A model generated the notes under the pieces. It ran no database searches and had not been told where the DNA came from. It was given only the letters and a program-made list of their open reading frames with translations. A program made the translations under genes and the position numbers. This document shows positions 1 to 64,000 of a DNA stretch of 64,000 nt, one piece after another. The DNA is from Halosimplex rubrum (lineage in GTDB: Archaea > Halobacteriota > Halobacteria > Halobacteriales > Haloarculaceae). Positions within the stretch are counted from its first letter, which is position 1. Each line of letters starts with the position of its first letter. Where the stretch lies: positions 1,116,001-1,180,000 of the forward strand of contig NZ_CP058910.1 of assembly GCF_013415885.1 (NCBI RefSeq), in the 5' to 3' direction.

Positions 1-1493
1 TCGTCGACTGGCTCAAGGCCGCGTTGCGGACGAACTACGTTCGACACCTACAGGTCGAGTCGTTTGACCATGCGTTGGACGCTGAAGTAGCGTACTTTGA
101 CGAAGAGGGGTCAGACGATATCTTGAACGCGATCGTGACGCAGGCAAGCTATGCAGGCCGGACGATCGATCGCGTGGTCAAGCTCGTTGAGCAGGGGTTC
201 CTGACGGTGATGTATGGCCTTGTTGCGCTGGTAATGGCGCCGGGCTTGACTGTCGCATCGGTCGCCATCCTCGGTGCATTCGTTTTCGTCTCGCGAACGG
301 TTCTTGAGTCCGGATACTCGGTCGGTGACCGCGTTGCGGAAGCCAACGAGACCGTTCAGATGGCTGCCCAGGCTGGCACGCAGGGGATCCGGGATGTCAA
401 GCTGTTCGGCCTGAAGACCGAGTTGTTCGACCAGTTCCAGGACGCGACGGGTCAGCGCGTGACCGCCAAAGTGAAACTCCGACGAAACGAGGCGATACTC
501 GACAACTTCTATCAGCTCGCGACGGCGATCGTCGTCTTCCTCCTGATCTACGTCGCGCTCCGGATATCGAACCTCTCGCTGGCGAGCCTCAGTGTATTCT
601 TGTTCGCGATGTTTCGGCTCGCGCCGCGTGCGAGCACGCTCAACAACTATTTGTACCAACTCGAAAGCGATCTCCCACATCTCGTCCGAACACAAGAGTT
701 CATCGACGAACTCGCAACCCGTGCCGAACCGTCGACGGGAGTCGAAGCGGTTCCCGACCGGATCGACCGAGTTGCCTTCGAGGATGTCTCGTTCAGTTAC
801 GACGGTGACGAACTGACGGTTCGGGACTTATCATTCGCGGTGGACCGCGACGAGTTCGTCGCCTTTGTGGGACCCTCTGGTGCCGGGAAGTCGACGATCG
901 TCTCGCTGTTGGCGCGACTGTACGAACCTGACGAGGGGGCGATCACCGCTGACGGAATCCCAATAGACTCGTTCGACCTCAGAGAGTGGCGTGAGAACGT
1001 CGCCGTGGTCCGGCAGCAGCCGTTCGTCTTCAACGATACGCTCCGATACAACGTGACTCTCGGCAATAGAGACGCATCCCGGACGGAGGTCGAACGAGCT
1101 TGCGAGATTGCGCAGGTAACCGAGTTTCTCGAGGAGTTGCCGAACGGATACGATACTGTCCTCGGTGACGACGGCGTTCGGCTGTCGGGTGGCCAGCGCC
1201 AGCGGATCGCCATCGCTCGCGCACTGCTGAAAGACGCGGACCTGCTCGTGTTGGACGAGGCGACGAGCGACCTCGATACCGCACTGGAGGAGCGTGTCCA
1301 CGACGGTATCGAGTCGATGGATCGGGACTGCCTGATGTTCGTCGTCGCGCATCGGCTCTCGACAGTTCGGGATGCAGACCGAATCTACGCGATGGATGAC
1401 AGCGAGATCGTTGAAACCGGTTCCCACGCAGAACTGATCGAGGAGGATGGGACGTACGCCGATCTCTATCAGCGGCAACTCCAACAGCACTAA
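1..1493 (+). CDS. ABC exporter, membrane domain fused to ATPase (5' partial)
   Basis: The frame is open from base 3 to the window edge, so the N-terminus is missing; a TTG at 24 is only the first start-like codon. About 497 residues remain: the last helices of a type I exporter membrane domain, then a complete nucleotide-binding domain with Walker A (GPSGAGKS, bases 870-893), Q-loop (VVRQQPF), signature LSGGQ (1182-1196), Walker B (LLVLDEA) and H-loop (AHRLS). Full-length relatives have about 580-600 residues. Proteins of this build move lipids, and some (PglK, MsbA) flip lipid-linked glycans. Its place directly before nonulosonic-acid genes suggests, by inference, a lipid-linked glycan flippase; a lipid or peptide exporter is not excluded. 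Confidence 0.93.
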   Translation, partial: VDWLKAALRTNYVRHLQVESFDHALDAEVAYFDEEGSDDILNAIVTQASYAGRTIDRVVKLVEQGFLTVMYGLVALVMAPGLTVASVAILGAFVFVSRTVLESGYSVGDRVAEANETVQMAAQAGTQGIRDVKLFGLKTELFDQFQDATGQRVTAKVKLRRNEAILDNFYQLATAIVVFLLIYVALRISNLSLASLSVFLFAMFRLAPRASTLNNYLYQLESDLPHLVRTQEFIDELATRAEPSTGVEAVPDRIDRVAFEDVSFSYDGDELTVRDLSFAVDRDEFVAFVGPSGAGKSTIVSLLARLYEPDEGAITADGIPIDSFDLREWRENVAVVRQQPFVFNDTLRYNVTLGNRDASRTEVERACEIAQVTEFLEELPNGYDTVLGDDGVRLSGGQRQRIAIARALLKDADLLVLDEATSDLDTALEERVHDGIESMDRDCLMFVVAHRLSTVRDADRIYAMDDSEIVETGSHAELIEEDGTYADLYQRQLQQH

Positions 1494-1539
1494 CCACCAC
1501 TCCGACAGATTGATACCATAGATGGGACACGCCAGGACA

Positions 1540-2556
1540 ATGATCGACGGTAGAAACGTGCTACTCACGGGCGGCGCCGGTTCCGTGGGGCGGATACTGA
1601 TCCCTCGATTGCTCGACCAAGGCCCGGAGGTATTGAGAATCTTCGATAACAATGAACCGGGACTTGCGTCACTCAAGGCCGAGTTCGGTGACGACCGGAG
1701 ATGCCGGTTCCTCTCGGGCGATGTCCGGGAGAAAGATCGTCTGGAACGGGCGATGGAAGGCATTGATGTCGTCATCCACACGGCGGCGATGAAACACGTC
1801 GATGTCTGTGAGTACAACCCCTTTGAGGCGGTCAAGACGAATACCCTGGGATTGCAGAACGTCGTTGACACCGCAATCGATGCGACTGTTCAGCGTGTTG
1901 TCTTCACTAGCAGCGACAAGGCGGTCAACCCTGCGAACACGATGGGGACGACGAAACTGCTCGGCGAGCGGTTGATCACGGCCGGGAACAAACACCGCGG
2001 TCGCTCCGATCTCCGACTCGCGTCGGTCCGATTCGGGAACGTCCTCAACTCCTCGCACTCGGTCGTGCCGCTGTTCGAACGCCAGATCCGCGACGGGGGG
2101 CCGGTGGAGTTAACGGACCGACGGATGACTCGATTTTTCCTGACACATGACGATCTCTTCGAACTGGTCACCGGTGCGCTCGAACTGACGAACGGCGGTG
2201 AGGTGTTCCTCGCGAAGATGTCCGCGATCCGTATCGAAGACCTCGCGACCGCCATGGTCGAGACTGCCGCTCCGAAGTACGGTCAGGATCCCGAGGACAT
2301 TGAGATCGATATCGTCGGAAAGCGACCTGGAGAAACGTTCCACGAGGAGATCATGACTCCCAGAGAGAGAGACCGAGTCATCGAGAACGAGAACCTGTAT
2401 GCGATCCCACCTGAGAGCGGGGGGTATTTCTCCTACGAGAAGATCGAATCGTTTGAGCCGGCAAGCGACGTGGTCAGATCCTCAGAGGACGCGGAGACGC
2501 TCCCGAAAGACGAGATCGTCGACCTGCTCAAAGCGAACGGAGGTCTCAGAGCATGA
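1540..2556 (+). CDS. pseB: PseB/CapD-type UDP-sugar 4,6-dehydratase
   Basis: A short-form (338 residue) extended SDR of the polysaccharide_biosynth_2 (CapD/FlaA1/PseB) type, which converts UDP-GlcNAc to a 4-keto-6-deoxy sugar in the cytosol. The NAD-binding loop reads TGGAGSVG near residue 10, followed by HTAAMKHVD and SSDKAVNP. Met sits where ordinary SDRs have the catalytic Tyr (NTMGTTK), a hallmark of this family. Start ATG 1540 gives the usual family N-terminus (MIDGRNVLLTGG); ATG 1522 would add six residues. The gene overlaps the next by four bases (ATGA), so the two are translationally coupled. The aminotransferase and PseG-like genes downstream favour a PseB role. The symbol is by pathway context; a CapD-like epimerase is the main alternative. 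Confidence 0.85.
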   Translation: MIDGRNVLLTGGAGSVGRILIPRLLDQGPEVLRIFDNNEPGLASLKAEFGDDRRCRFLSGDVREKDRLERAMEGIDVVIHTAAMKHVDVCEYNPFEAVKTNTLGLQNVVDTAIDATVQRVVFTSSDKAVNPANTMGTTKLLGERLITAGNKHRGRSDLRLASVRFGNVLNSSHSVVPLFERQIRDGGPVELTDRRMTRFFLTHDDLFELVTGALELTNGGEVFLAKMSAIRIEDLATAMVETAAPKYGQDPEDIEIDIVGKRPGETFHEEIMTPRERDRVIENENLYAIPPESGGYFSYEKIESFEPASDVVRSSEDAETLPKDEIVDLLKANGGLRA

Positions 2557-3518
2557 GTGAGGTGCTCGTGACCGGTGGTGCAGGGTTTATCGGCCGCTGG
2601 GTCGTCGCCGAGTTCCTTGATCGTGGATACGATGTCCACGTGCTCGACGACCTCTCGAACGGGTCGCGGCGAAATATCGCCGCTTTTGAATCCAATGACG
2701 GATTTCGCCTGACTGAGGGGAGTGTTCGCGACTCTGATATCGTTTCGGAGTGTTTCCACGATGACCTTGAGGCTTGTCTCCATCTCGCCGCGGAGATTGA
2801 TGTTCAGGAGAGTCTCGACGACCCTGAATCGCACTATGGGGCAAACGTCGCCGGCACGCAGAACGTACTGGAGTACTGCCGGCGATGGGATACGCGACTC
2901 GGCCTCGTCGGGACCTGTATGGTGTACGATGTTGCGAGTGCAGTCGACGACGCGGACGGGATCGACGAGTCCCACCCCGTCAAACCGGCGTCGCCGTACG
3001 CGGCGACGAAACTCGCTGCCGAGAACCTTGCCGAGGGGTACTATCACGGCTACGACCTCCCGGTGGTGACGCTCCGTCCGTTCAACACGTACGGTCCCTT
3101 CCAGCAGACAGGGATGGCCGGTGGTGTCGTCTCCATCTTCACCGACCGTGACCTGCGAGACGAACCGCTGAAAATCTTCGGCGATGGCACCCAAACACGT
3201 GACCTCTTGTATGCAACCGATTGCGCGCGGTTCGCCGTTGAGGGAACCCTCCACGACGACGCCGTCGGTGAAGTGATCAACGCTGGAACCGGCGAGGATG
3301 TCTCGATCAATGAACTCGCGGAATTGATCGCGAGTGAAGGGTCCGATATCGAACACATTGAACACCATCACCCGCAGAGTGAGGTACAGAAACTCCAGTG
3401 TGACCCGAGCAAGGCCCGCGACCTGCTCGGGTGGGAACCGGAAGTGAGTCTGGAGGACGGTGTCGACCGCTTACGGACGTGGCTACGCAAGAACGAGGCG
3501 GACGGAGAGAACCAGTGA
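2553..3518 (+). CDS. NAD-dependent nucleotide-sugar epimerase/dehydratase
   Basis: A 321-residue extended SDR of the GalE/RmlB-like family with the glycine motif TGGAGFIG at residue 7, a TCMVYD strand in the position of the catalytic Ser/Thr, and YAATK as the YxxxK motif. RPFNTYGP, typical of the substrate half, follows. The start overlaps the stop of the dehydratase (ATGA) and its own stop overlaps the likely GTG start of the aminotransferase (GTGA), so the three form one coupled operon. It may epimerise the 4-keto intermediate or make a separate hexose; the substrate cannot be told from sequence. The classical pseudaminic-acid route has no second SDR here, so it is an addition to the standard pathway. 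Confidence 0.88.
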   Translation: MSEVLVTGGAGFIGRWVVAEFLDRGYDVHVLDDLSNGSRRNIAAFESNDGFRLTEGSVRDSDIVSECFHDDLEACLHLAAEIDVQESLDDPESHYGANVAGTQNVLEYCRRWDTRLGLVGTCMVYDVASAVDDADGIDESHPVKPASPYAATKLAAENLAEGYYHGYDLPVVTLRPFNTYGPFQQTGMAGGVVSIFTDRDLRDEPLKIFGDGTQTRDLLYATDCARFAVEGTLHDDAVGEVINAGTGEDVSINELAELIASEGSDIEHIEHHHPQSEVQKLQCDPSKARDLLGWEPEVSLEDGVDRLRTWLRKNEADGENQ

Positions 3519-4711
3519 CAGACATGGGCAAACATGTACCAGCCCGTTACGGTGGCGATCCGATCCGAGAAGAGGTACTGGGCTACGGTGGACAAAGCAT
3601 TGGTGACGGGGAGAAACAGCGGGTTCTAGATGTCCTAAACGGAGACTACATCACTCGTGGACCGACGGTCGATGAATTCGAGAACCGGGTCGCCGACTTT
3701 CTGAACGTCGAACACGCCGTCGCGACGACTTCCGGGACAACGGCGTTACACCTCGCAGGCGAAGCGGCCGGGTTCGGCCCTGGCGACGAGGTAATCACGA
3801 CGCCGCTGACGTTCGTGTCGACAGCTCACACGGCGACGTATGCGGGCGCTGAACCTGTGTTCGCTGACATCGATCCTCACCGGCGAGCGTTGGACCCCGA
3901 CGCAGTCCGCAAACAGATCACCGACGACACTGCGGGGCTAGTCCCGATGCACTACGCGGGCCACCCGGCCGATATCGAGGGACTGCTCGAAGTCGCCGAT
4001 GAGCACGACCTTACGGTGCTGTGGGATGCTTGTCACGGGTTCGGCGGCACTTGGCGGGGCGAGCCGCTCGGATCCCAGCGGGATCTGGCAGCGTTCAGTT
4101 TCCATCCCGTAAAGAACATTACGACCGGTGAGGGTGGAATGGTCGTTACCGACGACGACGAGATCGCAGAGCGCGCACGGCAACTGCGCTCGTTCGATAT
4201 GGACTATGACCCGCCAGGCCACGAGGACGAACCTTGGTACCAGATCGTTGAGGGCGTCGGTTACAACTACAACGTCACCGACATCCAGGCGGCACTTGGT
4301 CTGGAGCAACTTGATCGACTCGAGGAATTCAAACAGCGCCGGGACGAGATCATCGCTCGCTACGACGAGGCCTTTGCGGAGATTTCGGGGATACGGACTC
4401 CGCCCGACCCTGTAGAGTCGGACCCGATGTACCACCTCTACGCGGTTGAGATCCGAGACGGCTTCGGCTGTGACCGCAGTGAGTTCGTCAACGCGATGCA
4501 CGACGAGAACATTGGAGTGCAGGTACACTACGTCCCGCTACACTACCATCCCCTGTTTCAAGAGGAGTACGGGTACGAGCGTGGTGACTTCTCCGATGCC
4601 GAGCGGGTCTACGAGGGGCTGGCGAGCCTCCCGCTGTTCCCCGGAATGAACGACAGAGACGTGTCCGATGTGGTCCACACGGTCGATCGCCTCTATTCAT
4701 ATCACTCGTGA
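3515..4711 (+). CDS. pseC: DegT/DnrJ/EryC1 PLP-dependent sugar aminotransferase (PseC-like)
   Basis: About 398 residues of fold-type I aminotransferase. TSGTTALHLA binds the PLP phosphate, DACHGFGG carries the PLP-ring Asp, and the Schiff-base lysine is K200 in FHPVKNITTGEGG. In the pathway it would aminate C4 of the 4-keto-6-deoxy sugar made by the dehydratase, using glutamate. The start is chosen at GTG 3515: it overlaps the previous stop and lies about seven bases after a GGAGAG ribosome-binding site. ATG 3524 is the alternative. The gene is the last of the coupled trio and is followed by a convergent gene. The family is certain; the exact substrate is inferred from the PseG-type gene downstream. 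Confidence 0.88.
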   Translation: MTDMGKHVPARYGGDPIREEVLGYGGQSIGDGEKQRVLDVLNGDYITRGPTVDEFENRVADFLNVEHAVATTSGTTALHLAGEAAGFGPGDEVITTPLTFVSTAHTATYAGAEPVFADIDPHRRALDPDAVRKQITDDTAGLVPMHYAGHPADIEGLLEVADEHDLTVLWDACHGFGGTWRGEPLGSQRDLAAFSFHPVKNITTGEGGMVVTDDDEIAERARQLRSFDMDYDPPGHEDEPWYQIVEGVGYNYNVTDIQAALGLEQLDRLEEFKQRRDEIIARYDEAFAEISGIRTPPDPVESDPMYHLYAVEIRDGFGCDRSEFVNAMHDENIGVQVHYVPLHYHPLFQEEYGYERGDFSDAERVYEGLASLPLFPGMNDRDVSDVVHTVDRLYSYHS

Positions 4712-4843
4712 ACCGCAACTGTCTCGGTTATGTGGGTCGATTTCTGCACCAGCGAGTCAATTGAAATTCTTGGTGATTCCCCGAATAAGATTATTCAATA
4801 GAAAGATAGATTACATACTGGGAGAAGACGACGCAACCTCGCT

Positions 4844-5737
4844 TCATTCGGCAGTCGCAAACAGTGTACAATTGCGCCCGAGGCCCACACTAGCCAAACT
4901 GCTGTAGAACATTCGCCGGTGGTCATCATCAATGGCGAGTTCAAATCGAACCCGTTGGTCGTGGCAATCGCGGCCCATTTCGTCGTTTTCGACGTAGTTG
5001 TGGCCCATTAGGAGGAACTGAGACATCGGGAAGTCGGCAAACCGTGCCTGGACCTCGAAGCCAAGATCCGATAGCAGTTTAGCTAGCGAGTCAAAATTAA
5101 AGTAGAAGATGTGCGTCGGTGGGTCGACCCACCAAGTGCCGAGGTTGAGGGCCGCGCGGGCAGCCATCTGAAACGGATTGAATTCATTCGGCACTTTGAC
5201 GATGAGCATCCCATCGTCTATAAGAAGTTCCCGACACGCTTCGAGTACTTCGATCGGGTTCGGAACATGTTCGAGTACATTAAACATAGTGATCAGGTCA
5301 AAGTTAGTGTTTTGTGACTCTGCATACTTCTCTACGGTTGTCTCGTGGACATCGAACCCTTTCTCCCGGGCGGTGTCCCCGATTCGGCCTGAAGGCTCGA
5401 TACCGACCGCGTCGTACCCCTGATCCATTACAAAAGATATGAACTCGCCAGTACCACATCCTACGTCAAGTATCCGGTGACAATTTGGAAACTCTCGTTC
5501 GATGATGTCCATGTGATCGGCATACCATGTGGAACGTCGCCAGATTCGCTCACGCTTCGCTTCGTCATCGTCTCGGAGCAACCGCGAGACATCCGCAGCG
5601 AGTTCGCCGTTCTCGAGGAGTTCTGGATACTCGCTTTGGTAGAACTCAGAGAGTGTTTCGTCAGACGGGATTGGATCGAGTCGGAAAAATCCGTACTCGT
5701 TGTCTTCGATTAGATCGTACCGTTCGGCGTCCATCAT
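4844..5737 (-). CDS. Class I SAM-dependent methyltransferase
   Basis: A 297-residue methyltransferase. Motif I (DVGCGTGEF) lies at residues 91-99, the acidic end of strand 2 is GIEPSG, and FNVLEHVPNP is the motif around strand 4 typical of the Methyltransf_11/23 group. The N-terminal 70 residues resemble the entry segment of sugar O-methyltransferases found in surface polysaccharide clusters. It is convergent to the aminotransferase and divergent from the ATP-grasp gene, with about 110 bases in between. Two start codons are adjacent (ATGATG); the first is used. The likely substrate is a sugar or glycan in this locus, by context only. Confidence 0.85.
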   Translation of the reverse strand: MMDAERYDLIEDNEYGFFRLDPIPSDETLSEFYQSEYPELLENGELAADVSRLLRDDDEAKRERIWRRSTWYADHMDIIEREFPNCHRILDVGCGTGEFISFVMDQGYDAVGIEPSGRIGDTAREKGFDVHETTVEKYAESQNTNFDLITMFNVLEHVPNPIEVLEACRELLIDDGMLIVKVPNEFNPFQMAARAALNLGTWWVDPPTHIFYFNFDSLAKLLSDLGFEVQARFADFPMSQFLLMGHNYVENDEMGRDCHDQRVRFELAIDDDHRRMFYSSLASVGLGRNCTLFATAE

Positions 5738-5847
5738 ACACAGGTGCTCAGGTTATGAATAAAAATGCTCTGTACTTGCTATACAGATTATCATCGGTTT
5801 CTGACTAGAGGAAGCGTTTTGTACTGTCGCCCGTAGGTTCGCGCTAT

Positions 5848-6885
5848 ATGCTCACTGTTCTAGTGACCGGTGCTGGAGGCAATATTGGTGCGAGTATGAT
5901 ACGGGGACTTTGCGACTGGAACCGGTCAGTACATATTGTCGGAACAGACGTTAGCAGGTACTACTGCTTTCTTTCCCAGGCAGATGCTACATATCGCGTG
6001 CCACCGGCGTCTGACGAAGCGTATTTTGACCGCCTCTCCGAGATAGTTGAACGAGAATCCGTTGACGTAATAGTACCATCGAACGGGTGGGAAGTGAGAG
6101 CCCTCAGTCAGCACTCGGAGACCGTTCCTGCAGTGACAGCGCTCCCTCAGGGTGGTGCAGTCGCCCAATTTCAGGACAAGTGGAGGCTGTCACAGGCGTT
6201 CGCGGATAAGAACGTCCAGACGCCGAAGACAATTCTTGTCGAAGACCCATCAGATGTCAAGAGAGCTGTGGACAATATCCCGACGGACTATATATGGGTT
6301 CGCGGTATCGGTATCAAAGATTACCCTGGTCGAAAGATGCGCGACCTGAGTCGGATCGTCGATTGGATTGACTATCACGACGGGTGGGGGAGCAGTACGG
6401 TGTCGACATATCTGCCTGGCGACGATCTTACTTGGCTTGGTGTATACGACGACGGCACGCTCGTATGCAGTCAGGGACGCAAACGCCTTGAGTACGGTGA
6501 ATCGCGATCGTGGGGAACTGGCGCACCGACCGTTTCGCGGACTATCCACCGAGAGGACGTGAACGAACTAGGGAAGCGGTCGATCGAGACAGTTGATAAT
6601 GCCCCTCACGGCGTCTATTTCGCCGACTTCAGAGCAGACGAAGACGAGGTGCCTCACTTGACGGAAGTGAATCCTGGCCGTCTTGGAACGACTTCGTCCG
6701 CATTCTACCTGCACATGGGACTCAATCTGACCGCTTTACTTGTCCAAATCGCGCTGGAAGAAAGCTACGATGCACCGCCAACTTTCAATGCTCTTCCAGC
6801 GGGCTTCCACTATATCTCGAAGGCGAATTGCGATCCAGTCGTGGTAACCGACGAAGAGATTGAGTCCGAAGGGTTCGAGCCATGA
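5848..6885 (+). CDS. ATP-grasp, carbamoyl-phosphate-synthase-like protein
   Basis: 345 residues. The N-terminal Rossmann-like part (VTGAGGNIG at residues 6-14) is followed by an ATP-grasp fold with a lysine-containing nucleotide strand near FQDKWRLSQAF and the metal-binding end TEVNPGRLGTT. Small CPSase-like ATP-grasp proteins of this type are found paired with HAD phosphatases in nonulosonic-acid and flagellin glycosylation islands; their reaction is mostly unproven (ligation of an amino acid or carbamoyl-type group to a sugar is suggested). The downstream HAD gene overlaps by four bases (ATGA), so the two are coupled. The start ATG follows ...CGCTAT with no Shine-Dalgarno, so the mRNA may be leaderless. 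Confidence 0.82.
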   Translation: MLTVLVTGAGGNIGASMIRGLCDWNRSVHIVGTDVSRYYCFLSQADATYRVPPASDEAYFDRLSEIVERESVDVIVPSNGWEVRALSQHSETVPAVTALPQGGAVAQFQDKWRLSQAFADKNVQTPKTILVEDPSDVKRAVDNIPTDYIWVRGIGIKDYPGRKMRDLSRIVDWIDYHDGWGSSTVSTYLPGDDLTWLGVYDDGTLVCSQGRKRLEYGESRSWGTGAPTVSRTIHREDVNELGKRSIETVDNAPHGVYFADFRADEDEVPHLTEVNPGRLGTTSSAFYLHMGLNLTALLVQIALEESYDAPPTFNALPAGFHYISKANCDPVVVTDEEIESEGFEP

Positions 6886-7571
6886 CGTTGGATCTGGTTA
6901 TCTTCGATCTTGACGGAACACTTGTTCAACTTGACTTTACAGGCAACGGGATGCAAAACGTCCGAACGAATCTTCAGTCGGTATTCGCAGAGGAAGGCAT
7001 TAATCGAGAGTTTAGTCCACTACTCGTAGATCTAGAGGATGCACTTGAAACCGTTTCGGAGGTCGCCGACGAGAACACAGCGGCCCGTATCCACCAAGAA
7101 GCTTTCCAAGTGGTGGCAGAAATGGAGTGCGACGCAGTCTCGAGACAAGAGGTATACAACGACGCAAAGACAGTCCTGAAACGGGTCGCCACCAGTGATT
7201 CGACGCTCGCCGTCGCGACAAACAATACCCGTGGGGCGGCGGAAGCGGCGATGGATGCAGCGGGATTTCCGGAGCCAGATTATCTAATCACGGTTGACGA
7301 TGTGAATAAGCCCAAACCAGATTCCGCCATGATCGATGCGCTCTTAAAGCAGGTTGACCATTCACCAACAACCCTGGCCATCGTCGGAGACAGGATAAGT
7401 GACGCCGAGAGCGTCCGTCGATCATGTGTAGATACTGATATTACCACTCATACGGTACTCGTCGACCGGTCAGGTGAGAATCCTGAGGATTCGGAGATAG
7501 TAGATCACGTTGTTACGTCACTCACAGACGCGTTGGACATACTCCCGATTGAGTCGTCAAAAACGAAATAA
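6882..7571 (+). CDS. HAD-superfamily hydrolase (phosphatase)
   Basis: 229 residues with all HAD motifs: DLDGT with the nucleophile Asp 9 and acid/base Asp 11, the motif II Thr in VATNNT, a lysine in NKPKPDSAM, and GDRISDAES as motif IV. A helical cap is inserted after motif I (C1 type), as in phosphoglycolate phosphatase and beta-phosphoglucomutase. It overlaps the ATP-grasp gene by four bases and ends 16 bases before the convergent synthase gene. In nonulosonic-acid pathways a phosphatase removes the 9-phosphate only in the sialic-acid branch; PseI- and LegI-type enzymes do not make a phosphorylated product. Its substrate is therefore open; the ATP-grasp product is a candidate by inference. 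Confidence 0.85.
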   Translation: MTLDLVIFDLDGTLVQLDFTGNGMQNVRTNLQSVFAEEGINREFSPLLVDLEDALETVSEVADENTAARIHQEAFQVVAEMECDAVSRQEVYNDAKTVLKRVATSDSTLAVATNNTRGAAEAAMDAAGFPEPDYLITVDDVNKPKPDSAMIDALLKQVDHSPTTLAIVGDRISDAESVRRSCVDTDITTHTVLVDRSGENPEDSEIVDHVVTSLTDALDILPIESSKTK

Positions 7572-7587
7572 CGTGCTTTCACCCGGT

Positions 7588-8652
7588 CTACGAGGGACCC
7601 TGGCCACCAGCAGTGTCGGTAACATCATCTAGCGTAATGCCGGCGTCTTTTTCGATTGCTTCTACTACCGTTTTTCCGAGCAAATCGTCGTAGACCGACG
7701 GAGGCGCTCCTTTATCTCGCATTCCGGAACGGAGTACAGCGATGTTTTCCTCTGTTAGCTGTTCGCCCGCAATGATATCTCTCGTTGCGTGGATGGAGCG
7801 ACGTGCTACCTCGTAGGTATGGCTTTCAATATCCTGAACCCCAACTTCTCCGTCACCCAGTGCGCTCTCGGTCTGGCGTACCGCTGTTACCATGTCGGCG
7901 AGTTCGTCCGGTTCAAGGGCGAAAGGATGATCGGGGCCCTCCATCTCTCTGTCGAGCGTGAAGTGTTTCTCCACAACCGTCGCTCCACGGCTGACCGCGG
8001 CGCAAGGGGCAATGATGGGGTCCATCGTGTGGTCGGAAAGGCCGACTGGCAAAGAGAATGATTCGCGGAGAGTGTCGATAGCTTTGACGTTAATCTGGTC
8101 GATCGGCGTGGGATAAGATGAGACGCAGTGAAACAACGCAAGGTCAGAAACGCCTGCCTCTCGGAGGGTTCGAATCCCTGCTTCTATCTCCGGTAGTTCG
8201 TGAGCACCGGTGGACATGAGTATCGGCTTCCCAGTTTTGGCGACACATTCAAGGAACGGGAGGTGAGTGATACTCGAAGATGCGATTTTATATGCAGGCA
8301 CGTATTCGTCAAGCACATCGATAGCCCGTTCGTCGAACGGGGTTGAGAGGAAGACGATGTCTCGGCGTTCACAGTGGGACTTTAGTTCAGGGATCCACTC
8401 CCGTGGCAGTTCAAGTGTGCTGATTATATCATGAATTGACTGGTTCTCGTCGAGACTTTCGTCGGTGCCGCTATCTTCGACATAAAGGCTGTCTGCCTCG
8501 AACACTTGGAACTTCACCGCATCGACTCCTGCCTCGGTCGCCACGTCGATAAGTTCCTTCGCTGTCTCTAAGTCGCCGTTGTGGTTCGATCCCGCCTCGG
8601 CAATGACGAATGTATCCTCATCCGGACCGATCCGGTGGTTCCCAATTTTCAT
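7588..8652 (-). CDS. pseI: NeuB/PseI-type nonulosonic acid synthase
   Basis: 354 residues: a TIM-barrel NeuB domain (VIAEAGSNHNGD near residue 16, KFQVFEADSLY, STPFDE, GLSDHTMD, EKHFTLDREMEGPDH) and a C-terminal SAF (antifreeze-like) domain from about residue 285 (RSIHATRDI...GKTVVEAIEKD). The family condenses PEP with a six-carbon amino sugar to give a nine-carbon acid (sialic, pseudaminic or legionaminic). With PseG-like and CMP-transferase-like genes next door a pseudaminic-type product is most likely; sequence alone does not separate PseI from LegI. It lies on the opposite strand to its neighbours and is divergent from the transferase gene, with about 100 bases between the starts. Confidence 0.9.
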   Translation of the reverse strand: MKIGNHRIGPDEDTFVIAEAGSNHNGDLETAKELIDVATEAGVDAVKFQVFEADSLYVEDSGTDESLDENQSIHDIISTLELPREWIPELKSHCERRDIVFLSTPFDERAIDVLDEYVPAYKIASSSITHLPFLECVAKTGKPILMSTGAHELPEIEAGIRTLREAGVSDLALFHCVSSYPTPIDQINVKAIDTLRESFSLPVGLSDHTMDPIIAPCAAVSRGATVVEKHFTLDREMEGPDHPFALEPDELADMVTAVRQTESALGDGEVGVQDIESHTYEVARRSIHATRDIIAGEQLTEENIAVLRSGMRDKGAPPSVYDDLLGKTVVEAIEKDAGITLDDVTDTAGGQGPS

Positions 8653-8755
8653 TGCCTGAGTGTTCCGTACCTGAATAATTAAAACTCTCTGGGTTCAGGA
8701 GAGATCGCATCCAAACATGAAAACTAATTCTAGGGGGGAGTTCTATAGGCATTCA

Positions 8756-9505
8756 ATGAATATCGTCACCATAATTCAGGCCCGTATGGGTTCAACGAGA
8801 CTTCCTGGCAAGACTATGCTGCCCTTAGACGGCAAACATGTCTTGGAGAGAGATATCAAACGCGTATCTCGAGCGGACTCTATTTCCGAGACTATCGTCG
8901 CAACCAGCGGCTCGACAGCCGATGATATTATTGAACGCTACGCTGGCCGGGCCGGTGCCACGGTGTTTCGAGGGTCCGAATCTGACGTGCTTGGACGGAT
9001 GCACAAGGCCGCTACTGCGGCGTCAGCTGACGTAGTTGTTCGCATCACAGGTGATTGTCCCCTTATTTCGCCGAGAGGAATTGACGCTGTCGTCAAACGC
9101 CTTCGGAAAACAAATAATGATTACGTAACAAATACACTTGAGCAAACACTCCCACGCGGCCTTGATGTGGAGGCGTTCACGTACGAGACATTTACCGAGG
9201 TAGAGAATCGTGCAACGGTGAACGACGAACGAGAACACGTCACTCTCCACTATCGACGAAACCAGAACCGCTTTGATCTCGCCAATGTGACCGACAGAGA
9301 GACGTTCGATACTGAAATCCTCCATGGTCGTGACGATTTGCGCCTGACTCTAGATGAGGCAGACGATTACGAACTCCTCCGCCGAGTCTACGAGGGCTTG
9401 GAACCAGACGGGCATCTAGACATTGAAGACGCTATTGCCTATATCGATCAAGAGGACTTAGGGTGTCTCAACCAGGATATCCAGCAAAAACATACGGAGG
9501 ACTAG
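8756..9505 (+). CDS. pseF: Cytidylyltransferase, SpsF/PseF-like (CMP-nonulosonate synthetase)
   Basis: About 249 residues. The N-terminus IIQARMGSTRLPGK is the nucleotide-binding signature of the CMP-sugar / SpsF family, VVRITGDCPLI holds the metal Asp, and DVEAFTYETF and HVTLHYRRN follow as in SpsF proteins. The family activates sialic-type acids with CTP in the cytosol before transfer. The start is set at ATG 8756 because the conserved N-terminus begins there; ATG 8717 would add 13 unconserved residues. A purine-rich GGGGGGAG lies 16-23 bases upstream, further than usual. PseG follows after about 110 bases. The pathway position is inferred from the synthase and hydrolase neighbours. Confidence 0.85.
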   Translation: MNIVTIIQARMGSTRLPGKTMLPLDGKHVLERDIKRVSRADSISETIVATSGSTADDIIERYAGRAGATVFRGSESDVLGRMHKAATAASADVVVRITGDCPLISPRGIDAVVKRLRKTNNDYVTNTLEQTLPRGLDVEAFTYETFTEVENRATVNDEREHVTLHYRRNQNRFDLANVTDRETFDTEILHGRDDLRLTLDEADDYELLRRVYEGLEPDGHLDIEDAIAYIDQEDLGCLNQDIQQKHTED

Positions 9506-9613
9506 AAGAATGACGAGTTTAATTTTTTTCCGACGGTTCGTATTCTCAATTGACTGGAGTAAATTATTCTTTGAGGAACAGAGTAAAACAGTGGACCGAA
9601 ACGGGAGTCGAAC

Positions 9614-10648
9614 ATGACTGGGACTCTCCTCATTCGTACTGATGGGAGCGCTGAAATAGGGACTGGCCATGTGATGCGTTGCTTGACACTAGCCCAGTCG
9701 TGGCATCGGAACGGTGGCAGCGTCAAATTTGTCGGAGCTAACATCCCCGATGGCCTCAGAGACCGGATTGACGAATACACCGAAGCAGTACACGTTCTTG
9801 ATTCGCCCCCCGGTACACAATACGACGCATCTCGTACTACGTCTCTAGCGGTGAATCATGACGCCGAGTGGATTGTCGTGGATGGTCCGCACTTCGGTGA
9901 AGAATTCCTCGCGGAACTCATTACAGGCCCTGCCAGAGTACTACTAATCGACGATATGGGGAAACTCGATTATTACGGGACTGATATAGTACTCAACCAG
10001 AACCTCCACGCCGATCAAGAGATGTATGCGAACCGAGGCACGGGGACAGAACTACTGCTCGGTCCCGAATACGTCTTGCTCAGGGACGAATTTATCGAGT
10101 GGCTTGACTGGACTCCGGATGCCGTTAAAAAACCGGAGTCCTTGCTTGTTACACTCGGAGGGAGTGATCCCAACGACGCTACAAAAACAGTTGTCAATGC
10201 ACTCGACCAGGTCAGTACTGACCTTGAGACGGTAGTGATTGTCGGTGTAGCGAACGAATCGCTGCCGGATTTAGCCGATAAGGCGGCAAACGTGAGACAA
10301 GAAATTACTTTAAAATCTAATGTGAGAAATATGTCAACACAGATGGCTCGGGCCGACTTAGCTGTCTCTTCGGGTGGAACTACCTGTTGGGAACTCGCTT
10401 TTATGGGAGTGCCGACGGTTGTGGGGACGATTGCGCCTATCGAAGAGCATCTTGTTTCCGGGCTGAAAGACGCTGAACTGTTCAATCATGTTGGTGACTT
10501 CGCTAGCGTCTCCGAAGCCGAAGTCGCAGCTGCAGTCACCAAATTAGTGCAAGAGACTGAGTATCGAGTACAGATGAGTACTCATGGACAGGAGATTATT
10601 GATGGCTATGGTCGGCAACGAACGATTGAGGCCATGCGTGACTACTAA
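9614..10648 (+). CDS. pseG: PseG-like UDP-sugar hydrolase (UDP-2,4-diacetamido-trideoxyhexose hydrolase)
   Basis: 344 residues of GT-B fold related to MurG. The N-terminal signature IRTDGSAEIGTGHVMRCL contains the catalytic His 19; VVDGPHFGEEF and LLIDDMG follow, and the C-terminal UDP site holds ARADLAVSSGGTTCWELAFMG. PseG releases UDP from the bis-amino sugar so that PseI can condense it with PEP. This family separates the pseudaminic-type route from the legionaminic and sialic routes, which use hydrolysing 2-epimerases. An SD-like GGGAG lies nine bases before the start. It is the strongest single pathway marker here. Confidence 0.9.
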   Translation: MTGTLLIRTDGSAEIGTGHVMRCLTLAQSWHRNGGSVKFVGANIPDGLRDRIDEYTEAVHVLDSPPGTQYDASRTTSLAVNHDAEWIVVDGPHFGEEFLAELITGPARVLLIDDMGKLDYYGTDIVLNQNLHADQEMYANRGTGTELLLGPEYVLLRDEFIEWLDWTPDAVKKPESLLVTLGGSDPNDATKTVVNALDQVSTDLETVVIVGVANESLPDLADKAANVRQEITLKSNVRNMSTQMARADLAVSSGGTTCWELAFMGVPTVVGTIAPIEEHLVSGLKDAELFNHVGDFASVSEAEVAAAVTKLVQETEYRVQMSTHGQEIIDGYGRQRTIEAMRDY

Positions 10649-10675
10649 CCGTGGTCGCCTGGAGATAGTGATCAT

Positions 10676-11632
10676 ATGAGCCATTTGAGTGGTAAACGAG
10701 TACTCGTTACTGGCGGTAGTGGTGTCATCGGACAGGAATTGCTCCAAATTCTCATTGACAAGGGCGCGATCGTGAGGTCAGTTGATAAACGGCCGTATTC
10801 CGGTGCCGGTGTCGACGATGTCGAGGCCGTAAAACTTGACCTCGCTGAAGATGACCTAAACACAGTTACCGAGTTCGAACCAGAGGTGGTCTTCCACCTC
10901 GCTGCGTCTTTTGAACGGACAGATGAATCCACGTCGTTTTGGACTGATAACTGGGCGGACAATATATTGGCAAGCCATCGATTAATCGACGCTCTTCACG
11001 GACTCTCTTCATTGGAAACTGTGGTCTTCGCGTCAAGCTATCTTGTGTACGACTCTGACGTGTACCTTTCGCCTGTCGAGCCCGATAGACCAACACTCAT
11101 CGACGAGCAGACGGCGATAGCCCCACGTAACCTATGTGGTGCTGCGAAGTATTACACTGAAAAGGAACTGTCATTTATGGCAGAGAGTGAAGAAGACCTC
11201 CGCGTTATTTCGCCCAGGATCTTTCGTGTGTATGGTCAAGGGTCAAAAGATATCATCTCGCGCTGGGTTCGTGCAGCCCTCCGTGGAGAACCGATCACGG
11301 TCTACAATAAGCAAAACATGTTCGACTTCATTCATGCCCGTGATGTCGCACAAGGCCTATCTCGACTTGTGTCAACGGATGCGGCCAGCGGCCCAGTCAA
11401 CCTTGGTCGGGGTACACAATGTCAGGTTTCGGAGGTCATCTCGATTCTTGAAAACGAGATACCCGGAACGGGGGAGAATATTACGAGTGATGGCGTCAAA
11501 GACCTCTATGAAACCAGTTGTGCAGATATTTCTCGACTAATTGACCTAGTCAACTGGCGCCCAGCCCTCGGCATCGAGTCGGGAATTCGCGATGTCGTCA
11601 AGTATGAACGGTCACGTATGAATGATAACTGA
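10676..11632 (+). CDS. NAD-dependent epimerase/dehydratase with Cys in place of catalytic Tyr
   Basis: 318-residue extended SDR with TGGSGVIG near residue 12 and VVFHLAA, FASSYLVYD, RIFRVYGQG and DFIHARDVA in the expected order. The YxxxK motif reads CGAAK: codon 154 (TGT, bases 11,135-11,137) is Cys while the Lys is kept. GGAG lies about 12 bases before the start. The gene follows pseG by 27 bases on the same strand and is probably cotranscribed. It may modify the nonulosonic acid precursor or make another sugar; with the altered active site it may not be an ordinary epimerase. The downstream 220 bases are AT-rich and hold no gene that I can see. Confidence 0.85.
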   Translation: MSHLSGKRVLVTGGSGVIGQELLQILIDKGAIVRSVDKRPYSGAGVDDVEAVKLDLAEDDLNTVTEFEPEVVFHLAASFERTDESTSFWTDNWADNILASHRLIDALHGLSSLETVVFASSYLVYDSDVYLSPVEPDRPTLIDEQTAIAPRNLCGAAKYYTEKELSFMAESEEDLRVISPRIFRVYGQGSKDIISRWVRAALRGEPITVYNKQNMFDFIHARDVAQGLSRLVSTDAASGPVNLGRGTQCQVSEVISILENEIPGTGENITSDGVKDLYETSCADISRLIDLVNWRPALGIESGIRDVVKYERSRMNDN

Positions 11633-11856
11633 AACGATATCAGAAAATTCCTTCTGAGTGGCCGTCTGCTCAACCTGATCTGTGAGGTGCGCAGATAATG
11701 AATGTGGAACCCATGTATTTGACCAGAGAACCACTATATACCATATTTGACTGAATTTAGCGAACAACGCATAACCACCTCTGATTTCTTATTTACAGTG
11801 GTTCAAAATCCAATTATTATTTAGATTTCGTCTCTTCCAAATTTTGGATTATGGTT

Positions 11857-13212
11857 CTATGCATGAAAGAAATTCATACAGTAATATAAACCGCGCTCGA
11901 ACCTGTTCGGTTGACGGTCATAAGTTATATGAGAGCCAATCTCAGCATTGTTCCAGTGGGCGTACCGAGGGCCTTGTAATAATTGCTTCAACAATCGTGG
12001 ATCAACACTGAATTTCACATATGGCTCAGACTGAGTCGCAATCTCTTGAGGGACAAATTCAAACCCCTCCCCTTCCATTGAAATTCTTGCACAGTGATCA
12101 CCTACAAGTTCAATTATCACATCCATATCTGATTTAAACCCGACCTGCTGTCGAGTCTCTTCCATCCGTTCATATGCGTTTGGAATATACTGTTTTAGTT
12201 CATCTACTGTTGGCTGTTCAGTGGACTCATAGGGGAATTCCCTGTCACAAAGTTCGGTCGAAATGTACTTTTGAAGCCAATCTTCATCTATAGGAGTGAA
12301 TGACTCCGTTTGAATTCCCGTTTCTAAATTGAAAGTCGTTTGGCTGTTCAGGAGGACACACTCATGTTCATCTGAATCAACCTTAGAACTTTTTCGTAGA
12401 TATTCTGCCGCCTCACTCCGTGTAGGTACACCTCTGTATTCGTTGAGATCAGCAAGATCGCCAGTAAGGACATATGTACCTGCAAAAGGGGTATAATAGG
12501 TTGGCTCGAATAAATTTATATAATTTTCCGCCTGCTTATAATAATTTTGTTTTTTCACTTTGGCTTCCTGGCGTTTTTCATCGATAGAGAGATTTTCGAA
12601 ACACTGAGGGTACGGTCCTGCACCAGTATACGGCAGCAGAAGGTGGTCTATGTCTTCATATTGATCAATAACATCTCTTGCTGCGGATTGTGATAGTTCA
12701 TAAGGACAATCATTAATATTTACCAGTGACGTGTCGCCGTTGTCAAAGACTGCCATCGTATCTATCTGTGAAGACCCGTATCCATCGGTTGAATCATCAA
12801 GCCAATCGCAACCGAAAAATGAACCACAGGCGTCTGGATTACAGTTGTCTGCAGCTAGAATATTGATATGAAGGGCCCCTCCGAGATGGGTTCTATGATT
12901 ATGTTTGAGTTCTATAACATCAAACCCCATGTTTTCTAGGTTATTCTTTAGGAAATCGAATTGAAAATCGTGTATAAGTATTGGTATATCTGTATTAAAT
13001 CTTTCAAATGTTTTATTATGGACGTGATCTGGGTGGATATGACTAACATAGATATAATCCACGTCATTATATTCCTCGATGTCGAAATCAACCGGAGGAT
13101 AATGTCCCCAAGACCCGTAATATGCACCGTCAATTAACCATGGGTCACATAATACTTCAGTTTCTCCTTCCTCCACGCGGACTGTGGCAGATTTAATGAA
13201 TTCCAATTCCAT
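11857..13212 (-). CDS. Metallo-beta-lactamase-fold protein, UlaG/CMAH-like
   Basis: 451 residues. The MBL metal motif HxHxDH is complete (SHIHPDHVH, residues 57-65). The N-terminus starts with a beta-strand and CDPWL as in UlaG and the MBL half of CMP-Neu5Ac hydroxylase (CMAH). The C-terminal 100 residues look like the SCP2-like tail of CMAH relatives, ending in an aromatic FERGLYYCMNFF. No Rieske CxH/CxxH motif is present, so it cannot by itself be the Fe-S hydroxylase. Base composition is clearly more AT-rich than the pathway genes, suggesting separate acquisition. A TATA box lies 28 bases before the ATG. A role in changing the nonulosonic acid is inferred from family and location only. Confidence 0.75.
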   Translation of the reverse strand: MELEFIKSATVRVEEGETEVLCDPWLIDGAYYGSWGHYPPVDFDIEEYNDVDYIYVSHIHPDHVHNKTFERFNTDIPILIHDFQFDFLKNNLENMGFDVIELKHNHRTHLGGALHINILAADNCNPDACGSFFGCDWLDDSTDGYGSSQIDTMAVFDNGDTSLVNINDCPYELSQSAARDVIDQYEDIDHLLLPYTGAGPYPQCFENLSIDEKRQEAKVKKQNYYKQAENYINLFEPTYYTPFAGTYVLTGDLADLNEYRGVPTRSEAAEYLRKSSKVDSDEHECVLLNSQTTFNLETGIQTESFTPIDEDWLQKYISTELCDREFPYESTEQPTVDELKQYIPNAYERMEETRQQVGFKSDMDVIIELVGDHCARISMEGEGFEFVPQEIATQSEPYVKFSVDPRLLKQLLQGPRYAHWNNAEIGSHITYDRQPNRFERGLYYCMNFFHA

Positions 13213-13235
13213 ACGATAACGTGAGAGGGTGATAC

Positions 13236-13245
13236 GATTTATATC
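13236..13245 (-). promoter_or_regulatory. TATA box of the MBL-fold gene
   Basis: Read on the minus strand it is GATATAAATC, centred about 28 bases before the ATG at 13,212. This is the spacing of a haloarchaeal TATA box to the transcription start, so the transcript is expected to be leaderless. Confidence 0.55.
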
Positions 13246-14099
13246 CTATTCCCTTACTATCAGCCTTGATTGTGGCTGGTCAATCATAAACCCCCACTCA
13301 TCTACTGCCAGTTAGGGGGGTTAGGAAGTAAGACAGTTGTATCGAAAGGCCTCTGTGACATCCGCAAATCGGCACAAGAGCAATACCTATCTTTTTGAGA
13401 TTTGTTTGGAAACTATATTGATCCTGATACCCATGCGCTGCTTCTTACTCCCCACCAATTTATAGATTTGTCTTACGTGAACTCAGAGCTGTCTCAATTG
13501 ACCAAGTACTACTTGTTGATTTTTAGCGGTCTGGAATCTAGTAGTGAAATATTCCCCGCTCAGAGTATTCCGCCGAGATCGATTCCGTCGGTGGGTCACA
13601 TTGGTGGGAAACAAATCAAGACAGACGTAAAATGAATTATTCCATGCCTCCTCTGATTCAGAGCCGCAAATTAATCTAAACGCTCTGGTGAAACACGTTG
13701 CTGATTTTTAGAGTGCGGCGTCGAGAGAATGTTTGAACGCTTCGTTATCTGGTTTTCTATAGAGTTCACGGCGGAGTTCGAAGGCTCTGAGATGGGGTAT
13801 TGGTTTGTCTTTTGACGCTCCTCGGTGAGGCGAGAGTCATCGTCGCGCCAGCGACGCATAGCTCTCGCAGCCGTTGACGTGTTCTCGCTATCAGCGTATT
13901 TATTGTCGTCGCGGACGACGTATTTACGGGTAAATGAGTCGTCGTCCTCTAGCGGAGCGTACGCTCGAAATCCTCTGTATGGACGGTCAGCGACTCCTAT
14001 TCGTGATCAGCGAGCAGAAATCACAGGTCGATTCGTCGGCGGATTTCGCTGGCACGACCTACCGCTCGTCCAAGCCGCGATCAACCAGCGTGAACACCG
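13246..14099. other. AT-rich intergenic stretch without a recognised gene
   Basis: Between the MBL-fold gene and the transposase remnant I see no reading frame with recognisable motifs. The longest open stretch (about 77 codons at 13,402-13,635) has no family signature or supporting ribosome-binding site. No tRNA, CRISPR repeat or clear terminal inverted repeat was found. The composition suggests decayed accessory DNA. Confidence 0.4.
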
Positions 14100-14952
14100 G
14101 CGGTTTGCCGCTGCCGTACGATCCTCGGCTACGCGTGAATACCACGCGAGCGCGACTTCTGGTCGCGCTCGCAGCCTTTGAGGGCGACAGAGACGTACAC
14201 TTCGGCAATTTTGACCGGACCGGTCAGCGTGGCCGAAAACGCTATCTCGGTCATCCAGCGTTGCCCGTACAGCTCGCTGTCCAACCGTGCGTTGTGAGCG
14301 TGGCCGTAGTGTGCGAAAAGCCGGTGTTTGATCAGGGGTCGGACATCCTCTAAACGAAGGGTGTCCCGCAGCGATTGGTCGTCGTAACCTTTGTCATCAG
14401 GGAGGCTCTTGAGTTTCTCAGAGTTACGTAGCGCTATCTGACGGCCCACTTGTGTATCGTGAGATCAGTGTGCCGAACAGTGGATGTCGAGGATGGCACA
14501 CGGGTTTGTATCGACCAGGGCCGTCGTTTTCAACGTCCGTCAATGGCAATCCGAGCGATCGGCGTAGTGGCTGGATGCCGCTTGGCGGTCGAAAAATATA
14601 GCATCCACAGCGCCGTGGTCGCTAGGATCGCAGGCGGTTGCAGCCCGATTGAGCAGTTGACGCCAGACACGAGTGGACACCCGTTCGAACGACCGCCACA
14701 GCGTTGAGGGTGCCGGAAGTCTGAACGGGCCAACCTGCAAAACAGCACGAACTTAGTCCATCTCACTCGCCCAATCAACGATCTCCGCGTAGCTCGCGTC
14801 CATTTGAATCCGCAAAAAGTGTATCGTCAGGCGCTTCCAGCTGTCAAAACCGTTGCCAACCGGGTCGCTTACCACCGCCATGGGACTGGCGGCACAGCGC
14901 TTTTGAGTGATCTATGCGGCTTGTTTAACGAAGTAGAAGAGGAGCTTAGTCA
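14100..14952 (-). pseudogene. Decayed IS5-family transposase (ISH1-like group)
   Basis: Minus-strand pieces in different frames line up with one haloarchaeal IS5-type DDE transposase. In order: LTIHFLRIQMDASY (about 14,800-14,850), LPAPSTLWRSFERVSTRVW and ATACDPSDHGAVDAIFFDR (14,580-14,720), then DDKGYDDQSLRDTL, RPLIKHRLFAHYGHAHNARL and ELYGQRWMTE (14,240-14,410). Several frameshifts and in-frame stops separate them, so no product is made. The C-terminal end near 14,100 is approximate and I could not find terminal inverted repeats. The remnant sits between two AT-rich genes and marks past insertion activity. Confidence 0.75.
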
Positions 14953-15125
14953 CATTCACTTCTTCCGCTTCGCTCAACCATTATAGCGACGCCATCCCAC
15001 CGCCGCATTCGAATTCAATAGAGGAGGTTAGTCGGAAATAATGCGTGTTTCGGTTCAAGAATCGCCACAACCAAAATCGGTAGAAGTAGAAATGATGACT
15101 ATATCTCTGTCCGTGATATTCTGAA

Positions 15126-16760
15126 TTAGAGTTGATCTTTTAAATTCATACAGTTTGGCGATAATATCTCTTCACCGTCAATAGCTTGATTCACGATCTC
15201 ACTATACGGTCCTTTTTCACGTGCTATTTTATCATGTTCCACTATAACACCACTATTCGATCCATTTTTATTTGAGATGTATGGGAATTTTAAATGTTTG
15301 CATTCAAATAGGAAGTGCGCAAATCGTTCTGCACGCAATTTCATCTGATTGTGGCATTTTAGATCATCGATTTCGCGGATCTTTTTCCTAAATTCTGCCT
15401 GACTAGATGGGTCATAAGTGAGCCCAAATCCATGATACGGAGGGAATCCGCCAGTAATAACAGGAACCCCATTGAAGGCCATTTCCAATCCAACAGTTGA
15501 TGCGTACACTATCCCTGCATCTAGTTTCCGGATCAATGCATACGTGTTCACATTTGTATCCGGTTGAAGGACTACAAAGTTATCCGGAAGCGGATGGTGA
15601 TTTTCGTCTAGCCAGTCAAGTACACTCTCGTTAGTGCCTCTGAAGCTCTCAGCCGGATGGATTTTGATTACGAATTGGACATCATCCATCTCAGCGCCTA
15701 CTCTTATCGTGTCATCAAGCCAGTCGTACAAATTCCCGTAGATCGCCTGATCTGGTTCCAGCGCCCCATCCCAAAGGAGGTGAGAAAACACACCTACCAT
15801 CTTTTTCCTTTGTGTATCCATGGAGTTGCCGTCTTCCGGTGTGTATTGTACTTCTGTAATATCGCCAGATTCCCTCTTCTCCATAATCTTCTGTATGTGT
15901 TCCCTCTCTTTATCCGTGAGATCAGTCTCGACTGCTTTAGTGGTCAGACGTTCATCCGCATACTGGCCCATTGGATGTCTGTTTGTGCTTCTACCAAACA
16001 ACATCTCCCCTTCATGGTACCCTCTTTTTTGAGTATAGACTTTGGTTCCTGCCGCCTGACAAAGTTCGAGTGGAACTCCTCCTTGAATATAACATGGTTC
16101 GTTTACGATTGTATAGTCCGGGTCGTATCTGTCGATAACCTCACAAACTGCGTCTGCAAGGATCATCCCACTTCGAAGGAATCTCTCGTACGTGGTCCGA
16201 GTATCCTGGTTAGTGAGATCAAGACTATATCTCTTCAGATATTTTCTTGTGGAAGCTGCGGCATATCCGGAAATATCGATACCACGGTATGTGTATGGCT
16301 CTATCTGTTCTGATTCGATCGTTTTCGCTGGCTGCTGATAGTCATTGTCAAGAGCGGTACTCACACTCACGCTTTTCAGTCCAAATTTTTCACAATATTT
16401 CTTAGCTCGATACCTATGTATCTCCCTTTTCGCCCGTTCATTCTCTGCTTGTATTGTTGTCCCAGTTCCGACAGGTAACGACAAGTCATCATACATCATG
16501 ACGGGTTCGAAGCCGTATATTTTGAATGCGTGCCCTAGAACACCGAAACGAAGGCATAATGTGCGATATGCGGGTATCAGCGGAAAGAACACATACCCCC
16601 TACGCTCCTGTTTTCTCAGACGGAATCGCTGAACCTTATCATCAACTTCAATACTATAACCTGCTGGATTTTTACCGGAAATAGACTCGTACGCGGTCAA
16701 CAGATTCTGAGCTTGGCCCGCTCTAGAAGCTAATTTTAGAATATCTCTTTTGAGACCCAC
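15126..16760 (-). CDS. Capsule-polysaccharide-type glycosyltransferase (KpsS/CDP-glycerol-like GT-B)
   Basis: 544 residues. The C-terminal half shows the GT-B acceptor/donor pattern of capsule polysaccharide enzymes: VGVFSHLLWDG, VQFVIKIHPAES, NTYALIRKLDAGIVYASTVG and EMAFNGVPVITGG, with the His/Pro of IKIHPAE and the Ser/Thr-Gly-Glu-like donor loop. Families of this type include KpsS and KpsC-like Kdo transferases and polysialyltransferases, so an acidic-sugar transferase is plausible next to a nonulosonic-acid pathway. This is inference. The start is GTG 16,760. Composition is AT-rich like the MBL-fold gene and unlike the surrounding genes. No transmembrane segment is evident. Confidence 0.7.
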   Translation of the reverse strand: MGLKRDILKLASRAGQAQNLLTAYESISGKNPAGYSIEVDDKVQRFRLRKQERRGYVFFPLIPAYRTLCLRFGVLGHAFKIYGFEPVMMYDDLSLPVGTGTTIQAENERAKREIHRYRAKKYCEKFGLKSVSVSTALDNDYQQPAKTIESEQIEPYTYRGIDISGYAAASTRKYLKRYSLDLTNQDTRTTYERFLRSGMILADAVCEVIDRYDPDYTIVNEPCYIQGGVPLELCQAAGTKVYTQKRGYHEGEMLFGRSTNRHPMGQYADERLTTKAVETDLTDKEREHIQKIMEKRESGDITEVQYTPEDGNSMDTQRKKMVGVFSHLLWDGALEPDQAIYGNLYDWLDDTIRVGAEMDDVQFVIKIHPAESFRGTNESVLDWLDENHHPLPDNFVVLQPDTNVNTYALIRKLDAGIVYASTVGLEMAFNGVPVITGGFPPYHGFGLTYDPSSQAEFRKKIREIDDLKCHNQMKLRAERFAHFLFECKHLKFPYISNKNGSNSGVIVEHDKIAREKGPYSEIVNQAIDGEEILSPNCMNLKDQL

Positions 16761-16868
16761 TGTTGTTCTTAGTATAATTGGTGATGTGAATATCTTTATC
16801 GATTCTATCCCATCGCGTTAAACATATGCGGATCAGCCATTATGCGTTTGGGTAAATCACTGGAACCA

Positions 16869-17730
16869 ATGTCTCTCTCACTGAGATTGAAAGCGGCCGT
16901 CAACTACACGATAATCCTAATGAGGCCCCGTGTTCGGTTCGATCGACAGCGAAATCTTTGGGATAAAGGTAGTGTACTGGCGCTTCTGGAATTCGTACGA
17001 CGATAGTACATCGACGGTCACCTCATGTTCATAGCAGAGACCGAACTTGGGGATATCTCCTGTAACGAGGACCACGAACGGGGTCCGTGGTCGGTATTCA
17101 TGTCCCTGATCCCGCCGGGAGACACCATCGCAGATGTAGGAGTTAACTCTGTAATGATACTTTTCCCGCGGTATCCGCCGTTGGTCCGAAAGGAGAGGGT
17201 TTGCGTTCGAGCCATCGGACCGGGTTGAGACGCTCGCACGGAACTTTGAAGTGAACGGTTACGAGGACGTGTGGATCGAAAACTGCGCCGTCTCCGATTC
17301 TTCCGGTGAGACGGCATTCATTGAACGGAACGGCCCCGACAGAGAAGCGGTCCGTATCGATCGACGAGTCCTTTGAGCGGCCTCCTGATGTCGTGAAGAT
17401 AAATGTCGGGGGTCACGAAGTGAGCACTCTCTGTGGTATGAGAGAGATCCTCGAACGGCGGACTACGGACGTGTCTGTGAGACCCACCCAGAGAAATGCG
17501 GAGTGTTCAGTGACGACCTTGTCGAGGTCAACGACATCCTGTCCGAGTACGGGTACGAGATGTACGCCGTCTCGGACGACGGAGAACTGACCCCGATGAC
17601 ATCAGCGGTAGCAAACAGTGCTGTCTGTTCACTCCCGTGTCGGATGAGGGGCGTCCAAGTGATTACGTGCGTCTTGCCCGGCATGACTACGGGCCTTCCC
17701 GGGCGACTCGTCCGGACCGACACGGCTCCG
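16869..17730 (+). pseudogene. Broken FkbM-type methyltransferase
   Basis: Pieces in three plus-strand frames form one FkbM methyltransferase. An N-terminal segment starts at ATG 16,869 (RFDRQRNLWDKGSVLALLE). It is followed by DTIADVGVN (SAM motif I), FEPSDRVETLARNFEVNGY and NCAVSDSSGETAF around 17,200-17,330, DVVKINVGGHEVSTLCGM at 17,390-17,445, and DDLVEVNDILSEYGYEMY near 17,510-17,570. Frameshifts and stops (for example the TAG after LEFVRR near 17,006) prevent expression. FkbM enzymes O-methylate sugars in surface glycans, so the locus once had another methylation step. The 3' limit is approximate. Confidence 0.75.
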
Positions 17731-17740
17731 GGACCTCGGG

Positions 17741-19051
17741 TCACAGATATCCCAGGTCCTCGAGGTGGGACTCGGCTCCTGAAGGGACGCGGTCGGTCTC
17801 TCCACCCGCCCGTGGTAGCCGCGCTCTGTGGCGATCGAGCCGTTCCGAGAGGTTCTCGACCGTCGTCGAGCCGCGCTCCTCGAAGCCGTCAACCGTGTCG
17901 TACCCATAGTAGCCAGGGGGGGCCGCGACACCGCACAGCGGCTTGCTGATGTCGGTCATCCGGTCCCCCGTCTCCAGCCGCTCCAATCGGTCCTGTGCGA
18001 CCCCGTGACACTCAGTGAACGTCGGATCGTCCGGCGACAAGGTGCGGAGGTCGCGGCCGGCGGTCTCCGTCGAGACACCGGCCATCTCGGCGACCGTCGC
18101 GTGGATGTCGAGCAGACTGACGGTATCGGTGCTTGTCTCCGTTCCCCGCTCCCCGGACCAGACGACGAGCGGGACGTTCGTCAGTTCAGGGTCCAGACCG
18201 TAGAAGTGGCCCCACAGTCCGCGTTCGGCGAACAGTTCGCCGTGGTCTGCGCAGGTGATGACGTGGTCGAACTTCGTCCGCAGTTCCGAGAAGATGGGGC
18301 GGTATACGTCGGAGAGATACTCGACGCAGTCGTCGTAGCACGAGCGGATCCGTTCTGGGTCGAACGATTCGGCGGTCAATGATGCCTCGACGGTCGACGG
18401 GAACTCCCCTAGGTCTACCGATCGATACTCTGACGGCGCGACGTACGGTTCGTGCGCCTCCATGAGATTGACGAAGAGGAACCGGTCATCCCTATCGTTG
18501 AGGCTGCGGACCAACGACAACACCTCGCTGGCGCCGTCCCCTCTCGAATTCGAGGTTATGCGCCCATCAAGCCACATGTCGAGGCCGACCCTGAGCGATT
18601 CCAGCGACCGAGAGTCGCTCCGAAGACAGGCAGCGACCGCTCGCAGGTACTTCGAGACGCCTTCGTCGTCGGTCCGTTCGACGAACGCTCCCCAGTCGAA
18701 GATATCGTCGCGGAGTGTCGCCAGGTCCGAAGAGAGATGAAACCGGTCGAATCCCCTGTCGTACCCGAAAGACGGCGAAATGTAGGGATTAGCACTGAAT
18801 CCGACTGTCTCGTATCCTGTGGCTCCAAGCGCCTCGGCGATGGTCTCTCTGCCCGTATCGAGGGCGTCGCTGTTGCTGTACACACCGAGCGAACTCGGAT
18901 AATCACCACAGAACAGCGAGGCGTGCACGGGCGGCGTCCGGTGGCTCGGTGACCAGGCCCGCTGGAAATGGACGCCCGGAAGCCAGTCGAAGTGCTCGTC
19001 AAACGCGTCCTTCCTGACGGTGTCGAGTACAACGACCGCGACCCGTGCCAT
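17741..19051 (-). CDS. Sulfatase-like alkaline phosphatase superfamily enzyme 1
   Basis: About 436 residues. The metal Asp pair region begins at VVVLDTVRKDAF, the nucleophile region reads RTPPVHASLFCG, and ITCADHGELFAERGLWGHF is the second metal cluster. The formylglycine CxPSR motif is absent and a Thr is in the corresponding place. It ends in EDLGYL, a tail shared with its paralogs here. ATG 19,051 is chosen: a TATA-like GGGTTTATG (19,075-19,083) is centred 28 bases upstream, implying a leaderless mRNA; a GTG eight codons earlier overlaps that box. No signal peptide, so probably cytosolic. It may cleave or transfer a phosphate or sulfate group on the glycan; the substrate is unknown. Confidence 0.85.
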   Translation of the reverse strand: MARVAVVVLDTVRKDAFDEHFDWLPGVHFQRAWSPSHRTPPVHASLFCGDYPSSLGVYSNSDALDTGRETIAEALGATGYETVGFSANPYISPSFGYDRGFDRFHLSSDLATLRDDIFDWGAFVERTDDEGVSKYLRAVAACLRSDSRSLESLRVGLDMWLDGRITSNSRGDGASEVLSLVRSLNDRDDRFLFVNLMEAHEPYVAPSEYRSVDLGEFPSTVEASLTAESFDPERIRSCYDDCVEYLSDVYRPIFSELRTKFDHVITCADHGELFAERGLWGHFYGLDPELTNVPLVVWSGERGTETSTDTVSLLDIHATVAEMAGVSTETAGRDLRTLSPDDPTFTECHGVAQDRLERLETGDRMTDISKPLCGVAAPPGYYGYDTVDGFEERGSTTVENLSERLDRHRARLPRAGGETDRVPSGAESHLEDLGYL

Positions 19052-19144
19052 AGCTAACGTTGCGGACTCGATCACATAAACCCTTCAGCGATACGCTCAC
19101 TGCAACGATCGCGATGGCCCCGTCGTCCAGTCGAAGATAGTCGT

Positions 19145-20266
19145 TCACGCTCGGGTAACGGCGTCGTACAGTTCGGCTGTCTGTTCGGCGACATCCGACC
19201 AAGAGAGCGACTCTGCTCGCCGCCGGTTGTCTACACCGATCGCGTCGAGATTATCCGATTTGAGCCCGTTCTGGAGTGCATCTTCAAGCTCATCGGCGTC
19301 TTCCGAGTCATACAACAGCCCGCCCTCCCTCTGGACGACTGCCGGGACACAGCCCATCGCGGGGGCGACGACCGGCCGACCAAATGAAGCGGCCAGCAAC
19401 GCCGACCCGGAGGTGAGGATGTCACGATACGGCAGCGCCACGATGTCGGCTGCGTTCATGTACAGCTGTACCTCGTCGTTTGGGATGAACTGTAGATCAC
19501 TTGTGATATCTGGTTCCATATTGGTCCGCCGGAGTACATCTTGTCGTATCTCCTCGTCCATTGGTGATCCAGCGATCAGGAGGTGGCTGTCCACTGTTCG
19601 GACCGTCTTGTACGCCTTCACGAGCTGTGGGACCCCCTTGTAAGGACGTATCCGTCCGAAGTTGACAATCACCGTCGCGTCGCTCGGGAGCCCGAGCCGC
19701 TTGCGCGCTTCTCCGCGAGTCACGTCGTTCGGGTACGCGTCGATGTAGTTCCCTTCTGGAATAACCGATATCTTCCCTGCCTGAACACCAAACGCGTCGC
19801 TGACGATGGTCTTAGCATGTTCACACTCGACGGTGAGCGCATCACAGGCTGTTGCGAATAGCTTGTTTACCGCAAGGTTGATCGTTACGTGATCCTTCTC
19901 GTGGTTATACTTGTTATGTACCGTCCAGACGATGCGGATACCGAAGAGCCGGAGAACGTATGCGTTGAGTATCAGTATCGTACCACGGACGATGGAGAGC
20001 GCTCTATTGACTGTCTTTGACGGCGTATAGCCCGCCTGGAGGAACAGGGGGCCTGTCCAGACGACGTGAACGATGTCGATGTCTACCTCTGGATCGAACG
20101 CGAACCGTACAAGCGGAAACAACAGCCCAAGGAGTTCCTCGCGCGAGCCGAATCCGGCGCGAGTGGTTCCCTTGTGGGTCTGGACATCGTGATCGGCCAG
20201 CGCAGCGGTCAGGAGATTATGGTATTCATTTTGTTCGCTGTACGGAACGAACACGACGTCACGCAT
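19145..20266 (-). CDS. Glycosyltransferase, GT4-like
   Basis: 373 residues of GT-B fold. VHVVWTGPLFLQ and IVWTVHNKYNHE lie in the N-terminal acceptor half. The C-terminal half has VNFGRIRPYKGVPQLVKAY, the glycine/lysine start of the donor site, and DIVALPYRDILTSGSALLAAS in the position of the EX7E nucleotide-sugar loop, with Ser/Gly replacing the first Glu as in GumH/mannosyltransferase-like members. Its start overlaps the next gene's stop by eight bases, so it is coupled to the epimerase. Predicted cytosolic or membrane-associated enzyme adding one sugar to the lipid-linked glycan; sugar unknown. Confidence 0.87.
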   Translation of the reverse strand: MRDVVFVPYSEQNEYHNLLTAALADHDVQTHKGTTRAGFGSREELLGLLFPLVRFAFDPEVDIDIVHVVWTGPLFLQAGYTPSKTVNRALSIVRGTILILNAYVLRLFGIRIVWTVHNKYNHEKDHVTINLAVNKLFATACDALTVECEHAKTIVSDAFGVQAGKISVIPEGNYIDAYPNDVTRGEARKRLGLPSDATVIVNFGRIRPYKGVPQLVKAYKTVRTVDSHLLIAGSPMDEEIRQDVLRRTNMEPDITSDLQFIPNDEVQLYMNAADIVALPYRDILTSGSALLAASFGRPVVAPAMGCVPAVVQREGGLLYDSEDADELEDALQNGLKSDNLDAIGVDNRRRAESLSWSDVAEQTAELYDAVTRA

Positions 20267-21200
20267 GGGTCAGTCGTTCGTACTCGGTCTCGATCAACTG
20301 CTTGAGGCCCGCTCGTACCTCGTACGACGGCGACCAGCCGAATTCCTCCTGGATACGTCGTATGTCAGCACAAAGATACGGGCGGTCGGATTCGCGGAGT
20401 CGTTCGTCATCCTGGTCAATCCCGAAGTCCGTCGAAACAAGGTCACGAATCACCTCTACCAGTTCGGCGACGGAGTGTGCGGTCCCCGTCCCGACGTTGT
20501 ACCGGTCGAACGATCGGGTGGCCGAATCAAGCGGGAGTAACAGGGCATCAACCACGTCCGAAACGTGGACAAAGTCGCGTTTCGGTCGGAGGTTCCCAAG
20601 CGAGATCGATCCCTCTTCGTCGTCGATCTGGTCTAGTATCGCCGGGATGACGTGCGGGTTCGTCTCTCCCGGGCCATAGACATTGAACAATCGATACATC
20701 ACCGACTCGAAATCGTATCTAGTTGCGAACCGCTCGACAATATCCTCACCGACGAGTTTTGTCTGGCCGTAGATGTCGGTCGGTCGCGGCCGCTCGGACT
20801 CTACGTGTGGTTCTTTGGCTGGCCCATAGACCGCTGCGGAAGAGGCATAGACGACCGTCTCGACGCTCGCCCGCCGGACCGCCTCCAGAACGCGTCGCGT
20901 CCCGATGACGTTCACGTTGAACGTTTCTCTCGGGTTCTCGTTGCAGTACGGGATGTAATGGCGAGCCGCGAGATGGTAAAGAGTATCGGGATCGAACTCT
21001 GTGATGGTCTCGGCAGTCTCCGGGGCACAGATATCTCGTTGGGTGTACGAGATTCTCTCGTGCTGTGGCGTGTGCGACCCCGACGAGCAGTCGTCGACGA
21101 TCAGCAGCCTGTGGCCGCGGTCGGAGAGTGCCCGCGCTAGGTGAGATCCGATGAACCCTGCACCACCGGTTACGGCGATCCGTCGTCCTGAATCACTCAT
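20259..21200 (-). CDS. NAD-dependent UDP-sugar epimerase/dehydratase
   Basis: 313 residues from ATG 21,200: the family N-terminus RRIAVTGGAGFIGSHL follows at once. VVYASSAAVYGPA, YGQTK (YxxxK) and FNVYGPGETNPHVIP are all intact. GalE/WbpP/RmlB-like; the product may be a hexose epimer or 4-keto sugar. The same frame continues upstream to 21,416 without a stop, but those 72 codons have no SDR similarity and are treated as part of decayed upstream DNA. It is transcribed with the GT4 gene that it overlaps. Confidence 0.87.
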   Translation of the reverse strand: MSDSGRRIAVTGGAGFIGSHLARALSDRGHRLLIVDDCSSGSHTPQHERISYTQRDICAPETAETITEFDPDTLYHLAARHYIPYCNENPRETFNVNVIGTRRVLEAVRRASVETVVYASSAAVYGPAKEPHVESERPRPTDIYGQTKLVGEDIVERFATRYDFESVMYRLFNVYGPGETNPHVIPAILDQIDDEEGSISLGNLRPKRDFVHVSDVVDALLLPLDSATRSFDRYNVGTGTAHSVAELVEVIRDLVSTDFGIDQDDERLRESDRPYLCADIRRIQEEFGWSPSYEVRAGLKQLIETEYERLTHA

Positions 21201-21858
21201 CACCGGAGAATGAGCAACTAAAGTCAAGAAGGTTTCTCCCCGATACCGGGGGCGATACGCGATGCCGATCGCAGAGAGGAGCCGTTCGGCGACGCTCGAG
21301 CACGTATGGTTCCAGCTAACGTACACCCGTCCGTGCCGGTCTATCTCCAGACGCGCCGCCCGCCATCGGTCACGCAACGAAGCGATGGAGTCCGAAACTA
21401 CCGGGATCTCTCGCATAAAATCTCAAACGCGTGTCGCTGCCGCGGGGACTCCTAAACAAACACCGCTTCGCGGTAGTCCGGAGTGACACGGCCATAGGCC
21501 GAGTTCAGGATTGCGCGTGCGTCCGACGAACCCCATCGCATACTGCCGGATTTTGCGGCCTGGGTAATAGAAGTGGCCACTGTTCCAGGGGCTGGCCAGA
21601 CAGGTTACTTCACGGATACGGCATTCATCAAGTACTGTCCTCAACCTGTGATAGTGGTTATTCTGGATATATTGAATACGCCAGATTATCGTCGTCATAT
21701 CCCGCGAGCAAGTCTTCAGCGTGCGATGCCTGCCGGGCAACCGTCAGGACAACGGAACCGCTGTCGGTATATCTCCGTGATTGTACTTGATGACGATAAC
21801 TAACCAATCCAGATAGATCGGTAACGATATCTCGGAAACGAACCGTCGCGATCCTATG
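21201..21858 (-). other. Gene-free interval with protein-like debris
   Basis: No intact gene is seen. On the minus strand, 72 codons directly before the epimerase (21,416-21,201) read like a real protein (REIPVVSDSIASLRDRWRA, SSVAERLLSAIG). A TGA lies three codons upstream of that stretch. I do not recognise the family. It is best explained as a decayed gene whose 3' end fused in frame to the epimerase; the rest of the interval is unassigned. Confidence 0.35.
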
Positions 21859-23397
21859 TTATAAGTAGCCCATATCCTCGAGCTGGCGCTGCAAACGCTC
21901 ATCTGAGACCGTCTCATCGTATATGCGGTCGCCGAGCGGAGTCACTGACGACTCTAGGACCGATGCCAGACGGTCCACTTCGGACGATGTCGCGGCAAGA
22001 TCTGTAGTCTCGTCTGTGTCCTCTCGCCAATTATACAGCTCCTGGGTATCGTCCGCGCGACGGATAAGTTTCCAACTGTCGTCGCGAACACTTTGAAGGG
22101 GGCCGTTCTGCGGCGTGTCTGTAAACTCCGTGTGATGACGACGGACCGGACTAGCGGGCTTGCGGCCGACTTCGGCGAACAGGTATTCGTGATCAGTGGC
22201 TGAAAACAGATCTTCTGCGAACCGTGGGCACTCGAATTCGGCTTTAGCTAGGTTGACTATTGTCGGGAACAAGTCGATGAGCGATACCATCTCCGAGCGA
22301 CGTGTTACGGACTTCCCCACTGGCGTTCCATCTTTGGACTGGCCTTCGGCTGACGCCTGGATGTCGGTCCTCTCAGGCAGGCGGACAACCAATGGGACAC
22401 GCAGCAGTTCGTCATACAGCGAGTAGCGGTGTTTGCCGAGACCGTGGTCGCCGAACTGCTCGCCGTGGTCTGCCGTGACGACGACACAAGTGTTCTCGAG
22501 TAGTCCGTGTTCTCGCAGATGGCCGACGATGTCTGCAACGCGATCGTCCATGTAGCGGATCGCACCGTCGTACCAGGCTTTCACGGTCGCGAGTTCTTCG
22601 TCGGTTGGGTCTATGGTATCCGCGATGAGCGGGTACTCTTGGGAGATCCGTCGAACACGGTCGATGTCGCCCTCCGGGAGGGACTGTGGTTCACGCCCTA
22701 ACTTCTCCGCTAGTAGTTCGATTACGTCGATAGGCGGCCGATCAACATCTGAAAACAGTGATTTGTACGGCCGCGGCGGATCATAAGGATGGTGTGCTGT
22801 CTTGAAATTCACGAAGGCAAAAAACGGATCGTCCCCGGGGTCAGTTCCGATCCACCGCTTCAGACGCTCGGTCTTATAATAGGTATAGTTATCGTGGCCA
22901 CGAACGAGCGAATAGACCAACTGTTTTACCGCTTCCGAGTCGGCGAGTGCACGGCGAAGAAATCGCGCTGAAGGACGGATACGAAACGTCTCGTGGAAGG
23001 CATCGAATCCGCGTTCGAACCCGCGGCCACTGCGAATATGTACTCCTGCTGCCGTGCCGAAGGTTCGATAGCCTGCCGACGAGAGACGCTCCGGAATGGT
23101 CGGGTAGTTTTCGGGGATCGTGAGGGTGTCACCGTAGACACCCGTTTCGGAGGGGAGGCGGCCGGTGAAAAGCGCTGCATGGGACGTCGGCGTCCAGTTG
23201 GAGTTAGCAAAGGCGTTCTCGAAGACGAGCGAGTTTTCGGCCAATGTGGAGAGAAACGGGTCCGTTTTGCGGCCGTAGCCGTACGTTGAGAGGTGGTCGG
23301 GCCGAACGGCGTCGAGGACGACAAGCAAGACGTTCGGCCGGTCCATACCCACAGATGAGTCCGGTACGGTTGTTTGTTTTTTGGTCACTCCGATCAC
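21859..23397 (-). CDS. Sulfatase-like alkaline phosphatase superfamily enzyme 2
   Basis: 512 residues. NVLLVVLDAVRPDHLSTYGY is the first metal motif, NWTPTSHAALFTGRLP holds the nucleophile position, VVTADHGEQFGDHGLGKH is the second metal site and SVRDDSWKLI is the late strand typical of sulfatases. The formylglycine Cys is replaced by Thr. The C-terminus is LEDMGYL, matching its neighbours. GTG 23,397 overlaps the stop of the upstream GT4 (GTGA), which supports this start over the internal ATG 23,346. No signal peptide. It is the last gene of a coupled operon 25,504 to 21,859; function in trimming or decorating the surface glycan is inferred. Confidence 0.88.
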   Translation of the reverse strand: MIGVTKKQTTVPDSSVGMDRPNVLLVVLDAVRPDHLSTYGYGRKTDPFLSTLAENSLVFENAFANSNWTPTSHAALFTGRLPSETGVYGDTLTIPENYPTIPERLSSAGYRTFGTAAGVHIRSGRGFERGFDAFHETFRIRPSARFLRRALADSEAVKQLVYSLVRGHDNYTYYKTERLKRWIGTDPGDDPFFAFVNFKTAHHPYDPPRPYKSLFSDVDRPPIDVIELLAEKLGREPQSLPEGDIDRVRRISQEYPLIADTIDPTDEELATVKAWYDGAIRYMDDRVADIVGHLREHGLLENTCVVVTADHGEQFGDHGLGKHRYSLYDELLRVPLVVRLPERTDIQASAEGQSKDGTPVGKSVTRRSEMVSLIDLFPTIVNLAKAEFECPRFAEDLFSATDHEYLFAEVGRKPASPVRRHHTEFTDTPQNGPLQSVRDDSWKLIRRADDTQELYNWREDTDETTDLAATSSEVDRLASVLESSVTPLGDRIYDETVSDERLQRQLEDMGYL

Positions 23398-24581
23398 TCC
23401 TCGGCCTCTTCAACGTGTGCTCTCGGTCGCTGGAGCGTGTCAGGGAGGACGCGTCGGGCCACCGTCGCCCAGGTATGGTTTGCGAGGACGTACTCGCGGC
23501 CGCGGACCCCCATCTCGCGGCGTCGGTTCGGGGTGGAATCGCGGAGTTCGCGAACGGCATCGGCAACGGCAGCGGGCGTTACCTCTTCGATGACGACACC
23601 GGCGTTCTTGTGTTCGACGAAGGTCATTTCCGGGGAACGACTTGTTAAAACGGGTCGCTCGCAGGCCAGATACTCGTATACCTTGATCGGGTTCGATGGG
23701 CGCTTCGGATTGACGACACCGTATGCAGCATCACAGGCCCCGATGTAGGTCGGTACCGCGTTGTATGGGACCTGCCCGACGAACGTAACCTGTGACTCGA
23801 TAGTCAGGTCTGCCGTGAGCGTACGTAGGCGGTCACCAACGGGACCGCTTCCGACGACCAAGAGATGCACGTCCGGTACGTCCGAGAGGGCCCGAAACAA
23901 CGCCGGGAGCATCTGGCGCTCAGCGAGTGTCCCAACGAACCCGAGAACAAATGTATCCGGCGGCAGGTCCGCTTCGCACGCGACGCGTGCTTCTTCCCGG
24001 TTAACGGGGGTGAACCGCTCTGGATCGACGGCGTTCGGAACGATTTCGATGTGCGATTGGTCGAGACGGCGGTAGTCTCCGATGGCCTCACGAACGGCCT
24101 CGAAGGCAACGGTTACCTCGTCGGCCAATGAAACGTTGAGGCGCACCACCTGTTCGACGATGGCCGAGAGTTTCGTCCGATCGTATTCGTCGTCGCGGTT
24201 GACGACACCGCGGACCATGAGAAGATACGGGATACTAAGCGCCCGGCAGATGGGCGCAGGAAACAGAGTGCTCTGGGCGAGGCGCGTGACGACCGCTGCC
24301 GGGCGTTCGACACGGATAGCGGCCAGTAGATGCCAACCCAATGCCGTTTCGATTTTTGCGTGCCAGAGTGGATGGCCAGGATTAGTTTCGGCCGGTAGGA
24401 AGCGAAACCGGTCGACGACTGCCCGCAGGTCCGTGGATAACGTCTCAGCGGGGTCGGGACAGATGACACAGAGGTCGGCCGTCGTCACCGAACCGATGGC
24501 GCGGACTATCTCTCGGGTGGCGACGCCGCTACCGCTTGTTTTCGAAAGGTCGTTCGTGCTGACGAAGATGAGCGAAGTCAT
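23394..24581 (-). CDS. Glycosyltransferase family 4
   Basis: 395 residues. The N-terminal domain starts with IFVSTNDLSKTSGSGVATRE. The donor domain has VNREEARV, FVGTLAERQMLPALFRAL and PSNPIKVYEYLACERPVLTS, where E...E of the EX7E motif binds the nucleotide sugar. It overlaps the sulfatase-like genes on both sides (ATGA with 24,578 and GTGA with 23,397), forming a tight three-gene unit, so the transferase and the phosphatase-like enzymes are made together. Retaining GT adding one sugar on the cytosolic side; donor unknown. Confidence 0.9.
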   Translation of the reverse strand: MTSLIFVSTNDLSKTSGSGVATREIVRAIGSVTTADLCVICPDPAETLSTDLRAVVDRFRFLPAETNPGHPLWHAKIETALGWHLLAAIRVERPAAVVTRLAQSTLFPAPICRALSIPYLLMVRGVVNRDDEYDRTKLSAIVEQVVRLNVSLADEVTVAFEAVREAIGDYRRLDQSHIEIVPNAVDPERFTPVNREEARVACEADLPPDTFVLGFVGTLAERQMLPALFRALSDVPDVHLLVVGSGPVGDRLRTLTADLTIESQVTFVGQVPYNAVPTYIGACDAAYGVVNPKRPSNPIKVYEYLACERPVLTSRSPEMTFVEHKNAGVVIEEVTPAAVADAVRELRDSTPNRRREMGVRGREYVLANHTWATVARRVLPDTLQRPRAHVEEAEE

Positions 24582-25504
24582 AGGTAGCCGAGCTGTTCGA
24601 GACGGTCCGCGACGACATCGTCAGTTGTCTCATCGTCTCTGCTGGTCGGCGCTTCGGCTACGATGTCCCGTCGCTCGCCCTCGACAACCAACCATGGGAC
24701 GGTGACGAGTTGGTCTGTGTAGATACCACGTGGGTGTCCCCACTCGCGGATGGGGAACGGTCGGGCACGTTCACCCACCATGTTGCCGTGGTCAGAACTA
24801 ACGACCGAGCGGCCATCGAGATCTGCCAACAGGTCGACGACGTGCGGGAGCGAGCGGTCGAGGTTGTTGCGGTAGGCGCACCAGACTGTTTCGGTCGACG
24901 CCTGTAGGTCCCCAGTGAGCAGCTGGTTCCAGCTTCCCGCCTCGTCGGGCTTGAGAAATGCCTGGTCAGGGTCGAACGGCTGTGATCCGTCCCCGTCGAT
25001 GATGAATGGATAGTGTGGTTGGATGTAGTGGACGAGCAGTCGCTTGTCCGGGTACTTTTCGGCAGCTCGCAGGGCCGCGGTTGTCGTCGTCTCAGGGAGG
25101 ACCGTCATGTGCTCGTTGTCCCATCCCTCCTCCATCCAGACGTGATCGACGGCGTGGAAGGAGGTGTTGAGCCAGTCCCGGTGGCGGTATAACTGTGGAT
25201 TTGCGGTGACGTACACCGTATCATGGAGTTCTCGACCCTGGAAGTTCCCCTTGAGAAACTCTCGTGTGCTGGACCCGCGTGAAACACGACTTTCTAGACG
25301 CCCGCCAAGGTCCGCTTGTTCCGCGAACATGTCGTACCGGCATGCGTCCAGAATCAGGAGATTGTCCCAGTCCTCCGCGAAGATGTCGACGCCGTCGGTG
25401 TTGTAGTCTCGACTGTTGAGTCGCCGGTGATACAGCCGGTTTGCCTCCCGAAGAAACAGCGCGGGCGTCGCGAACCCGCGCTTCAGCTGCGAGAGGGAAT
25501 ACAT
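24578..25504 (-). CDS. Alkaline-phosphatase-superfamily hydrolase, short type
   Basis: 308 residues. LLILDACRYDMF is the first metal motif, SRGSSTREFLKGNF contains the probable Thr/Ser nucleophile, LVHYIQPHYPFI follows, and VVSSDHGNMVGERA is the second metal site. The protein is shorter than ordinary sulfatases and lacks their C-terminal subdomain, but ends in EQLGYL like its larger relatives. It is first in its operon, coupled by ATGA to the GT4. A broken copy lies at 30,136-30,959. The start is supported by the TATA element about 27 bases upstream (leaderless). Substrate unknown. Confidence 0.85.
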   Translation of the reverse strand: MYSLSQLKRGFATPALFLREANRLYHRRLNSRDYNTDGVDIFAEDWDNLLILDACRYDMFAEQADLGGRLESRVSRGSSTREFLKGNFQGRELHDTVYVTANPQLYRHRDWLNTSFHAVDHVWMEEGWDNEHMTVLPETTTTAALRAAEKYPDKRLLVHYIQPHYPFIIDGDGSQPFDPDQAFLKPDEAGSWNQLLTGDLQASTETVWCAYRNNLDRSLPHVVDLLADLDGRSVVSSDHGNMVGERARPFPIREWGHPRGIYTDQLVTVPWLVVEGERRDIVAEAPTSRDDETTDDVVADRLEQLGYL

Positions 25505-25524
25505 GGCCGCACAAAGATGCTGAT

Positions 25525-25536
25525 GGGTTTATACCC
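25525..25536. promoter_or_regulatory. Palindromic TATA element shared by two divergent genes
   Basis: GGGTTTATACCC is nearly its own reverse complement and is the only TATA-like element in the 58-base gap. Its centre is 27 bases from the ATG at 25,504 (minus) and 32 bases from the ATG at 25,563 (plus). A single box could thus place a leaderless start on one side and a start with a leader of a few bases on the other. The element is lost in the duplicated copy near 30,960. Confidence 0.5.
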
Positions 25537-25562
25537 TTTCGGTGGCGCAGTAGGACACGTCG

Positions 25563-26690
25563 ATGGAGGTCTGTTATCTCATCAATCAACTGGCACCCGG
25601 CGGCGCGCCGACGCTCCTTCTCGATCTCGTCAGGCGGACCGACGACCCCGCCGTCTCATACACAGTCTGTTTCATCGAAGGCGACGACAGCCTCGTCGAA
25701 GACCTGCGCGAGGCCGGCGCCGAAGTGGTCGACTTCGGTGCATCGTTCAAGTTCGATCCCCGGGCACTAGTCCGGACTGTATGCTTTTTCCGCCGTCACG
25801 AGTTCGACGTTCTCCACGCGCATCTCCCCTACTCACAGACGCTCGGACGGATCTCTGCGCTCCTCGGAACCGTCGACGCAGTCGTCAGCACACAACACAA
25901 CGTCCCGGAGAACTACCACCCGATAACCCGGGTCCTCGAACGCGCGACGCGACCGCTCGACGACGCGACGGTCGCTGTTTCGACGGGCGTCGAGCGAGCG
26001 TTCCGTGGCGCGGCCCACCGCTACGACGGGACCCTCGATGACGGCTGGTGTACGATCTACAACGGCGTCGACGTCGGCGAGTTTGAGGTTGCGGTCGAGG
26101 CGGCCGACCCCGGATCGCTGGATATCGCGGTTGACGACGACGCGCTTGTCTATCTGAACGTCTCGCGGTATGTCCCGGCCAAGGATCAAGGGACACTCGT
26201 CGATGCGATGGCGACCGTTGTCGACCGCGAACCGGCGGCACGGCTGTTCATCGTCGGGTGGGGGCCCAAAGGGCATTCGCTCCGGGAGCGTGTCCGTCAG
26301 CGCGGACTCGACGATGCCGTGACCGTCACTGGCCGCGTCCCGTCCGTCCACCCGTACTACGCGCTGGCGGACGTGTTCGTCTCCTCATCAGTGTTCGAGG
26401 GGCTACCGATCGCCCATCTTGAGGCGATGGCTGCCGGGCTTCCAGTGGTTGCGACCGACATCCCCGGTGTTGACGAAGTCGTCGTTGACGGCGAGACGGG
26501 ACGGCTCGTTCCGCCAGAGTCGCCCGACGCGCTCGCGTCGGCGATGTGCGAACTGACTGACGTGAACCGCCGAACTGACTTTAGCCGCGCGAGTCGCCAG
26601 CGAGTCAGCGAGGAGTTCGACATTGCTAGTACCGTCGAAGCCCACCGCCGGCTATACGAGTCTCTTTCTACTGGGGGCGGCGACGGATGA
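25563..26690 (+). CDS. Glycosyltransferase family 4
   Basis: 375 residues. The N-terminal glycine loop LINQLAPGGAPTLLL binds the acceptor side. AHLPYSQTLGR, NVSRYVPAKDQGTLVDAM, LFIVGWGPKGHSL and SSVFEGLPIAHLEAMAAG follow; the last is a canonical EX7E donor loop. Predicted retaining transferase of the lipid-linked glycan. It is divergent from the phosphatase-like gene and followed after 73 bases by a membrane protein. A homologous fragment of its C-terminal half occurs at about 30,964-31,370, where it is joined to the end of the membrane protein. Confidence 0.9.
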   Translation: MEVCYLINQLAPGGAPTLLLDLVRRTDDPAVSYTVCFIEGDDSLVEDLREAGAEVVDFGASFKFDPRALVRTVCFFRRHEFDVLHAHLPYSQTLGRISALLGTVDAVVSTQHNVPENYHPITRVLERATRPLDDATVAVSTGVERAFRGAAHRYDGTLDDGWCTIYNGVDVGEFEVAVEAADPGSLDIAVDDDALVYLNVSRYVPAKDQGTLVDAMATVVDREPAARLFIVGWGPKGHSLRERVRQRGLDDAVTVTGRVPSVHPYYALADVFVSSSVFEGLPIAHLEAMAAGLPVVATDIPGVDEVVVDGETGRLVPPESPDALASAMCELTDVNRRTDFSRASRQRVSEEFDIASTVEAHRRLYESLSTGGGDG

Positions 26691-26763
26691 ATTCACGATA
26701 CGTCTGTCTGGATAATCGAACACGGGCTAACTGTTTTGTCGACGGACGTGAGTCACAGGAACG

Positions 26764-27939
26764 ATGACCCGTCGACGACGGTCCCGAGTCGGTGTGGCGG
26801 TCTTCCTCGTGGCGCTCGCGGTACGACTGGCCGGCGTCGCAATTACGAGTCTGACGGCGCTGAATCCGTACGCCAAGGCGGATGCCGGTCGATTCGCGGC
26901 CAGTGCCGCCGAAACTGCCGCAACGCTGGCCGCCGGCGGTTTTCCGGTGATCCCGACGAACCCGAATCGAGTCGTCACACTCTGGGGGCTGTTCCTCTCG
27001 CCGCTTTGGCTGTTGCCGGGACCGAACAGATTGTACGGGCGGCTGTTCGCCGCACTCCTCGGTACAGTCGCCGTCTACGGACTATTTCGACTGGGTGAGG
27101 CCCTTCACTCCCAGGAGGCCGGCCTTGTAGCTGCGCTCCCGCTCGTCTGTTATCCGAGTTTTGTCTTCGTCCACAGCACCGTCCTCCGTGAGTCGTTTGT
27201 CCTTGCCGGGCTCGTATGGGCCACGATACTGTTGGGTGGCACCGAAGCGGTGCCCTCGCGGCTCCCGGAGCGGTTGGGGCCCGCGTGGGTCCCTGACGGG
27301 AGTATTCGGTTGATCGCCGGATTCGTCACGTTGGGGCTTATATCGGTGGTCCGATGGGAGAACCTGCCGTTGTACACGGTCGCGGTAGGCACGGGTTTCG
27401 CGGTCGGCCACCGTGAGGAGTTCACGCGCCTTCGTCTCGCCGCTGTCGGGAGCGTGGCCACAATTTCCGGCCTGATCGTCGGCCGTCCGCTGGTCCGGTC
27501 GGCGCTCGACTTTCTGGTCACCAAGCGCCGGCGTCGAAGCGAGGGGCGGACGGTGTACCTTCCCGAATTCCGATCCGATACGATCCCTAAAGCTGTCGCA
27601 TTCGCACCGGTCGGAGTTCTTTACTTCCTGTTCACGCCGTTCCCCTGGATGGTCGAGACGGTGGCCGACGCGGTCGTGTTTCCACAGGCGATCGGGAATC
27701 TCGTTGCGGCTGTCTTCGCGGTCGCGGGCGTCCCGTTCCTGTGGCGACGCGCCGAGCGAACGACCGGCGCGCTCGTCGCTGCCTTCCTCCTCGGGACGAT
27801 GCTGTACGGGCTCGTCAACGCGAACGTGGGTACGAACGTCCGACAGCGACAGATGTTCCTTTGGGTGCTCTTCCTGTTCGCCGGTGTTGGCATCGCGGCA
27901 CGGTTCGATCTCGCCGACCGCCTTGACCAGCTCGGATGA
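26764..27939 (+). CDS. Polytopic membrane protein of the glycan locus, GT39-like topology
   Basis: 391 residues with about nine to ten hydrophobic segments starting directly after MTRRRRSR (positive inside). A loop with an acidic residue follows the first helix (NPYAKADAGRF), the place where GT-C transferases keep a catalytic Asp. I cannot name the family with certainty; GT39/ArnT-like or polymerase-like proteins share this topology. The C-terminus NVRQRQMFLWVLFLFAGVG recurs in the fragment at 31,370-31,483. It follows a GT4 on the same strand and is probably cotranscribed. Confidence 0.7.
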   Translation: MTRRRRSRVGVAVFLVALAVRLAGVAITSLTALNPYAKADAGRFAASAAETAATLAAGGFPVIPTNPNRVVTLWGLFLSPLWLLPGPNRLYGRLFAALLGTVAVYGLFRLGEALHSQEAGLVAALPLVCYPSFVFVHSTVLRESFVLAGLVWATILLGGTEAVPSRLPERLGPAWVPDGSIRLIAGFVTLGLISVVRWENLPLYTVAVGTGFAVGHREEFTRLRLAAVGSVATISGLIVGRPLVRSALDFLVTKRRRRSEGRTVYLPEFRSDTIPKAVAFAPVGVLYFLFTPFPWMVETVADAVVFPQAIGNLVAAVFAVAGVPFLWRRAERTTGALVAAFLLGTMLYGLVNANVGTNVRQRQMFLWVLFLFAGVGIAARFDLADRLDQLG

Positions 27940-28133
27940 CTGTCCGCGCGCTGATTCGGGGCGACCTGACCGACATCGTTAGGGGTCTGAACAGTCGTAT
28001 GGTGAACGATGACCGCGGGCCTGCTTGGTCGTGATGATAGGCCACCTAATTCCTCGGGCCGGCGAGCGCCACGGCGGTGTCCTCGCGGCGACGGACCGAT
28101 ACGTGACCGCAACGCCAGAACGGGTGGCCGCCG

Positions 28134-28786
28134 ATGACCCAGAACGTCGTCGTGGTGATGGACACCGTCTGCTACCGGGACGTGTTCCCCGACAATGAGA
28201 CCGCCACGCCGACGCTCGAACCGTTGGCAAGCGAGGGCACCAGCTTCGACCGTGCGATCGCACCGGTACCGTGGACACTCCCCTCCACGCCTCGCTGTTC
28301 ATCGGCACGTATCCGTCGAAACACGGCGCCCACGCCGGCCACAAGCACCCCGGCGACGACCTCGCGACGCTCGCCGAGGCGATTCCGGGGGAGTCGTTTC
28401 GTCTCGTCGGACCACCCGGACAGGACGAGATGTGCAACGAGCAGGTGCGATCACGCGTCGGCAACCTGGACAACGTTGAGCACTGCGGTCACGTCCCGCC
28501 GACGGAGATCCATTCCTACTACCTAGAGGCCAAGGCACTCGTCAATACCTCGGCCTACGAGGGATTCCCGAGCACGTTTCTCGAAGCGTGGCGGTACGAT
28601 CCACCAGTTGTGGCACTCGACGTACCGCCGAGTCGGTTCGCCACCGATTCAGCCGATGCGGGTTACGCCGAGGGGGATTTCAACACGCTGGTGGAGTTGG
28701 TCTCGGCACTTTCGGACGAACCTCACGCTTGACGCGGTCGCCGGTCAGTATCGGACGCTCTTCGACGAGATTCTCTTGGAGGGGTG
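28134..28786 (+). pseudogene. Hybrid pseudogene: sulfatase-like N-terminus joined to GT4 C-terminus
   Basis: The first 50 codons (MTQNVVVVMDTVCYRD to PWTLPS) match the intact sulfatase-like gene at 31,667. About base 28,284 one base is missing relative to that copy, and the frame shifts to ASLFIGTYPSKHGAHAGH and DDLATLAEAI. Near 28,385 the match stops, and the sequence continues as a glycosyltransferase end: EIHSYYLEAKALVNTSAYEG, FPSTFLEAWRYDPPVVALD, then after another shift AGQYRTLFDEILLEG. Neither half can work. It is the decayed right end of duplicated block 1 plus an unrelated GT4 remnant. Confidence 0.8.
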
Positions 28787-28914
28787 AGTCGAATTACCAG
28801 CGTTCGACACGAGCATTGGAGGGCGATCGGAGACCGATCTGTGAGCGGTCAGTAGCCACTCAGGCTAGGGTTTCGACGTATTTATTTCAGGCTGCACAAC
28901 ATCGACGACAGGGG

Positions 28915-30126
28915 ATGTCACGGGCTCGTCGACGAAAACTGTCGGGACAGCTGTCGGCGCTCGATGACCGTCTGGACGACAATCTCCCCGCGGTGTACAT
29001 CGCACTGTTCAGTATCGCGATTCTGGCGCGATGGAGCTACTGGCTTCAGGATCGCACTCGGATCAACCCATCCTCGGAGGTCTTTCTCGGGATCTGCCGT
29101 GGTCTCTCCACGTCGCCACTCGAAGCCCACCATACAATCCTCGCACAGGGCAGCGGCGGTTACTGGTATTTCTTTTCCGGATACTGGGTCCCGATGTGCG
29201 GAATCCATTCGGTTAGCGGGCCGGACGCGGTCGTCATCGCCCAGATTCTCCTCTCCTCGGGGACGGTCCTGCTCGTGGCGGATACGGCCCGCCGCTACCT
29301 CGACGTTCGCACGGCGATCGTCGCTGGACTGCCTATGTCGGCGCTCGCTGACACGTTCGCCTGGACGACGCGGTTGCTCTCCGACACGGCGTTCACGTTC
29401 GCGGTCGTGGCCGCGGTCTGGCAACTGACGCGGTACGACGAGCGACCAACCAACCGAAATCGCTTTCTCGTGTATGCCGCGCTCGGCTACTTGGCGGTCG
29501 TGAAGGTGCAGGGACTTCCCATCGTGCTCGCGTACTTGGCGTGGGATCTCCTGCCCGACCGATACGACCTCTCCTACGGGCTGTATCCGTATCAGCGCGC
29601 GGCGCTCGTGATCGCTGCGTTGGCCGTCCCGCTCGTAGCGATTATCGCCGTCCCGGCCTGGGTGAACTACGTCTCTCACCACCTCTACTCGGGGACTGTC
29701 GTCCAGTTCGACGACACGTTCCGGTACGCGTACACTCCTCGTGGGACTGGATCGGAGTTTCGATTCGTCGCGCAGAATCTCGACCATCTGTTCGTCCTAT
29801 TCGTGTTGAAAGTCACGTTCCTCTGGTTACCCGTCATCGACCGTTTCTCGCTGCTCCACAACGCCGTGAACGTGGTGACGCTCGCCCCGACGATCGGGCT
29901 GGGATGGACCGGTTTAGTACTCGCTGCCCGCGAGCGACCTGCTCTGGCCAGAACGGCCGGTACGCCGCTCGTCGTGCTCACGCTGCTGGTCGGAGCGACG
30001 TTCGTCGACTTTAGCTGGGGATACCGGGCACCGATGACTCCTCCACTGGTCGTACTTGGGTCGTACGCCCTCCACCGAGCCGCTCGTGAAGTTCGCGTTC
30101 GAATGCTCTCAACTGGCACGACGTGA
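28915..30126 (+). CDS. Polytopic membrane protein, paralog of the gene at 43,073
   Basis: 403 residues from ATG 28,915, which is followed by a basic segment (SRARRRK) and then about ten hydrophobic helices. An AT-rich TATTTATTT lies about 32 bases upstream; the open frame further upstream codes for no known protein and overlaps the GT4 debris. Shared with the protein at 43,073-44,260 are FSGYWVPMCG, FAWTTRLLSD, FDLLP with RYDL, RFSLLHNA and DFSWGYR. Topology and the extracellular loop after helix 1 (INPSSEVFL) fit a GT-C-like lipid-sugar-dependent transferase or polymerase. I do not recognise the exact family. Confidence 0.75.
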   Translation: MSRARRRKLSGQLSALDDRLDDNLPAVYIALFSIAILARWSYWLQDRTRINPSSEVFLGICRGLSTSPLEAHHTILAQGSGGYWYFFSGYWVPMCGIHSVSGPDAVVIAQILLSSGTVLLVADTARRYLDVRTAIVAGLPMSALADTFAWTTRLLSDTAFTFAVVAAVWQLTRYDERPTNRNRFLVYAALGYLAVVKVQGLPIVLAYLAWDLLPDRYDLSYGLYPYQRAALVIAALAVPLVAIIAVPAWVNYVSHHLYSGTVVQFDDTFRYAYTPRGTGSEFRFVAQNLDHLFVLFVLKVTFLWLPVIDRFSLLHNAVNVVTLAPTIGLGWTGLVLAARERPALARTAGTPLVVLTLLVGATFVDFSWGYRAPMTPPLVVLGSYALHRAAREVRVRMLSTGTT

Positions 30127-30135
30127 GAAATTGGA

Positions 30136-30959
30136 TCAGACGTATCCGAGCTGTTCGAGACGCTCGCTCACTATCTCGTCCGCTGTCTGCTCCTGTTCCT
30201 CTCGGGGTGTTCGTCGGCGATTTCGCGACGCTCACTGGGGACGATTAGCCACGGTACTTTCACTAACTGCTCCGTGTAAATCCCGCGTGGATGCCCCCAC
30301 TCGCGGATCGGGAAGGGGGGCGCGCGATCACCGACCATATTTCCGTGGCCGGCGCTGACGACGGACTTCCCGTTCAAATCCGTTAACAGGTCGGCAACGT
30401 GGGGAACTGCTCGATCCAAATTATCGCGATACGCTTGCCAGACAGCTTCGGCGGGGACTCGAAGATTGCCGGTGAGTAGCTGGTTCCAGCTACCAGCCTC
30501 ATCGGGCTTGAAAAATGCCTGGTCAGGGTCGAAGGGCTTCGATCCATGGTCGTCGATGATAAACGGATAGTGTGGTTGGATGTAGTGGACGAGCAGTCGC
30601 TTGTCCGGGTACTTCTCGGCAGCCTCCATCGCGGCAGTCGTCGTCTTCTCGGGGAGAACGGTCATGCGCTCCTCGTCCCACCCTTCTTTCATCTAGACGT
30701 GCTCAACAGCGTGGAAGGAGACATCAAGCCGGTCGCGGTGCCGGTATAACTATGGATTGGCGGTGACGTATACTGTGTCGTGGAGGTTACGGTCACGGAA
30801 GTTTCCCTTCAGGAACTCCCGCGTGCTCGACCCCCGAGAGCTTCGACTTTCCAGGTCACCATTGAGCGTCGACTGCTCAGCGAACATATCGTACCGGCAC
30901 GCGTCCAGAATCAGGAGGTTGTCCCAGTCTTCGGCGAAGATGTCGACGCTGTCGGTATT
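30136..30959 (-). pseudogene. Broken copy of the short phosphatase-like gene
   Basis: Homologous along its length to the gene at 24,578-25,504 but 5'-truncated after the codons for NTDSVDIFAEDWDN. Two nonsense changes are plain: CAG to TAG where the intact copy has NPQLY (near 30,750), and TGG to TAG where it has HVWMEEGW (near 30,693). The metal Asp of SSDHGNMV is Gly (SAGHGNMV), and a frameshift near 30,200 disturbs the end before EQLGYV. It is the left end of duplicated block 2. Confidence 0.88.
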
Positions 30960-31483
30960 CCCGCGAGTTCAATCATGAGCCGAATGCCCGACTGTTCATC
31001 GTCGGTTGGGGGCCTCGTGAAGATCGACTCCGCGATCGGATCCGCCAACGCGGGCTGGGTGACGCCGTAACCGTCACCGGTCGCGTTCCGTCGGTCCACG
31101 AATACTATGCACTGGCCGACGTGTTCGTCTCTTCGTCGGTGTTCGAGGGATTGCCGATCGCTCACCTGGAGGGGATGGCCGCAGGGCTTCCGATAGTTGC
31201 GACCGACATCCCTGGTGTCGTCGAGGTCGTCGTCGACGGCGAGACGGGGTTGCTCATCCCACCGGAAGACCCAGGGGCGCTGGCGTCGGGAATGTGCGAA
31301 CTTGCGGACGCTACCCGCCGGACCGAATTCGGTCACGAAGGGCGCCAACGGGTCGAAAGCAAATTCGACATCGGTGCGAACGTCCGGCAGCGCCAGATGT
31401 TTCTCTGGGTCTTCTTCCTGTTCGGTGGTGTCGGCGTCGCCGAGCGCGTCGACCTCACCGAGTGGTTCGACTGGCTCCGGTGA
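30960..31483 (+). pseudogene. In-frame fusion remnant: GT4 C-terminus joined to membrane protein C-terminus
   Basis: Codons from about 30,964 (FNHEPNARLFIVGWGP) through EFGHEGRQRVESKFDI match the second half of the GT4 at 25,563. At about 31,372 the reading continues without a stop into GANVRQRQMFLWVFFLFGGV, the last segment of the membrane protein at 26,764. A deletion therefore removed the N-terminal half and start of the GT4 and nearly all of the membrane protein. No proper start remains; GTG 31,121 would give a 120-residue product with the EX7E loop and one hydrophobic segment. Probably non-functional. Confidence 0.85.
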
Positions 31484-31553
31484 CCGCACCACCACCCTAT
31501 CCGGTCCGTTCCGACCGACATTGTTAGGGGCCTGAGCGGACGTGTGGCTAACG

Positions 31554-31670
31554 ATGGCTGCCGAACCCTCCGTTCGCGAAACAGTCTACCCTCGGCTCTT
31601 CGGTCGAGTTCGGGCGGGGGAGTCCGACAGCGATGTCGCGACGACACTCACAATGGGGGAGCGGCAGTGA
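31554..31670 (+). CDS. Small upstream reading frame coupled to the sulfatase-like gene
   Basis: 38 codons (begins MAAEPSVRETVYPRLF) ending in a TGA that overlaps the GTG start of the next gene (GTGA). The overlap and the regular codon use suggest a translated leader or the remnant of a coupled gene; no family is recognised. The DNA just before it (about 31,513-31,556) is conserved with 27,970-28,012 in the other copy of the duplication. Confidence 0.3.
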   Translation: MAAEPSVRETVYPRLFGRVRAGESDSDVATTLTMGERQ

Positions 31671-33172
31671 CACGAAACGTCGTCGTCGTGGTGATGGATA
31701 CGGCCCGCTACCAAGACGTCTTCCCTGAGGACGAGACCGTCGCACCGACGCTCGAATCGCTCGCCGCAGAGGGAGCCAGTTTCGACCGCGCGATCGCCTC
31801 AGCCCCGTGGACGCTCCCCTCACACGCCTCGCTGTTTACCGGTACCTATCCGTCGAAACATGGCGCCCACGCCGGCCACAAGCACCTCGGCGACGACCTC
31901 GCGACGCTCGCCGAGGCGTTCGCGGGCGCCGACTACGAGACCGTCGCCGTCTCGAACAACACCTGGATCAGCGACGAGTTCGGCTTCGCCCGCGGGTTCG
32001 AGCGCTTCCGCAAGACCTGGCAGTACCTCCAGGCTGACACTGACCTCGGTCGGGTCGCTCGCACGAACGAGGGACGAGAGAAACTTCGCGAGGTCACCCG
32101 GGCGCTGTTCGACGGCAACCCCGTCGTCAACGCGCTCAACGCGGTGTACGGGCAGTTCGTCCGTAAGCGTGAGGACAGCGGCGCGCATCGGACCAACGAG
32201 TGGATCCGGGAGTGGCTCGCCGACCGCGACGGCGAGCGGCCGTTCTTCTGTTTCGTGAACTACCTCGAACCCCACCTAGAGTACCGGCCGTCCCGCGAAA
32301 CCACCGAGCGGTTCCTTCCGGAGGGGACGAGCTACGACGAAGCGATGGCCGTCCCGCAGGACGCGTGGTCGTACGTCGCGGGCGATCTGGACCTTTCCGG
32401 CGGGGACTTCGAAGCGTTGCGCACGCTCTACCGCGGCGAGATTGCCTACCTCGACGACCGGATCGCCGAGCTGCGCGACGCGCTCGAAGCGGCCGACGAG
32501 TGGGAGAACACGGTGTTCGTCGTTACGGGCGACCACGGAGAGAATATCGGCGATCACGGGCTGATGGACCACCAGTACGCCCTCTACGAGACGCTGCTCC
32601 ACGTCCCGCTGGTGATCCACGGTGGCCCGTTTGCAGGTGGAGCCGACGACCGGTTGGTGTCGCTGACCGATCTCGCGCCGACGCTGCTCGATGCCGTCGA
32701 TGTCGACGCGCCGGCGTTCCGAGAACAAGCACAGGGAGAGTCGCTGCTTGACGACGACCGCGAGGAGCGCGAGCACGTCTTCGCCGAGTACCTCGCACCG
32801 CAACCGTCGATGGAAGCGCTCTCCGAGCGCGTGGGCGGCCTCTCCGAGGACGTGTCCCGATACGACCGGCGGCTGCGCGCCGTCCGGGGCGACGATTGGA
32901 AGCTCATTCGGGGGTCCGACGGCTCACGGGAGTGTTATCACCTCGGCACGGACCCGACGGAGACAGTAAACCGTCTTTCGACCGACGACGAGGAGGGAGC
33001 CGACGACGGGCTGAACGAGAGATCGATCGACGCCACGAAGCAGGCGGAAACCCTCGACGGCGCGCTCGACGACTGGCTCGACTCCTTCGACCATGCCGAC
33101 CCCGAGAGTGAGGCGACGATGTCCGACGGGGCGGCCGAACGACTCGAAGATCTCGGATACCTGCAGGAGTGA
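31667..33172 (+). CDS. Sulfatase-like alkaline phosphatase superfamily enzyme 3
   Basis: 501 residues from GTG 31,667, chosen because the decayed copy at 28,134 begins at the same codon (ATG). NVVVVVMDTARYQD is the first metal motif, PWTLPSHASLFTGTYPSKHG the nucleophile region (Thr instead of formylglycine Cys), FVVTGDHGENIGDHGLMDH the second metal site and VRGDDWKLIRG the late sulfatase strand. The C-terminus is LEDLGYLQE. No signal peptide, so probably cytosolic. This is the only intact gene of duplicated block 2. Its upstream neighbours are all remnants, so it must use its own promoter. It probably acts on a phosphate or sulfate ester in the glycan pathway; unproven. Confidence 0.88.
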   Translation: MTRNVVVVVMDTARYQDVFPEDETVAPTLESLAAEGASFDRAIASAPWTLPSHASLFTGTYPSKHGAHAGHKHLGDDLATLAEAFAGADYETVAVSNNTWISDEFGFARGFERFRKTWQYLQADTDLGRVARTNEGREKLREVTRALFDGNPVVNALNAVYGQFVRKREDSGAHRTNEWIREWLADRDGERPFFCFVNYLEPHLEYRPSRETTERFLPEGTSYDEAMAVPQDAWSYVAGDLDLSGGDFEALRTLYRGEIAYLDDRIAELRDALEAADEWENTVFVVTGDHGENIGDHGLMDHQYALYETLLHVPLVIHGGPFAGGADDRLVSLTDLAPTLLDAVDVDAPAFREQAQGESLLDDDREEREHVFAEYLAPQPSMEALSERVGGLSEDVSRYDRRLRAVRGDDWKLIRGSDGSRECYHLGTDPTETVNRLSTDDEEGADDGLNERSIDATKQAETLDGALDDWLDSFDHADPESEATMSDGAAERLEDLGYLQE

Positions 33173-33346
33173 CCGTCGGATCCGGTCGTCCGCGTCCATC
33201 GTCTCTCCAGTTCTTTTCCAACCGACCGCTTGCAGTGTCAGTACCACTCCGAAGTTACCGGTTTCTCGGCCGTCTTGGCCGTCTCGACCGGGATCGACTG
33301 CCGACGTTTCGACTGCACTGGCCGTCTCGATCCCAGACCGATGAAA

Positions 33347-33358
33347 AAACATATAATC
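33347..33358 (+). promoter_or_regulatory. TATA box of the SQD1-like gene
   Basis: AAACATATAATC is centred about 36-37 bases before the ATG at 33,390, which puts the transcription start near 33,380, inside the inverted repeat that follows. Confidence 0.5.
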
Positions 33359-33364
33359 GAGCGC

Positions 33365-33387
33365 AGTTACTCACAATCTGAGTAACT
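33365..33387. promoter_or_regulatory. Inverted repeat, probable operator of the SQD1-like operon
   Basis: Perfect 9-base arms AGTTACTCA (33,365-33,373) and TGAGTAACT (33,379-33,387) with the 5-base spacer CAATC. The right arm ends two bases before the start codon and the repeat covers the expected transcription start, so a bound dimeric repressor would block initiation. No T-run follows, which argues against a terminator. The binding protein is unknown; an ArsR-like regulator is coded at 37,425-37,835. Confidence 0.6.
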
Positions 33388-33389
33388 CA

Positions 33390-34574
33390 ATGACGATCCT
33401 CGTCACCGGCGCCGATGGGTACATCGGCTGGCCGACCGCCCTGCGTATCGCGAACCGGACGGACGACCGCGTGCTGCTCGTCGACAACTTCGCCCGTCGC
33501 GAGTGGGTCGAAGAGGTCGGTTCGAAGAGCGCGACGCCCATCACGGGTATCGACCAGCGAATCGAGGCCGCGGAGGACGTGTTCGGCATCGGGAACATGT
33601 CCTTCGTCGAGGGCGACCTCGTCGAGAAGGACTTCGTGGACGAGCTGCTGGCGGTCCACGAACCGGAAGTCGTCGTCCACGCGGCCGCCCAGCCCTCCGC
33701 GCCGTATTCGCAGATCAACGGCGAGCGGGCCAACTACACCCAGCACAACAACATGCAGGCGACGCGGAACCTGCTGTGGGGGCTGGAGGAACACGACCTG
33801 ACGGACACGCACTTCATCGAGACGACGACGACGGGCGTCTACGGCGCGCCGGAGTTCCCCATCCCCGAGGGCGGCGCGACGATGGAGAATCAGGGTGACA
33901 GCGACGAGGTGCCGTTCCCGGCGATGGCGGGTTCGTGGTACCACCTCACCAAGAGCCACGACGCGGCGAACATGCGGCTGGCCCACCAGCAGTTCGACAT
34001 CCCGATTTCGGACGTGCGCACGGCCATCACGTACGGCACCGAGACCGAGGAAACCCGCGAAGATGACCGCCTCAAGACCCGCTTCGACTTCGACTACTAC
34101 TTCGGCACGGTTGCCCACCGCTTCGCCGCCCAGGCCGTCGCGGGCTATCCCGTTACCGTCTACGGCAAGGGCGAGCAGCGCAAGCCGTTCATCTCGCTGG
34201 AGGACGCCGTCGAGGGCCTCGCGAACCTCGCCCTGCAGGACCACGCGGAGCGCCCGGACGACCTCACGGTGTACAACCAGGTCACCCGCGCTATCTCCAT
34301 CGTCGAGATCGCCGAAACCATCGCGGGCGTCGGCTCGGAGTTCGACCTCGACGTCGCCGTCGAGCACTTCGAGAACCCCCGCGACGAGGACGAGACCCAC
34401 AAGATGGAGATCGAGGACGACAACTACGCCGCCCTCATCGGCGACCAGGCCCAGGACTTCGAGAGTGGTATCCGCGACGTGTTCGAGTCGCTGACCGCGC
34501 AGGCAGACACGATCAAGGCACACGAGGATCGGTTCCTCCCGGGCGTCCTCGAAGACTGGGACAGCGAGGAGTAA
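33390..34574 (+). CDS. SQD1/Agl3-type UDP-sulfoquinovose synthase-like protein
   Basis: 394 residues. ILVTGADGYIGW, LVDNFARREW, ITGIDQRI, VVHAAAQPSAPYSQI, YTQHNNMQATRNLLW, ETTTTGVYG and SWYHLTKSHDAANM follow the order of SQD1, including the QPSAPYS segment, the catalytic Thr region and YxxxK. SQD1 enzymes convert UDP-glucose and sulfite to UDP-sulfoquinovose; Agl3 does this for the Sulfolobus N-glycan. The product would feed a sulfated glycan or glycolipid. It leads an operon, with the next gene starting three bases after its stop, and carries a TATA box and an inverted repeat at its start. The family call is strong; sulfite use is inferred. Confidence 0.87.
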   Translation: MTILVTGADGYIGWPTALRIANRTDDRVLLVDNFARREWVEEVGSKSATPITGIDQRIEAAEDVFGIGNMSFVEGDLVEKDFVDELLAVHEPEVVVHAAAQPSAPYSQINGERANYTQHNNMQATRNLLWGLEEHDLTDTHFIETTTTGVYGAPEFPIPEGGATMENQGDSDEVPFPAMAGSWYHLTKSHDAANMRLAHQQFDIPISDVRTAITYGTETEETREDDRLKTRFDFDYYFGTVAHRFAAQAVAGYPVTVYGKGEQRKPFISLEDAVEGLANLALQDHAERPDDLTVYNQVTRAISIVEIAETIAGVGSEFDLDVAVEHFENPRDEDETHKMEIEDDNYAALIGDQAQDFESGIRDVFESLTAQADTIKAHEDRFLPGVLEDWDSEE

Positions 34575-34577
34575 GCC

Positions 34578-35552
34578 GTGGACGTGCTCGTCACCGGCGG
34601 GTGTGGCTACATCGGCAGCCACCTCGTCCCGAAGCTGCAGACCGACGACGACGTCGACCGCGTGGTCGTCCTCGACAGCCTCGTCTCCGGCTCACCCCGG
34701 GCGCTCTTTGGCTGCTTCGACGACGGCCTGGACTTCCGCCGGGGCGACGTGCGCGAGTACGGCGACGTTGAGAGCGCGATGCGAGACGTCGATCGCGTGG
34801 TCCACCTCGCGGCTATCACGGGCGCGGCGAGCACCCACGACCGCCGCGACGAGACCTTCGCGGTCAACTACGACGGCACCGAGAACGTCCTCACCGCGGC
34901 GGGCAAACTCGGCGTCGACCACGTCGTCTTCGCTTCCTCGTGCAATATCTACGGTCGCGCGACGAGCACGGACATCGACGAGTCCGTCGACCCCGACCCG
35001 ATCAACCCCTACGCCGAGACGAAGTACCAGTCCGAGGACCTACTCGCCGAGCACTGCGAGGAGTACGACATGACCGGCACCGCCCTGCGGATGGCCACGA
35101 ACTTCGGCTACTCGCCGGCGGTCCGGTTCAACCTCGTCGTCAACCACTTCGTCTTCCGCGCGGTGACGGGCCGGCCGCTCACCGTGTACGGCGACGGCTC
35201 GAACTGGCGTCCGTTCGTCCACGTCGACGACGCCGCCCGCGCCTACGAGCGGGCCGTTTGCGAGCCCGACGCCTGGGACGAGTTAGTTTATAACGTCGGC
35301 TCCAACGACGGCAACTACCGCATCGAGGAGATCGCCGAGGTCGTCCGCGACGAGGTCGGCCCCGTCGACATCACCTATCTCGAAGACGAACATCCCGGCC
35401 CATCCTACCACGTCAACTTCGACCGACTCGACGAGACGAACTTCGAGACCGAACACACCCTCCGCGAAGGCGTCCGCGACCTGGCCGCGCGGTTCCGGGA
35501 CCCCGAGGCGGCCGCTGGCAATTCGGTTGGGGTGGGGGACTCGGAACAATGA
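34578..35552 (+). CDS. NAD-dependent nucleotide-sugar epimerase
   Basis: 324-residue extended SDR starting at GTG three bases after the previous stop. VTGGCGYIGSHL, HLAAITGAAS, FASSCNIYGRA, YAETKYQSE (YxxxK) and NYRIEEIAEVV support a GalE/RmlB-like enzyme. It is cotranscribed with the SQD1-like gene, so it probably supplies or modifies a sugar of the same glycan. The stop overlaps an ATG (ATGA) that opens a short, apparently truncated frame. The toxin-antitoxin pair downstream separates it from the third SDR gene. Confidence 0.9.
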   Translation: MDVLVTGGCGYIGSHLVPKLQTDDDVDRVVVLDSLVSGSPRALFGCFDDGLDFRRGDVREYGDVESAMRDVDRVVHLAAITGAASTHDRRDETFAVNYDGTENVLTAAGKLGVDHVVFASSCNIYGRATSTDIDESVDPDPINPYAETKYQSEDLLAEHCEEYDMTGTALRMATNFGYSPAVRFNLVVNHFVFRAVTGRPLTVYGDGSNWRPFVHVDDAARAYERAVCEPDAWDELVYNVGSNDGNYRIEEIAEVVRDEVGPVDITYLEDEHPGPSYHVNFDRLDETNFETEHTLREGVRDLAARFRDPEAAAGNSVGVGDSEQ

Positions 35553-35613
35553 CCGACGGAATCCGCGTGATCGACCAGACCGGGCGGACAGCAGCACGGA
35601 GCTATACACCCCC

Positions 35614-35642
35614 CATTACGTCGGTACTGATACGACGTAATG
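35614..35642. repeat. Inverted repeat between epimerase and toxin-antitoxin pair
   Basis: Ten-base arms CATTACGTCG (35,614-35,623) and CGACGTAATG (35,633-35,642) with a 9-base spacer, with C and G runs outside that nearly extend the pairing. It lies 62 bases after the epimerase stop and about 140 bases before the DUF433 start. It could be an operator, an RNA hairpin ending the operon, or an insertion scar. Confidence 0.45.
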
Positions 35643-35751
35643 TGGGGCGACTCACGATCGCTGTGGACGCTGGCGAGCGCGAGACAATTCACGACCGTAC
35701 TTCGGGGAAACGGAACAGCGTGCAGAGTTGCGTCCCGAGTGCGAAGGCAAG

Positions 35752-35757
35752 TTTATC
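35752..35757 (+). promoter_or_regulatory. TATA box of the DUF433/DUF5615 pair
   Basis: TTTATC within AAGTTTATCCG, centred 27 bases before the ATG at 35,782. This fits a leaderless transcript that starts at the antitoxin gene. Confidence 0.5.
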
Positions 35758-35781
35758 CGTGAAACCGACGAATCAGAACGT

Positions 35782-36060
35782 ATGAGCGATATCGTCCATA
35801 CCGACGGAGTACTCGGTGGAAAACCGCGCCTGGAAGGCCACCGTATCTCAGTGCTCCAGATCGCCGACATGGTTCTGGATGCGGGCCACTCTCCGGAGTA
35901 CGTCGCGGATCAACTCGGTATCTCGCTGTCTGATGTTCACATGGCGCTCTCATACTACTACGACAACCCCGACGAGATGGACGAGATCCGGGACCGGAAC
36001 GAACGACTTGAAGACCAACTCCGCGAACAGGCGATAACGCCCGATCACGTGGAGCAGTAA
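35782..36060 (+). CDS. DUF433 family antitoxin-like DNA-binding protein
   Basis: 92 residues. GVLGGKPRLEGHRISVLQIA is the DUF433 N-terminal signature, followed by a helix-turn-helix-like stretch (SPEYVADQLGISLSDVHMAL) and an acidic, helical C-terminus that may hold the toxin. DUF433 proteins are typically the first gene of a pair with a PIN-like toxin and repress their own promoter. The stop overlaps the next start (TAATG). ATG 35,782 is chosen because the TATA box lies 27 bases upstream; an earlier ATG would precede that box. Confidence 0.88.
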   Translation: MSDIVHTDGVLGGKPRLEGHRISVLQIADMVLDAGHSPEYVADQLGISLSDVHMALSYYYDNPDEMDEIRDRNERLEDQLREQAITPDHVEQ

Positions 36061-36404
36061 TGGCTCGCTTGGAGTTCTGCACCGACGAGAACGTTCCGAG
36101 AGCCTTCGTGAGTGCATTAGAATCGAACGGGTTCGACGTTGTACACGCAACCGAGGAACGCGGCGAAGACACTGTCGACGAGTCGCTTCTTCAATGGGTG
36201 GCTTCGGATGACCGGGTTCTAGTCACAAACGATCGGGATTTCGCGGACCTGCACACGGAACACGATCACGCGGGAATCGCAGTGTACTCGAATCAATCGC
36301 TTACCCCAGGTGAGTTCGTCACGGCGATCCGACGGGTTGACCGACAGCTCTCCCCAGAATCCGCCCGAAACGAACTCGTCTGGCTCGATAGCTGGACACA
36401 ATAA
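36060..36404 (+). CDS. DUF5615 PIN-like toxin
   Basis: 114 residues with the PIN-like acidic pattern: FCTDENVPRAF near the N-terminus (Asp 8, Glu 9) and LVTNDRDFADL in the middle, which together should bind the metal of an RNase. Overlaps the antitoxin gene by one base. PIN-like DUF5615 proteins paired with DUF433 are considered VapC-related toxins. The pair sits between sugar-nucleotide genes, five bases before the next epimerase, so readthrough into that gene is likely. Confidence 0.87.
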   Translation: MARLEFCTDENVPRAFVSALESNGFDVVHATEERGEDTVDESLLQWVASDDRVLVTNDRDFADLHTEHDHAGIAVYSNQSLTPGEFVTAIRRVDRQLSPESARNELVWLDSWTQ

Positions 36405-36409
36405 TACAC

Positions 36410-37372
36410 ATGACAGACCAACGCACCGTCGCCGTCACAGGCGCGGCGGGATTCATCGGCAGTCGCGTCGTCTCCGAACTACAGCAGGCCCACCCCGACT
36501 GGGAGATAACCGCGCTCGACAACTTCTACCTCGGCGACGTTCGCGAGATCGGCGACGTGACCGTCGAACACGTCGACGTACGTGACCGCGACCGGTTGGA
36601 GGAGGCGCTGTCGGGTGCCGACATCGTAATGCACCTCGCGGCGATTTCGGGCGTCGACGACTGCGAGGAGAACCAGGACCAGGCCTACGAGGTCAACGTC
36701 CAGGGGACGAACAACGTCGCGTGGTTCTGCCGGAAGACCGGCGCGGCGCTCGTGTTCCCGTACTCGATGGCGGTGCTGGGCGACCCCGTCGAGTTCCCGA
36801 TCACCGCCGACCACCCGCGCGACCCGATGAACTGGTACGGTCGGACGAAACTGCTCAGCGAGCGCGCCATCGAGACGTTCGCCGAGGGGGAGTTCCCGGC
36901 CCACCTGTTCCTCAAGTCGAATCTGTACGGCGAACACGAGATCGACGGTCAGACCGTCTCGAAGGGCACGGTCATCAACTTCTTCGTCGGCCGCGCGAAG
37001 GCCGGCGAGAACCTGACCGTCTACGAGCCCGGCGACCAGGCGCGCAACTACATCCACGTCGTGGACGTGGCTCGCGCGTACGTCCGCAGCGCCGAGCGAC
37101 TCGACGACCAGCTCGACGCGGGCGAGACCGGCGTCGAGAAGTACGAGATCGCCAGTCAGGAAGACCCCGGCATCACGACCGTCGCCGAGCTGGTCCGGGA
37201 CATCTCGGCCGAGGAGCTCGACTTCGAACCGGAGATCGAACTGCTGGAGAACCCGCGCGACGAGACGCTCGTCAGCGAGTTCGAGGTTGACACAACCCGT
37301 GCCCGCGAAGAGCTGGGCTGGCGTGTCGAACACTCTGTCGAGGAGAGCATCCGCGAGTTACTGCGTCGCTGA
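36410..37372 (+). CDS. NAD-dependent nucleotide-sugar epimerase/dehydratase
   Basis: 320-residue extended SDR: VAVTGAAGFIGSRVV, MHLAAISGVDDC, VFPYSMAVLGDP, WYGRTKLLSERAIE (YxxxK) and NYIHVVDVARAYV. It is closer to UDP-glucose epimerases than to the SQD1-like gene. It begins five bases after the toxin stop, so it is probably transcribed from the toxin-antitoxin promoter or from the upstream operon. Probable partner of the genes at 33,390 and 34,578; substrate unknown. Confidence 0.9.
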   Translation: MTDQRTVAVTGAAGFIGSRVVSELQQAHPDWEITALDNFYLGDVREIGDVTVEHVDVRDRDRLEEALSGADIVMHLAAISGVDDCEENQDQAYEVNVQGTNNVAWFCRKTGAALVFPYSMAVLGDPVEFPITADHPRDPMNWYGRTKLLSERAIETFAEGEFPAHLFLKSNLYGEHEIDGQTVSKGTVINFFVGRAKAGENLTVYEPGDQARNYIHVVDVARAYVRSAERLDDQLDAGETGVEKYEIASQEDPGITTVAELVRDISAEELDFEPEIELLENPRDETLVSEFEVDTTRAREELGWRVEHSVEESIRELLRR

Positions 37373-37424
37373 ACTCGAGTTTGGATCCGCCTCGTACGGG
37401 ACTCCCGCCGTTACCGCGGAACTA

Positions 37425-37835
37425 TCACTTTGTCGAACTGTCGTACATTGCTTCGAACGTCTGCTCGCCGCGGATCAACTCGTCGACACCGTCGGTAAGC
37501 GTCACCTCGCCGAATACAGTTGCTCGATAATATGTGTACAGGCCATCCTGTCCGCGCTCGGTACGCTGGCGTTTCTCGACGAGGCCGACATCGACGAGCT
37601 CGTTGAGGTGGTAGTGAAGGGTGCTATCGTCTATATCGAGGGCCTTCTCGAGTTCCTTCGGACTCATCTCGCCGTTGTGGACGAGCCGATAGAGGATCTC
37701 GTAGCGAGTGCGATGGCCGACGGCAGCGTGCATCGCGAGATACTCGTCGAGGTCGAACACGCTCTTCTCGGGCAGCAGGTCCTCCGGGTCGTCCGGGGAG
37801 TTTCTGTCGACCGTCCGCGTTTGATCCGTCGGCAT
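37425..37835 (-). CDS. ArsR-like winged-helix transcriptional regulator
   Basis: 136 residues. The core FDLDEYLAMHAAVGHRTRYEILYRLVHNGEMSPKELEK is a winged helix (shown here as adjoining parts of one domain), followed by the recognition helix DDSTLHYHLNELVDVGLVEK. A wing with basic residues and a short C-terminal extension follow. ArsR-type proteins of this length act as dimers on inverted repeats. It is convergent to the epimerase and isolated, so it may control nearby operons. Its ligand is not evident; no metal-binding Cys motif is seen. Confidence 0.87.
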   Translation of the reverse strand: MPTDQTRTVDRNSPDDPEDLLPEKSVFDLDEYLAMHAAVGHRTRYEILYRLVHNGEMSPKELEKALDIDDSTLHYHLNELVDVGLVEKRQRTERGQDGLYTYYRATVFGEVTLTDGVDELIRGEQTFEAMYDSSTK

Positions 37836-38033
37836 CGTACGTCGCGCTACGAACTTGGTACGCTTAGTCGCTTTCGAGCCGAAAGTTCTCGAAGATACGC
37901 CTTTTTATCTGATGGTGCTGGACGTGACACCGATGATTCGTTCGGCGCCAGTTCGGTGGGAACTGCGCGTCGAGACCTACGAGATCGAGGACGAACTCGT
38001 GGCCAAACTACGCCGGTTCTCTGGGGATCATTC

Positions 38034-38057
38034 TGTATTGGTTTGAGAACCAATACA
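38034..38057. promoter_or_regulatory. Inverted repeat O1, operator candidate of the TumE-like gene
   Basis: Perfect 10-base arms TGTATTGGTT (38,034-38,043) and AACCAATACA (38,048-38,057) with the 4-base spacer TGAG. It shares the ATTGGT core with a second repeat 8 bases further on. It lies 36 bases upstream of the start codon, in promoter territory. Confidence 0.6.
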
Positions 38058-38064
38058 CCTATTG

Positions 38065-38084
38065 CATTGGTCTCCATACCAATG
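38065..38084. promoter_or_regulatory. Inverted repeat O2, operator candidate of the TumE-like gene
   Basis: Arms CATTGGT (38,065-38,071) and ACCAATG (38,078-38,084) with a 6-base spacer, ending nine bases before the ATG at 38,093. It has the same ATTGGT/ACCAAT core as the upstream repeat, so the two look like tandem sites for one dimeric regulator. Confidence 0.6.
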
Positions 38085-38092
38085 AAGTGAGG

Positions 38093-38431
38093 ATGGCCTC
38101 ACCGACTGGTGATGACTTGGACGGTGTGAGTGAGAGCGCGACGTACTCCGATGGGACTGTCGTTCGCGTGTTCTGCATGCGAACTGACCGTAACGCATAC
38201 CCGTCCGGATGGGCCTACAAACTTCACTACGGTACGACGGAACCCGACCCACCGGACACGCTCGACGATGGCACGATTCGTCGGTACGACAACTCACATG
38301 AGGATACGAAAGGCCACGAACTGCACGCCGCACCGGAACCAAGACCAAAGACAGTCGAGTTCCCAGGGATGGTCGAACTGTGGGAACGATTCTGGAGCGA
38401 GATACCGAAAACCGAATTCGAGGTTGAGTGA
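38093..38431 (+). CDS. TumE/DUF6516-like toxin candidate
   Basis: 112 residues from ATG 38,093; a GTG two codons earlier is possible. The central VRVFCMRTDRN, GWAYKLHYGTTEP and TIRRYDNSHEDTKGHELH resemble the DUF6516 (TumE) pattern, in which a basic/aromatic strand is followed by RYDN and a His-rich turn. TumE-type toxins are encoded next to HVO_A0114-like DNA-binding antitoxins, and one follows here with a four-base overlap (GTGA). The assignment rests on this pairing and short motifs. Two inverted repeats stand directly before the gene and fit autoregulation. Confidence 0.7.
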   Translation: MASPTGDDLDGVSESATYSDGTVVRVFCMRTDRNAYPSGWAYKLHYGTTEPDPPDTLDDGTIRRYDNSHEDTKGHELHAAPEPRPKTVEFPGMVELWERFWSEIPKTEFEVE

Positions 38432-38898
38432 CCCTCACGACGTTACTACCAATGGATACTACGCCACCACTGCATCCGATGGAGCGGGAACAGCTGCGGA
38501 CCGAATCGACGCTCGTCGTAACCGTAAAATCATCCGAAGAGTTCCACGATGATGTCTCCGCTGGCATCGAAGCGCTCGAACGAGACGAGACGGTCGATTC
38601 CACGCCGACGCTTTCGTTCGCGAGTTACGACGACCTCATGGACACACTGACGCCGCGCGTTCTCGATCTCATCGAGGCCATCCAGCGGGAAGAACCGACT
38701 AGCATCAACGAGACCGCCAGGGTTGTCGACCGGGACGTGAAGAACGTCCACGAGGAACTCGGCCGACTGGCCCGGCTAGGTATCGTTTTCTTCGACGAAG
38801 ACGGCCAGAGCAAGCGGCCGATCGTCTGGTTCGACGAGATGCTCATCAATCTCCCGTTCGACCCCGACCTCGACGAGACAACAGCTGCTGCACCGTGA
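38428..38898 (+). CDS. HVO_A0114-family DNA-binding protein (antitoxin candidate)
   Basis: 156 residues from a GTG that overlaps the previous stop; ATG 38,452 or 38,479 would give a start closer to the conserved MEREQLRTESTLVVTVKS. The motif SSEEFHDDVSAGIEALERDE is followed by a winged helix (RVLDLIEAIQREEPTSINET, then NVHEELGRLARLGIVFF), as in the haloarchaeal HVO_A0114 family of MarR-like regulators. It probably binds the ATTGGT repeats upstream of the pair. The coupled arrangement favours a toxin-antitoxin system; which protein is toxic has not been tested. Confidence 0.78.
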   Translation: MTLTTLLPMDTTPPLHPMEREQLRTESTLVVTVKSSEEFHDDVSAGIEALERDETVDSTPTLSFASYDDLMDTLTPRVLDLIEAIQREEPTSINETARVVDRDVKNVHEELGRLARLGIVFFDEDGQSKRPIVWFDEMLINLPFDPDLDETTAAAP

Positions 38899-38966
38899 GG
38901 AACTACCGTGGCTCCTGAAAGACTACAGCCCCGAGATTCATGCTGCTGGGCCTCCGGAGGATATCT

Positions 38967-39317
38967 ATGACAGGCATCGTCGATTCGCTTCCCGACCGGC
39001 CGCTGAATATGAAAGACTACGAGGCACTCGACGAGTCGTCGGCCCCCATTCAAGCGTTACCGGTGAGTTGGTTCGACGAGGAACTGATCTACTCGCTGGC
39101 CGTGTTTCTGACTCGCGGCGAGGAGCCGACCTCTGTGATCGTGGCATTCGACGAGGCCAACGAAGCGTGGGTCGTCGTCGACAGACCCGACCCGGATCGC
39201 GGCTTCGACGAACTCGGCGAACTGCTCTACCCGTGGTTCGAAGAGACGTACGAGGAGATACCCGACGAACTCGCCATCGTTCCGCCGGACTACGACCGCT
39301 TCGACGAGTTCGCGTAG
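38967..39317 (+). CDS. Hypothetical acidic protein
   Basis: 116 residues from ATG 38,967, which follows GGAGG with a good spacing of seven bases; the open frame extends to 38,940. Strongly acidic, with WFDEELIYSLAVFL, PTSVIVAFDEANEAWVVVD and LGELLYPWFEETYEEIPDE. It looks like a small single-domain globular protein with alternating strands and helices. No family recognised. It follows the toxin-antitoxin-like pair on the same strand after 68 bases and may belong to the same accessory unit. The 179 bases after it hold nothing that I recognise. Confidence 0.6.
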   Translation: MTGIVDSLPDRPLNMKDYEALDESSAPIQALPVSWFDEELIYSLAVFLTRGEEPTSVIVAFDEANEAWVVVDRPDPDRGFDELGELLYPWFEETYEEIPDELAIVPPDYDRFDEFA

Positions 39318-39496
39318 CCGTCGGATCTCTCGTCACCCGGCTGAAGCAGTCGGCGCTCAGACGGGCAGGCTGACGACTGCGATGGCGGCGCAGAGGCCCG
39401 CAAACGTGAGCGCCCTCTCCGGTCGAGGCCGTATTGCACGATATCCCCGTGTTCCACAGCGTGCAAAATCCTGCACCGCTCGTCCGCTGAATGCAC

Positions 39497-40672
39497 TCAT
39501 CGTCCTGCCGCGATCCGCTGGAACTGCTCGGTCGTCTGCTCGACGGTCGTCGCCCAGTCGTAGCCGTCTTCGACGACCGCACGCGGCGAGTACGCCGCTC
39601 GTTCCTCTGTGACGGCCGCCAGCGCGTCCGCGAACCTATCGACATCGCCGACGGGGACCGTCTCACCGCCGCCGTCGACGACGCCGGTGAGCTGGTCGAG
39701 CGCGCTCGTGACGACGGGCACGTCGGTCGCCATCGCTTCTAACACAGTCCGTGGCAGCCCCTCGGCCTCGCTCGGCAATACGAGCGCGTCTGCGGCCCGG
39801 TAGACCGCTGGCATCGTCTCGTAGGAGAGATGGCCCAAGAACCGAACCGCCTCGTCCAGTCCACGGTCGCGGACCCGCTCTTCGAGTTTCTCGCGCAGCG
39901 GCCCGTCACCGCAGATCGTGAGCCCCGCATTCGGTGCCCGTTCTCGAAGGCGTTCGAACGCCGCGAGCGCGTCGCCCGGCCGTTTCCCGTCGACGAGACG
40001 GCCGACGAAGAGGATCGCGGGATCGCCGGCCAGGTCGTCGCTCCGGGGGCCGTCCGGGGTGAACCGCGCCGTATCGATCCCGTTGGCGACGACTTCGACC
40101 GGGACGGAAACACCTAGGTCGCGGAGCCGGTCGCGGTCCTCGTCGGTGTAGCAGAAGGCCACGTCCGCGCTGTCGAAGGTCCAGCGCCCGACGGTTCGGA
40201 GGTAGGCGTCGAAGACCCACTTGGGGGCCGTCTGGGAGTACAGGCCGTGGTTCGTGACCGCCAGCGGCGTCCCCGACAGCCGGCGGGCGAGCGCCGCGAG
40301 ATTCGTCGAGAAATAGAGGTGCGAGTGGGCGTGGACCACGTCGTACTCGTCCGTTCGCCGGAGAAACTGCGCGACGCCCGCGGAGACGGCGTTGCCGAGC
40401 GGCTCCGCGGTCGGGGGATAGCGGACGACCGTGTAGCCGTCGCGCTGCTCGACGTGCGGTCGGTCTCCGTCGCCGTCGGGTGCGACCGCCAGCACCGTCA
40501 CGTCGTGGCCCATCGCGGCCTGGTCGCGACTCAGCGCGTGGACGTGGTAGGCGCCCCCGCCCGCCACGTCGGGGTAGACCTTCTGTGCGACCCGCAGGAT
40601 CCGGAGCGAGCGCGGCGTCGCTTCCGACGCCTTCGATCCTGTGCCCGCCGCCCCGCGATGGTCGTCGGTCAT
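39497..40672 (-). CDS. Glycosyltransferase family 4
   Basis: 391 residues. The N-terminus has an acidic/basic extension, then LRVAQKVYPDVAGGGAYHVH (the glycine-rich acceptor loop), AHSHLYFSTNLAALA, ILFVGRLVDGKRPGDALAAF, LTICGDGPLREKLEERV and VLPSEAEGLPRTVLEAMATD, a full EX7E donor loop. Predicted retaining GT that uses a nucleotide sugar on the cytosolic face. It lies 13 bases downstream of the priming transferase on the same strand, so it may add the second sugar. GC content is high and regular. Confidence 0.92.
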   Translation of the reverse strand: MTDDHRGAAGTGSKASEATPRSLRILRVAQKVYPDVAGGGAYHVHALSRDQAAMGHDVTVLAVAPDGDGDRPHVEQRDGYTVVRYPPTAEPLGNAVSAGVAQFLRRTDEYDVVHAHSHLYFSTNLAALARRLSGTPLAVTNHGLYSQTAPKWVFDAYLRTVGRWTFDSADVAFCYTDEDRDRLRDLGVSVPVEVVANGIDTARFTPDGPRSDDLAGDPAILFVGRLVDGKRPGDALAAFERLRERAPNAGLTICGDGPLREKLEERVRDRGLDEAVRFLGHLSYETMPAVYRAADALVLPSEAEGLPRTVLEAMATDVPVVTSALDQLTGVVDGGGETVPVGDVDRFADALAAVTEERAAYSPRAVVEDGYDWATTVEQTTEQFQRIAAGR

Positions 40673-40685
40673 CGAGTACGAGGAC

Positions 40686-42128
40686 TCATCGGTCGGTCTT
40701 AGGCCGGACGGTTCGAACCGCGTCGGCGCCGACGTCCCACAGCTGGCGGATCACGATCTTCAGGTCGAACCAAAAGGACTGCCGGCGGATATACTCCACG
40801 TCGTAGCGGAGCTTCTCCTCGGGGTCGTGGCCGGTGGCGTCGTTGATCTGGGCGAGGCCGGTCAGCCCGGGTCGGACGAACCAGCGTCGGCGCCACGTGT
40901 CGGCGGTCGTCTCCATCTCCGTGTCGAGTTCCGGCCGCTCCGGGCGCGGGCCGACGACGCTCATGTCGCCGACGAGGATCGACCACAGCTGGGGGATCTC
41001 GTCGAGGTGGGTCCGCCGGAGGAACCGACCCACGCGAGTGACCCTGGGGTCGATCTCGCCCGCGTCTTCCTCGCTCAGTTTCGGTCCCGTGGCGGATTCG
41101 GCGTCGACGACCATACTCCGGAACTTGTAGACCGGGAAGCGGTCGCCAAACTCGGCGGTACGCTCCTGGCGGTACAGGACGGGCCCGGGGCTGTCGAGTT
41201 TGACGGCGACGGCGACGGCCGCGATCACCGGCGCGAGGGCGACCAGTCCCGTCGCGGCGAAGGCGATGTCGAACGCGCGCTTGACGACGTAGTCCTGGGT
41301 GTCCCACGGTTCCAGGTCGATGTCGAGGAGGTCGCTCTCGGAGACGCCGCTGGTCAGCACGCTGTCGGCGTGGTCGCGGTGGACCTTCGCGACGACCCCG
41401 TGTTCGTAGCAGGTGTCGAGCGCGCCGAAAAACTCCATGCGGTCGGCGTCGCCGAACGCCAGCACGGCCGTGTCCACGTCGTAGGCGACGAGTATCTCCT
41501 CCAGCCGGGAGAGGCCGCCGAGACACTCCAGCTCGGCGAGGGGGTCCTCCTCGAGGACGACGCCCCCGTCCGTGACGCCCGGCCCGCCCGGGCCGGTCCC
41601 GCTCTCCCGGCCCGCGAACGGCGAGACGTAGCCGACCACGTCGGGTTCGGCCGTCGCGAGCACGTCCGCCATCGCGGCCGGGTCGTCGCCGACGATGACG
41701 GCCCGTTCGGTGCCCGGCGGCCGACGGCGGATCGCCGCCATCGTCACCGGCAGGCCGACGAAGAGCAGTCCGGTCACGATCATCAGCGTCGACCGCGGGA
41801 GCCTGTAGGTGTAGTTGTAGTAGCCCAGCGCGGCCAGCCCGACCATCGCCAGAAGGACCCGCTTCTGGGTCAGGAGGATGGTGTCGAGGATCCGTCGCGG
41901 ACGCGGCTTGAAGACAGGCCACATCGCCGCGCTCACGACGCCGATCGTCGTCGCGATGGCGACCGCGAACTGCCCGCCCGTCAGGACCGACGGCGCCGGC
42001 CCCCCGAAGTAGGGGACCAACGCGAACAGGTTCTGGACGAACGGGTGGTTCGCGACGACGAGCACGAGGAGCGTCAGGACGACGGTCGCCCCCACGCTCG
42101 CGACTCGATACTGCCACCGCGAGTTCAT
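40686..42128 (-). CDS. Polyprenyl-phosphate phosphoglycosyltransferase (WbaP/PglC-like priming enzyme)
   Basis: 480 residues from ATG 42,128, with the TATA box 27 bases upstream. Four to five N-terminal helices and a Rossmann-like CoA_binding_3 domain (RAVIVGDDPAAMADV) precede the bacterial-type sugar transferase domain: KRAFDIAFAATGLVALAPVI, LYRQERTAEFGDRFPVYKFR, SMVVDAESATGPKLSEEDAG, RVTRVGRFLRRTHLDEIPQL and MSVVGPRPERPEL. The DE pair in the last helix-turn is the catalytic dyad of the PGT family. It transfers a phosphosugar to dolichyl-type phosphate and starts glycan assembly. The GT4 gene follows in the same operon. Confidence 0.92.
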   Translation of the reverse strand: MNSRWQYRVASVGATVVLTLLVLVVANHPFVQNLFALVPYFGGPAPSVLTGGQFAVAIATTIGVVSAAMWPVFKPRPRRILDTILLTQKRVLLAMVGLAALGYYNYTYRLPRSTLMIVTGLLFVGLPVTMAAIRRRPPGTERAVIVGDDPAAMADVLATAEPDVVGYVSPFAGRESGTGPGGPGVTDGGVVLEEDPLAELECLGGLSRLEEILVAYDVDTAVLAFGDADRMEFFGALDTCYEHGVVAKVHRDHADSVLTSGVSESDLLDIDLEPWDTQDYVVKRAFDIAFAATGLVALAPVIAAVAVAVKLDSPGPVLYRQERTAEFGDRFPVYKFRSMVVDAESATGPKLSEEDAGEIDPRVTRVGRFLRRTHLDEIPQLWSILVGDMSVVGPRPERPELDTEMETTADTWRRRWFVRPGLTGLAQINDATGHDPEEKLRYDVEYIRRQSFWFDLKIVIRQLWDVGADAVRTVRPKTDR

Positions 42129-42149
42129 CGTCCTGTATTCTCGAACAAA

Positions 42150-42161
42150 CTGATATAAACG
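42150..42161 (-). promoter_or_regulatory. TATA box of the priming transferase operon
   Basis: On the minus strand GTTTATATCA is centred 27 bases before the ATG at 42,128. This fits a leaderless transcript and supports that start over an upstream in-frame ATG at 42,314. Confidence 0.55.
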
Positions 42162-42317
42162 CTGTGTCGTAATTATCGGCGGTGAATACAGCCAGGGACC
42201 GGTGACGACCGATCTACTGCCGTAGGAGGCGTTCACTCTCGAATTGACAACTAACACACTTGTAACGATACCTGCTAAGAGCGTGGAGATAGATTCGGGC
42301 TCGTCTATCGCCATCGT

Positions 42318-43009
42318 TTAGCTAATGGAATTGTCATGTCGAAAGATAGTTTAAAGCCGTGAATCGACGGTACCTGGTTCGACGTGATTGAAGCAGTTCG
42401 AGAACGACGACATTCGACGCTTGAGTTCTCGAAAGACGCGTTCGATAGCGGTTCGATTTCCGTGGCGACGCATCTGAAATCGGCGTCCAACTCGTTGGAG
42501 TACGGTTGGTGGTGTTGAACGCCGTCAACGAGAAAGGCAGCGTTTTCGACATCGTGTTTCTGTCACAGTTTGTGGAGGAAGATTTCGGTGAGTACTGTCG
42601 CGGTCGTTAAAATGAGCCGGCCGTGAAGCAGATTGTTGGTCTCGGTGTCTGGAGCGTTCACAAGAGCGACGCTCTTGTGCAGCCAATCAGAACGCCACAG
42701 CCGTTCTGAAGGCGGCGTACAGCCGGAGTTGCTGGTCGTTGATCCGAATCACCGTTTCGTCGAGAGAGGTCTGATTCGGTGATTGACCAAATTCGGGCTG
42801 TAGATCAGATCTCTGGACCAGATCATGGATCTCTTTTCGACTTCGCTCGACGCAGACCTCCGAGTAATTCGACGGTATTCGACAGGAACAGCCCCGAAAC
42901 GTGCGACTAAATACCTAGCGCCATCGCCGGTTCGGATGTCCGCTTGCGCTCCACAAAACTCAGATCAAGCCAGTATATACACCCCACTGAAGCGGCTGAT
43001 CTCTGGCAT
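42318..43009 (-). pseudogene. Decayed IS6-family transposase (haloarchaeal ISH type)
   Basis: Minus-strand pieces in shifting frames follow a haloarchaeal IS6 transposase almost from end to end: MPEISRFSGV (from 43,009), DLSFVERKRTSEPAMALGI, LFLSNTVELLGGL, HDLVQRSDLQPEFGQSPN, LDETVIRINDQQLRLYAAF (first catalytic Asp), TETNNLLHGRLIL, EIFLHKL, ENAAFLVDGVQHH (second Asp), and RHGNRTAIERVFRELKRRMS (catalytic Glu). The end is near 42,318. At least three frameshifts and several stops are present. No terminal inverted repeat was identified. It lies between the priming transferase operon and a transfer-like membrane protein gene. Confidence 0.82.
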
Positions 43010-43072
43010 GAACACAAAGAAATCCGTCGGCCTCACGATTCATGCTTAACTGACCGGAATTATGAAGAATGT

Positions 43073-44260
43073 TCACGAGCGCGTAGATAGCCAGCGGTTC
43101 TCAGTAAGTAGATATCCGGTTGCGAGTGCCAGTGAGGGGATTACTGGTGGCCGATATCCCCACGAATAGTCAATAAATGTCGCAGCGACGATAGCTGTCA
43201 GAACTATTACCGGAACGCCAAGATCACGTGCAACATGTTTCCGGTTCCGGATCAATTTTACAAACCCAGCGAACCCGAACAGTGTAACTGGGAGTAATGT
43301 CACCATATTGATCGCGTTGTGAAGTAGTGAAAAGCGGCCGACAACGGGAAGATAGAATAAAATCGTCTTGAGCGCAGCCATTATTATCATATAATCAATG
43401 TTCACGAGAAGAAATTCAACTGCACCCGTAGCAGCACGGGGAACGTACTCGTAGGTGAAAGTCGGATCGAACTGAACGAGTAGCCCGTCTCGCCAAGATT
43501 TAATGCCTTGTTCAAGGCCCCATGGAATCGTAATTGCGAGTAATGGTACCATGAGAACACCAGCTAAGAGGGCTGAAACACGCCGGTACGGAATAATATC
43601 GTACCCAAGGTCGTACCGACGAGGCAAAAGATCAAAGGTCAACCAGACCACCACGACGGGCAGCCCCTGTGGCTTCGTAAGTGCAAGCCACAAGAGTATT
43701 CCAGCGAGGATGAACTGATTCGCCCGTGAGCGGTGAGTCCTATATCGGTGGAGTTGCCAGAGAGAAAGCGTAATCAAGAAGGTAAACATCACGTCGCTGA
43801 GAAGCCGGGTCGTCCAAGCAAAGTTATCGAGCATCCCGGCCATGAATAGCCCAGCGATGAGCCCGGCAAGTGGTGTGAAGTAGCGCCGTCCGAGATCAAA
43901 GATTAGCACACACGTGGCTGCAGAGAGAAAGATCTGCCATAAGACAACAGCGGTGACCGATCCACCGGCTACTTTGTAGACACCACACATCGGAACCCAA
44001 TAGCCCGAAAACAGTGTCCAGTATGGTCCGAAATCAGAGAGTATTGCGAAAAATCCGCTAAAATCGGCCGGTAACGGTTCACAGAGGCTGAGAAAAGTTT
44101 CCGAACTGGGTACGATTTTATCACCACTCATCTGCCAATAGGTGGCTCTGATAGCGGTTGCTATTACAAATAGCGCCCCATAGGCAGCACCCGTATGCGT
44201 TAAGAGCTCGGCGTTCGCTCGGCCAACGACATCGTCGATAGACATATTCCCCACTCTCAT
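43073..44260 (-). CDS. Polytopic membrane protein, paralog of the gene at 28,915
   Basis: 395 residues with about ten hydrophobic helices and an extracellular loop after helix 1 (KIVPSSETFL). It shares FSGYWVPMCG, NFAWTTRLLSD, FDLLP with RYDL, RFSLLHNA and DYSWGYR with the protein at 28,915-30,126; overall the two are clearly homologous yet diverged. It is more AT-rich than its neighbours and lies next to a transposase remnant. Probably a GT-C-like transferase or polymerase of the surface glycan, by topology and context. ATG 44,260 is used; ATG 44,245 is possible. Confidence 0.75.
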   Translation of the reverse strand: MRVGNMSIDDVVGRANAELLTHTGAAYGALFVIATAIRATYWQMSGDKIVPSSETFLSLCEPLPADFSGFFAILSDFGPYWTLFSGYWVPMCGVYKVAGGSVTAVVLWQIFLSAATCVLIFDLGRRYFTPLAGLIAGLFMAGMLDNFAWTTRLLSDVMFTFLITLSLWQLHRYRTHRSRANQFILAGILLWLALTKPQGLPVVVVWLTFDLLPRRYDLGYDIIPYRRVSALLAGVLMVPLLAITIPWGLEQGIKSWRDGLLVQFDPTFTYEYVPRAATGAVEFLLVNIDYMIIMAALKTILFYLPVVGRFSLLHNAINMVTLLPVTLFGFAGFVKLIRNRKHVARDLGVPVIVLTAIVAATFIDYSWGYRPPVIPSLALATGYLLTENRWLSTRS

Positions 44261-44397
44261 TCTGCTGGTAATTCAATCTGCTGGCAGCTGGTTTCCGTTG
44301 TAGTTTCTCATGTAACAGACGAAAGTGTTACAGAGACGATCTGCTACATAAGACTACGGACTACTGCCGGATTCATGAGGACCTGACTACGCGGGAT

Positions 44398-45405
44398 TTA
44401 CGCCTCGTCACCGTCGCGGTCGTCGCCGCCGTCGCTGACGGCGGGCGCCCGCTGGGCGGCCTCGCGACTCGGGGGTTCGACCTGCTCGACGATGTCTTCG
44501 ACCACGTCCTCGGGCGTCACGTCGCTCAGGTCAGCCTCGGTCGAGAGGACGAGCCGGTGGGCGAGGATCGGTTCGACCAGCGCCTTCACGTCGTCGGGGA
44601 TGACGTAATCGCGACCGTGGATGGCGGCCCGAGCCTTCGAGGTGTTGAGGAAGGCCAGCGACGCGCGCGGCGAGGCGCCGTGAGTGGTGTCCGGCGACTC
44701 CCGGGAGGCCGCCACCAGATCGAGGATGTAGTCGTTGACGCTCTCGTCGATGTACACGTCCTCGACGACCGCCTGCGCAGAGAGGATGTCGTCGCGGTCG
44801 ACGACCTGCTCGGCGGAGTCGGGGCCCATCTCGGGCTCGGAGTCGAAGCGATTCAGGAGCTCGGACTCCTCGTCGCGGTCGGGCAGCCCCACGGTGAGTT
44901 TCAGGTCGAAGCGGTCGCGCTGGGCCTCGGGGAGCTCGAAGGTGCCCTCCATCTCGATGGGGTTCTGCGTCGCGATGACGATAAACGGCGTCGGGAGTTC
45001 GAGGGTGTCGCCCTCGACGGTGACGTGACGTTCCTGCATCGCCTCCAGGAGGGCCGACTGGGTCTTGGCGGTCGCGCGGTTGATCTCGTCGGCGACGACG
45101 ACGTTGGCGAAGACGGGGCCGCGCCGGAGTTCGAACTCGCCGGACTGCTCGCGGTAGACGTAGGTGCCGGTGATGTCTGCGGGGAGGATGTCCGGCGTCA
45201 TCTGGACGCGGTTGTAGTTGAGCCCGGTCGCCCGCGCGAAGAGGTTCGCGACCGTCGTCTTCGCGACGCCGGGGACGCCTTCGAGGAGGACGTGCCCGCG
45301 GGTGAGCATCGCGATGGTCAACCCCTCGACGGCGTGGTCGTTGCCGATGAGGACGGATCCGGCCTCCTCACGGATGGCCTCGTAGAGGGCGGCGGGCTCA
45401 GTCAT
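44398..45405 (-). CDS. moxR: MoxR-family AAA ATPase
   Basis: 335 residues. Walker A is GVPGVAKTTV, with Ala where Gly is usual. Walker B is VVVADEINRA, sensor 1 lies in VIATQNPIEMEGTFELPEAQ, and an arginine finger (RFDLK) and a lid domain with the SPRAS segment follow. MoxR ATPases act as chaperones with DUF58 and VWA partners. The C-terminal tail is acidic and low-complexity. It is the last gene of an operon with a DUF4350 protein (overlap of eight bases) and a DUF4129 protein, divergent from a DUF58 gene. Confidence 0.93.
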   Translation of the reverse strand: MTEPAALYEAIREEAGSVLIGNDHAVEGLTIAMLTRGHVLLEGVPGVAKTTVANLFARATGLNYNRVQMTPDILPADITGTYVYREQSGEFELRRGPVFANVVVADEINRATAKTQSALLEAMQERHVTVEGDTLELPTPFIVIATQNPIEMEGTFELPEAQRDRFDLKLTVGLPDRDEESELLNRFDSEPEMGPDSAEQVVDRDDILSAQAVVEDVYIDESVNDYILDLVAASRESPDTTHGASPRASLAFLNTSKARAAIHGRDYVIPDDVKALVEPILAHRLVLSTEADLSDVTPEDVVEDIVEQVEPPSREAAQRAPAVSDGGDDRDGDEA

Positions 45406-46495
45406 CGTTCCGTGGTCCCTCCCGCTGGCGTATAATCGCTTCTGTTACGCGGTCGGCGTACTCCTCGTCCCAGTCGGGGTGACGGTCCTCGATGAGCGCC
45501 TTGACAGCGGCCTCGTCGAGCGTGATATCGTCGATATCGAACTCGTCGCCGTCGCGACCGAGCGCGGACTCCGCGGCCGCGAACAGCCGCCCGCGGTTGA
45601 CGTACGTGCCGAAGGCGCCGAAGGCGAGGACGCTGACCAGTAGCTGGAGCGGCGCGTTGGTGCGGACGGTGATCAGGGCGTAGACGAGCGGCGGCAGCGA
45701 CGAGTGCTGGGAGTAGTCCAGCAGGACGTGTTCCCGGCCGTCGAGCAGCGCCGCGAGGAAGGCCTGATTCCCCTCGCGGTCGAGCATCGCGTTCGTGAAG
45801 GCGCTCGGGTCACTGACGGCGACGATGTGGCCCTCGCCTTCCGGTTCGACGGTCGCGACCGGGAGCGACCCGAACGGTTCGCCGGTGTCGTAGGTCTCGT
45901 TGCCGTTCGAATCGAGGTACGCGACGGTCGAACTGTTGATCAGCGGCGTCACGTCGCTCTCGTTGAACGAGGGTGCGTCGCTCGGTTCGAGAGCCGTCCC
46001 GTCGTTGAGCGTGACCGACTCGACACCCTCGGTCAGGTTGTGGTCGGAGACGTTGTTCGCGACCGGCAACTGGGGTCCGCGGTAGTTGTTCTGGTCGTCG
46101 CGGAGCTGGGTGCCGTTCACGCGGACGCTCGACCCGACGGCATCGAGATAGGGGTCGGTCGCGTTCGGGCTCTCGCCGGCGACGACGAGCGTCCCGCCCC
46201 GGGAGACGAACGATTGGACCTGCGCGGCTTCCCCGTCGGTCGGTTCGCTCGGCGCGAGGACGACGGCGAGCGACTCACCGGCCGAGAGTTCGCCGTAGCG
46301 GTCGGTCGTCGTCGCCAGGTCGACCTCGGCCGACTCGCTCGCGCTCGTCCGGAGCGTGTCGGCGCCGTCCCACTCGCCATTGTACGGGCCGTACGCGGCT
46401 GACGAGGTGGTCATCGCGCCGACTAAGGCGAGGTTCACCGCGACCAGGAGCACGAGTACGGCCACCCGCGGGTAGTCGTAGTCGTCGAACGCCAT
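45398..46495 (-). CDS. DUF4350-type membrane protein
   Basis: 365 residues. An N-terminal helix (VAVLVLLVAVNLALVGAM) is followed by a large extracytoplasmic domain of GATase-like fold (LAVVLAPSEPTDGEAAQV, FVSRGGTLVVAGES, DPSAFTNAMLDREGNQAFL) and a second helix near residue 280 (LLVSVLAFGAFGTYV) with a cytoplasmic tail. DUF4350 proteins accompany MoxR and DUF4129 genes. Four bases separate it from the DUF4129 gene and eight bases overlap with moxR. Role: a scaffold for the MoxR system at the membrane, by genetic context. Confidence 0.85.
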   Translation of the reverse strand: MAFDDYDYPRVAVLVLLVAVNLALVGAMTTSSAAYGPYNGEWDGADTLRTSASESAEVDLATTTDRYGELSAGESLAVVLAPSEPTDGEAAQVQSFVSRGGTLVVAGESPNATDPYLDAVGSSVRVNGTQLRDDQNNYRGPQLPVANNVSDHNLTEGVESVTLNDGTALEPSDAPSFNESDVTPLINSSTVAYLDSNGNETYDTGEPFGSLPVATVEPEGEGHIVAVSDPSAFTNAMLDREGNQAFLAALLDGREHVLLDYSQHSSLPPLVYALITVRTNAPLQLLVSVLAFGAFGTYVNRGRLFAAAESALGRDGDEFDIDDITLDEAAVKALIEDRHPDWDEEYADRVTEAIIRQREGPRNDD

Positions 46496-46498
46496 CGG

Positions 46499-48661
46499 TC
46501 AGTCGCTCCCTCCCGGGGTGGTTCCCGTGGACTCGTCGACGAACGAGTCGACGGTTTCGATCGTCGACCGCGCTGCGTCGGTTCCGACCCCCTCGGCGGC
46601 GTATGCGACCTGCTCGTAGCGTTCGGTCACCGCCCGGAGCGTCTCCAGCGTCTCCTCGTCCACGTCGGCGGCCTCGCAGTCGCGGTAGAACTCCCAGTGG
46701 GTGCGGCCGTCGCCCGGGACGGCGTTGCGCCGTTCGATCCGGTCTCTGAGTGCCGCGTATCCGACGCGGATCGCGGTCTCGGGGTCGGATCCCAGTTGCT
46801 CGCGTGCCGCCGCGAGAAGCGATGTCGTGTCTTCGTCGCTACGTCCGACCTGCCCCGTCGAGACCATCGGTTCGTCCAACCCGTCGCCTCCCGCTTCGCC
46901 GCCGCCGGCTTCCCAGGGGCGGCGACGCGCGAGGAGCGCACCGCCGCCGAGCGCGATGACCAGAGCTGCGAGTCCGCCGAGCAGGACGGGCTGGCCGCTC
47001 GTCCGCACGGTGAGAGAGTCGGTGGCCCGCGAGGGGGCGAGGTTGCTGCCGGTGTCTTGGTACGACGCTTCGACGCCGATCGTTCGCGATCCACCGAGGA
47101 GCCCCCCGTCGAGTTGTGCGCTCGGCACGGCGACCGCCGTCGCGAACGACCCGTTCGCGGTCGTCTCCGTCGTCGCGACCGACGTGCCGTTGACCGCGAT
47201 GTCGGCGGTCTGGTTGGGGATCCCGCCGCCGTTCAGCCGCGAGAACCGCCCGGACACGCGCACCGTCTGTCCGTCAACGTCGGTCGCTGCCGCCGACAGG
47301 TTCGTCCCGAGTTCGACGATGTCTACCGTCGTGTTCGCGCTCGTGCTGGCCAGTGTCCTGTCTTCGAGCGGCACGAGCACGCGGACCGTCCGTTCGCCGT
47401 CGGCGACCGAACTCGAAAGTGGCTCGGAGGCGTCGAATCGACCTGTTTCGTCGGTCTCGTTGCGCGCGAACACCTGTCCGCCGACGAGGATCACGTAGGG
47501 GGCGTCCGGAACACCCGTCCCCTCGACGCTCACCCAGCCGCTCACCATGAGTCGGTCGTCGTAGCTGAGCGACTCCGGCTCGGCGGTCACTTCCGCGTGC
47601 GGCGTTTCCCGCGTGAATTTCACGTTCAGCCGCTCGCTCACGGGGGCGTGTGCGGAGTCGTTTTCGGGAACGTACGCCACGGTCACGCTACTGGTGTTCG
47701 CCGAGACCAGCGCCGGTCGGTAGCTGACAGCGAACGAGCCGTTCGGCCCGGTCGTCGCTTCGAGAGTTTGGTTGCCCGCGGTGACGTTGAGCGTTCCGTT
47801 CTCGACTCCCGACCCGTTCGCGGTGACCGAGCCCCTGATCGACAGCGGGTCCGAGAACGACGCCGTCCGCGAGTGCTCCGCGACGGTCAGGTCGGTCGAG
47901 ACGAACGTCTGATCGCGGACGGTTTCCTGTCTCGTCGTGACGTTCCCGACGCTCTCGTTGATCGAAGCACGTGTCGTCGTGAAGTTCCGGTTCGAGAGGT
48001 TGCTGAGCCGCTGGTACCGTCGGTTGAGCCGGGTCCCGCTCTCGTTGACTGCGCCGGCGAGCCGCGAGAGCCGGTGGGCGCTTCGGTAGATCTGCGTCTC
48101 GTCGACCGGCGACGGTTTGTCGCTGCCCGCCTCGTACTCGCTCAGGTCTGGCCGCGTCCGGGCATCGGCCAACTCCACCGCGGTGTACTCCGCGTCCCGA
48201 AACGCTTCGTAGCGGTCGTGGACCCGATTGTATCGGTCCAGCGAGTCGATAAACGTGGCCTGCGCTTCGAGCATCCGTCGGTAGGCGATCGTTTGTTCCG
48301 TGTTACCGGTCTGGTTGGCGACCGACGAATACTGCTGCAGGAGCGACTGGTACTCCGTTCCGTTGACCCGTTCGCGGGCCTGTTCGATGTCGCCGCTGCT
48401 GAGATTGACGGCGCCGCTTCGGGCCCGTTCGGCGAGGCGCTGGGCAAGTTGTTGCTCGACCGCGCTCAGGCTCCCCTCGCTCCCGACTTCGGCGGGGTCA
48501 ACCTGTTTCGGCTCGCCGACACTTCCCGTCGATCCGAGGCCGGAGATGCCGGCTACGGGAGCGATAGCCCCAACCACCAGTCCGACGACGAGTATCGCGA
48601 CCCCGAGGGCCACGAGCGCCCGCGAGAGCCCGTCGTCTGGGAGGAGGGCGGGGCGGTTCAT
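46499..48661 (-). CDS. DUF4129 domain membrane protein
   Basis: 720 residues from ATG 48,661 (a TATA box is centred 28 bases upstream). Helix 1 is ALVALGVAILVVGLVVGAI. A helical coiled segment follows (residues about 60-240: EQQLAQRLAERARSG and similar), then several Ig/CARDB-like beta domains with repeated NGSFA and VNGT strands, a second helix (VLLGGLAALVIALGGGALL) and a C-terminal DUF4129 segment (AIRVGYAALRDRIERRNAVP, RTHWEFYRDCEA). The long open frame continues upstream of 48,661 as the shadow of the DUF58 gene. Transglutaminase-like partners are often present in bacteria; here the beta domains may bind envelope components. Confidence 0.87.
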   Translation of the reverse strand: MNRPALLPDDGLSRALVALGVAILVVGLVVGAIAPVAGISGLGSTGSVGEPKQVDPAEVGSEGSLSAVEQQLAQRLAERARSGAVNLSSGDIEQARERVNGTEYQSLLQQYSSVANQTGNTEQTIAYRRMLEAQATFIDSLDRYNRVHDRYEAFRDAEYTAVELADARTRPDLSEYEAGSDKPSPVDETQIYRSAHRLSRLAGAVNESGTRLNRRYQRLSNLSNRNFTTTRASINESVGNVTTRQETVRDQTFVSTDLTVAEHSRTASFSDPLSIRGSVTANGSGVENGTLNVTAGNQTLEATTGPNGSFAVSYRPALVSANTSSVTVAYVPENDSAHAPVSERLNVKFTRETPHAEVTAEPESLSYDDRLMVSGWVSVEGTGVPDAPYVILVGGQVFARNETDETGRFDASEPLSSSVADGERTVRVLVPLEDRTLASTSANTTVDIVELGTNLSAAATDVDGQTVRVSGRFSRLNGGGIPNQTADIAVNGTSVATTETTANGSFATAVAVPSAQLDGGLLGGSRTIGVEASYQDTGSNLAPSRATDSLTVRTSGQPVLLGGLAALVIALGGGALLARRRPWEAGGGEAGGDGLDEPMVSTGQVGRSDEDTTSLLAAAREQLGSDPETAIRVGYAALRDRIERRNAVPGDGRTHWEFYRDCEAADVDEETLETLRAVTERYEQVAYAAEGVGTDAARSTIETVDSFVDESTGTTPGGSD

Positions 48662-48683
48662 ACCCCGGTGTATCCCGCCGGCG

Positions 48684-48693
48684 GATTTAATCC
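48684..48693 (-). promoter_or_regulatory. TATA box of the DUF4129-DUF4350-moxR operon
   Basis: GGATTAAATC on the minus strand, centred 28 bases before the ATG at 48,661. It supports that start and a leaderless mRNA. Confidence 0.5.
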
Positions 48694-48770
48694 CTTCCTC
48701 TCTGGCTGAAACGCCCTGTGATCTCGCTGGACAACAGTAGCTTGAATGTGGTCGGTCCGCTCGCTCCGGT

Positions 48771-50198
48771 ATGGATCCGACGCCCCGGTTCTGGTCGATG
48801 GCCGGTATCGGTGCTCTGCTGGCGGTGTTGGGCGTGGTCTTCGCCCGGCCGGAGCCCGTCGTCGGTGCCGCCGGGGTCGGGGCGATCGTTCTTTCGCGCC
48901 AGTATGCGTTTCTGCGGGATATCCGGCAGCTCGACGACGACATCTCGGTCGAGATGACGACCGATGCGCGGTTCGTCAATCGCGACGACCGAATGGAGAT
49001 CACACTCACGGTCTCCGTCCCATCGAGAACTCCGATACCGCTGTCGGTCACGGCTGGGATGCCCGTTATCGCTGGGAGCGTCGACCGCGACGATCGGACG
49101 GTTATACTCGATGCCGGCGATGAGTCGGCAACGACCACGTTTTCGGCGGAGTGGCCAGTAGTTGGTCGAACAACGATTCCGGAACCGACTGTCTCCGTCG
49201 TCGATACGTACGGGATGTTCACCGAGTCGGTCCAGCGTGGGTCAGAGACCGGGGTACAGGTCGAACCACGACAGCCGCGGAACATCCACGTCGGCGAGGG
49301 TGGTGACGCGGTGGCAGCGCCGTTCGGTGGACATCGAACGGACCAGTACGGGCAGGGGACCGACCCCGCGGAACTGCGTGAGTACATGCCCGGTGACTCC
49401 GTGAGCAACATTGACTGGAAGGCGACTGCGAGGTTGGCGTACCCGCATGTTCGACAGTACGAAGTCGAAAGCGACCGACAGACCGTGCTGGTGATGGATC
49501 ATCGGAGTCGGATGGGCGAAGGTCCCGAGGGCGAGACAAAGTTCGACTACCTCCGAGAGGTTGCGCTGACAATCGCAACTGCCGCGGAATCAGCCGACGA
49601 TCCGCTCGGTTTCTATGCCGTGGGTGACAAGGGCCTGACCGTTGAAGAGCGACCGTCGACCGCATCGGACCACTACCGAGACGTTCAAACGTTGTTACAC
49701 GATCTCGAACCGACTACGAGTAGTGCAGTGAGCCGGGGTCAACTACAGACAGGGAGAATGCTTGCAGCGAGGCGTACAGCGACTACTATTGAGAATGACG
49801 ACTCGGCTTTCGGTCGGATGCTTCGGCCATATCTCAGTACGGCGGAGCAATATGTTCGCAAGATAGACGATAATCCGCTGTTTGGCACGATGCACACCTA
49901 TATTAACCGGCTTGGAAGCGATCACTGGGTGCTACTGTTTACTGATGATAGTGATCGGGCAGGCCTTCGAGAGACAATCCGGGTAGCCCGGTCGAATGGC
50001 AATCATGTCGTCTGTTTCCTTTCGCCCACTGTCCTCTACGAGACTGGGAGTCTAGCCGACCTGGACGATGCTTATGACCAGTACAGCAATTTCGAATCGT
50101 TCCGGCGGGAACTCGCTCGGATGGAGCAGGTGGCCGCCTACGAGGTCGGACCCGGCAGGCGGTTGTCGGCATTGCTCTCGGATGATCGACGGCGGTAA
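48771..50198 (+). CDS. DUF58 domain protein
   Basis: 475 residues. Two N-terminal hydrophobic segments (GIGALLAVLGVVFARPE, VVGAAGVGAIVLSRQ) precede a beta domain of about 150 residues and then the DUF58 signature AELREYMPGDSVSNIDWKAT with a VWA-like domain (TVLVMDHRSRMGEGPEGETK carries the MIDAS-like DxSxx position, here DHRSR). DUF58 proteins work with MoxR chaperones. The gene is divergent from the DUF4129 operon and is followed by three small membrane-protein genes. From about 49,700 the composition drops to a lower GC, possibly reflecting local recombination. Confidence 0.9.
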   Translation: MDPTPRFWSMAGIGALLAVLGVVFARPEPVVGAAGVGAIVLSRQYAFLRDIRQLDDDISVEMTTDARFVNRDDRMEITLTVSVPSRTPIPLSVTAGMPVIAGSVDRDDRTVILDAGDESATTTFSAEWPVVGRTTIPEPTVSVVDTYGMFTESVQRGSETGVQVEPRQPRNIHVGEGGDAVAAPFGGHRTDQYGQGTDPAELREYMPGDSVSNIDWKATARLAYPHVRQYEVESDRQTVLVMDHRSRMGEGPEGETKFDYLREVALTIATAAESADDPLGFYAVGDKGLTVEERPSTASDHYRDVQTLLHDLEPTTSSAVSRGQLQTGRMLAARRTATTIENDDSAFGRMLRPYLSTAEQYVRKIDDNPLFGTMHTYINRLGSDHWVLLFTDDSDRAGLRETIRVARSNGNHVVCFLSPTVLYETGSLADLDDAYDQYSNFESFRRELARMEQVAAYEVGPGRRLSALLSDDRRR

Positions 50199-50238
50199 TT
50201 CCAGAAAGTTGAAATCCGACGGGTGTCGAGTTACGTCG

Positions 50239-50661
50239 ATGACAGCGTCCACCGGGCCCTCTCCTCGCCGTCGCGCCGCCGGCGAGGGCAGGTCCGACCC
50301 CGCTCCGGTTGCCGGTGCGGCAGAGATGTGGTCGGCCGTTGCCGCCGTCTTCGTCGCCCACTTCGCCTTACTCATCGCCAACCCTTTTGACGGCCTGAGT
50401 CTCCTGGCTGTCGAAGGAGGGTTGGTTATTCTTGTCGCCGCCGTCACGTTCCTCTCTGGGGACCGTTCGACCGGCCCCGTCGCCGCCCTGTGTCTAACCT
50501 GGGTTGCCGCAGTTAGCGGAACGTGGGCACTGACCCGTCTCTGGGACCTGTGGCTTGCCACCCTCGGAATCACCGCGCTCGTCGTGCTCGCTGTTTACGC
50601 GCTCCACCGCATTGAACTCGTCGCGCTTGGACTCGTGGAGGTAGCCGATGAGCATGAGTGA
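50239..50661 (+). CDS. Small membrane protein of the DUF58 operon
   Basis: 140 residues from ATG 50,239. An Ala/Gly/Arg-rich N-terminus is followed by four hydrophobic helices (MWSAVAAVFVAHFALLIA, LAVEGGLVILVAAVTFL, VAALCLTWVAAVSGTW, LWLATLGITALVVLAVY) and a short acidic tail. The stop lies 14 bases inside the next gene's start. It is always seen by me only in context with the DUF58 gene; no function can be named. A transmembrane accessory factor of the MoxR system is an inference from position. Confidence 0.75.
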   Translation: MTASTGPSPRRRAAGEGRSDPAPVAGAAEMWSAVAAVFVAHFALLIANPFDGLSLLAVEGGLVILVAAVTFLSGDRSTGPVAALCLTWVAAVSGTWALTRLWDLWLATLGITALVVLAVYALHRIELVALGLVEVADEHE

Positions 50662-51520
50662 GATTGCCGAAGAGACAGTGTCGACCGATGTCTCCGAGAC
50701 CGAGCGATTACGGGGCGAACTCGCAGTCCTCCGTGAGGAGAACGAACGGCTGCGCGCGGAGTACGTTCGCGCGCGACAGTCCCAGTACCGCCAGAGTGCC
50801 ACGACGCTGGTTCTCGTTGGCGTCTTGGTACTCGCGGCAGGGGCGGTTGTCGCGAGCGCGCGGACGGTGCTGGTCGCGCTCGGCGGGACCGGCGTCTTTC
50901 TGGGAGTGCTGATCTACTTCCTGACGCCCGAGCAGTTCATCTCTGCGTCCGTAGGCGAGGCCGTCTATGCCTCGCTGGCGCGCAATGAGTCACAGGCTGT
51001 GACGGAGCTGGGGCTGACCGACGAGCGTGTCTATGTGCCTCGTGGGGCCGGCGAAAGCGGCGGGGTCTCGGACGTGCGCCTGTTCGTTCCACAGCATCCC
51101 GAGTACGAGGTGCCCGCGGAGGCGGCGCTGGACGACCGGTTTGTCGTGGTCGACGATCCCAAGGGTCGCGGGATGGCACTGCGGCCGAGTGCCGCAGATC
51201 TGTATGCCGATCTCGAAGACGCGGTGAGCGGCGAGCCCAGCGAGGAGGTCGGGGAGCTGGCGCGGGAACTGAGTGACGCGCTGGTCGAGGAGTTCGAGCT
51301 CGTCGAGAGTGCGTGGGCCGAGACGGTCGGCGAGAGCCGGGTCGCGGTACGCGTCTCCGGGAGTGCAATGGGCGGAGTCGACCGATTCGACCATCCCGTC
51401 GCGTCGTTGCTGGGCGTGAGTGTCGCGCGGGCCGTCGAAGAAGCGACGGCGGCCGAGACCGTAGAAGATGGGGACGAGTTCGTGGTAACGTGCTCGTGGA
51501 TGGTGGACGAAACCGATTGA
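50648..51520 (+). CDS. Membrane protein with coiled-coil and cytoplasmic domain
   Basis: 290 residues. An N-terminal coiled coil (RLRGELAVLREENERLRAEY) is followed by two helices (LVLVGVLVLAAGAVVASA, LVALGGTGVFLGVLIYFL) and a soluble alpha/beta domain (YVPRGAGESGGVSDVRLFV, GVDRFDHPVASLLGVSVARA). The start overlaps the preceding gene by 14 bases. Haloarchaeal families with this build occur in the DUF58 locus; no biochemical role is known to me. It probably tethers a regulatory domain to the membrane. Confidence 0.75.
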   Translation: MSMSEIAEETVSTDVSETERLRGELAVLREENERLRAEYVRARQSQYRQSATTLVLVGVLVLAAGAVVASARTVLVALGGTGVFLGVLIYFLTPEQFISASVGEAVYASLARNESQAVTELGLTDERVYVPRGAGESGGVSDVRLFVPQHPEYEVPAEAALDDRFVVVDDPKGRGMALRPSAADLYADLEDAVSGEPSEEVGELARELSDALVEEFELVESAWAETVGESRVAVRVSGSAMGGVDRFDHPVASLLGVSVARAVEEATAAETVEDGDEFVVTCSWMVDETD

Positions 51521-51605
51521 GGCGGATGACCAAAGAGATCTGGGCGAATGAACTGCGTGACCGATACTTCTTAACGTGCAGGTCGACAACCCGGCAGTAG
51601 TGGCG

Positions 51606-51875
51606 ATGGCGCACCGACAGCAATTCATCCTCGGGCAAGCCGTGTGGATGCTCGCGACGCTGGTGATTCTCGTCGTCTTCTCGGCACTATCCTTTGACCT
51701 GTACTTCGTCGTATCGCTGATCGGCTTTCTGATCGTCGTCGAACTTACCGCTCCGTTCAACGTCACCCCGCAGTGGCGTCGGCGGCTGAAGTGGATCATT
51801 CTGGTCAGCCTCGTCGGATTCGCGTACGTCGTTGTCCGGCGGATACTGGCGATTCTCCCCCCCGGCGTGTTCTGA
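51606..51875 (+). CDS. Small membrane protein
   Basis: 89 residues from ATG 51,606. Two or three hydrophobic helices (AVWMLATLVILVVFSALS, YFVVSLIGFLIVVEL, WIILVSLVGFAYVVV) make up nearly the whole protein. A TTAAC-containing TATA-like stretch near 51,569 suggests a start shortly before the ATG; GTG 51,576 is too close to it. It belongs to the membrane-protein operon that begins with the DUF58 gene or is transcribed alone. No family recognised. Confidence 0.7.
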   Translation: MAHRQQFILGQAVWMLATLVILVVFSALSFDLYFVVSLIGFLIVVELTAPFNVTPQWRRRLKWIILVSLVGFAYVVVRRILAILPPGVF

Positions 51876-51966
51876 ACGGTCAAGCGCCGATTCATGGCCA
51901 CGGCGACCTGGGCGCTCGACTCCGGTATCAATAGGCTTTTACCCGCCTCGGATCGTCTCCGTTTAT

Positions 51967-53010
51967 ATGGCGCATGAGGACCAACCGGCCCGCTCATGGC
52001 TGTTGCTCCTCCCAAGGCAGGTACGGGACCTCCCCGGCGACTTGGCCGCCGTCTTCTCGTTCGTCGCGCTGGCGAACCTCGCGGTTGTCCTCCCGGTCGT
52101 TCGGAACTCGCCGGTCCGCGTCGCGCTCGGTCTGCCGTTCGTTCTGTTCGTTCCCGGGTATGCCCTAATCGCGGCGCTCTTTCCCGAGGCGGGCGGATCG
52201 CCGGCCGAATCCGCCGGCGAAAACGGTGACATCGAAGAGAAATCGGCCAATGACTGGTCGGAGATAGACGGCATTGAGCGTATCACGCTCTCGTTCGGCC
52301 TCAGCATTGTCGTTGTTCCGCTGGTCGGACTCGTGTTGAACTTCACGCCGTGGGGGACCCGGATGGTCCCGGTTATGCTGAGCGTCAACGGCGTTACCGC
52401 AGTTGCGGCGGCGGCGGCCGCGCGACGTCGCTGGGCGCTCCCCAAAGACGAGCGGTTCACCGTCCCTTACCGGACCTGGGTCGCGGCCGGCCGCCGGGAA
52501 CTGTTCGAACCCGACTCGCGGGCCGACGCGGCGTTGAACGTCCTGCTAGTCGCAAGCGTCCTCCTGGCTGCTGGGAGTGTCACTTACGCCGTCGGCGTCC
52601 CAAAACAGGGCGAGTCGTTCACCGAGTTCTACCTCCTCACCGAAGACGAGGAGGGCGACCTGATCGCTGACGAGTACCCCACGAACGTCACGGTCGGGGA
52701 GTCGGCACCAGTCGCTGTCGGCGTCCGCAACCGCGAACACCGGTCACAGAACTACACTGTCGTGGTCGAAATCCAGCAAATCCAGCACACGAACAACGAA
52801 ACTATCGTCCAGGGGGCCAGAGAGATAGAGCGGTTCGGCGTCGCCCTGGACCACAACGAGACCAGCCAGCGGTCAGTCCGGATCACACCGATGACGGCGG
52901 GTCAACGAGTTCGCGTAGCGTTCATGTTGTACCGGGGCAGCCCGCCGGCCGACCCGGGTCTCGACAGCGCCTATCGCTGGACATCATTGTACGTGAACGG
53001 CAACGGTTAG
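51967..53010 (+). CDS. DUF1616 domain membrane protein
   Basis: 347 residues from ATG 51,967. The N-terminal half is membrane-bound with four helices: ANLAVVLPVVRNSPVRVAL, GLPFVLFVPGYALIAALFP (the DUF1616 hallmark), FGLSIVVVPLVGLVLNF and ALNVLLVASVLLAAGSV. An extracytoplasmic beta domain rich in Asn-x-Ser/Thr sites (NVTV, NYTV, NETI) forms the C-terminus. DUF1616 genes are found beside archaeal glycan-assembly and oligosaccharyltransferase genes. Its stop overlaps the convergent stop of the AglB-like gene by four bases. Confidence 0.85.
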   Translation: MAHEDQPARSWLLLLPRQVRDLPGDLAAVFSFVALANLAVVLPVVRNSPVRVALGLPFVLFVPGYALIAALFPEAGGSPAESAGENGDIEEKSANDWSEIDGIERITLSFGLSIVVVPLVGLVLNFTPWGTRMVPVMLSVNGVTAVAAAAAARRRWALPKDERFTVPYRTWVAAGRRELFEPDSRADAALNVLLVASVLLAAGSVTYAVGVPKQGESFTEFYLLTEDEEGDLIADEYPTNVTVGESAPVAVGVRNREHRSQNYTVVVEIQQIQHTNNETIVQGAREIERFGVALDHNETSQRSVRITPMTAGQRVRVAFMLYRGSPPADPGLDSAYRWTSLYVNGNG

Positions 53011-55940
53011 CTCGTCCCGTTTCCGGCGAGCCGCTCGACTTCGGCAGCCGAGAGTGCCCGGTCGTAAAGTCTGACCTCGTCGATCGTGCCCGTGAAGTCG
53101 CCGTCGCGGTTCGTTTCACCACCGATCGACAACGGCGGCGTCCACTTGGCTGGTCCCCCTGACGGCCTGTCGCTGGCGACCTCCGTGCCGTTGACGTACA
53201 GGGTTCGTTGCGCCCCGTCATAGGTGACGGCCACCTGTGTCCACGTACCGTTTGGAACCTTCCCACCCCTGAGCGGTTCGTCCGACACACCAGGCAGGTC
53301 CACGACGAGGTTCCCATCGTTGAGCAGCACGAAAACACCTTCACGTCCCCGCAGGAGACTCTGGAAGCCGTCGGCCTCAGTCCCCGCCGGCTTGACCCAC
53401 ATACTCACGGTGAATTGATCGACGGGATCGACATCCGTCACGATGTAGCCGTCCCCGTCGAACTGAACCGCTCTTCCGCGGTAGCCATCAACAACAGTCG
53501 TCACGTTAGTGCTGACACCGCGGTGTCCGCCAACCCGATCGTACACAATCGTGTCATTAGCCTCGTCAAACGGCCAGTGGGCCAGGCCAGTCCGGCTGTG
53601 GAGCACCTCGCGCCTCCCGTCGACTATCGCGCGCTTGGTCACTGTCACCTCGGTATCAGCGACTGTGTACGTCCCTGAATAGGGTACCCTCACCGAGTAC
53701 ACGCCATCTGGATTGACCCGTACCTCCCGCTGGTACGTCCGAGTTTCGCTTCCGACGCTCGCTTGCGTCCCAGCGGTCACAGTCCCAGAACTGTTCGCGA
53801 CGCCCACGATGGTCGCCCCCTCGACGAGCTGGAACACCTTCTGTGGCCCGTCGTTGGCGTCGTACACCAGCCGGTAGTGACCGAAGCTCGGTAACTGTCC
53901 CTCGCCCATCATTCGGTTCTCTATAGTCGGCCCCTCGGTATCGTTGCGCTGGCCGGCGTAGAGGACGAACCCATAGCGGCCGCGCAACCGCTCGTACCAG
54001 CCGCCCGGATCGGTCGATCCAAGGAACGGGCTGTAGAAATTCCGTTCATAGAAGTACGAATCCGACTGTCCATTGACGAAGTAGTTGTAAAAGCGGGTGG
54101 TGTCCCACTGGCTGAACACCCCATTGTCGGGGTAGTCAAGACCATTGTCCTCGGCGTACTGGTCGATCCATCGAGCCGTATCGTAGGTGTCGTCGCCGAT
54201 GGCTAGCTGGTCCTGTTTGATCGGGGTCTGTATGAGAGCGAGGCTGGCGACCAGTAGAAACAAGACGGCGACTGAGGCGACTTGCCGACCGGATAGACTG
54301 GGGAGGTTGTCGATTCCGGTCTGCTCGCCGAACGCCTGAACGGGCCGGGCCAGATCGACCAAGGCGGCCAGACGGAGGAAGCCGACGCCCGCGAACACCG
54401 CGGTGAACAGCGACAGTGGCCCCGCAAACCTGACCTTCACGAGCGACCAGAACAGGAAGTAAACGCCGTAGACGGCCGGGATTGCCCATGTCGGGTCATT
54501 ATCGGTGAGCGCGCGGTACAGCCCGACTGCGACGAACGGGAGCGCGAGAAAGAGGATGAACCCGAAAAACGGCAACGGCCCACCCAACACACCAAGCTCT
54601 GTAGTGAACAGGCTGGCTGACTCGGCGATCGTCTGCTCCTGGAACAGTCCGCTGGCCTGCTTGAGCGCCGTCGCCATCCCGGGGACGAATGTGACGGCGA
54701 GGACACCAGCCAGCAGCGTCGTCGCGGCTCCGCTGGTGAGCGCGGCCCGCGGCGATAGCGACGACCGGCGGGTCGCTTCCAAGTAGCCGACCCCGACGGT
54801 AGCGACGACCACTGCGACCAGCGGAAACAGCGCTCGAAACCCAGGCAGCCATCCCAAGCTGGCGTGGACTAGAAGAACCAGCACACCCGCGAACAGGCCG
54901 CCGCCTATGTACGGGAGAGTCGCGACCAGCGGCGACGTCCCACCGCGCAGCGCGAACGCACCACGGAGGACGGTGTAGAGGACGAACGGGACGAGTAGCA
55001 TCGGGGCGCCGACCCAGGACAGCGACTGGATTGCGAGCAAAACGCCAAGGGCGACGGTCGTCAGCTGGAAACGCCACTCACCCAGCCGGTCGCGGGTCGG
55101 CGGGGTAGTCCCAGCGACGAGCCGTTCCCAGCGGACCATCACCAGCACCGTCAATCCCAGCCAGATGTAGTCAAACGCGTGGTGATCGCCAAACCCGAGT
55201 ACCGTCCGATAGGCGTGGACCGGCGTGACTGCCAGCATGAGGACGCTCGCAAGCGCAACGCGGATGTCGTCGGTCAGTTGTCGGGTAATCTCGAATACCG
55301 TCACCGCCGTCACCACCGCGGCGAGGACGGGGTACCACGCCAGCACGGTCCGGGCACTCGTGACGGTTCCGCCAAGCAGTTCCGAGGCCCACCACGCTGC
55401 GACTAGCATGAGCGTGTCGCCATCGAGACTGACCCCCTCGGGAAGCGAATCGAGCGCCACCGGGCTGTACTCCGCCTGGAGCTGTTCGATCCAGTACAGC
55501 CGCTTGTAGGGATCGTTTCCGACCAGGGTTATCGTCTCCCGATAGACCGAGTCGTAGACGAACACGACCCGCAGGACCACGACGAACGCCAGCAGGCCCG
55601 CCAGCGACAGGGTCGTCCGCTTCGACAGAGGCCAGGTGAAATCCGGAACTCCGAGCGCAAGCGCACTGCTCACCCCGTCTCCGGTATCACTGCTCTCAAC
55701 CGCCGCTTCCGGCGAGTCTAGCACCGCACCGAGCGCTTCCGGGTCGGCGACCCGGTAGCCGTCGCCGGTTTTCTCGACGACCCCGCTGGCGACGATCTTA
55801 CCGAACTGACCCGTGTCGACCGGCACGTCGTCGAACTCCCAGGGACCGTCGGCGTCTACCTCCAACATCTGCCCGAGTGGCCCCTCTAGCTCCGGGTACT
55901 CCTCTAATAATCGCTCGGCGTCGTCTCGTGCCGTCGGCAT
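53007..55940 (-). CDS. STT3/AglB-like oligosaccharyltransferase with C-terminal LamG domain
   Basis: 977 residues. The first 95 are soluble and winged-helix-like (TGQFGKIVASGVVEKTGDGY). A GT-C membrane region with about 12 helices follows: GNDPYKRLYW carries the first-loop Asp (D143), GFGDHHAFD is the second metal motif (D252-H254), and TIAE (437-440) is the TIxE motif. In the position of WWDYG stands QWDTT (611-615). A concanavalin-A/LamG domain fills about 760-975 (GLAHWPFDE, AVQFDGDGYI, FTVSMWVKP, TGTIDEVRLYDRALSAAEVE). AglB transfers lipid-linked glycans to Asn; the altered motif suggests different acceptor choice. The stop overlaps that of the DUF1616 gene. Confidence 0.87.
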   Translation of the reverse strand: MPTARDDAERLLEEYPELEGPLGQMLEVDADGPWEFDDVPVDTGQFGKIVASGVVEKTGDGYRVADPEALGAVLDSPEAAVESSDTGDGVSSALALGVPDFTWPLSKRTTLSLAGLLAFVVVLRVVFVYDSVYRETITLVGNDPYKRLYWIEQLQAEYSPVALDSLPEGVSLDGDTLMLVAAWWASELLGGTVTSARTVLAWYPVLAAVVTAVTVFEITRQLTDDIRVALASVLMLAVTPVHAYRTVLGFGDHHAFDYIWLGLTVLVMVRWERLVAGTTPPTRDRLGEWRFQLTTVALGVLLAIQSLSWVGAPMLLVPFVLYTVLRGAFALRGGTSPLVATLPYIGGGLFAGVLVLLVHASLGWLPGFRALFPLVAVVVATVGVGYLEATRRSSLSPRAALTSGAATTLLAGVLAVTFVPGMATALKQASGLFQEQTIAESASLFTTELGVLGGPLPFFGFILFLALPFVAVGLYRALTDNDPTWAIPAVYGVYFLFWSLVKVRFAGPLSLFTAVFAGVGFLRLAALVDLARPVQAFGEQTGIDNLPSLSGRQVASVAVLFLLVASLALIQTPIKQDQLAIGDDTYDTARWIDQYAEDNGLDYPDNGVFSQWDTTRFYNYFVNGQSDSYFYERNFYSPFLGSTDPGGWYERLRGRYGFVLYAGQRNDTEGPTIENRMMGEGQLPSFGHYRLVYDANDGPQKVFQLVEGATIVGVANSSGTVTAGTQASVGSETRTYQREVRVNPDGVYSVRVPYSGTYTVADTEVTVTKRAIVDGRREVLHSRTGLAHWPFDEANDTIVYDRVGGHRGVSTNVTTVVDGYRGRAVQFDGDGYIVTDVDPVDQFTVSMWVKPAGTEADGFQSLLRGREGVFVLLNDGNLVVDLPGVSDEPLRGGKVPNGTWTQVAVTYDGAQRTLYVNGTEVASDRPSGGPAKWTPPLSIGGETNRDGDFTGTIDEVRLYDRALSAAEVERLAGNGTS

Positions 55941-56136
55941 CCAGGTTCTCAGACCACCGCTTCGGGTTAAGTTCTGTTGGATCGAGCAGCCACAGCTATG
56001 ATATAAAACCGGTCACTCATCCCCAACAGCTACAGATTGGATCGATAGATACAGTGATCCCACGGAGCAACGGATGTGTGAATTGTGTATGCGTCGAACA
56101 AAAAGGTCACAATCTCCGACCCGAAAGTGAACGGCA
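55941..56136. promoter_or_regulatory. Divergent promoter region of the AglB-like and YdjM-like genes
   Basis: For the minus gene, the TATA-like GGGTTAAG (55,964-55,971, read on the plus strand) is centred about 28 bases before the ATG at 55,940, indicating a leaderless mRNA. No other gene or clear element is seen in the remaining interval to the start at 56,137. Confidence 0.4.
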
Positions 56137-56688
56137 ATGTGGCCATGGGGGCACTTGGCTGTCGCATATCTATCATACGTCGCGATTGTACGACTGCGCG
56201 GACACCGGCAGCGACTGTGGCCGTTGGTCGCCGTTGCAGTCGGGAGCCAACTTCCGGATCTCGTCGATAAGCCTTTGGCGTGGACGTTTGCGGTATTACC
56301 GTCGGGACGGACGTTGATGCACTCGTTCTTCGCAGCTTTGGTGATGGTGACAGTCACCTATTGGGTCAGTCGGCGTATCCAGCGGCAAGAGGTCACCGTC
56401 GGACTAGGCGTCGGGATGGTGTCGCACAGCCTGGTAGATCTCGGGCCGGGCGTGGTGTTCGGGCTGTTGCAGGGACAATGGGACCAGTTGCAGTGGACGA
56501 CGTACCTGTTGTGGCCACTGCTGGCCGCGCCGCCGTATCCAAACGATAGTTCGTTCATGGAACATTTAACGACGTTTACGTTGAACTCGTACCTGATATT
56601 CCAGTTCGGATTGCTCGTGGTGGCGGTCGTCGTCTGGCTTCGGTCGGACACCCTCGGACTCAAAACTATTAGGCGTAGTATTCGATAG
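56137..56688 (+). CDS. YdjM/DUF457-like metal-dependent membrane hydrolase
   Basis: 183 residues. WPWGHLAVAYLSYV with its His near the N-terminus, LPDLVDKPL, RTLMHSFFAALVMV and MVSHSLVDLG keep the His/Asp ligands of the YdjM (LexA-induced inner membrane hydrolase) family. Five hydrophobic helices hold them at the membrane. The enzymatic substrate of the family is unknown. The gene is divergent from the AglB-like gene and separated by 245 bases from the next gene. Its place inside a glycan locus may be incidental. Confidence 0.85.
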   Translation: MWPWGHLAVAYLSYVAIVRLRGHRQRLWPLVAVAVGSQLPDLVDKPLAWTFAVLPSGRTLMHSFFAALVMVTVTYWVSRRIQRQEVTVGLGVGMVSHSLVDLGPGVVFGLLQGQWDQLQWTTYLLWPLLAAPPYPNDSSFMEHLTTFTLNSYLIFQFGLLVVAVVVWLRSDTLGLKTIRRSIR

Positions 56689-56933
56689 TCGGTTGAATCT
56701 CACGCCGTTTCACCGGGGTCGGCAAGAGCCACGTGTAAAATAGAAGATTATGCATCTACAAGAGACGAAACAGAGGACCGACGAAAACAAAGGAATTATC
56801 CATTCGTCGAACGCACGAGGGGATAACTTGAACCGAGTCCGCCCCTGGACGCAAGCTGGTCCCGAGAGAGGCCACGACGAATGACCGACGCTATTCCCCG
56901 AAACGAGTGGTCCAGAGTGGAGGCATAACACGC

Positions 56934-57956
56934 ATGGTAACTACGACCGAACTGCTGTTCCTTGGTGTGGCGGCGTTCGTCCTGCTGTGGGGATTCGAGC
57001 GTTACCGGGTCCGTTTCGTACGGACGGACCTGGTCATCGCGTCGGTCGTCGCTGGGGGTCTGGCGGCATTCGTGCTGGTTCCGGGGCTGTTCTACTCGAT
57101 TGGGAACGTCTTCGACATCCGGAAGCGATTCGTCGTGGCGTCGCTGATAGGGAGCCTCACGCTGCTGGCGATCCTGCTGTACGTGATCGGACGGCTGCGA
57201 CTCCTCCGAACGGAGATGACCGAACTCAACCGCGCCCTATCGGTCGATCAGGCCCCGGAGACCGACGGCGGGACCGAGCAACTGTACGTCGTTATTCCAG
57301 CGTACAACGAGGGCGATACCATCCGCTCGGTAGTCGACTCCCTGCCCGAGCGGGTCTGCGGGTACGAGGTCCAGCCGTTGGTCGTCTGTGACGGCTGTGT
57401 CGACGATACCGCCGAACAGGCTCAATACAGCGGCGCGACCGTCGTCGAACACCACGTCAACCAGGGCCAGGGTGGGGCGCTCAAGACTGGCTTCGAGATT
57501 GCCATCGAGAACGATGCCGCCATCGTCGTGACGATGGACGCCGACGGCCAGCACCCCGCCGACGAACTGGACCGACTGGTCCGACCGATCGTTGAGGATC
57601 GCGCCGACTACGTGATGGGATCGCGCTACCTCGGCATCGACGAGTCCGGCAACGGCACCGTCCGTGAAGCCGGTATCCAGTTTTTCACTCGGGTGATCAA
57701 CGTTCTCACGAAGTCCGATATCACTGACTGCACCAATGGCTACCGGGCGATCCGCGGGTTGATGCTTGAAGACCTGACGCTGACTGAAGAGCGGTTCAGC
57801 GCCCCCGAACTGATCATCGAAGCCCGCAAGAACGGCCTCCGGATCGAGGAGATTCCAGTGACTATCGAAGAACGTGAGGCCGGCGAGACCAAGAAGCCAC
57901 AGGTCGGGTACGCACTCGGGCTCTCGCGGACGATACTGGCGACGTGGATCCGGTGA
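56934..57956 (+). CDS. DUF2304-GT2 fusion (AglJ/DPM-like glycosyltransferase)
   Basis: 340 residues from ATG 56,934. The first 100 form three hydrophobic helices and a basic/acidic linker (ELLFLGVAAFVLLWGFER, FVLVPGLFYSIGNVFDI, LTLLAILLYVIGRLRLLR), the DUF2304 pattern. The rest is a GT2 domain: YVVIPAYNEGDTIRSVVDSL, VVCDGCVDDT, VTMDADGQHPADELDRL (DxD-like metal motif), NGYRAIRGLMLEDL and EERFSAPELIIEARKNGL. Such enzymes make dolichyl-phosphate-linked sugars or start N-glycans (AglJ). DUF2304 and GT2 are usually separate neighbouring genes; here they are one protein. Confidence 0.87.
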   Translation: MVTTTELLFLGVAAFVLLWGFERYRVRFVRTDLVIASVVAGGLAAFVLVPGLFYSIGNVFDIRKRFVVASLIGSLTLLAILLYVIGRLRLLRTEMTELNRALSVDQAPETDGGTEQLYVVIPAYNEGDTIRSVVDSLPERVCGYEVQPLVVCDGCVDDTAEQAQYSGATVVEHHVNQGQGGALKTGFEIAIENDAAIVVTMDADGQHPADELDRLVRPIVEDRADYVMGSRYLGIDESGNGTVREAGIQFFTRVINVLTKSDITDCTNGYRAIRGLMLEDLTLTEERFSAPELIIEARKNGLRIEEIPVTIEEREAGETKKPQVGYALGLSRTILATWIR

Positions 57957-58044
57957 TTGCGGACGCGTCGACGCTCCCTTTAGCAGGGGCCACGCGCCGA
58001 AGAGACAGATTTGTATAGCAGTCCGCACCTGAAATCGACAAACA

Positions 58045-58887
58045 ATGAGTCAACCGACGTTCTCCGTTGTCTTTCTCACCTGGAACCCCGGGGACCGGAT
58101 CGCTAACTCTATTCGGTCCGTTTTTTCCCAGTCGTACGAGGATCTGGAGGTCATCGTCGTCGATAACGACAGCGAAGACGGGACGGTCGACCGCCTCAAC
58201 ACCGAGTTCGACGACGACCGGCTCCGGGTCTACGAAAACGACCGGAACCTTGGGTTCGCTGACGGTATCGAAGTCGGCATTGAGCACGCTAGAGGAGAGT
58301 ATATCTGCTGTTACAACCACGACACGACTTTCGCCGACGGATATTTTGAGACGCTGTCGAAGCACGTCAGCGATGACGTGGTGTTGACAACTGCCAGAGA
58401 GAACCACCGGGTTTCGTCGACAGCTAAATGTGTCCGTCTCATCTCAATATACGGGTTTACTGTTCCCTACGATGTTACAGGACTGTCCGGACGGGCTAGG
58501 GTAAATTACGTTCCGGGTGACGGTGCGATCGTTCCCCGTCAGATCTATCAAAAGGTCCTGAACAGGACTGTCTTTGACGCACGGTACCACCCGCGGTGTG
58601 AGGATGTCAACCTCTCACTGACCCTTGAGAACGCCGATGTGGACATCTATGCCGTCCTAGATACGTATTCCGTCCACCCGGACAAAGCGGAGTTCTACGC
58701 GCCGACTGTCGCGAACTTCCTCACTCTGGCGGGGACCACACGGGCCAGAATGCGAACATTCTGGGCCAATGACCGCCCCGTGCAAGCAACTATCGCCGCG
58801 ATGAGTATCTTCACGCATCCGCTTTTTATCTATTCGCTTTCGTTCCCACGACCAACAGCCGCATTCCGCGAGCGTACTGGTTACTAA
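58045..58887 (+). CDS. Glycosyltransferase family 2 (rhamnosyltransferase-like)
   Basis: 280 residues. SVVFLTWNPGDRI, DLEVIVVDNDSEDGT (nucleotide binding and the DxD region), LGFADGIEVGIEHARGEYI and CCYNHDTTFADGYF are the GT2 core; PGDGAIVPRQIYQKV and RCEDVNLSLTLENADVDI follow, as in rhamnosyltransferases. The promoter-like TTGTATAGC lies about 31 bases before the start. It is on the plus strand after the AglJ-like gene and convergent with the next GT4, whose stop it overlaps by four bases. Confidence 0.9.
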   Translation: MSQPTFSVVFLTWNPGDRIANSIRSVFSQSYEDLEVIVVDNDSEDGTVDRLNTEFDDDRLRVYENDRNLGFADGIEVGIEHARGEYICCYNHDTTFADGYFETLSKHVSDDVVLTTARENHRVSSTAKCVRLISIYGFTVPYDVTGLSGRARVNYVPGDGAIVPRQIYQKVLNRTVFDARYHPRCEDVNLSLTLENADVDIYAVLDTYSVHPDKAEFYAPTVANFLTLAGTTRARMRTFWANDRPVQATIAAMSIFTHPLFIYSLSFPRPTAAFRERTGY

Positions 58888-59999
58888 GACTTGGCCGTCT
58901 CTTCGAGGATCGACTGGTACTGATCGATTGCTGCGCCCCACCGGAATCGTTGTGCTCGCTCTCTTCCCGAAGTTGTCCTTGTTCTGTATAGTTCGTTATC
59001 GTCAAGCAGCGAGTCAATAGCGTCTGCGATCGCCCGTGTCGAATCCGGGTCAACGTACTCGGCCGCATCCCCAAGTACCTCTGGTAGTGCCGCACGGTCG
59101 GAAGCGACCACTGGCGTACCACACGCCATCGCCTCCAGCGGTGGGATTCCGAATCCCTCGTAGTACGAGGGAAAGACGAAGACGTCCGCGTGCTCGTAGA
59201 TGTATTTCAACTCCTGCTGATCGACGTAGCCTGGCGTGACGATGTCCGGGTCGTCACGGATATCCGTCCAGTCGATGCCCGTATCATCGTAGGTAGAGCG
59301 TGGCCCGGGGCCGACCAGTAGTAGTTTCTGCGGAAGGTCCGTGTGCCGTTTCAGCAACTTAAACCCCTCGACAACACCGTCGATGTTCTTTCGCTTGTGC
59401 GCTCCTCCGACGAATAGTACGTACTCATCGGGTACGGCTGTCTCAGTGCCCATCCCGGGGTCGAAGAACACGTCGTCGACACCGTTATAGACAACCTGTA
59501 TCTTATCCTGGGCGATGTCAAACCGGTCGACGAGTTCCCCTTTGGTGAACTCCGAGACGGTCACGATTGTCTCCGCAGTTCTGAGACTGAGGGGGACACG
59601 GACCCGCTGTATGGCGGTGTAGTACCACGGAGCGTAGCCGAGATAGTTGAGGATGTCGTGGACACAGATAACTCTGGGTGCGGCCGGCCGGACGAACGGA
59701 TTGTTGGCGTTCGGGCAGAACAGGACATCGACATCCGACTGCGCGGCCGAGAGCGGTAGGATCGACTGTTCCCAGAGCAGGCCGAACAGTTGTGACTTCA
59801 CGGCGAACCCGGCCGATTTGACGGTCGTATTCGGATAGGCTTCCTCGATGTTCCTGTGTCCGAACAGTGTGATTCCGTCGTTGCGTCTCGCGAGCCTGGT
59901 CGTGATTTCGTGTGCGACCTGTATCGCACCGCCCGGTTGATCATGCATCAGGGTACGCGCATTGACGCCAATATGGACGGAGGTTTCGTCGTGGGTCAT
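58884..59999 (-). CDS. Glycosyltransferase family 4 (WcaI/mannosyltransferase-like)
   Basis: 371 residues. [20 protein letters not shown] is the N-terminal glycine loop and [15 protein letters not shown] follows. The donor half has [40 protein letters not shown] and [20 protein letters not shown] with the EX7E pattern. GT4 members of this type transfer mannose or rhamnose with retention. Five bases separate it from the GT2 gene upstream on the same strand, so both are in one operon. Confidence 0.92.
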
Positions 60000-60005
60000 C
60001 GCTTT

Positions 60006-60956
60006 TCAGGGGTACCTCCCTTTTCCTGTCCGTCCCAGGATCCCGTCGTACGCACCCAGACTAAGCGCCTTGAAAGAACTAAACCGACGAGTGACAGCCG
60101 TATATACGAGTTTGACTAAGACCCACCAGACGTACACGAACACGCCCATTGGGCCATACTCGGTCCGTTCACGGACGAAAATGAGACGGTTGCGTGCTGT
60201 GTAGTATTCGGCAAGCGGTGACTGGTCACCATCGGAACTTCCGGATACTCTGTGATAGACTGCCGACGACGCATCAGTCACGATCCGATAGCCGCGTTCT
60301 CTGACCTGTTTTGCGAACTCGATATCCTCGTAGTACATGAAATACTGTTCGGGGAGGAGACCCACCTCCTCAAATATCTCTGCCTCTATGAACGCGAAGC
60401 ACAGGGGAACATAATCGTTCGATAGCAGTGTGGGTCGTTGCGACAAGGGGCTCTCGTCGACGACTGGATGCATTCGAAGGTTTGGCACCCTACGATGGGA
60501 GTGTAAGTGACTCGCGTTACCGTTTCGTTCGTCCACGTATCCCTGCTCGAACCAAAGTGAATTCGTTTCCGGGTACTCTATGATTCTCGGAGACACGATC
60601 CCGATGTCATCTGCTGATTCGATGGTAGACCTCAGACTCGAGATTAGATCGCTGTCGTCGACGACGATATCACTGTTGACGATCGTGACGTAGTCTGCGT
60701 CGTGACGAATAGCCTCCGAGATTCCCGCGTTCATCCCGGCACCGAAACCGAGGTTCGTCTCGTTCCGGATTACGGTCGCCGACGGGAACGCGTCCGCGAG
60801 CCGGTCGGCCGAGCCGTCAGTCGAACCGTTGTCGACGACGATGATGTTAAGATTGTCGTAAGAGAGTCCGAATAGCGAGCCGAGACAGTCTGCCGTATCA
60901 TCGTAGGTGTTCCAATTTAATACAACGCAGGCGACCGTCGGTATCTCATCGGTCAT
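60006..60956 (-). CDS. Glycosyltransferase family 2 (rhamnosyltransferase-like)
   Basis: 316 residues from ATG 60,956. Codons further upstream are open but unconserved, and the TATA-like stretch ATAATATAAATA (60,989-61,000) predicts a transcript start near 60,968. VACVVLNWNTYDDTADCLGS, NIIVVDNGSTDGSAD, GFGAGMNAGISEA and DYVTIVNSDIVVDDSDL (metal site) form the core; PEQYFMYYEDIEFAKQVRE is the acceptor loop seen in WbbL-type rhamnosyltransferases. A hydrophobic patch near the C-terminus (VFVYVWWVLVKLVY) may bind the membrane. Confidence 0.92.
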   Translation of the reverse strand: MTDEIPTVACVVLNWNTYDDTADCLGSLFGLSYDNLNIIVVDNGSTDGSADRLADAFPSATVIRNETNLGFGAGMNAGISEAIRHDADYVTIVNSDIVVDDSDLISSLRSTIESADDIGIVSPRIIEYPETNSLWFEQGYVDERNGNASHLHSHRRVPNLRMHPVVDESPLSQRPTLLSNDYVPLCFAFIEAEIFEEVGLLPEQYFMYYEDIEFAKQVRERGYRIVTDASSAVYHRVSGSSDGDQSPLAEYYTARNRLIFVRERTEYGPMGVFVYVWWVLVKLVYTAVTRRFSSFKALSLGAYDGILGRTGKGRYP

Positions 60957-61070
60957 ATCGTCGGATGTCTGTATCGTTCTGAGTCGTGTATTTATATTAT
61001 GCGCTCTTTGGTAGGAGATTGTTGAAACTGCCAAACGGGCGTTATGGGGAGAAGGAGACATAGATATCTA

Positions 61071-62789
61071 TCATCTGTTGATATCAACCCGGCCGTTAGT
61101 GTACACTTGTGACTGGTTCGTCTGTATCGGACGAACCATCTCATCCATGGAGATCGCGTACCGGCCCGTTGAGAAGTGTGAACCGAAAAATAACTGATCG
61201 TTGTAATCAAACAGCAATAGTACACTGTTCGGTGGAACAGTCCCGTTAACGATCGGATAGGGAGAGTTGCCGGCTTGCCGGCCGGCAGTCGAAATAAGGA
61301 CGTGTTCGGCGTTTTCGTCGCCGATTACGCCGGTAGACTCAGTGACGTGATTCGCAACGAACTCACCGCTGGCGAAATACTGCGCCGGGAACCGCTGATC
61401 CGTTTCACCCTGTTCGTATCTGGGTTCACCGAAACCGACCACATACGGCGGGACCAAGCACAATCCGAGGACCGCCATAACAAAAACGAAAATTCGTGTC
61501 GGCGTCACGCTTGATTCCCCCATACGCTTCGCGACGAGGGAGACTCCCGCCGGCGCGAGCCAGCCACTGACCAGCACGAAGAATGTCATGATCCGATTGA
61601 TGCCGCCGATGCCTGTCACCCACGACAGTGCAGCACCAGTCCCGATTATCACACCGGACAGCACGCTGATTGACGCCCAATCGTCGGTGAGTATTCGCCG
61701 TCGATAGAGAACGACCGCTAGCGCCAGGCATCCGAACGCAAGTAGTCCTTGGTATATCCAGAGGCCGAAAAATGACTGAAAACGGATGAAAAGACCTCGC
61801 TTGATCAGCGGGAGCGCCGACTGTTGCTGCACGCTCTCACCAAGTATGAACGTGACGATCTTTCCGAGCTTTCCGCCGGAGATTACGACTGTCGCCAGCA
61901 AGCGTGTGAACAGCGACCCCCCTTCGGTGAAAACGAACTGCCATGCGAGAAACAGCAACACCGTCGTCAGGTACAGAACGAGAACAGTTGATCCCGTAAG
62001 CTGACGGCCGGGCAGATCGACGCGACTTCTGCGCTGAAGAATGACACCAGCAACGACCACGGCGACCAAGACGTTCAGGATGAAGCTAGTGAGGTGATGG
62101 GCCGAGATGAGGGAGAACAACAAAAACAGCGAGAGCCCGACGAACCGATACGAGGCACGCTTGTAGAGGCGAAAGAGAACGTACACCGCGATGGCGAACA
62201 GCGCGATACCCATGCTTTGACGGGTGAATCCTGTCTTGGTGTTGTACAGCGGAATCCACAGTACTACAGGAATGAGGAGGTAGCTCACGCGGGGCAGGGC
62301 AGTTGACAGAGCGTGTGTTTGTTTGTACTGCCGTACCGTGATGCCACAGGCCAATAGCGTGACGGACACATACCAGAGTGGGAGAAGCCAGGTCGCGAGT
62401 ATGTGTGGCTGTGTTGATGGCTTCACCCTCAACCCTGTGACGAGGTGCACGGCGATCGCGTGGAAGTGGACCAGCGGCGTCTCCGGGAAGCCACGTGCGA
62501 TGTCAAGTGCCGGGAGCGGCCAGCCGGAGACGAGAATCTGCTGTGTCACGTGGACGCCCACGTGAGAGCCGCGGCGATAAATCCACCCCGCCTGTGAGCC
62601 CGGATACAGGAACACAAGTGTGGCTGCCAGAACAGCTAGGATAGCCGTCCGACCGGTCCAAAGAGACACAAAAACTAATCCCAGAATTGCCCCGACTGTT
62701 ACCGACGATACCTGAGATCGAATCGAAATGATGGCCACCGAAAAGAGCACTGCGGTTACGGTAAAATCCCGCTTCTGTGCGGCGTCCAT
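61071..62789 (-). CDS. Large polytopic membrane protein (GT-C-like or polymerase-like)
   Basis: 572 residues with about 13 hydrophobic helices spread evenly and a soluble C-terminal part after residue 450 (VNGTVPPNSVLLLFDYND, FFGSHFSTGRYAISMDE). The first large loop holds AGWIYRRGSHVGVH and DIARGFPETPLVHFHAIA, a place where GT-C enzymes keep catalytic residues. It does not match a family that I can name; DUF2206-like archaeal membrane proteins and O-antigen polymerases share this build. It lies between a GT2 and the flippase gene on the same strand, so a role in polymerising or extending the lipid-linked glycan is likely. Confidence 0.7.
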   Translation of the reverse strand: MDAAQKRDFTVTAVLFSVAIISIRSQVSSVTVGAILGLVFVSLWTGRTAILAVLAATLVFLYPGSQAGWIYRRGSHVGVHVTQQILVSGWPLPALDIARGFPETPLVHFHAIAVHLVTGLRVKPSTQPHILATWLLPLWYVSVTLLACGITVRQYKQTHALSTALPRVSYLLIPVVLWIPLYNTKTGFTRQSMGIALFAIAVYVLFRLYKRASYRFVGLSLFLLFSLISAHHLTSFILNVLVAVVVAGVILQRRSRVDLPGRQLTGSTVLVLYLTTVLLFLAWQFVFTEGGSLFTRLLATVVISGGKLGKIVTFILGESVQQQSALPLIKRGLFIRFQSFFGLWIYQGLLAFGCLALAVVLYRRRILTDDWASISVLSGVIIGTGAALSWVTGIGGINRIMTFFVLVSGWLAPAGVSLVAKRMGESSVTPTRIFVFVMAVLGLCLVPPYVVGFGEPRYEQGETDQRFPAQYFASGEFVANHVTESTGVIGDENAEHVLISTAGRQAGNSPYPIVNGTVPPNSVLLLFDYNDQLFFGSHFSTGRYAISMDEMVRPIQTNQSQVYTNGRVDINR

Positions 62790-62912
62790 GTGACCCGATA
62801 ATCAACGCCGCAACTCTTGAAAGGTTCTATCTCGCGCCGGTACACCGCACTGCGTGCTGCTCCTCGAATATAGACCGATCCCGGTCGTGCCACACTTCGG
62901 CGACTGCGTCTA

Positions 62913-64000
62913 TTACCGATAGATGTCCGAGATATTCATCACCACCGTCTCGATCGGTTGACGCGTCGCGGGGATCGAGACACATGTGAGGAAATAAGTT
63001 ACTCCACCGAGGACGATAACGGTGGCGAGTTCGTATACCGTGTTGACAGCAAGTACTGTCTGCAACCCCCACGTCACGCCGGTCATCACTATCGCAGCCA
63101 CGAAGAGTCCAATTACCTGACCGACAGGGAATACGAGATCGATTTCTGAGGTTACGAAATTGAGGATGATGACCGTCGAGATACTGAACGCCAGTGTGGT
63201 GGCTATCGCGGCGCCGGCGATACCAAACCGGGGGATCAGAAGGGCGTTCATGAGTATATTTGCGATCCCGCTGGTGATTGCAGCTATCGCCCGCAATCGG
63301 GGTTTGTCCACACCAGAGAGTAGATTCTTGTACGTTCCGTCTACAGCTTCGACAATTTTTCCCACGAGCAAGATCAGTAACGGAGTCAGGGCGATACCGT
63401 ATTCCGTTCCGAACACGATTTCAAGAAGCGGGCTGCCCACGACGAAGGCACCGAAAACAATCGGAAGCACCAGCAGCAGCGACAGAAACAGCCCCGTAGA
63501 GAGTCTCTTAGTTATCTCGTCAGTTCGCCCAGCGGCATCAAACGAACTGATCTGGGGCAGGAGCGTTTCCTGAACGGCTCTGCTGAGCAGGACTGAAAAG
63601 TTGCTGATCCGCCACGCGATTTCGTAGGCAGCAACCACTGCAGGTCCGAGGAAGTATCCGAGAAGTGCGATATCCGCCCAGCTGTATAGGTAACTGTCAA
63701 GATGATTCGCTGCGGCCCACTTCCAGTACTGGTAGAGTGAGCGGAAGTGTGTAAACGACGGCGTACCGGGTCGAGTAGATACTCCATGGAAAGCGACAGC
63801 AGCCCCAGCGAGATTCCCGAGGACGAACGCGACGACAAGAGCGAGCAATGAGAGTCCCTGTGTAATGAGTAACGCGCCGCCGACTACCCAGATTAGCTTC
63901 CGTACAAAGAGTATTACCCCGACATCTCCAGTTCGTACCTCTCCTTTTAGAGTACTTATACCCATCCTCTGGAACTGAAATACGATGGTTCCCACGATCA
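62913..64000 (-). CDS. Wzx/RfbX-type polysaccharide flippase (5' partial)
   Basis: The frame is open to the window edge, so the N-terminal quarter is missing. About 360 residues remain, with ten hydrophobic helices of the MATE/MOP fold: WKWAAANHLDSYLYSWADIA, LLGYFLGPAVVAAYEIAWRI, LLSRAVQETLLPQISSFDA and LNFVTSEIDLVF-type loops. Wzx proteins carry lipid-linked oligosaccharide across the membrane; full-length relatives have about 470 residues. GTG at 63,993-63,995 is not a credible start because the frame continues upstream. It is probably first in the minus-strand operon with the membrane protein and GTs. Confidence 0.92.
   Translation of the reverse strand, partial: IVGTIVFQFQRMGISTLKGEVRTGDVGVILFVRKLIWVVGGALLITQGLSLLALVVAFVLGNLAGAAVAFHGVSTRPGTPSFTHFRSLYQYWKWAAANHLDSYLYSWADIALLGYFLGPAVVAAYEIAWRISNFSVLLSRAVQETLLPQISSFDAAGRTDEITKRLSTGLFLSLLLVLPIVFGAFVVGSPLLEIVFGTEYGIALTPLLILLVGKIVEAVDGTYKNLLSGVDKPRLRAIAAITSGIANILMNALLIPRFGIAGAAIATTLAFSISTVIILNFVTSEIDLVFPVGQVIGLFVAAIVMTGVTWGLQTVLAVNTVYELATVIVLGGVTYFLTCVSIPATRQPIETVVMNISDIYR

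Follow-up and report, generated by a model that had tools for sequence, protein, structure and literature searches.

A probable decayed merodiploid of a predicted surface-glycan island in Halosimplex rubrum

Flexible genomic islands of the replacement type that specify surface glycans are known from the work of Lopez-Perez et al. 2014 (PMC4033161) and are exemplified by the cell-wall island GI1 of Haloquadratum, in which gene duplications or inversions were not observed (PMC4535781), and by the agl clusters of Haloferax (PMC5867893). Swaps of surface-glycan islands are usually inferred from clean before and after states alone. In Streptococcus pneumoniae, the structures of binary-capsule merodiploids remained undefined (PMC3784515). 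Polyploid Haloferax volcanii, for its part, efficiently converts homologous sequences, even between genes of different species (PMC8223754).

The window analyzed here is a 64-kb stretch of the Halosimplex rubrum genome (G000) in which two blocks, at 24,578-28,389 and 30,136-33,172, carry the cassette genes A, B, C and D in the same order, the suffix 1 or 2 denoting the block. It was compared with three relatives, all Halosimplex: G003 (locus L108), H. pelagicum (G005, locus L109) and H. salinum (G006, locus L107). Self-BLAST of the window yielded three collinear matches between the blocks, far above chance, covering the A genes (24578-25402 vs 30136-30959; 75.1%, E = 1.9e-155), the B genes (26238-26581 vs 30986-31329; 76.5%, E = 4.8e-68) and a third region (27829-28389 vs 31373-31926; 72.3%, E = 2.8e-77), besides which just one 60-nt match was found. 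Thus, the similarity between the blocks extends past short motifs, as the original prediction had it.

Block 1 holds intact copies of the first three genes. A1 (24578-25504, minus strand) is an alkaline-phosphatase/sulfatase-like gene encoding 308 residues, for whose family searches of Pfam and NCBIfam returned zero matches; B1 (25563-26690, plus strand) encodes a GT4 glycosyltransferase of 375 residues (PF13692, E = 5e-38), and C1 (26764-27939, plus strand) a multi-pass membrane protein of 391 residues, weakly matching PMT_2 and sharing 72% amino acid identity with its L108 counterpart. These genes are followed by D1 (28134-28389, plus strand), the 5′ stump of a sulfatase-like gene, which has suffered a 1-nt frameshift deletion and is cut at a junction after ~260 nt. 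In block 2, only the sulfatase-like gene D2 is whole (31667-33172, plus strand; PF00884, E = 5e-39); read from a GTG start picked from the alignment, it encodes 501 residues, with 81% amino acid identity to L108 and 69% to L107. A2 (30136-30959, minus strand) is a pseudogene without the first 101 nt of A, bearing in-frame TAG codons at positions 104 and 123 as well as frameshifts; B2 (30960-31373, plus strand) is an internal/C-terminal GT4 fragment equivalent to B1 codons ~218-354, and C2 (31368-31484, plus strand) comprises the final 117 nt of the membrane-protein gene, 75% identical to C1. The DNA upstream of the two D genes is conserved, again as predicted (27954-28016 vs 31499-31561, both plus strand; 75%), and is found in L108 too. 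With A, B and C whole in block 1 only and D whole in block 2 only, the reciprocal loss read from the sequence at the outset holds, exactly one complete A-B-C-D set remaining across both blocks. What had been missed is that block 2 is collapsed by deletion, more than merely mutated. The decay of A2 is recent, since the pseudogene alters conserved residues no more often (10 of 139) than do intact relatives (9-14 of 144-149).

Two further genes, likewise missed, occupy the gap between the blocks. The first, E′ (28390 to ~28787, plus strand), is a third broken gene, the 3′ remnant of a GT4 coding sequence shortened by a further internal deletion. Its full-length counterpart in H. pelagicum is the immediate left neighbor of A (L109, 7754-8866); amino acid identity is 77% to that gene and at most 54% elsewhere among 146 genomes of the family. 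The second, F (28918-30126, plus strand), is intact, encodes a PMT_2-like membrane protein of 402 residues (PF13231, E = 3.5e-8) and sits between E′ and A2. F is not present at the corresponding place in the relatives; its nearest relative, at 45%, is found in the same window (43073-44260), all others being at 36% or less, and no closer origin was found. At the D1/E′ junction (28370-28389, plus strand), Leu-Ala-Glu-Ala is encoded by both parents over a 12-nt stretch, and on either side of the breakpoint, at about 28375-28389, the sequence matches a different parent gene.

The blocks lie within a variable island. Its left anchor is an ABC transporter gene (1-1470, plus strand), matched by blastn at 72-78% at the corresponding place in all three relatives, and its right anchor a UDP-sulfoquinovose-synthase-like gene (33390-34574, plus strand) with 93-97% amino acid identity in relatives, which scores 345 bits against NF041015, under the cut-off of 575 for that model. 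Between the conserved anchors (1-1470; 33340 onward), contents differ among the four genomes, as in replacement-type flexible islands, and the island is the largest of the four at 31.8 kb, those of the relatives measuring 13.7-22.7 kb. Glycosyltransferase, epimerase, PseG- and NeuB-like genes and STT3 lie close by, from which a role in surface/N-glycan synthesis is predicted. Single-copy versions of the cassette, which the original prediction had suggested looking for, were found next to the same anchor in all three relatives: a collinear A-B-C-D in H. salinum, A-otherGT-C-D in G003 and A alone in H. pelagicum. Just these three relatives in the genus carry A at the island place, and a single copy there could reflect loss. 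The presence of two A-family genes per island was considered as a rare sign and dropped, 22 of 77 loci holding a second, distant family member.

The left flanks of the two blocks are of different kinds. The GT4 gene directly left of A1 (23394-24581, minus strand; tblastn to L107 5981-7165, E = 2e-114) has a counterpart in H. salinum, at 48% amino acid identity, which there adjoins A on the left. Beyond it, sulfatase-like, GT4 and epimerase genes (16828-21241, minus strand) are collinear with H. salinum, at 79% over 4.4 kb to G006:C25:245560-249989, left of the single A-B-C-D of that species. The boundaries are thus not those expected from copying one block, the left flank being H. salinum-like for block 1 and, with E′, H. 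pelagicum-like for block 2.

Divergence between the blocks is that of separate species. Values of dS reach 1.49 for A1/A2, 1.27 for B1/B2 and 0.87 for C1/C2, several times higher than the 0.23-0.49 of adjacent backbone genes between species; the value of 0.53 for D1/D2, over the 83 codons of D1, is biased downwards by a high-identity tract. Since dN/dS is 0.09-0.24 across all block pairs, the copies diverged as functional genes, and their dS is too high for a recent duplication. Identity to G003 is 85% for C2 and 82% for D2, and that between D1 and D2 is 69%. When one 180-nt tract is set aside, A1/A2 identity is 71.7%, compared to 72.2% for A1/L108, 70.6% for A2/L107 and 70.4% for A2/L109, and quartets of the A genes are star-like, with no A1+A2 sister signal. 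The divergence between the blocks is therefore about that seen to orthologs of other Halosimplex species and even of Haloarcula, so that two allelic versions of one locus sit on one chromosome at interspecies-level divergence, as in a merodiploid. Whole-gene trees of A and D are also star-like; that of A does not reject A1+A2 as sisters (p-AU 0.47), and in the D tree, D1+D2 receives support of 82/74 and D2+L108D is likewise not rejected (p 0.167).

What signal A1+A2 and D1+D2 share lies mostly within short tracts. The A tract (24884-25064, minus strand; partner 30441-30621 in A2) is 84% identical with a 59-nt core at 98%, an excess identity (codon-shuffle p 0.001; GENECONV-like p 0.0014) to which no other pair among six A genes is comparable. 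The D tract (28286-28389, plus strand) is 91% identical to 31823-31926 and ends at the junction; each of its six quartet-informative sites groups block 1 with block 2, compared to 6 of 33 such sites upstream (permutation test for a change point, p 2e-4). Conserved motifs as the sole cause of the high-identity A2 and D1 ends were rejected, being partly true at the 5′ end of A2, where A2/L107 identity is also ~83%; in the middle A tract and at the D end, the informative sites link block 1 to block 2 specifically, against mere conserved motifs. Gene conversion between the blocks is the probable source of the tracts.

We consider it probable that an exchangeable island of predicted surface-glycan genes became merodiploid here and has since decayed, two diverged haplotypes having been joined head to tail by a probable transfer. 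The resident haplotype would be E-(F)-A2-B2-C2-D2-backbone, and the second, diverged one, GT4-A1-B1-C1-D1, was probably transferred from another haloarchaeon. Fusion may have occurred head to tail within the short coding stretch common to D1 and E, a single join truncating both genes simultaneously; the loss of D1 is best attributed to this breakpoint and not to a separate process of decay. With D1 truncated by the join, D function could therefore persist only as D2. The surplus A2, B2 and C2 would then have been lost via two deletions (equivalent to ~0.8 kb and ~1.2 kb), along with a small number of point lesions, short A and D tracts having been homogenized while both blocks shared one cell, and the outcome would be one working A-B-C-D set drawn from two sources. 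Counting against such a join, the junction is without marking repeats or a mobile element, and F separates E′ from A2 here but not in H. pelagicum, making the E′-A2 adjacency imperfect. Among 146 genomes of the family, no donor haplotype for block 1 was found above ~75-80% identity, nor was a close donor found when one parent genome was sought for either block. Tentatively, and with some doubt, tandem haplotypes arising from transfer might generally be resolved via microhomology-mediated joins and deletions and short ectopic conversion tracts, not crossing over, a general route to island mosaics.

An unlikely alternative is that A-B-C-D was duplicated in tandem long ago, before the species of Halosimplex diverged, with long selected retention, differential loss elsewhere and recent reciprocal decay here. 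The trees leave room for it in not rejecting the A1+A2 and D1+D2 sister groupings, the low dN/dS between copies fits long functional co-existence, and the conversion-like tracts point to both copies having resided in one genome. This history, however, requires independent loss of one copy in every relative and meets no sister signal between the copies outside the tracts; furthermore, block 2 shares its left neighbor with A of H. pelagicum and not with block 1, and C2 and D2 are nearer to G003 than to C1 and D1 over most of their length. A recent segmental duplication in the present lineage followed by fast decay, the plain model of the original prediction, would yield a collinear repeat with complementary broken genes but is very improbable, dS values of 0.9-1.5 at dN/dS ~0.1-0.2 being impossible from recent neutral decay when interspecies backbone dS is 0.23-0.49, and the copies of relatives being as close to either block as the blocks are to each other. 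The plain form was rejected on the dS values and the comparison with relatives. Reciprocal loss stands, while segmental duplication, as stated, is not supported given the relatives' single copies, the divergence and the left flanks. We find it scarcely credible that an assembly chimera concatenated two strains or haplotypes, much as the arrangement resembles one, given a single 4.48-Mb contig with 1.08% contamination and surplus-copy deletions, stops and frameshifts that leave one full set, as assembly error would not. Equally remote is continued function of some stumps, the D1 leader/upstream DNA or the A2 fragment acting as regulatory RNA or as a recombination substrate for cassette switching: the DNA upstream of D1 and D2 is conserved and the tracts are consistent with exchange between blocks, but the same DNA precedes D in G003, so that plain inheritance could explain its conservation, and no inverted arrangement, recombinase or repeat supporting switching was seen.

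Read as a decayed merodiploid, the case is ordinary in kind and unusually legible. A locus with both haplotypes, the join and partial clean-up visible constitutes a testable intermediate; it suggests that swaps may pass via a two-set stage resolved by loss of genes from either side, and that complementary broken genes need not imply duplication. Like replacement-type islands, it is a variable island, here of predicted surface-glycan function, with conserved anchors, species-specific gene sets, purifying selection and apparent recombinational exchange; unlike in their clean swaps, both versions stand side by side across an illegitimate-looking junction, the surplus decaying. As in transformation merodiploids and binary capsulation of S. 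pneumoniae (PMC3784515 and older work cited there), two versions of a surface-polysaccharide locus would have followed DNA transfer as a temporary state, but those were laboratory events, whereas this is a natural archaeal case, seen after surplus decay, in which we infer the transfer. Conversion tracts in H. volcanii are often >600 nt and some >4 kb (PMC8223754), compared to ~60-180 nt here, between copies ~72% alike. Finally, the complementary losses leaving one full set recall duplication-degeneration with reciprocal gene loss, from which the locus differs in that the copies appear to be xenologs from two lineages and the loss of D1 was probably built into the join.

Comparison of the window with itself revealed extended collinear similarity between block 1 (24,578-28,389) and positions 30,136-31,926 of block 2, consisting of three matches (E about 1e-155 to 1e-68), with one further short match in the entire window. 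Block 1 harbors full-length open frames for A1 (alkaline-phosphatase/sulfatase-like, minus strand), B1 (GT4) and C1 (membrane protein), and a 5′ stump of the sulfatase-like gene D1 carrying a 1-nt deletion. In block 2, the first 101 nt of A2 are missing and the remainder carries two in-frame TAG codons plus frameshifts. B2 is reduced to about codons 218-354 of B and C2 to the last 117 nt of C; D2 is intact. One complete A-B-C-D set is left across both blocks, as originally predicted, and the DNA ahead of both D genes is indeed conserved. Not noted previously were the two deletions that removed the missing parts of block 2, and the inter-block genes: E′ (28,390-28,787), a GT4 stump with an extra internal deletion whose full version adjoins A in Halosimplex pelagicum R2, and F (28,918-30,126), which is intact. 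The nearest relative of F among 146 family genomes is a membrane protein gene at 43,073-44,260 (45% identity).

In the H. rubrum genome (one contig, 4.48 Mb), both blocks lie in a variable island delimited by a transporter gene (1-1,470) and a UDP-sulfoquinovose-synthase-like gene (33,390), which occupy the same places in H. pelagicum, H. salinum YPL4 and a third Halosimplex relative (G003). The island measures 31.8 kb in H. rubrum, 22.7 kb in H. pelagicum, 19.4 kb in H. salinum and 13.7 kb in G003. Within this sample of few relatives, each species represented by one genome, H. salinum has GT4-A-B-C-D in single copy, G003 has A, another GT, C and D once each, and H. pelagicum has E-A, then other genes. 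At a threshold of E 1e-40, H. rubrum alone among the 146 family genomes carried A twice at one locus. The H. salinum relative (72% nucleotide identity) of a GT4 gene at 39,497-40,672 sits across the anchor, flanked by D and the UDP-sulfoquinovose-synthase-like gene (12,104-13,327 of locus L107). Separately, two plasmids, one from Halostella pelagica (100,265 bp) and one from Salinibaculum litoreum (100,260 bp), were 99.97% identical across 20.9 kb including an A-family gene, reflecting either one plasmid in two genera or assembly cross-contamination.

The left flank of block 1 (16,828-21,241) shows 79% identity with that of the H. salinum cassette, and E′, the left neighbor of block 2, shares 77% protein identity with the gene that adjoins A on the left in H. 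pelagicum and at most 54% with anything else in the family. A1 and A2 thus carry the left neighbors of two different species' A genes. The original prediction of a degraded segmental duplication with reciprocal gene loss holds as to the complementary loss leaving one set but is not supported as to the origin of the blocks, and an old tandem duplication followed by numerous losses appears unlikely. We favor instead an exchangeable glycan island of which two diverged versions would have been joined in tandem during a transfer, the surplus genes being trimmed afterwards to a single set. Since D1 passes into E (28,370-28,389) at a short stretch encoding Leu-Ala-Glu-Ala in both parents, one join accounts for the loss of D1 and E together. 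Because block 2 abuts the conserved anchor, and its C and D are similar to their G003 counterparts at that place, we infer that block 2 was resident and block 1 incoming.

By the simple NG86 method, dS was 1.5 for A1/A2 (dN 0.14), 1.27 for B1/B2 and 0.23-0.49 between species for two anchor-side genes; as values near 1.5 approach saturation, these figures rank divergence and give no date. The low dN/dS between block copies (0.09-0.24) shows that they were functional while they diverged. Counting its two stops, A2 has changed 10 of 139 residues that are conserved elsewhere, compared with 9-14 of 144-149 in four intact relatives, so that its loss of function is recent.

In whole-gene trees, A1, A2 and H. 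pelagicum A formed an open trio, and D1 and D2 grouped with weak support. The A1/A2 signal lies in one tract (24,884-25,064 versus 30,441-30,621; 84% identity, 98% over a 59-nt core), whose permutation p of about 0.001 is indicative, the tract having been picked after looking; outside it, identity is at the interspecies level (71.7%) and quartet counts are balanced. Likewise, 6 of 6 informative sites group the blocks at 28,286-28,389 (change-point p 2e-4, indicative for the same reason), whereas upstream in C-D 6 of 33 do so, showing no preference for that grouping. Short gene conversion between co-resident copies is the simplest account of these tracts; alternatively, both blocks may have received the segment in question from a third source.

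The glycosyltransferases, epimerases, sulfatase-like genes, PMT_2-type membrane protein, nonulosonic-acid genes and STT3-like gene point, by gene family only, to a role in making a surface or N-linked glycan. A NeuB/PseI-like synthase, a CMP-sugar transferase and PseG (scoring above the TIGR03590 cut-off) are encoded at 7,588-10,648, on the left of the island, and form a predicted nonulosonic (pseudaminic/legionaminic type) acid pathway. The STT3/AglB-like oligosaccharyltransferase (53,007-55,940) bears a C-terminal LamG-like domain (Laminin_G_3, residues 829-968); this fusion looks unusual.

Haloferax volcanii is known for efficient gene conversion, although its tracts are longer than those in the window (PMC8223754). 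Replacement-type genomic islands, haloarchaeal ones included, parallel the exchangeable island proposed here (PMC4033161, PMC4535781, PMC5867893), the haloarchaeal island of PMC4535781 reportedly having no duplications. The tandem versions find their parallel in pneumococcal merodiploids that carry two capsule types and were generated by transformation (PMC3784515).
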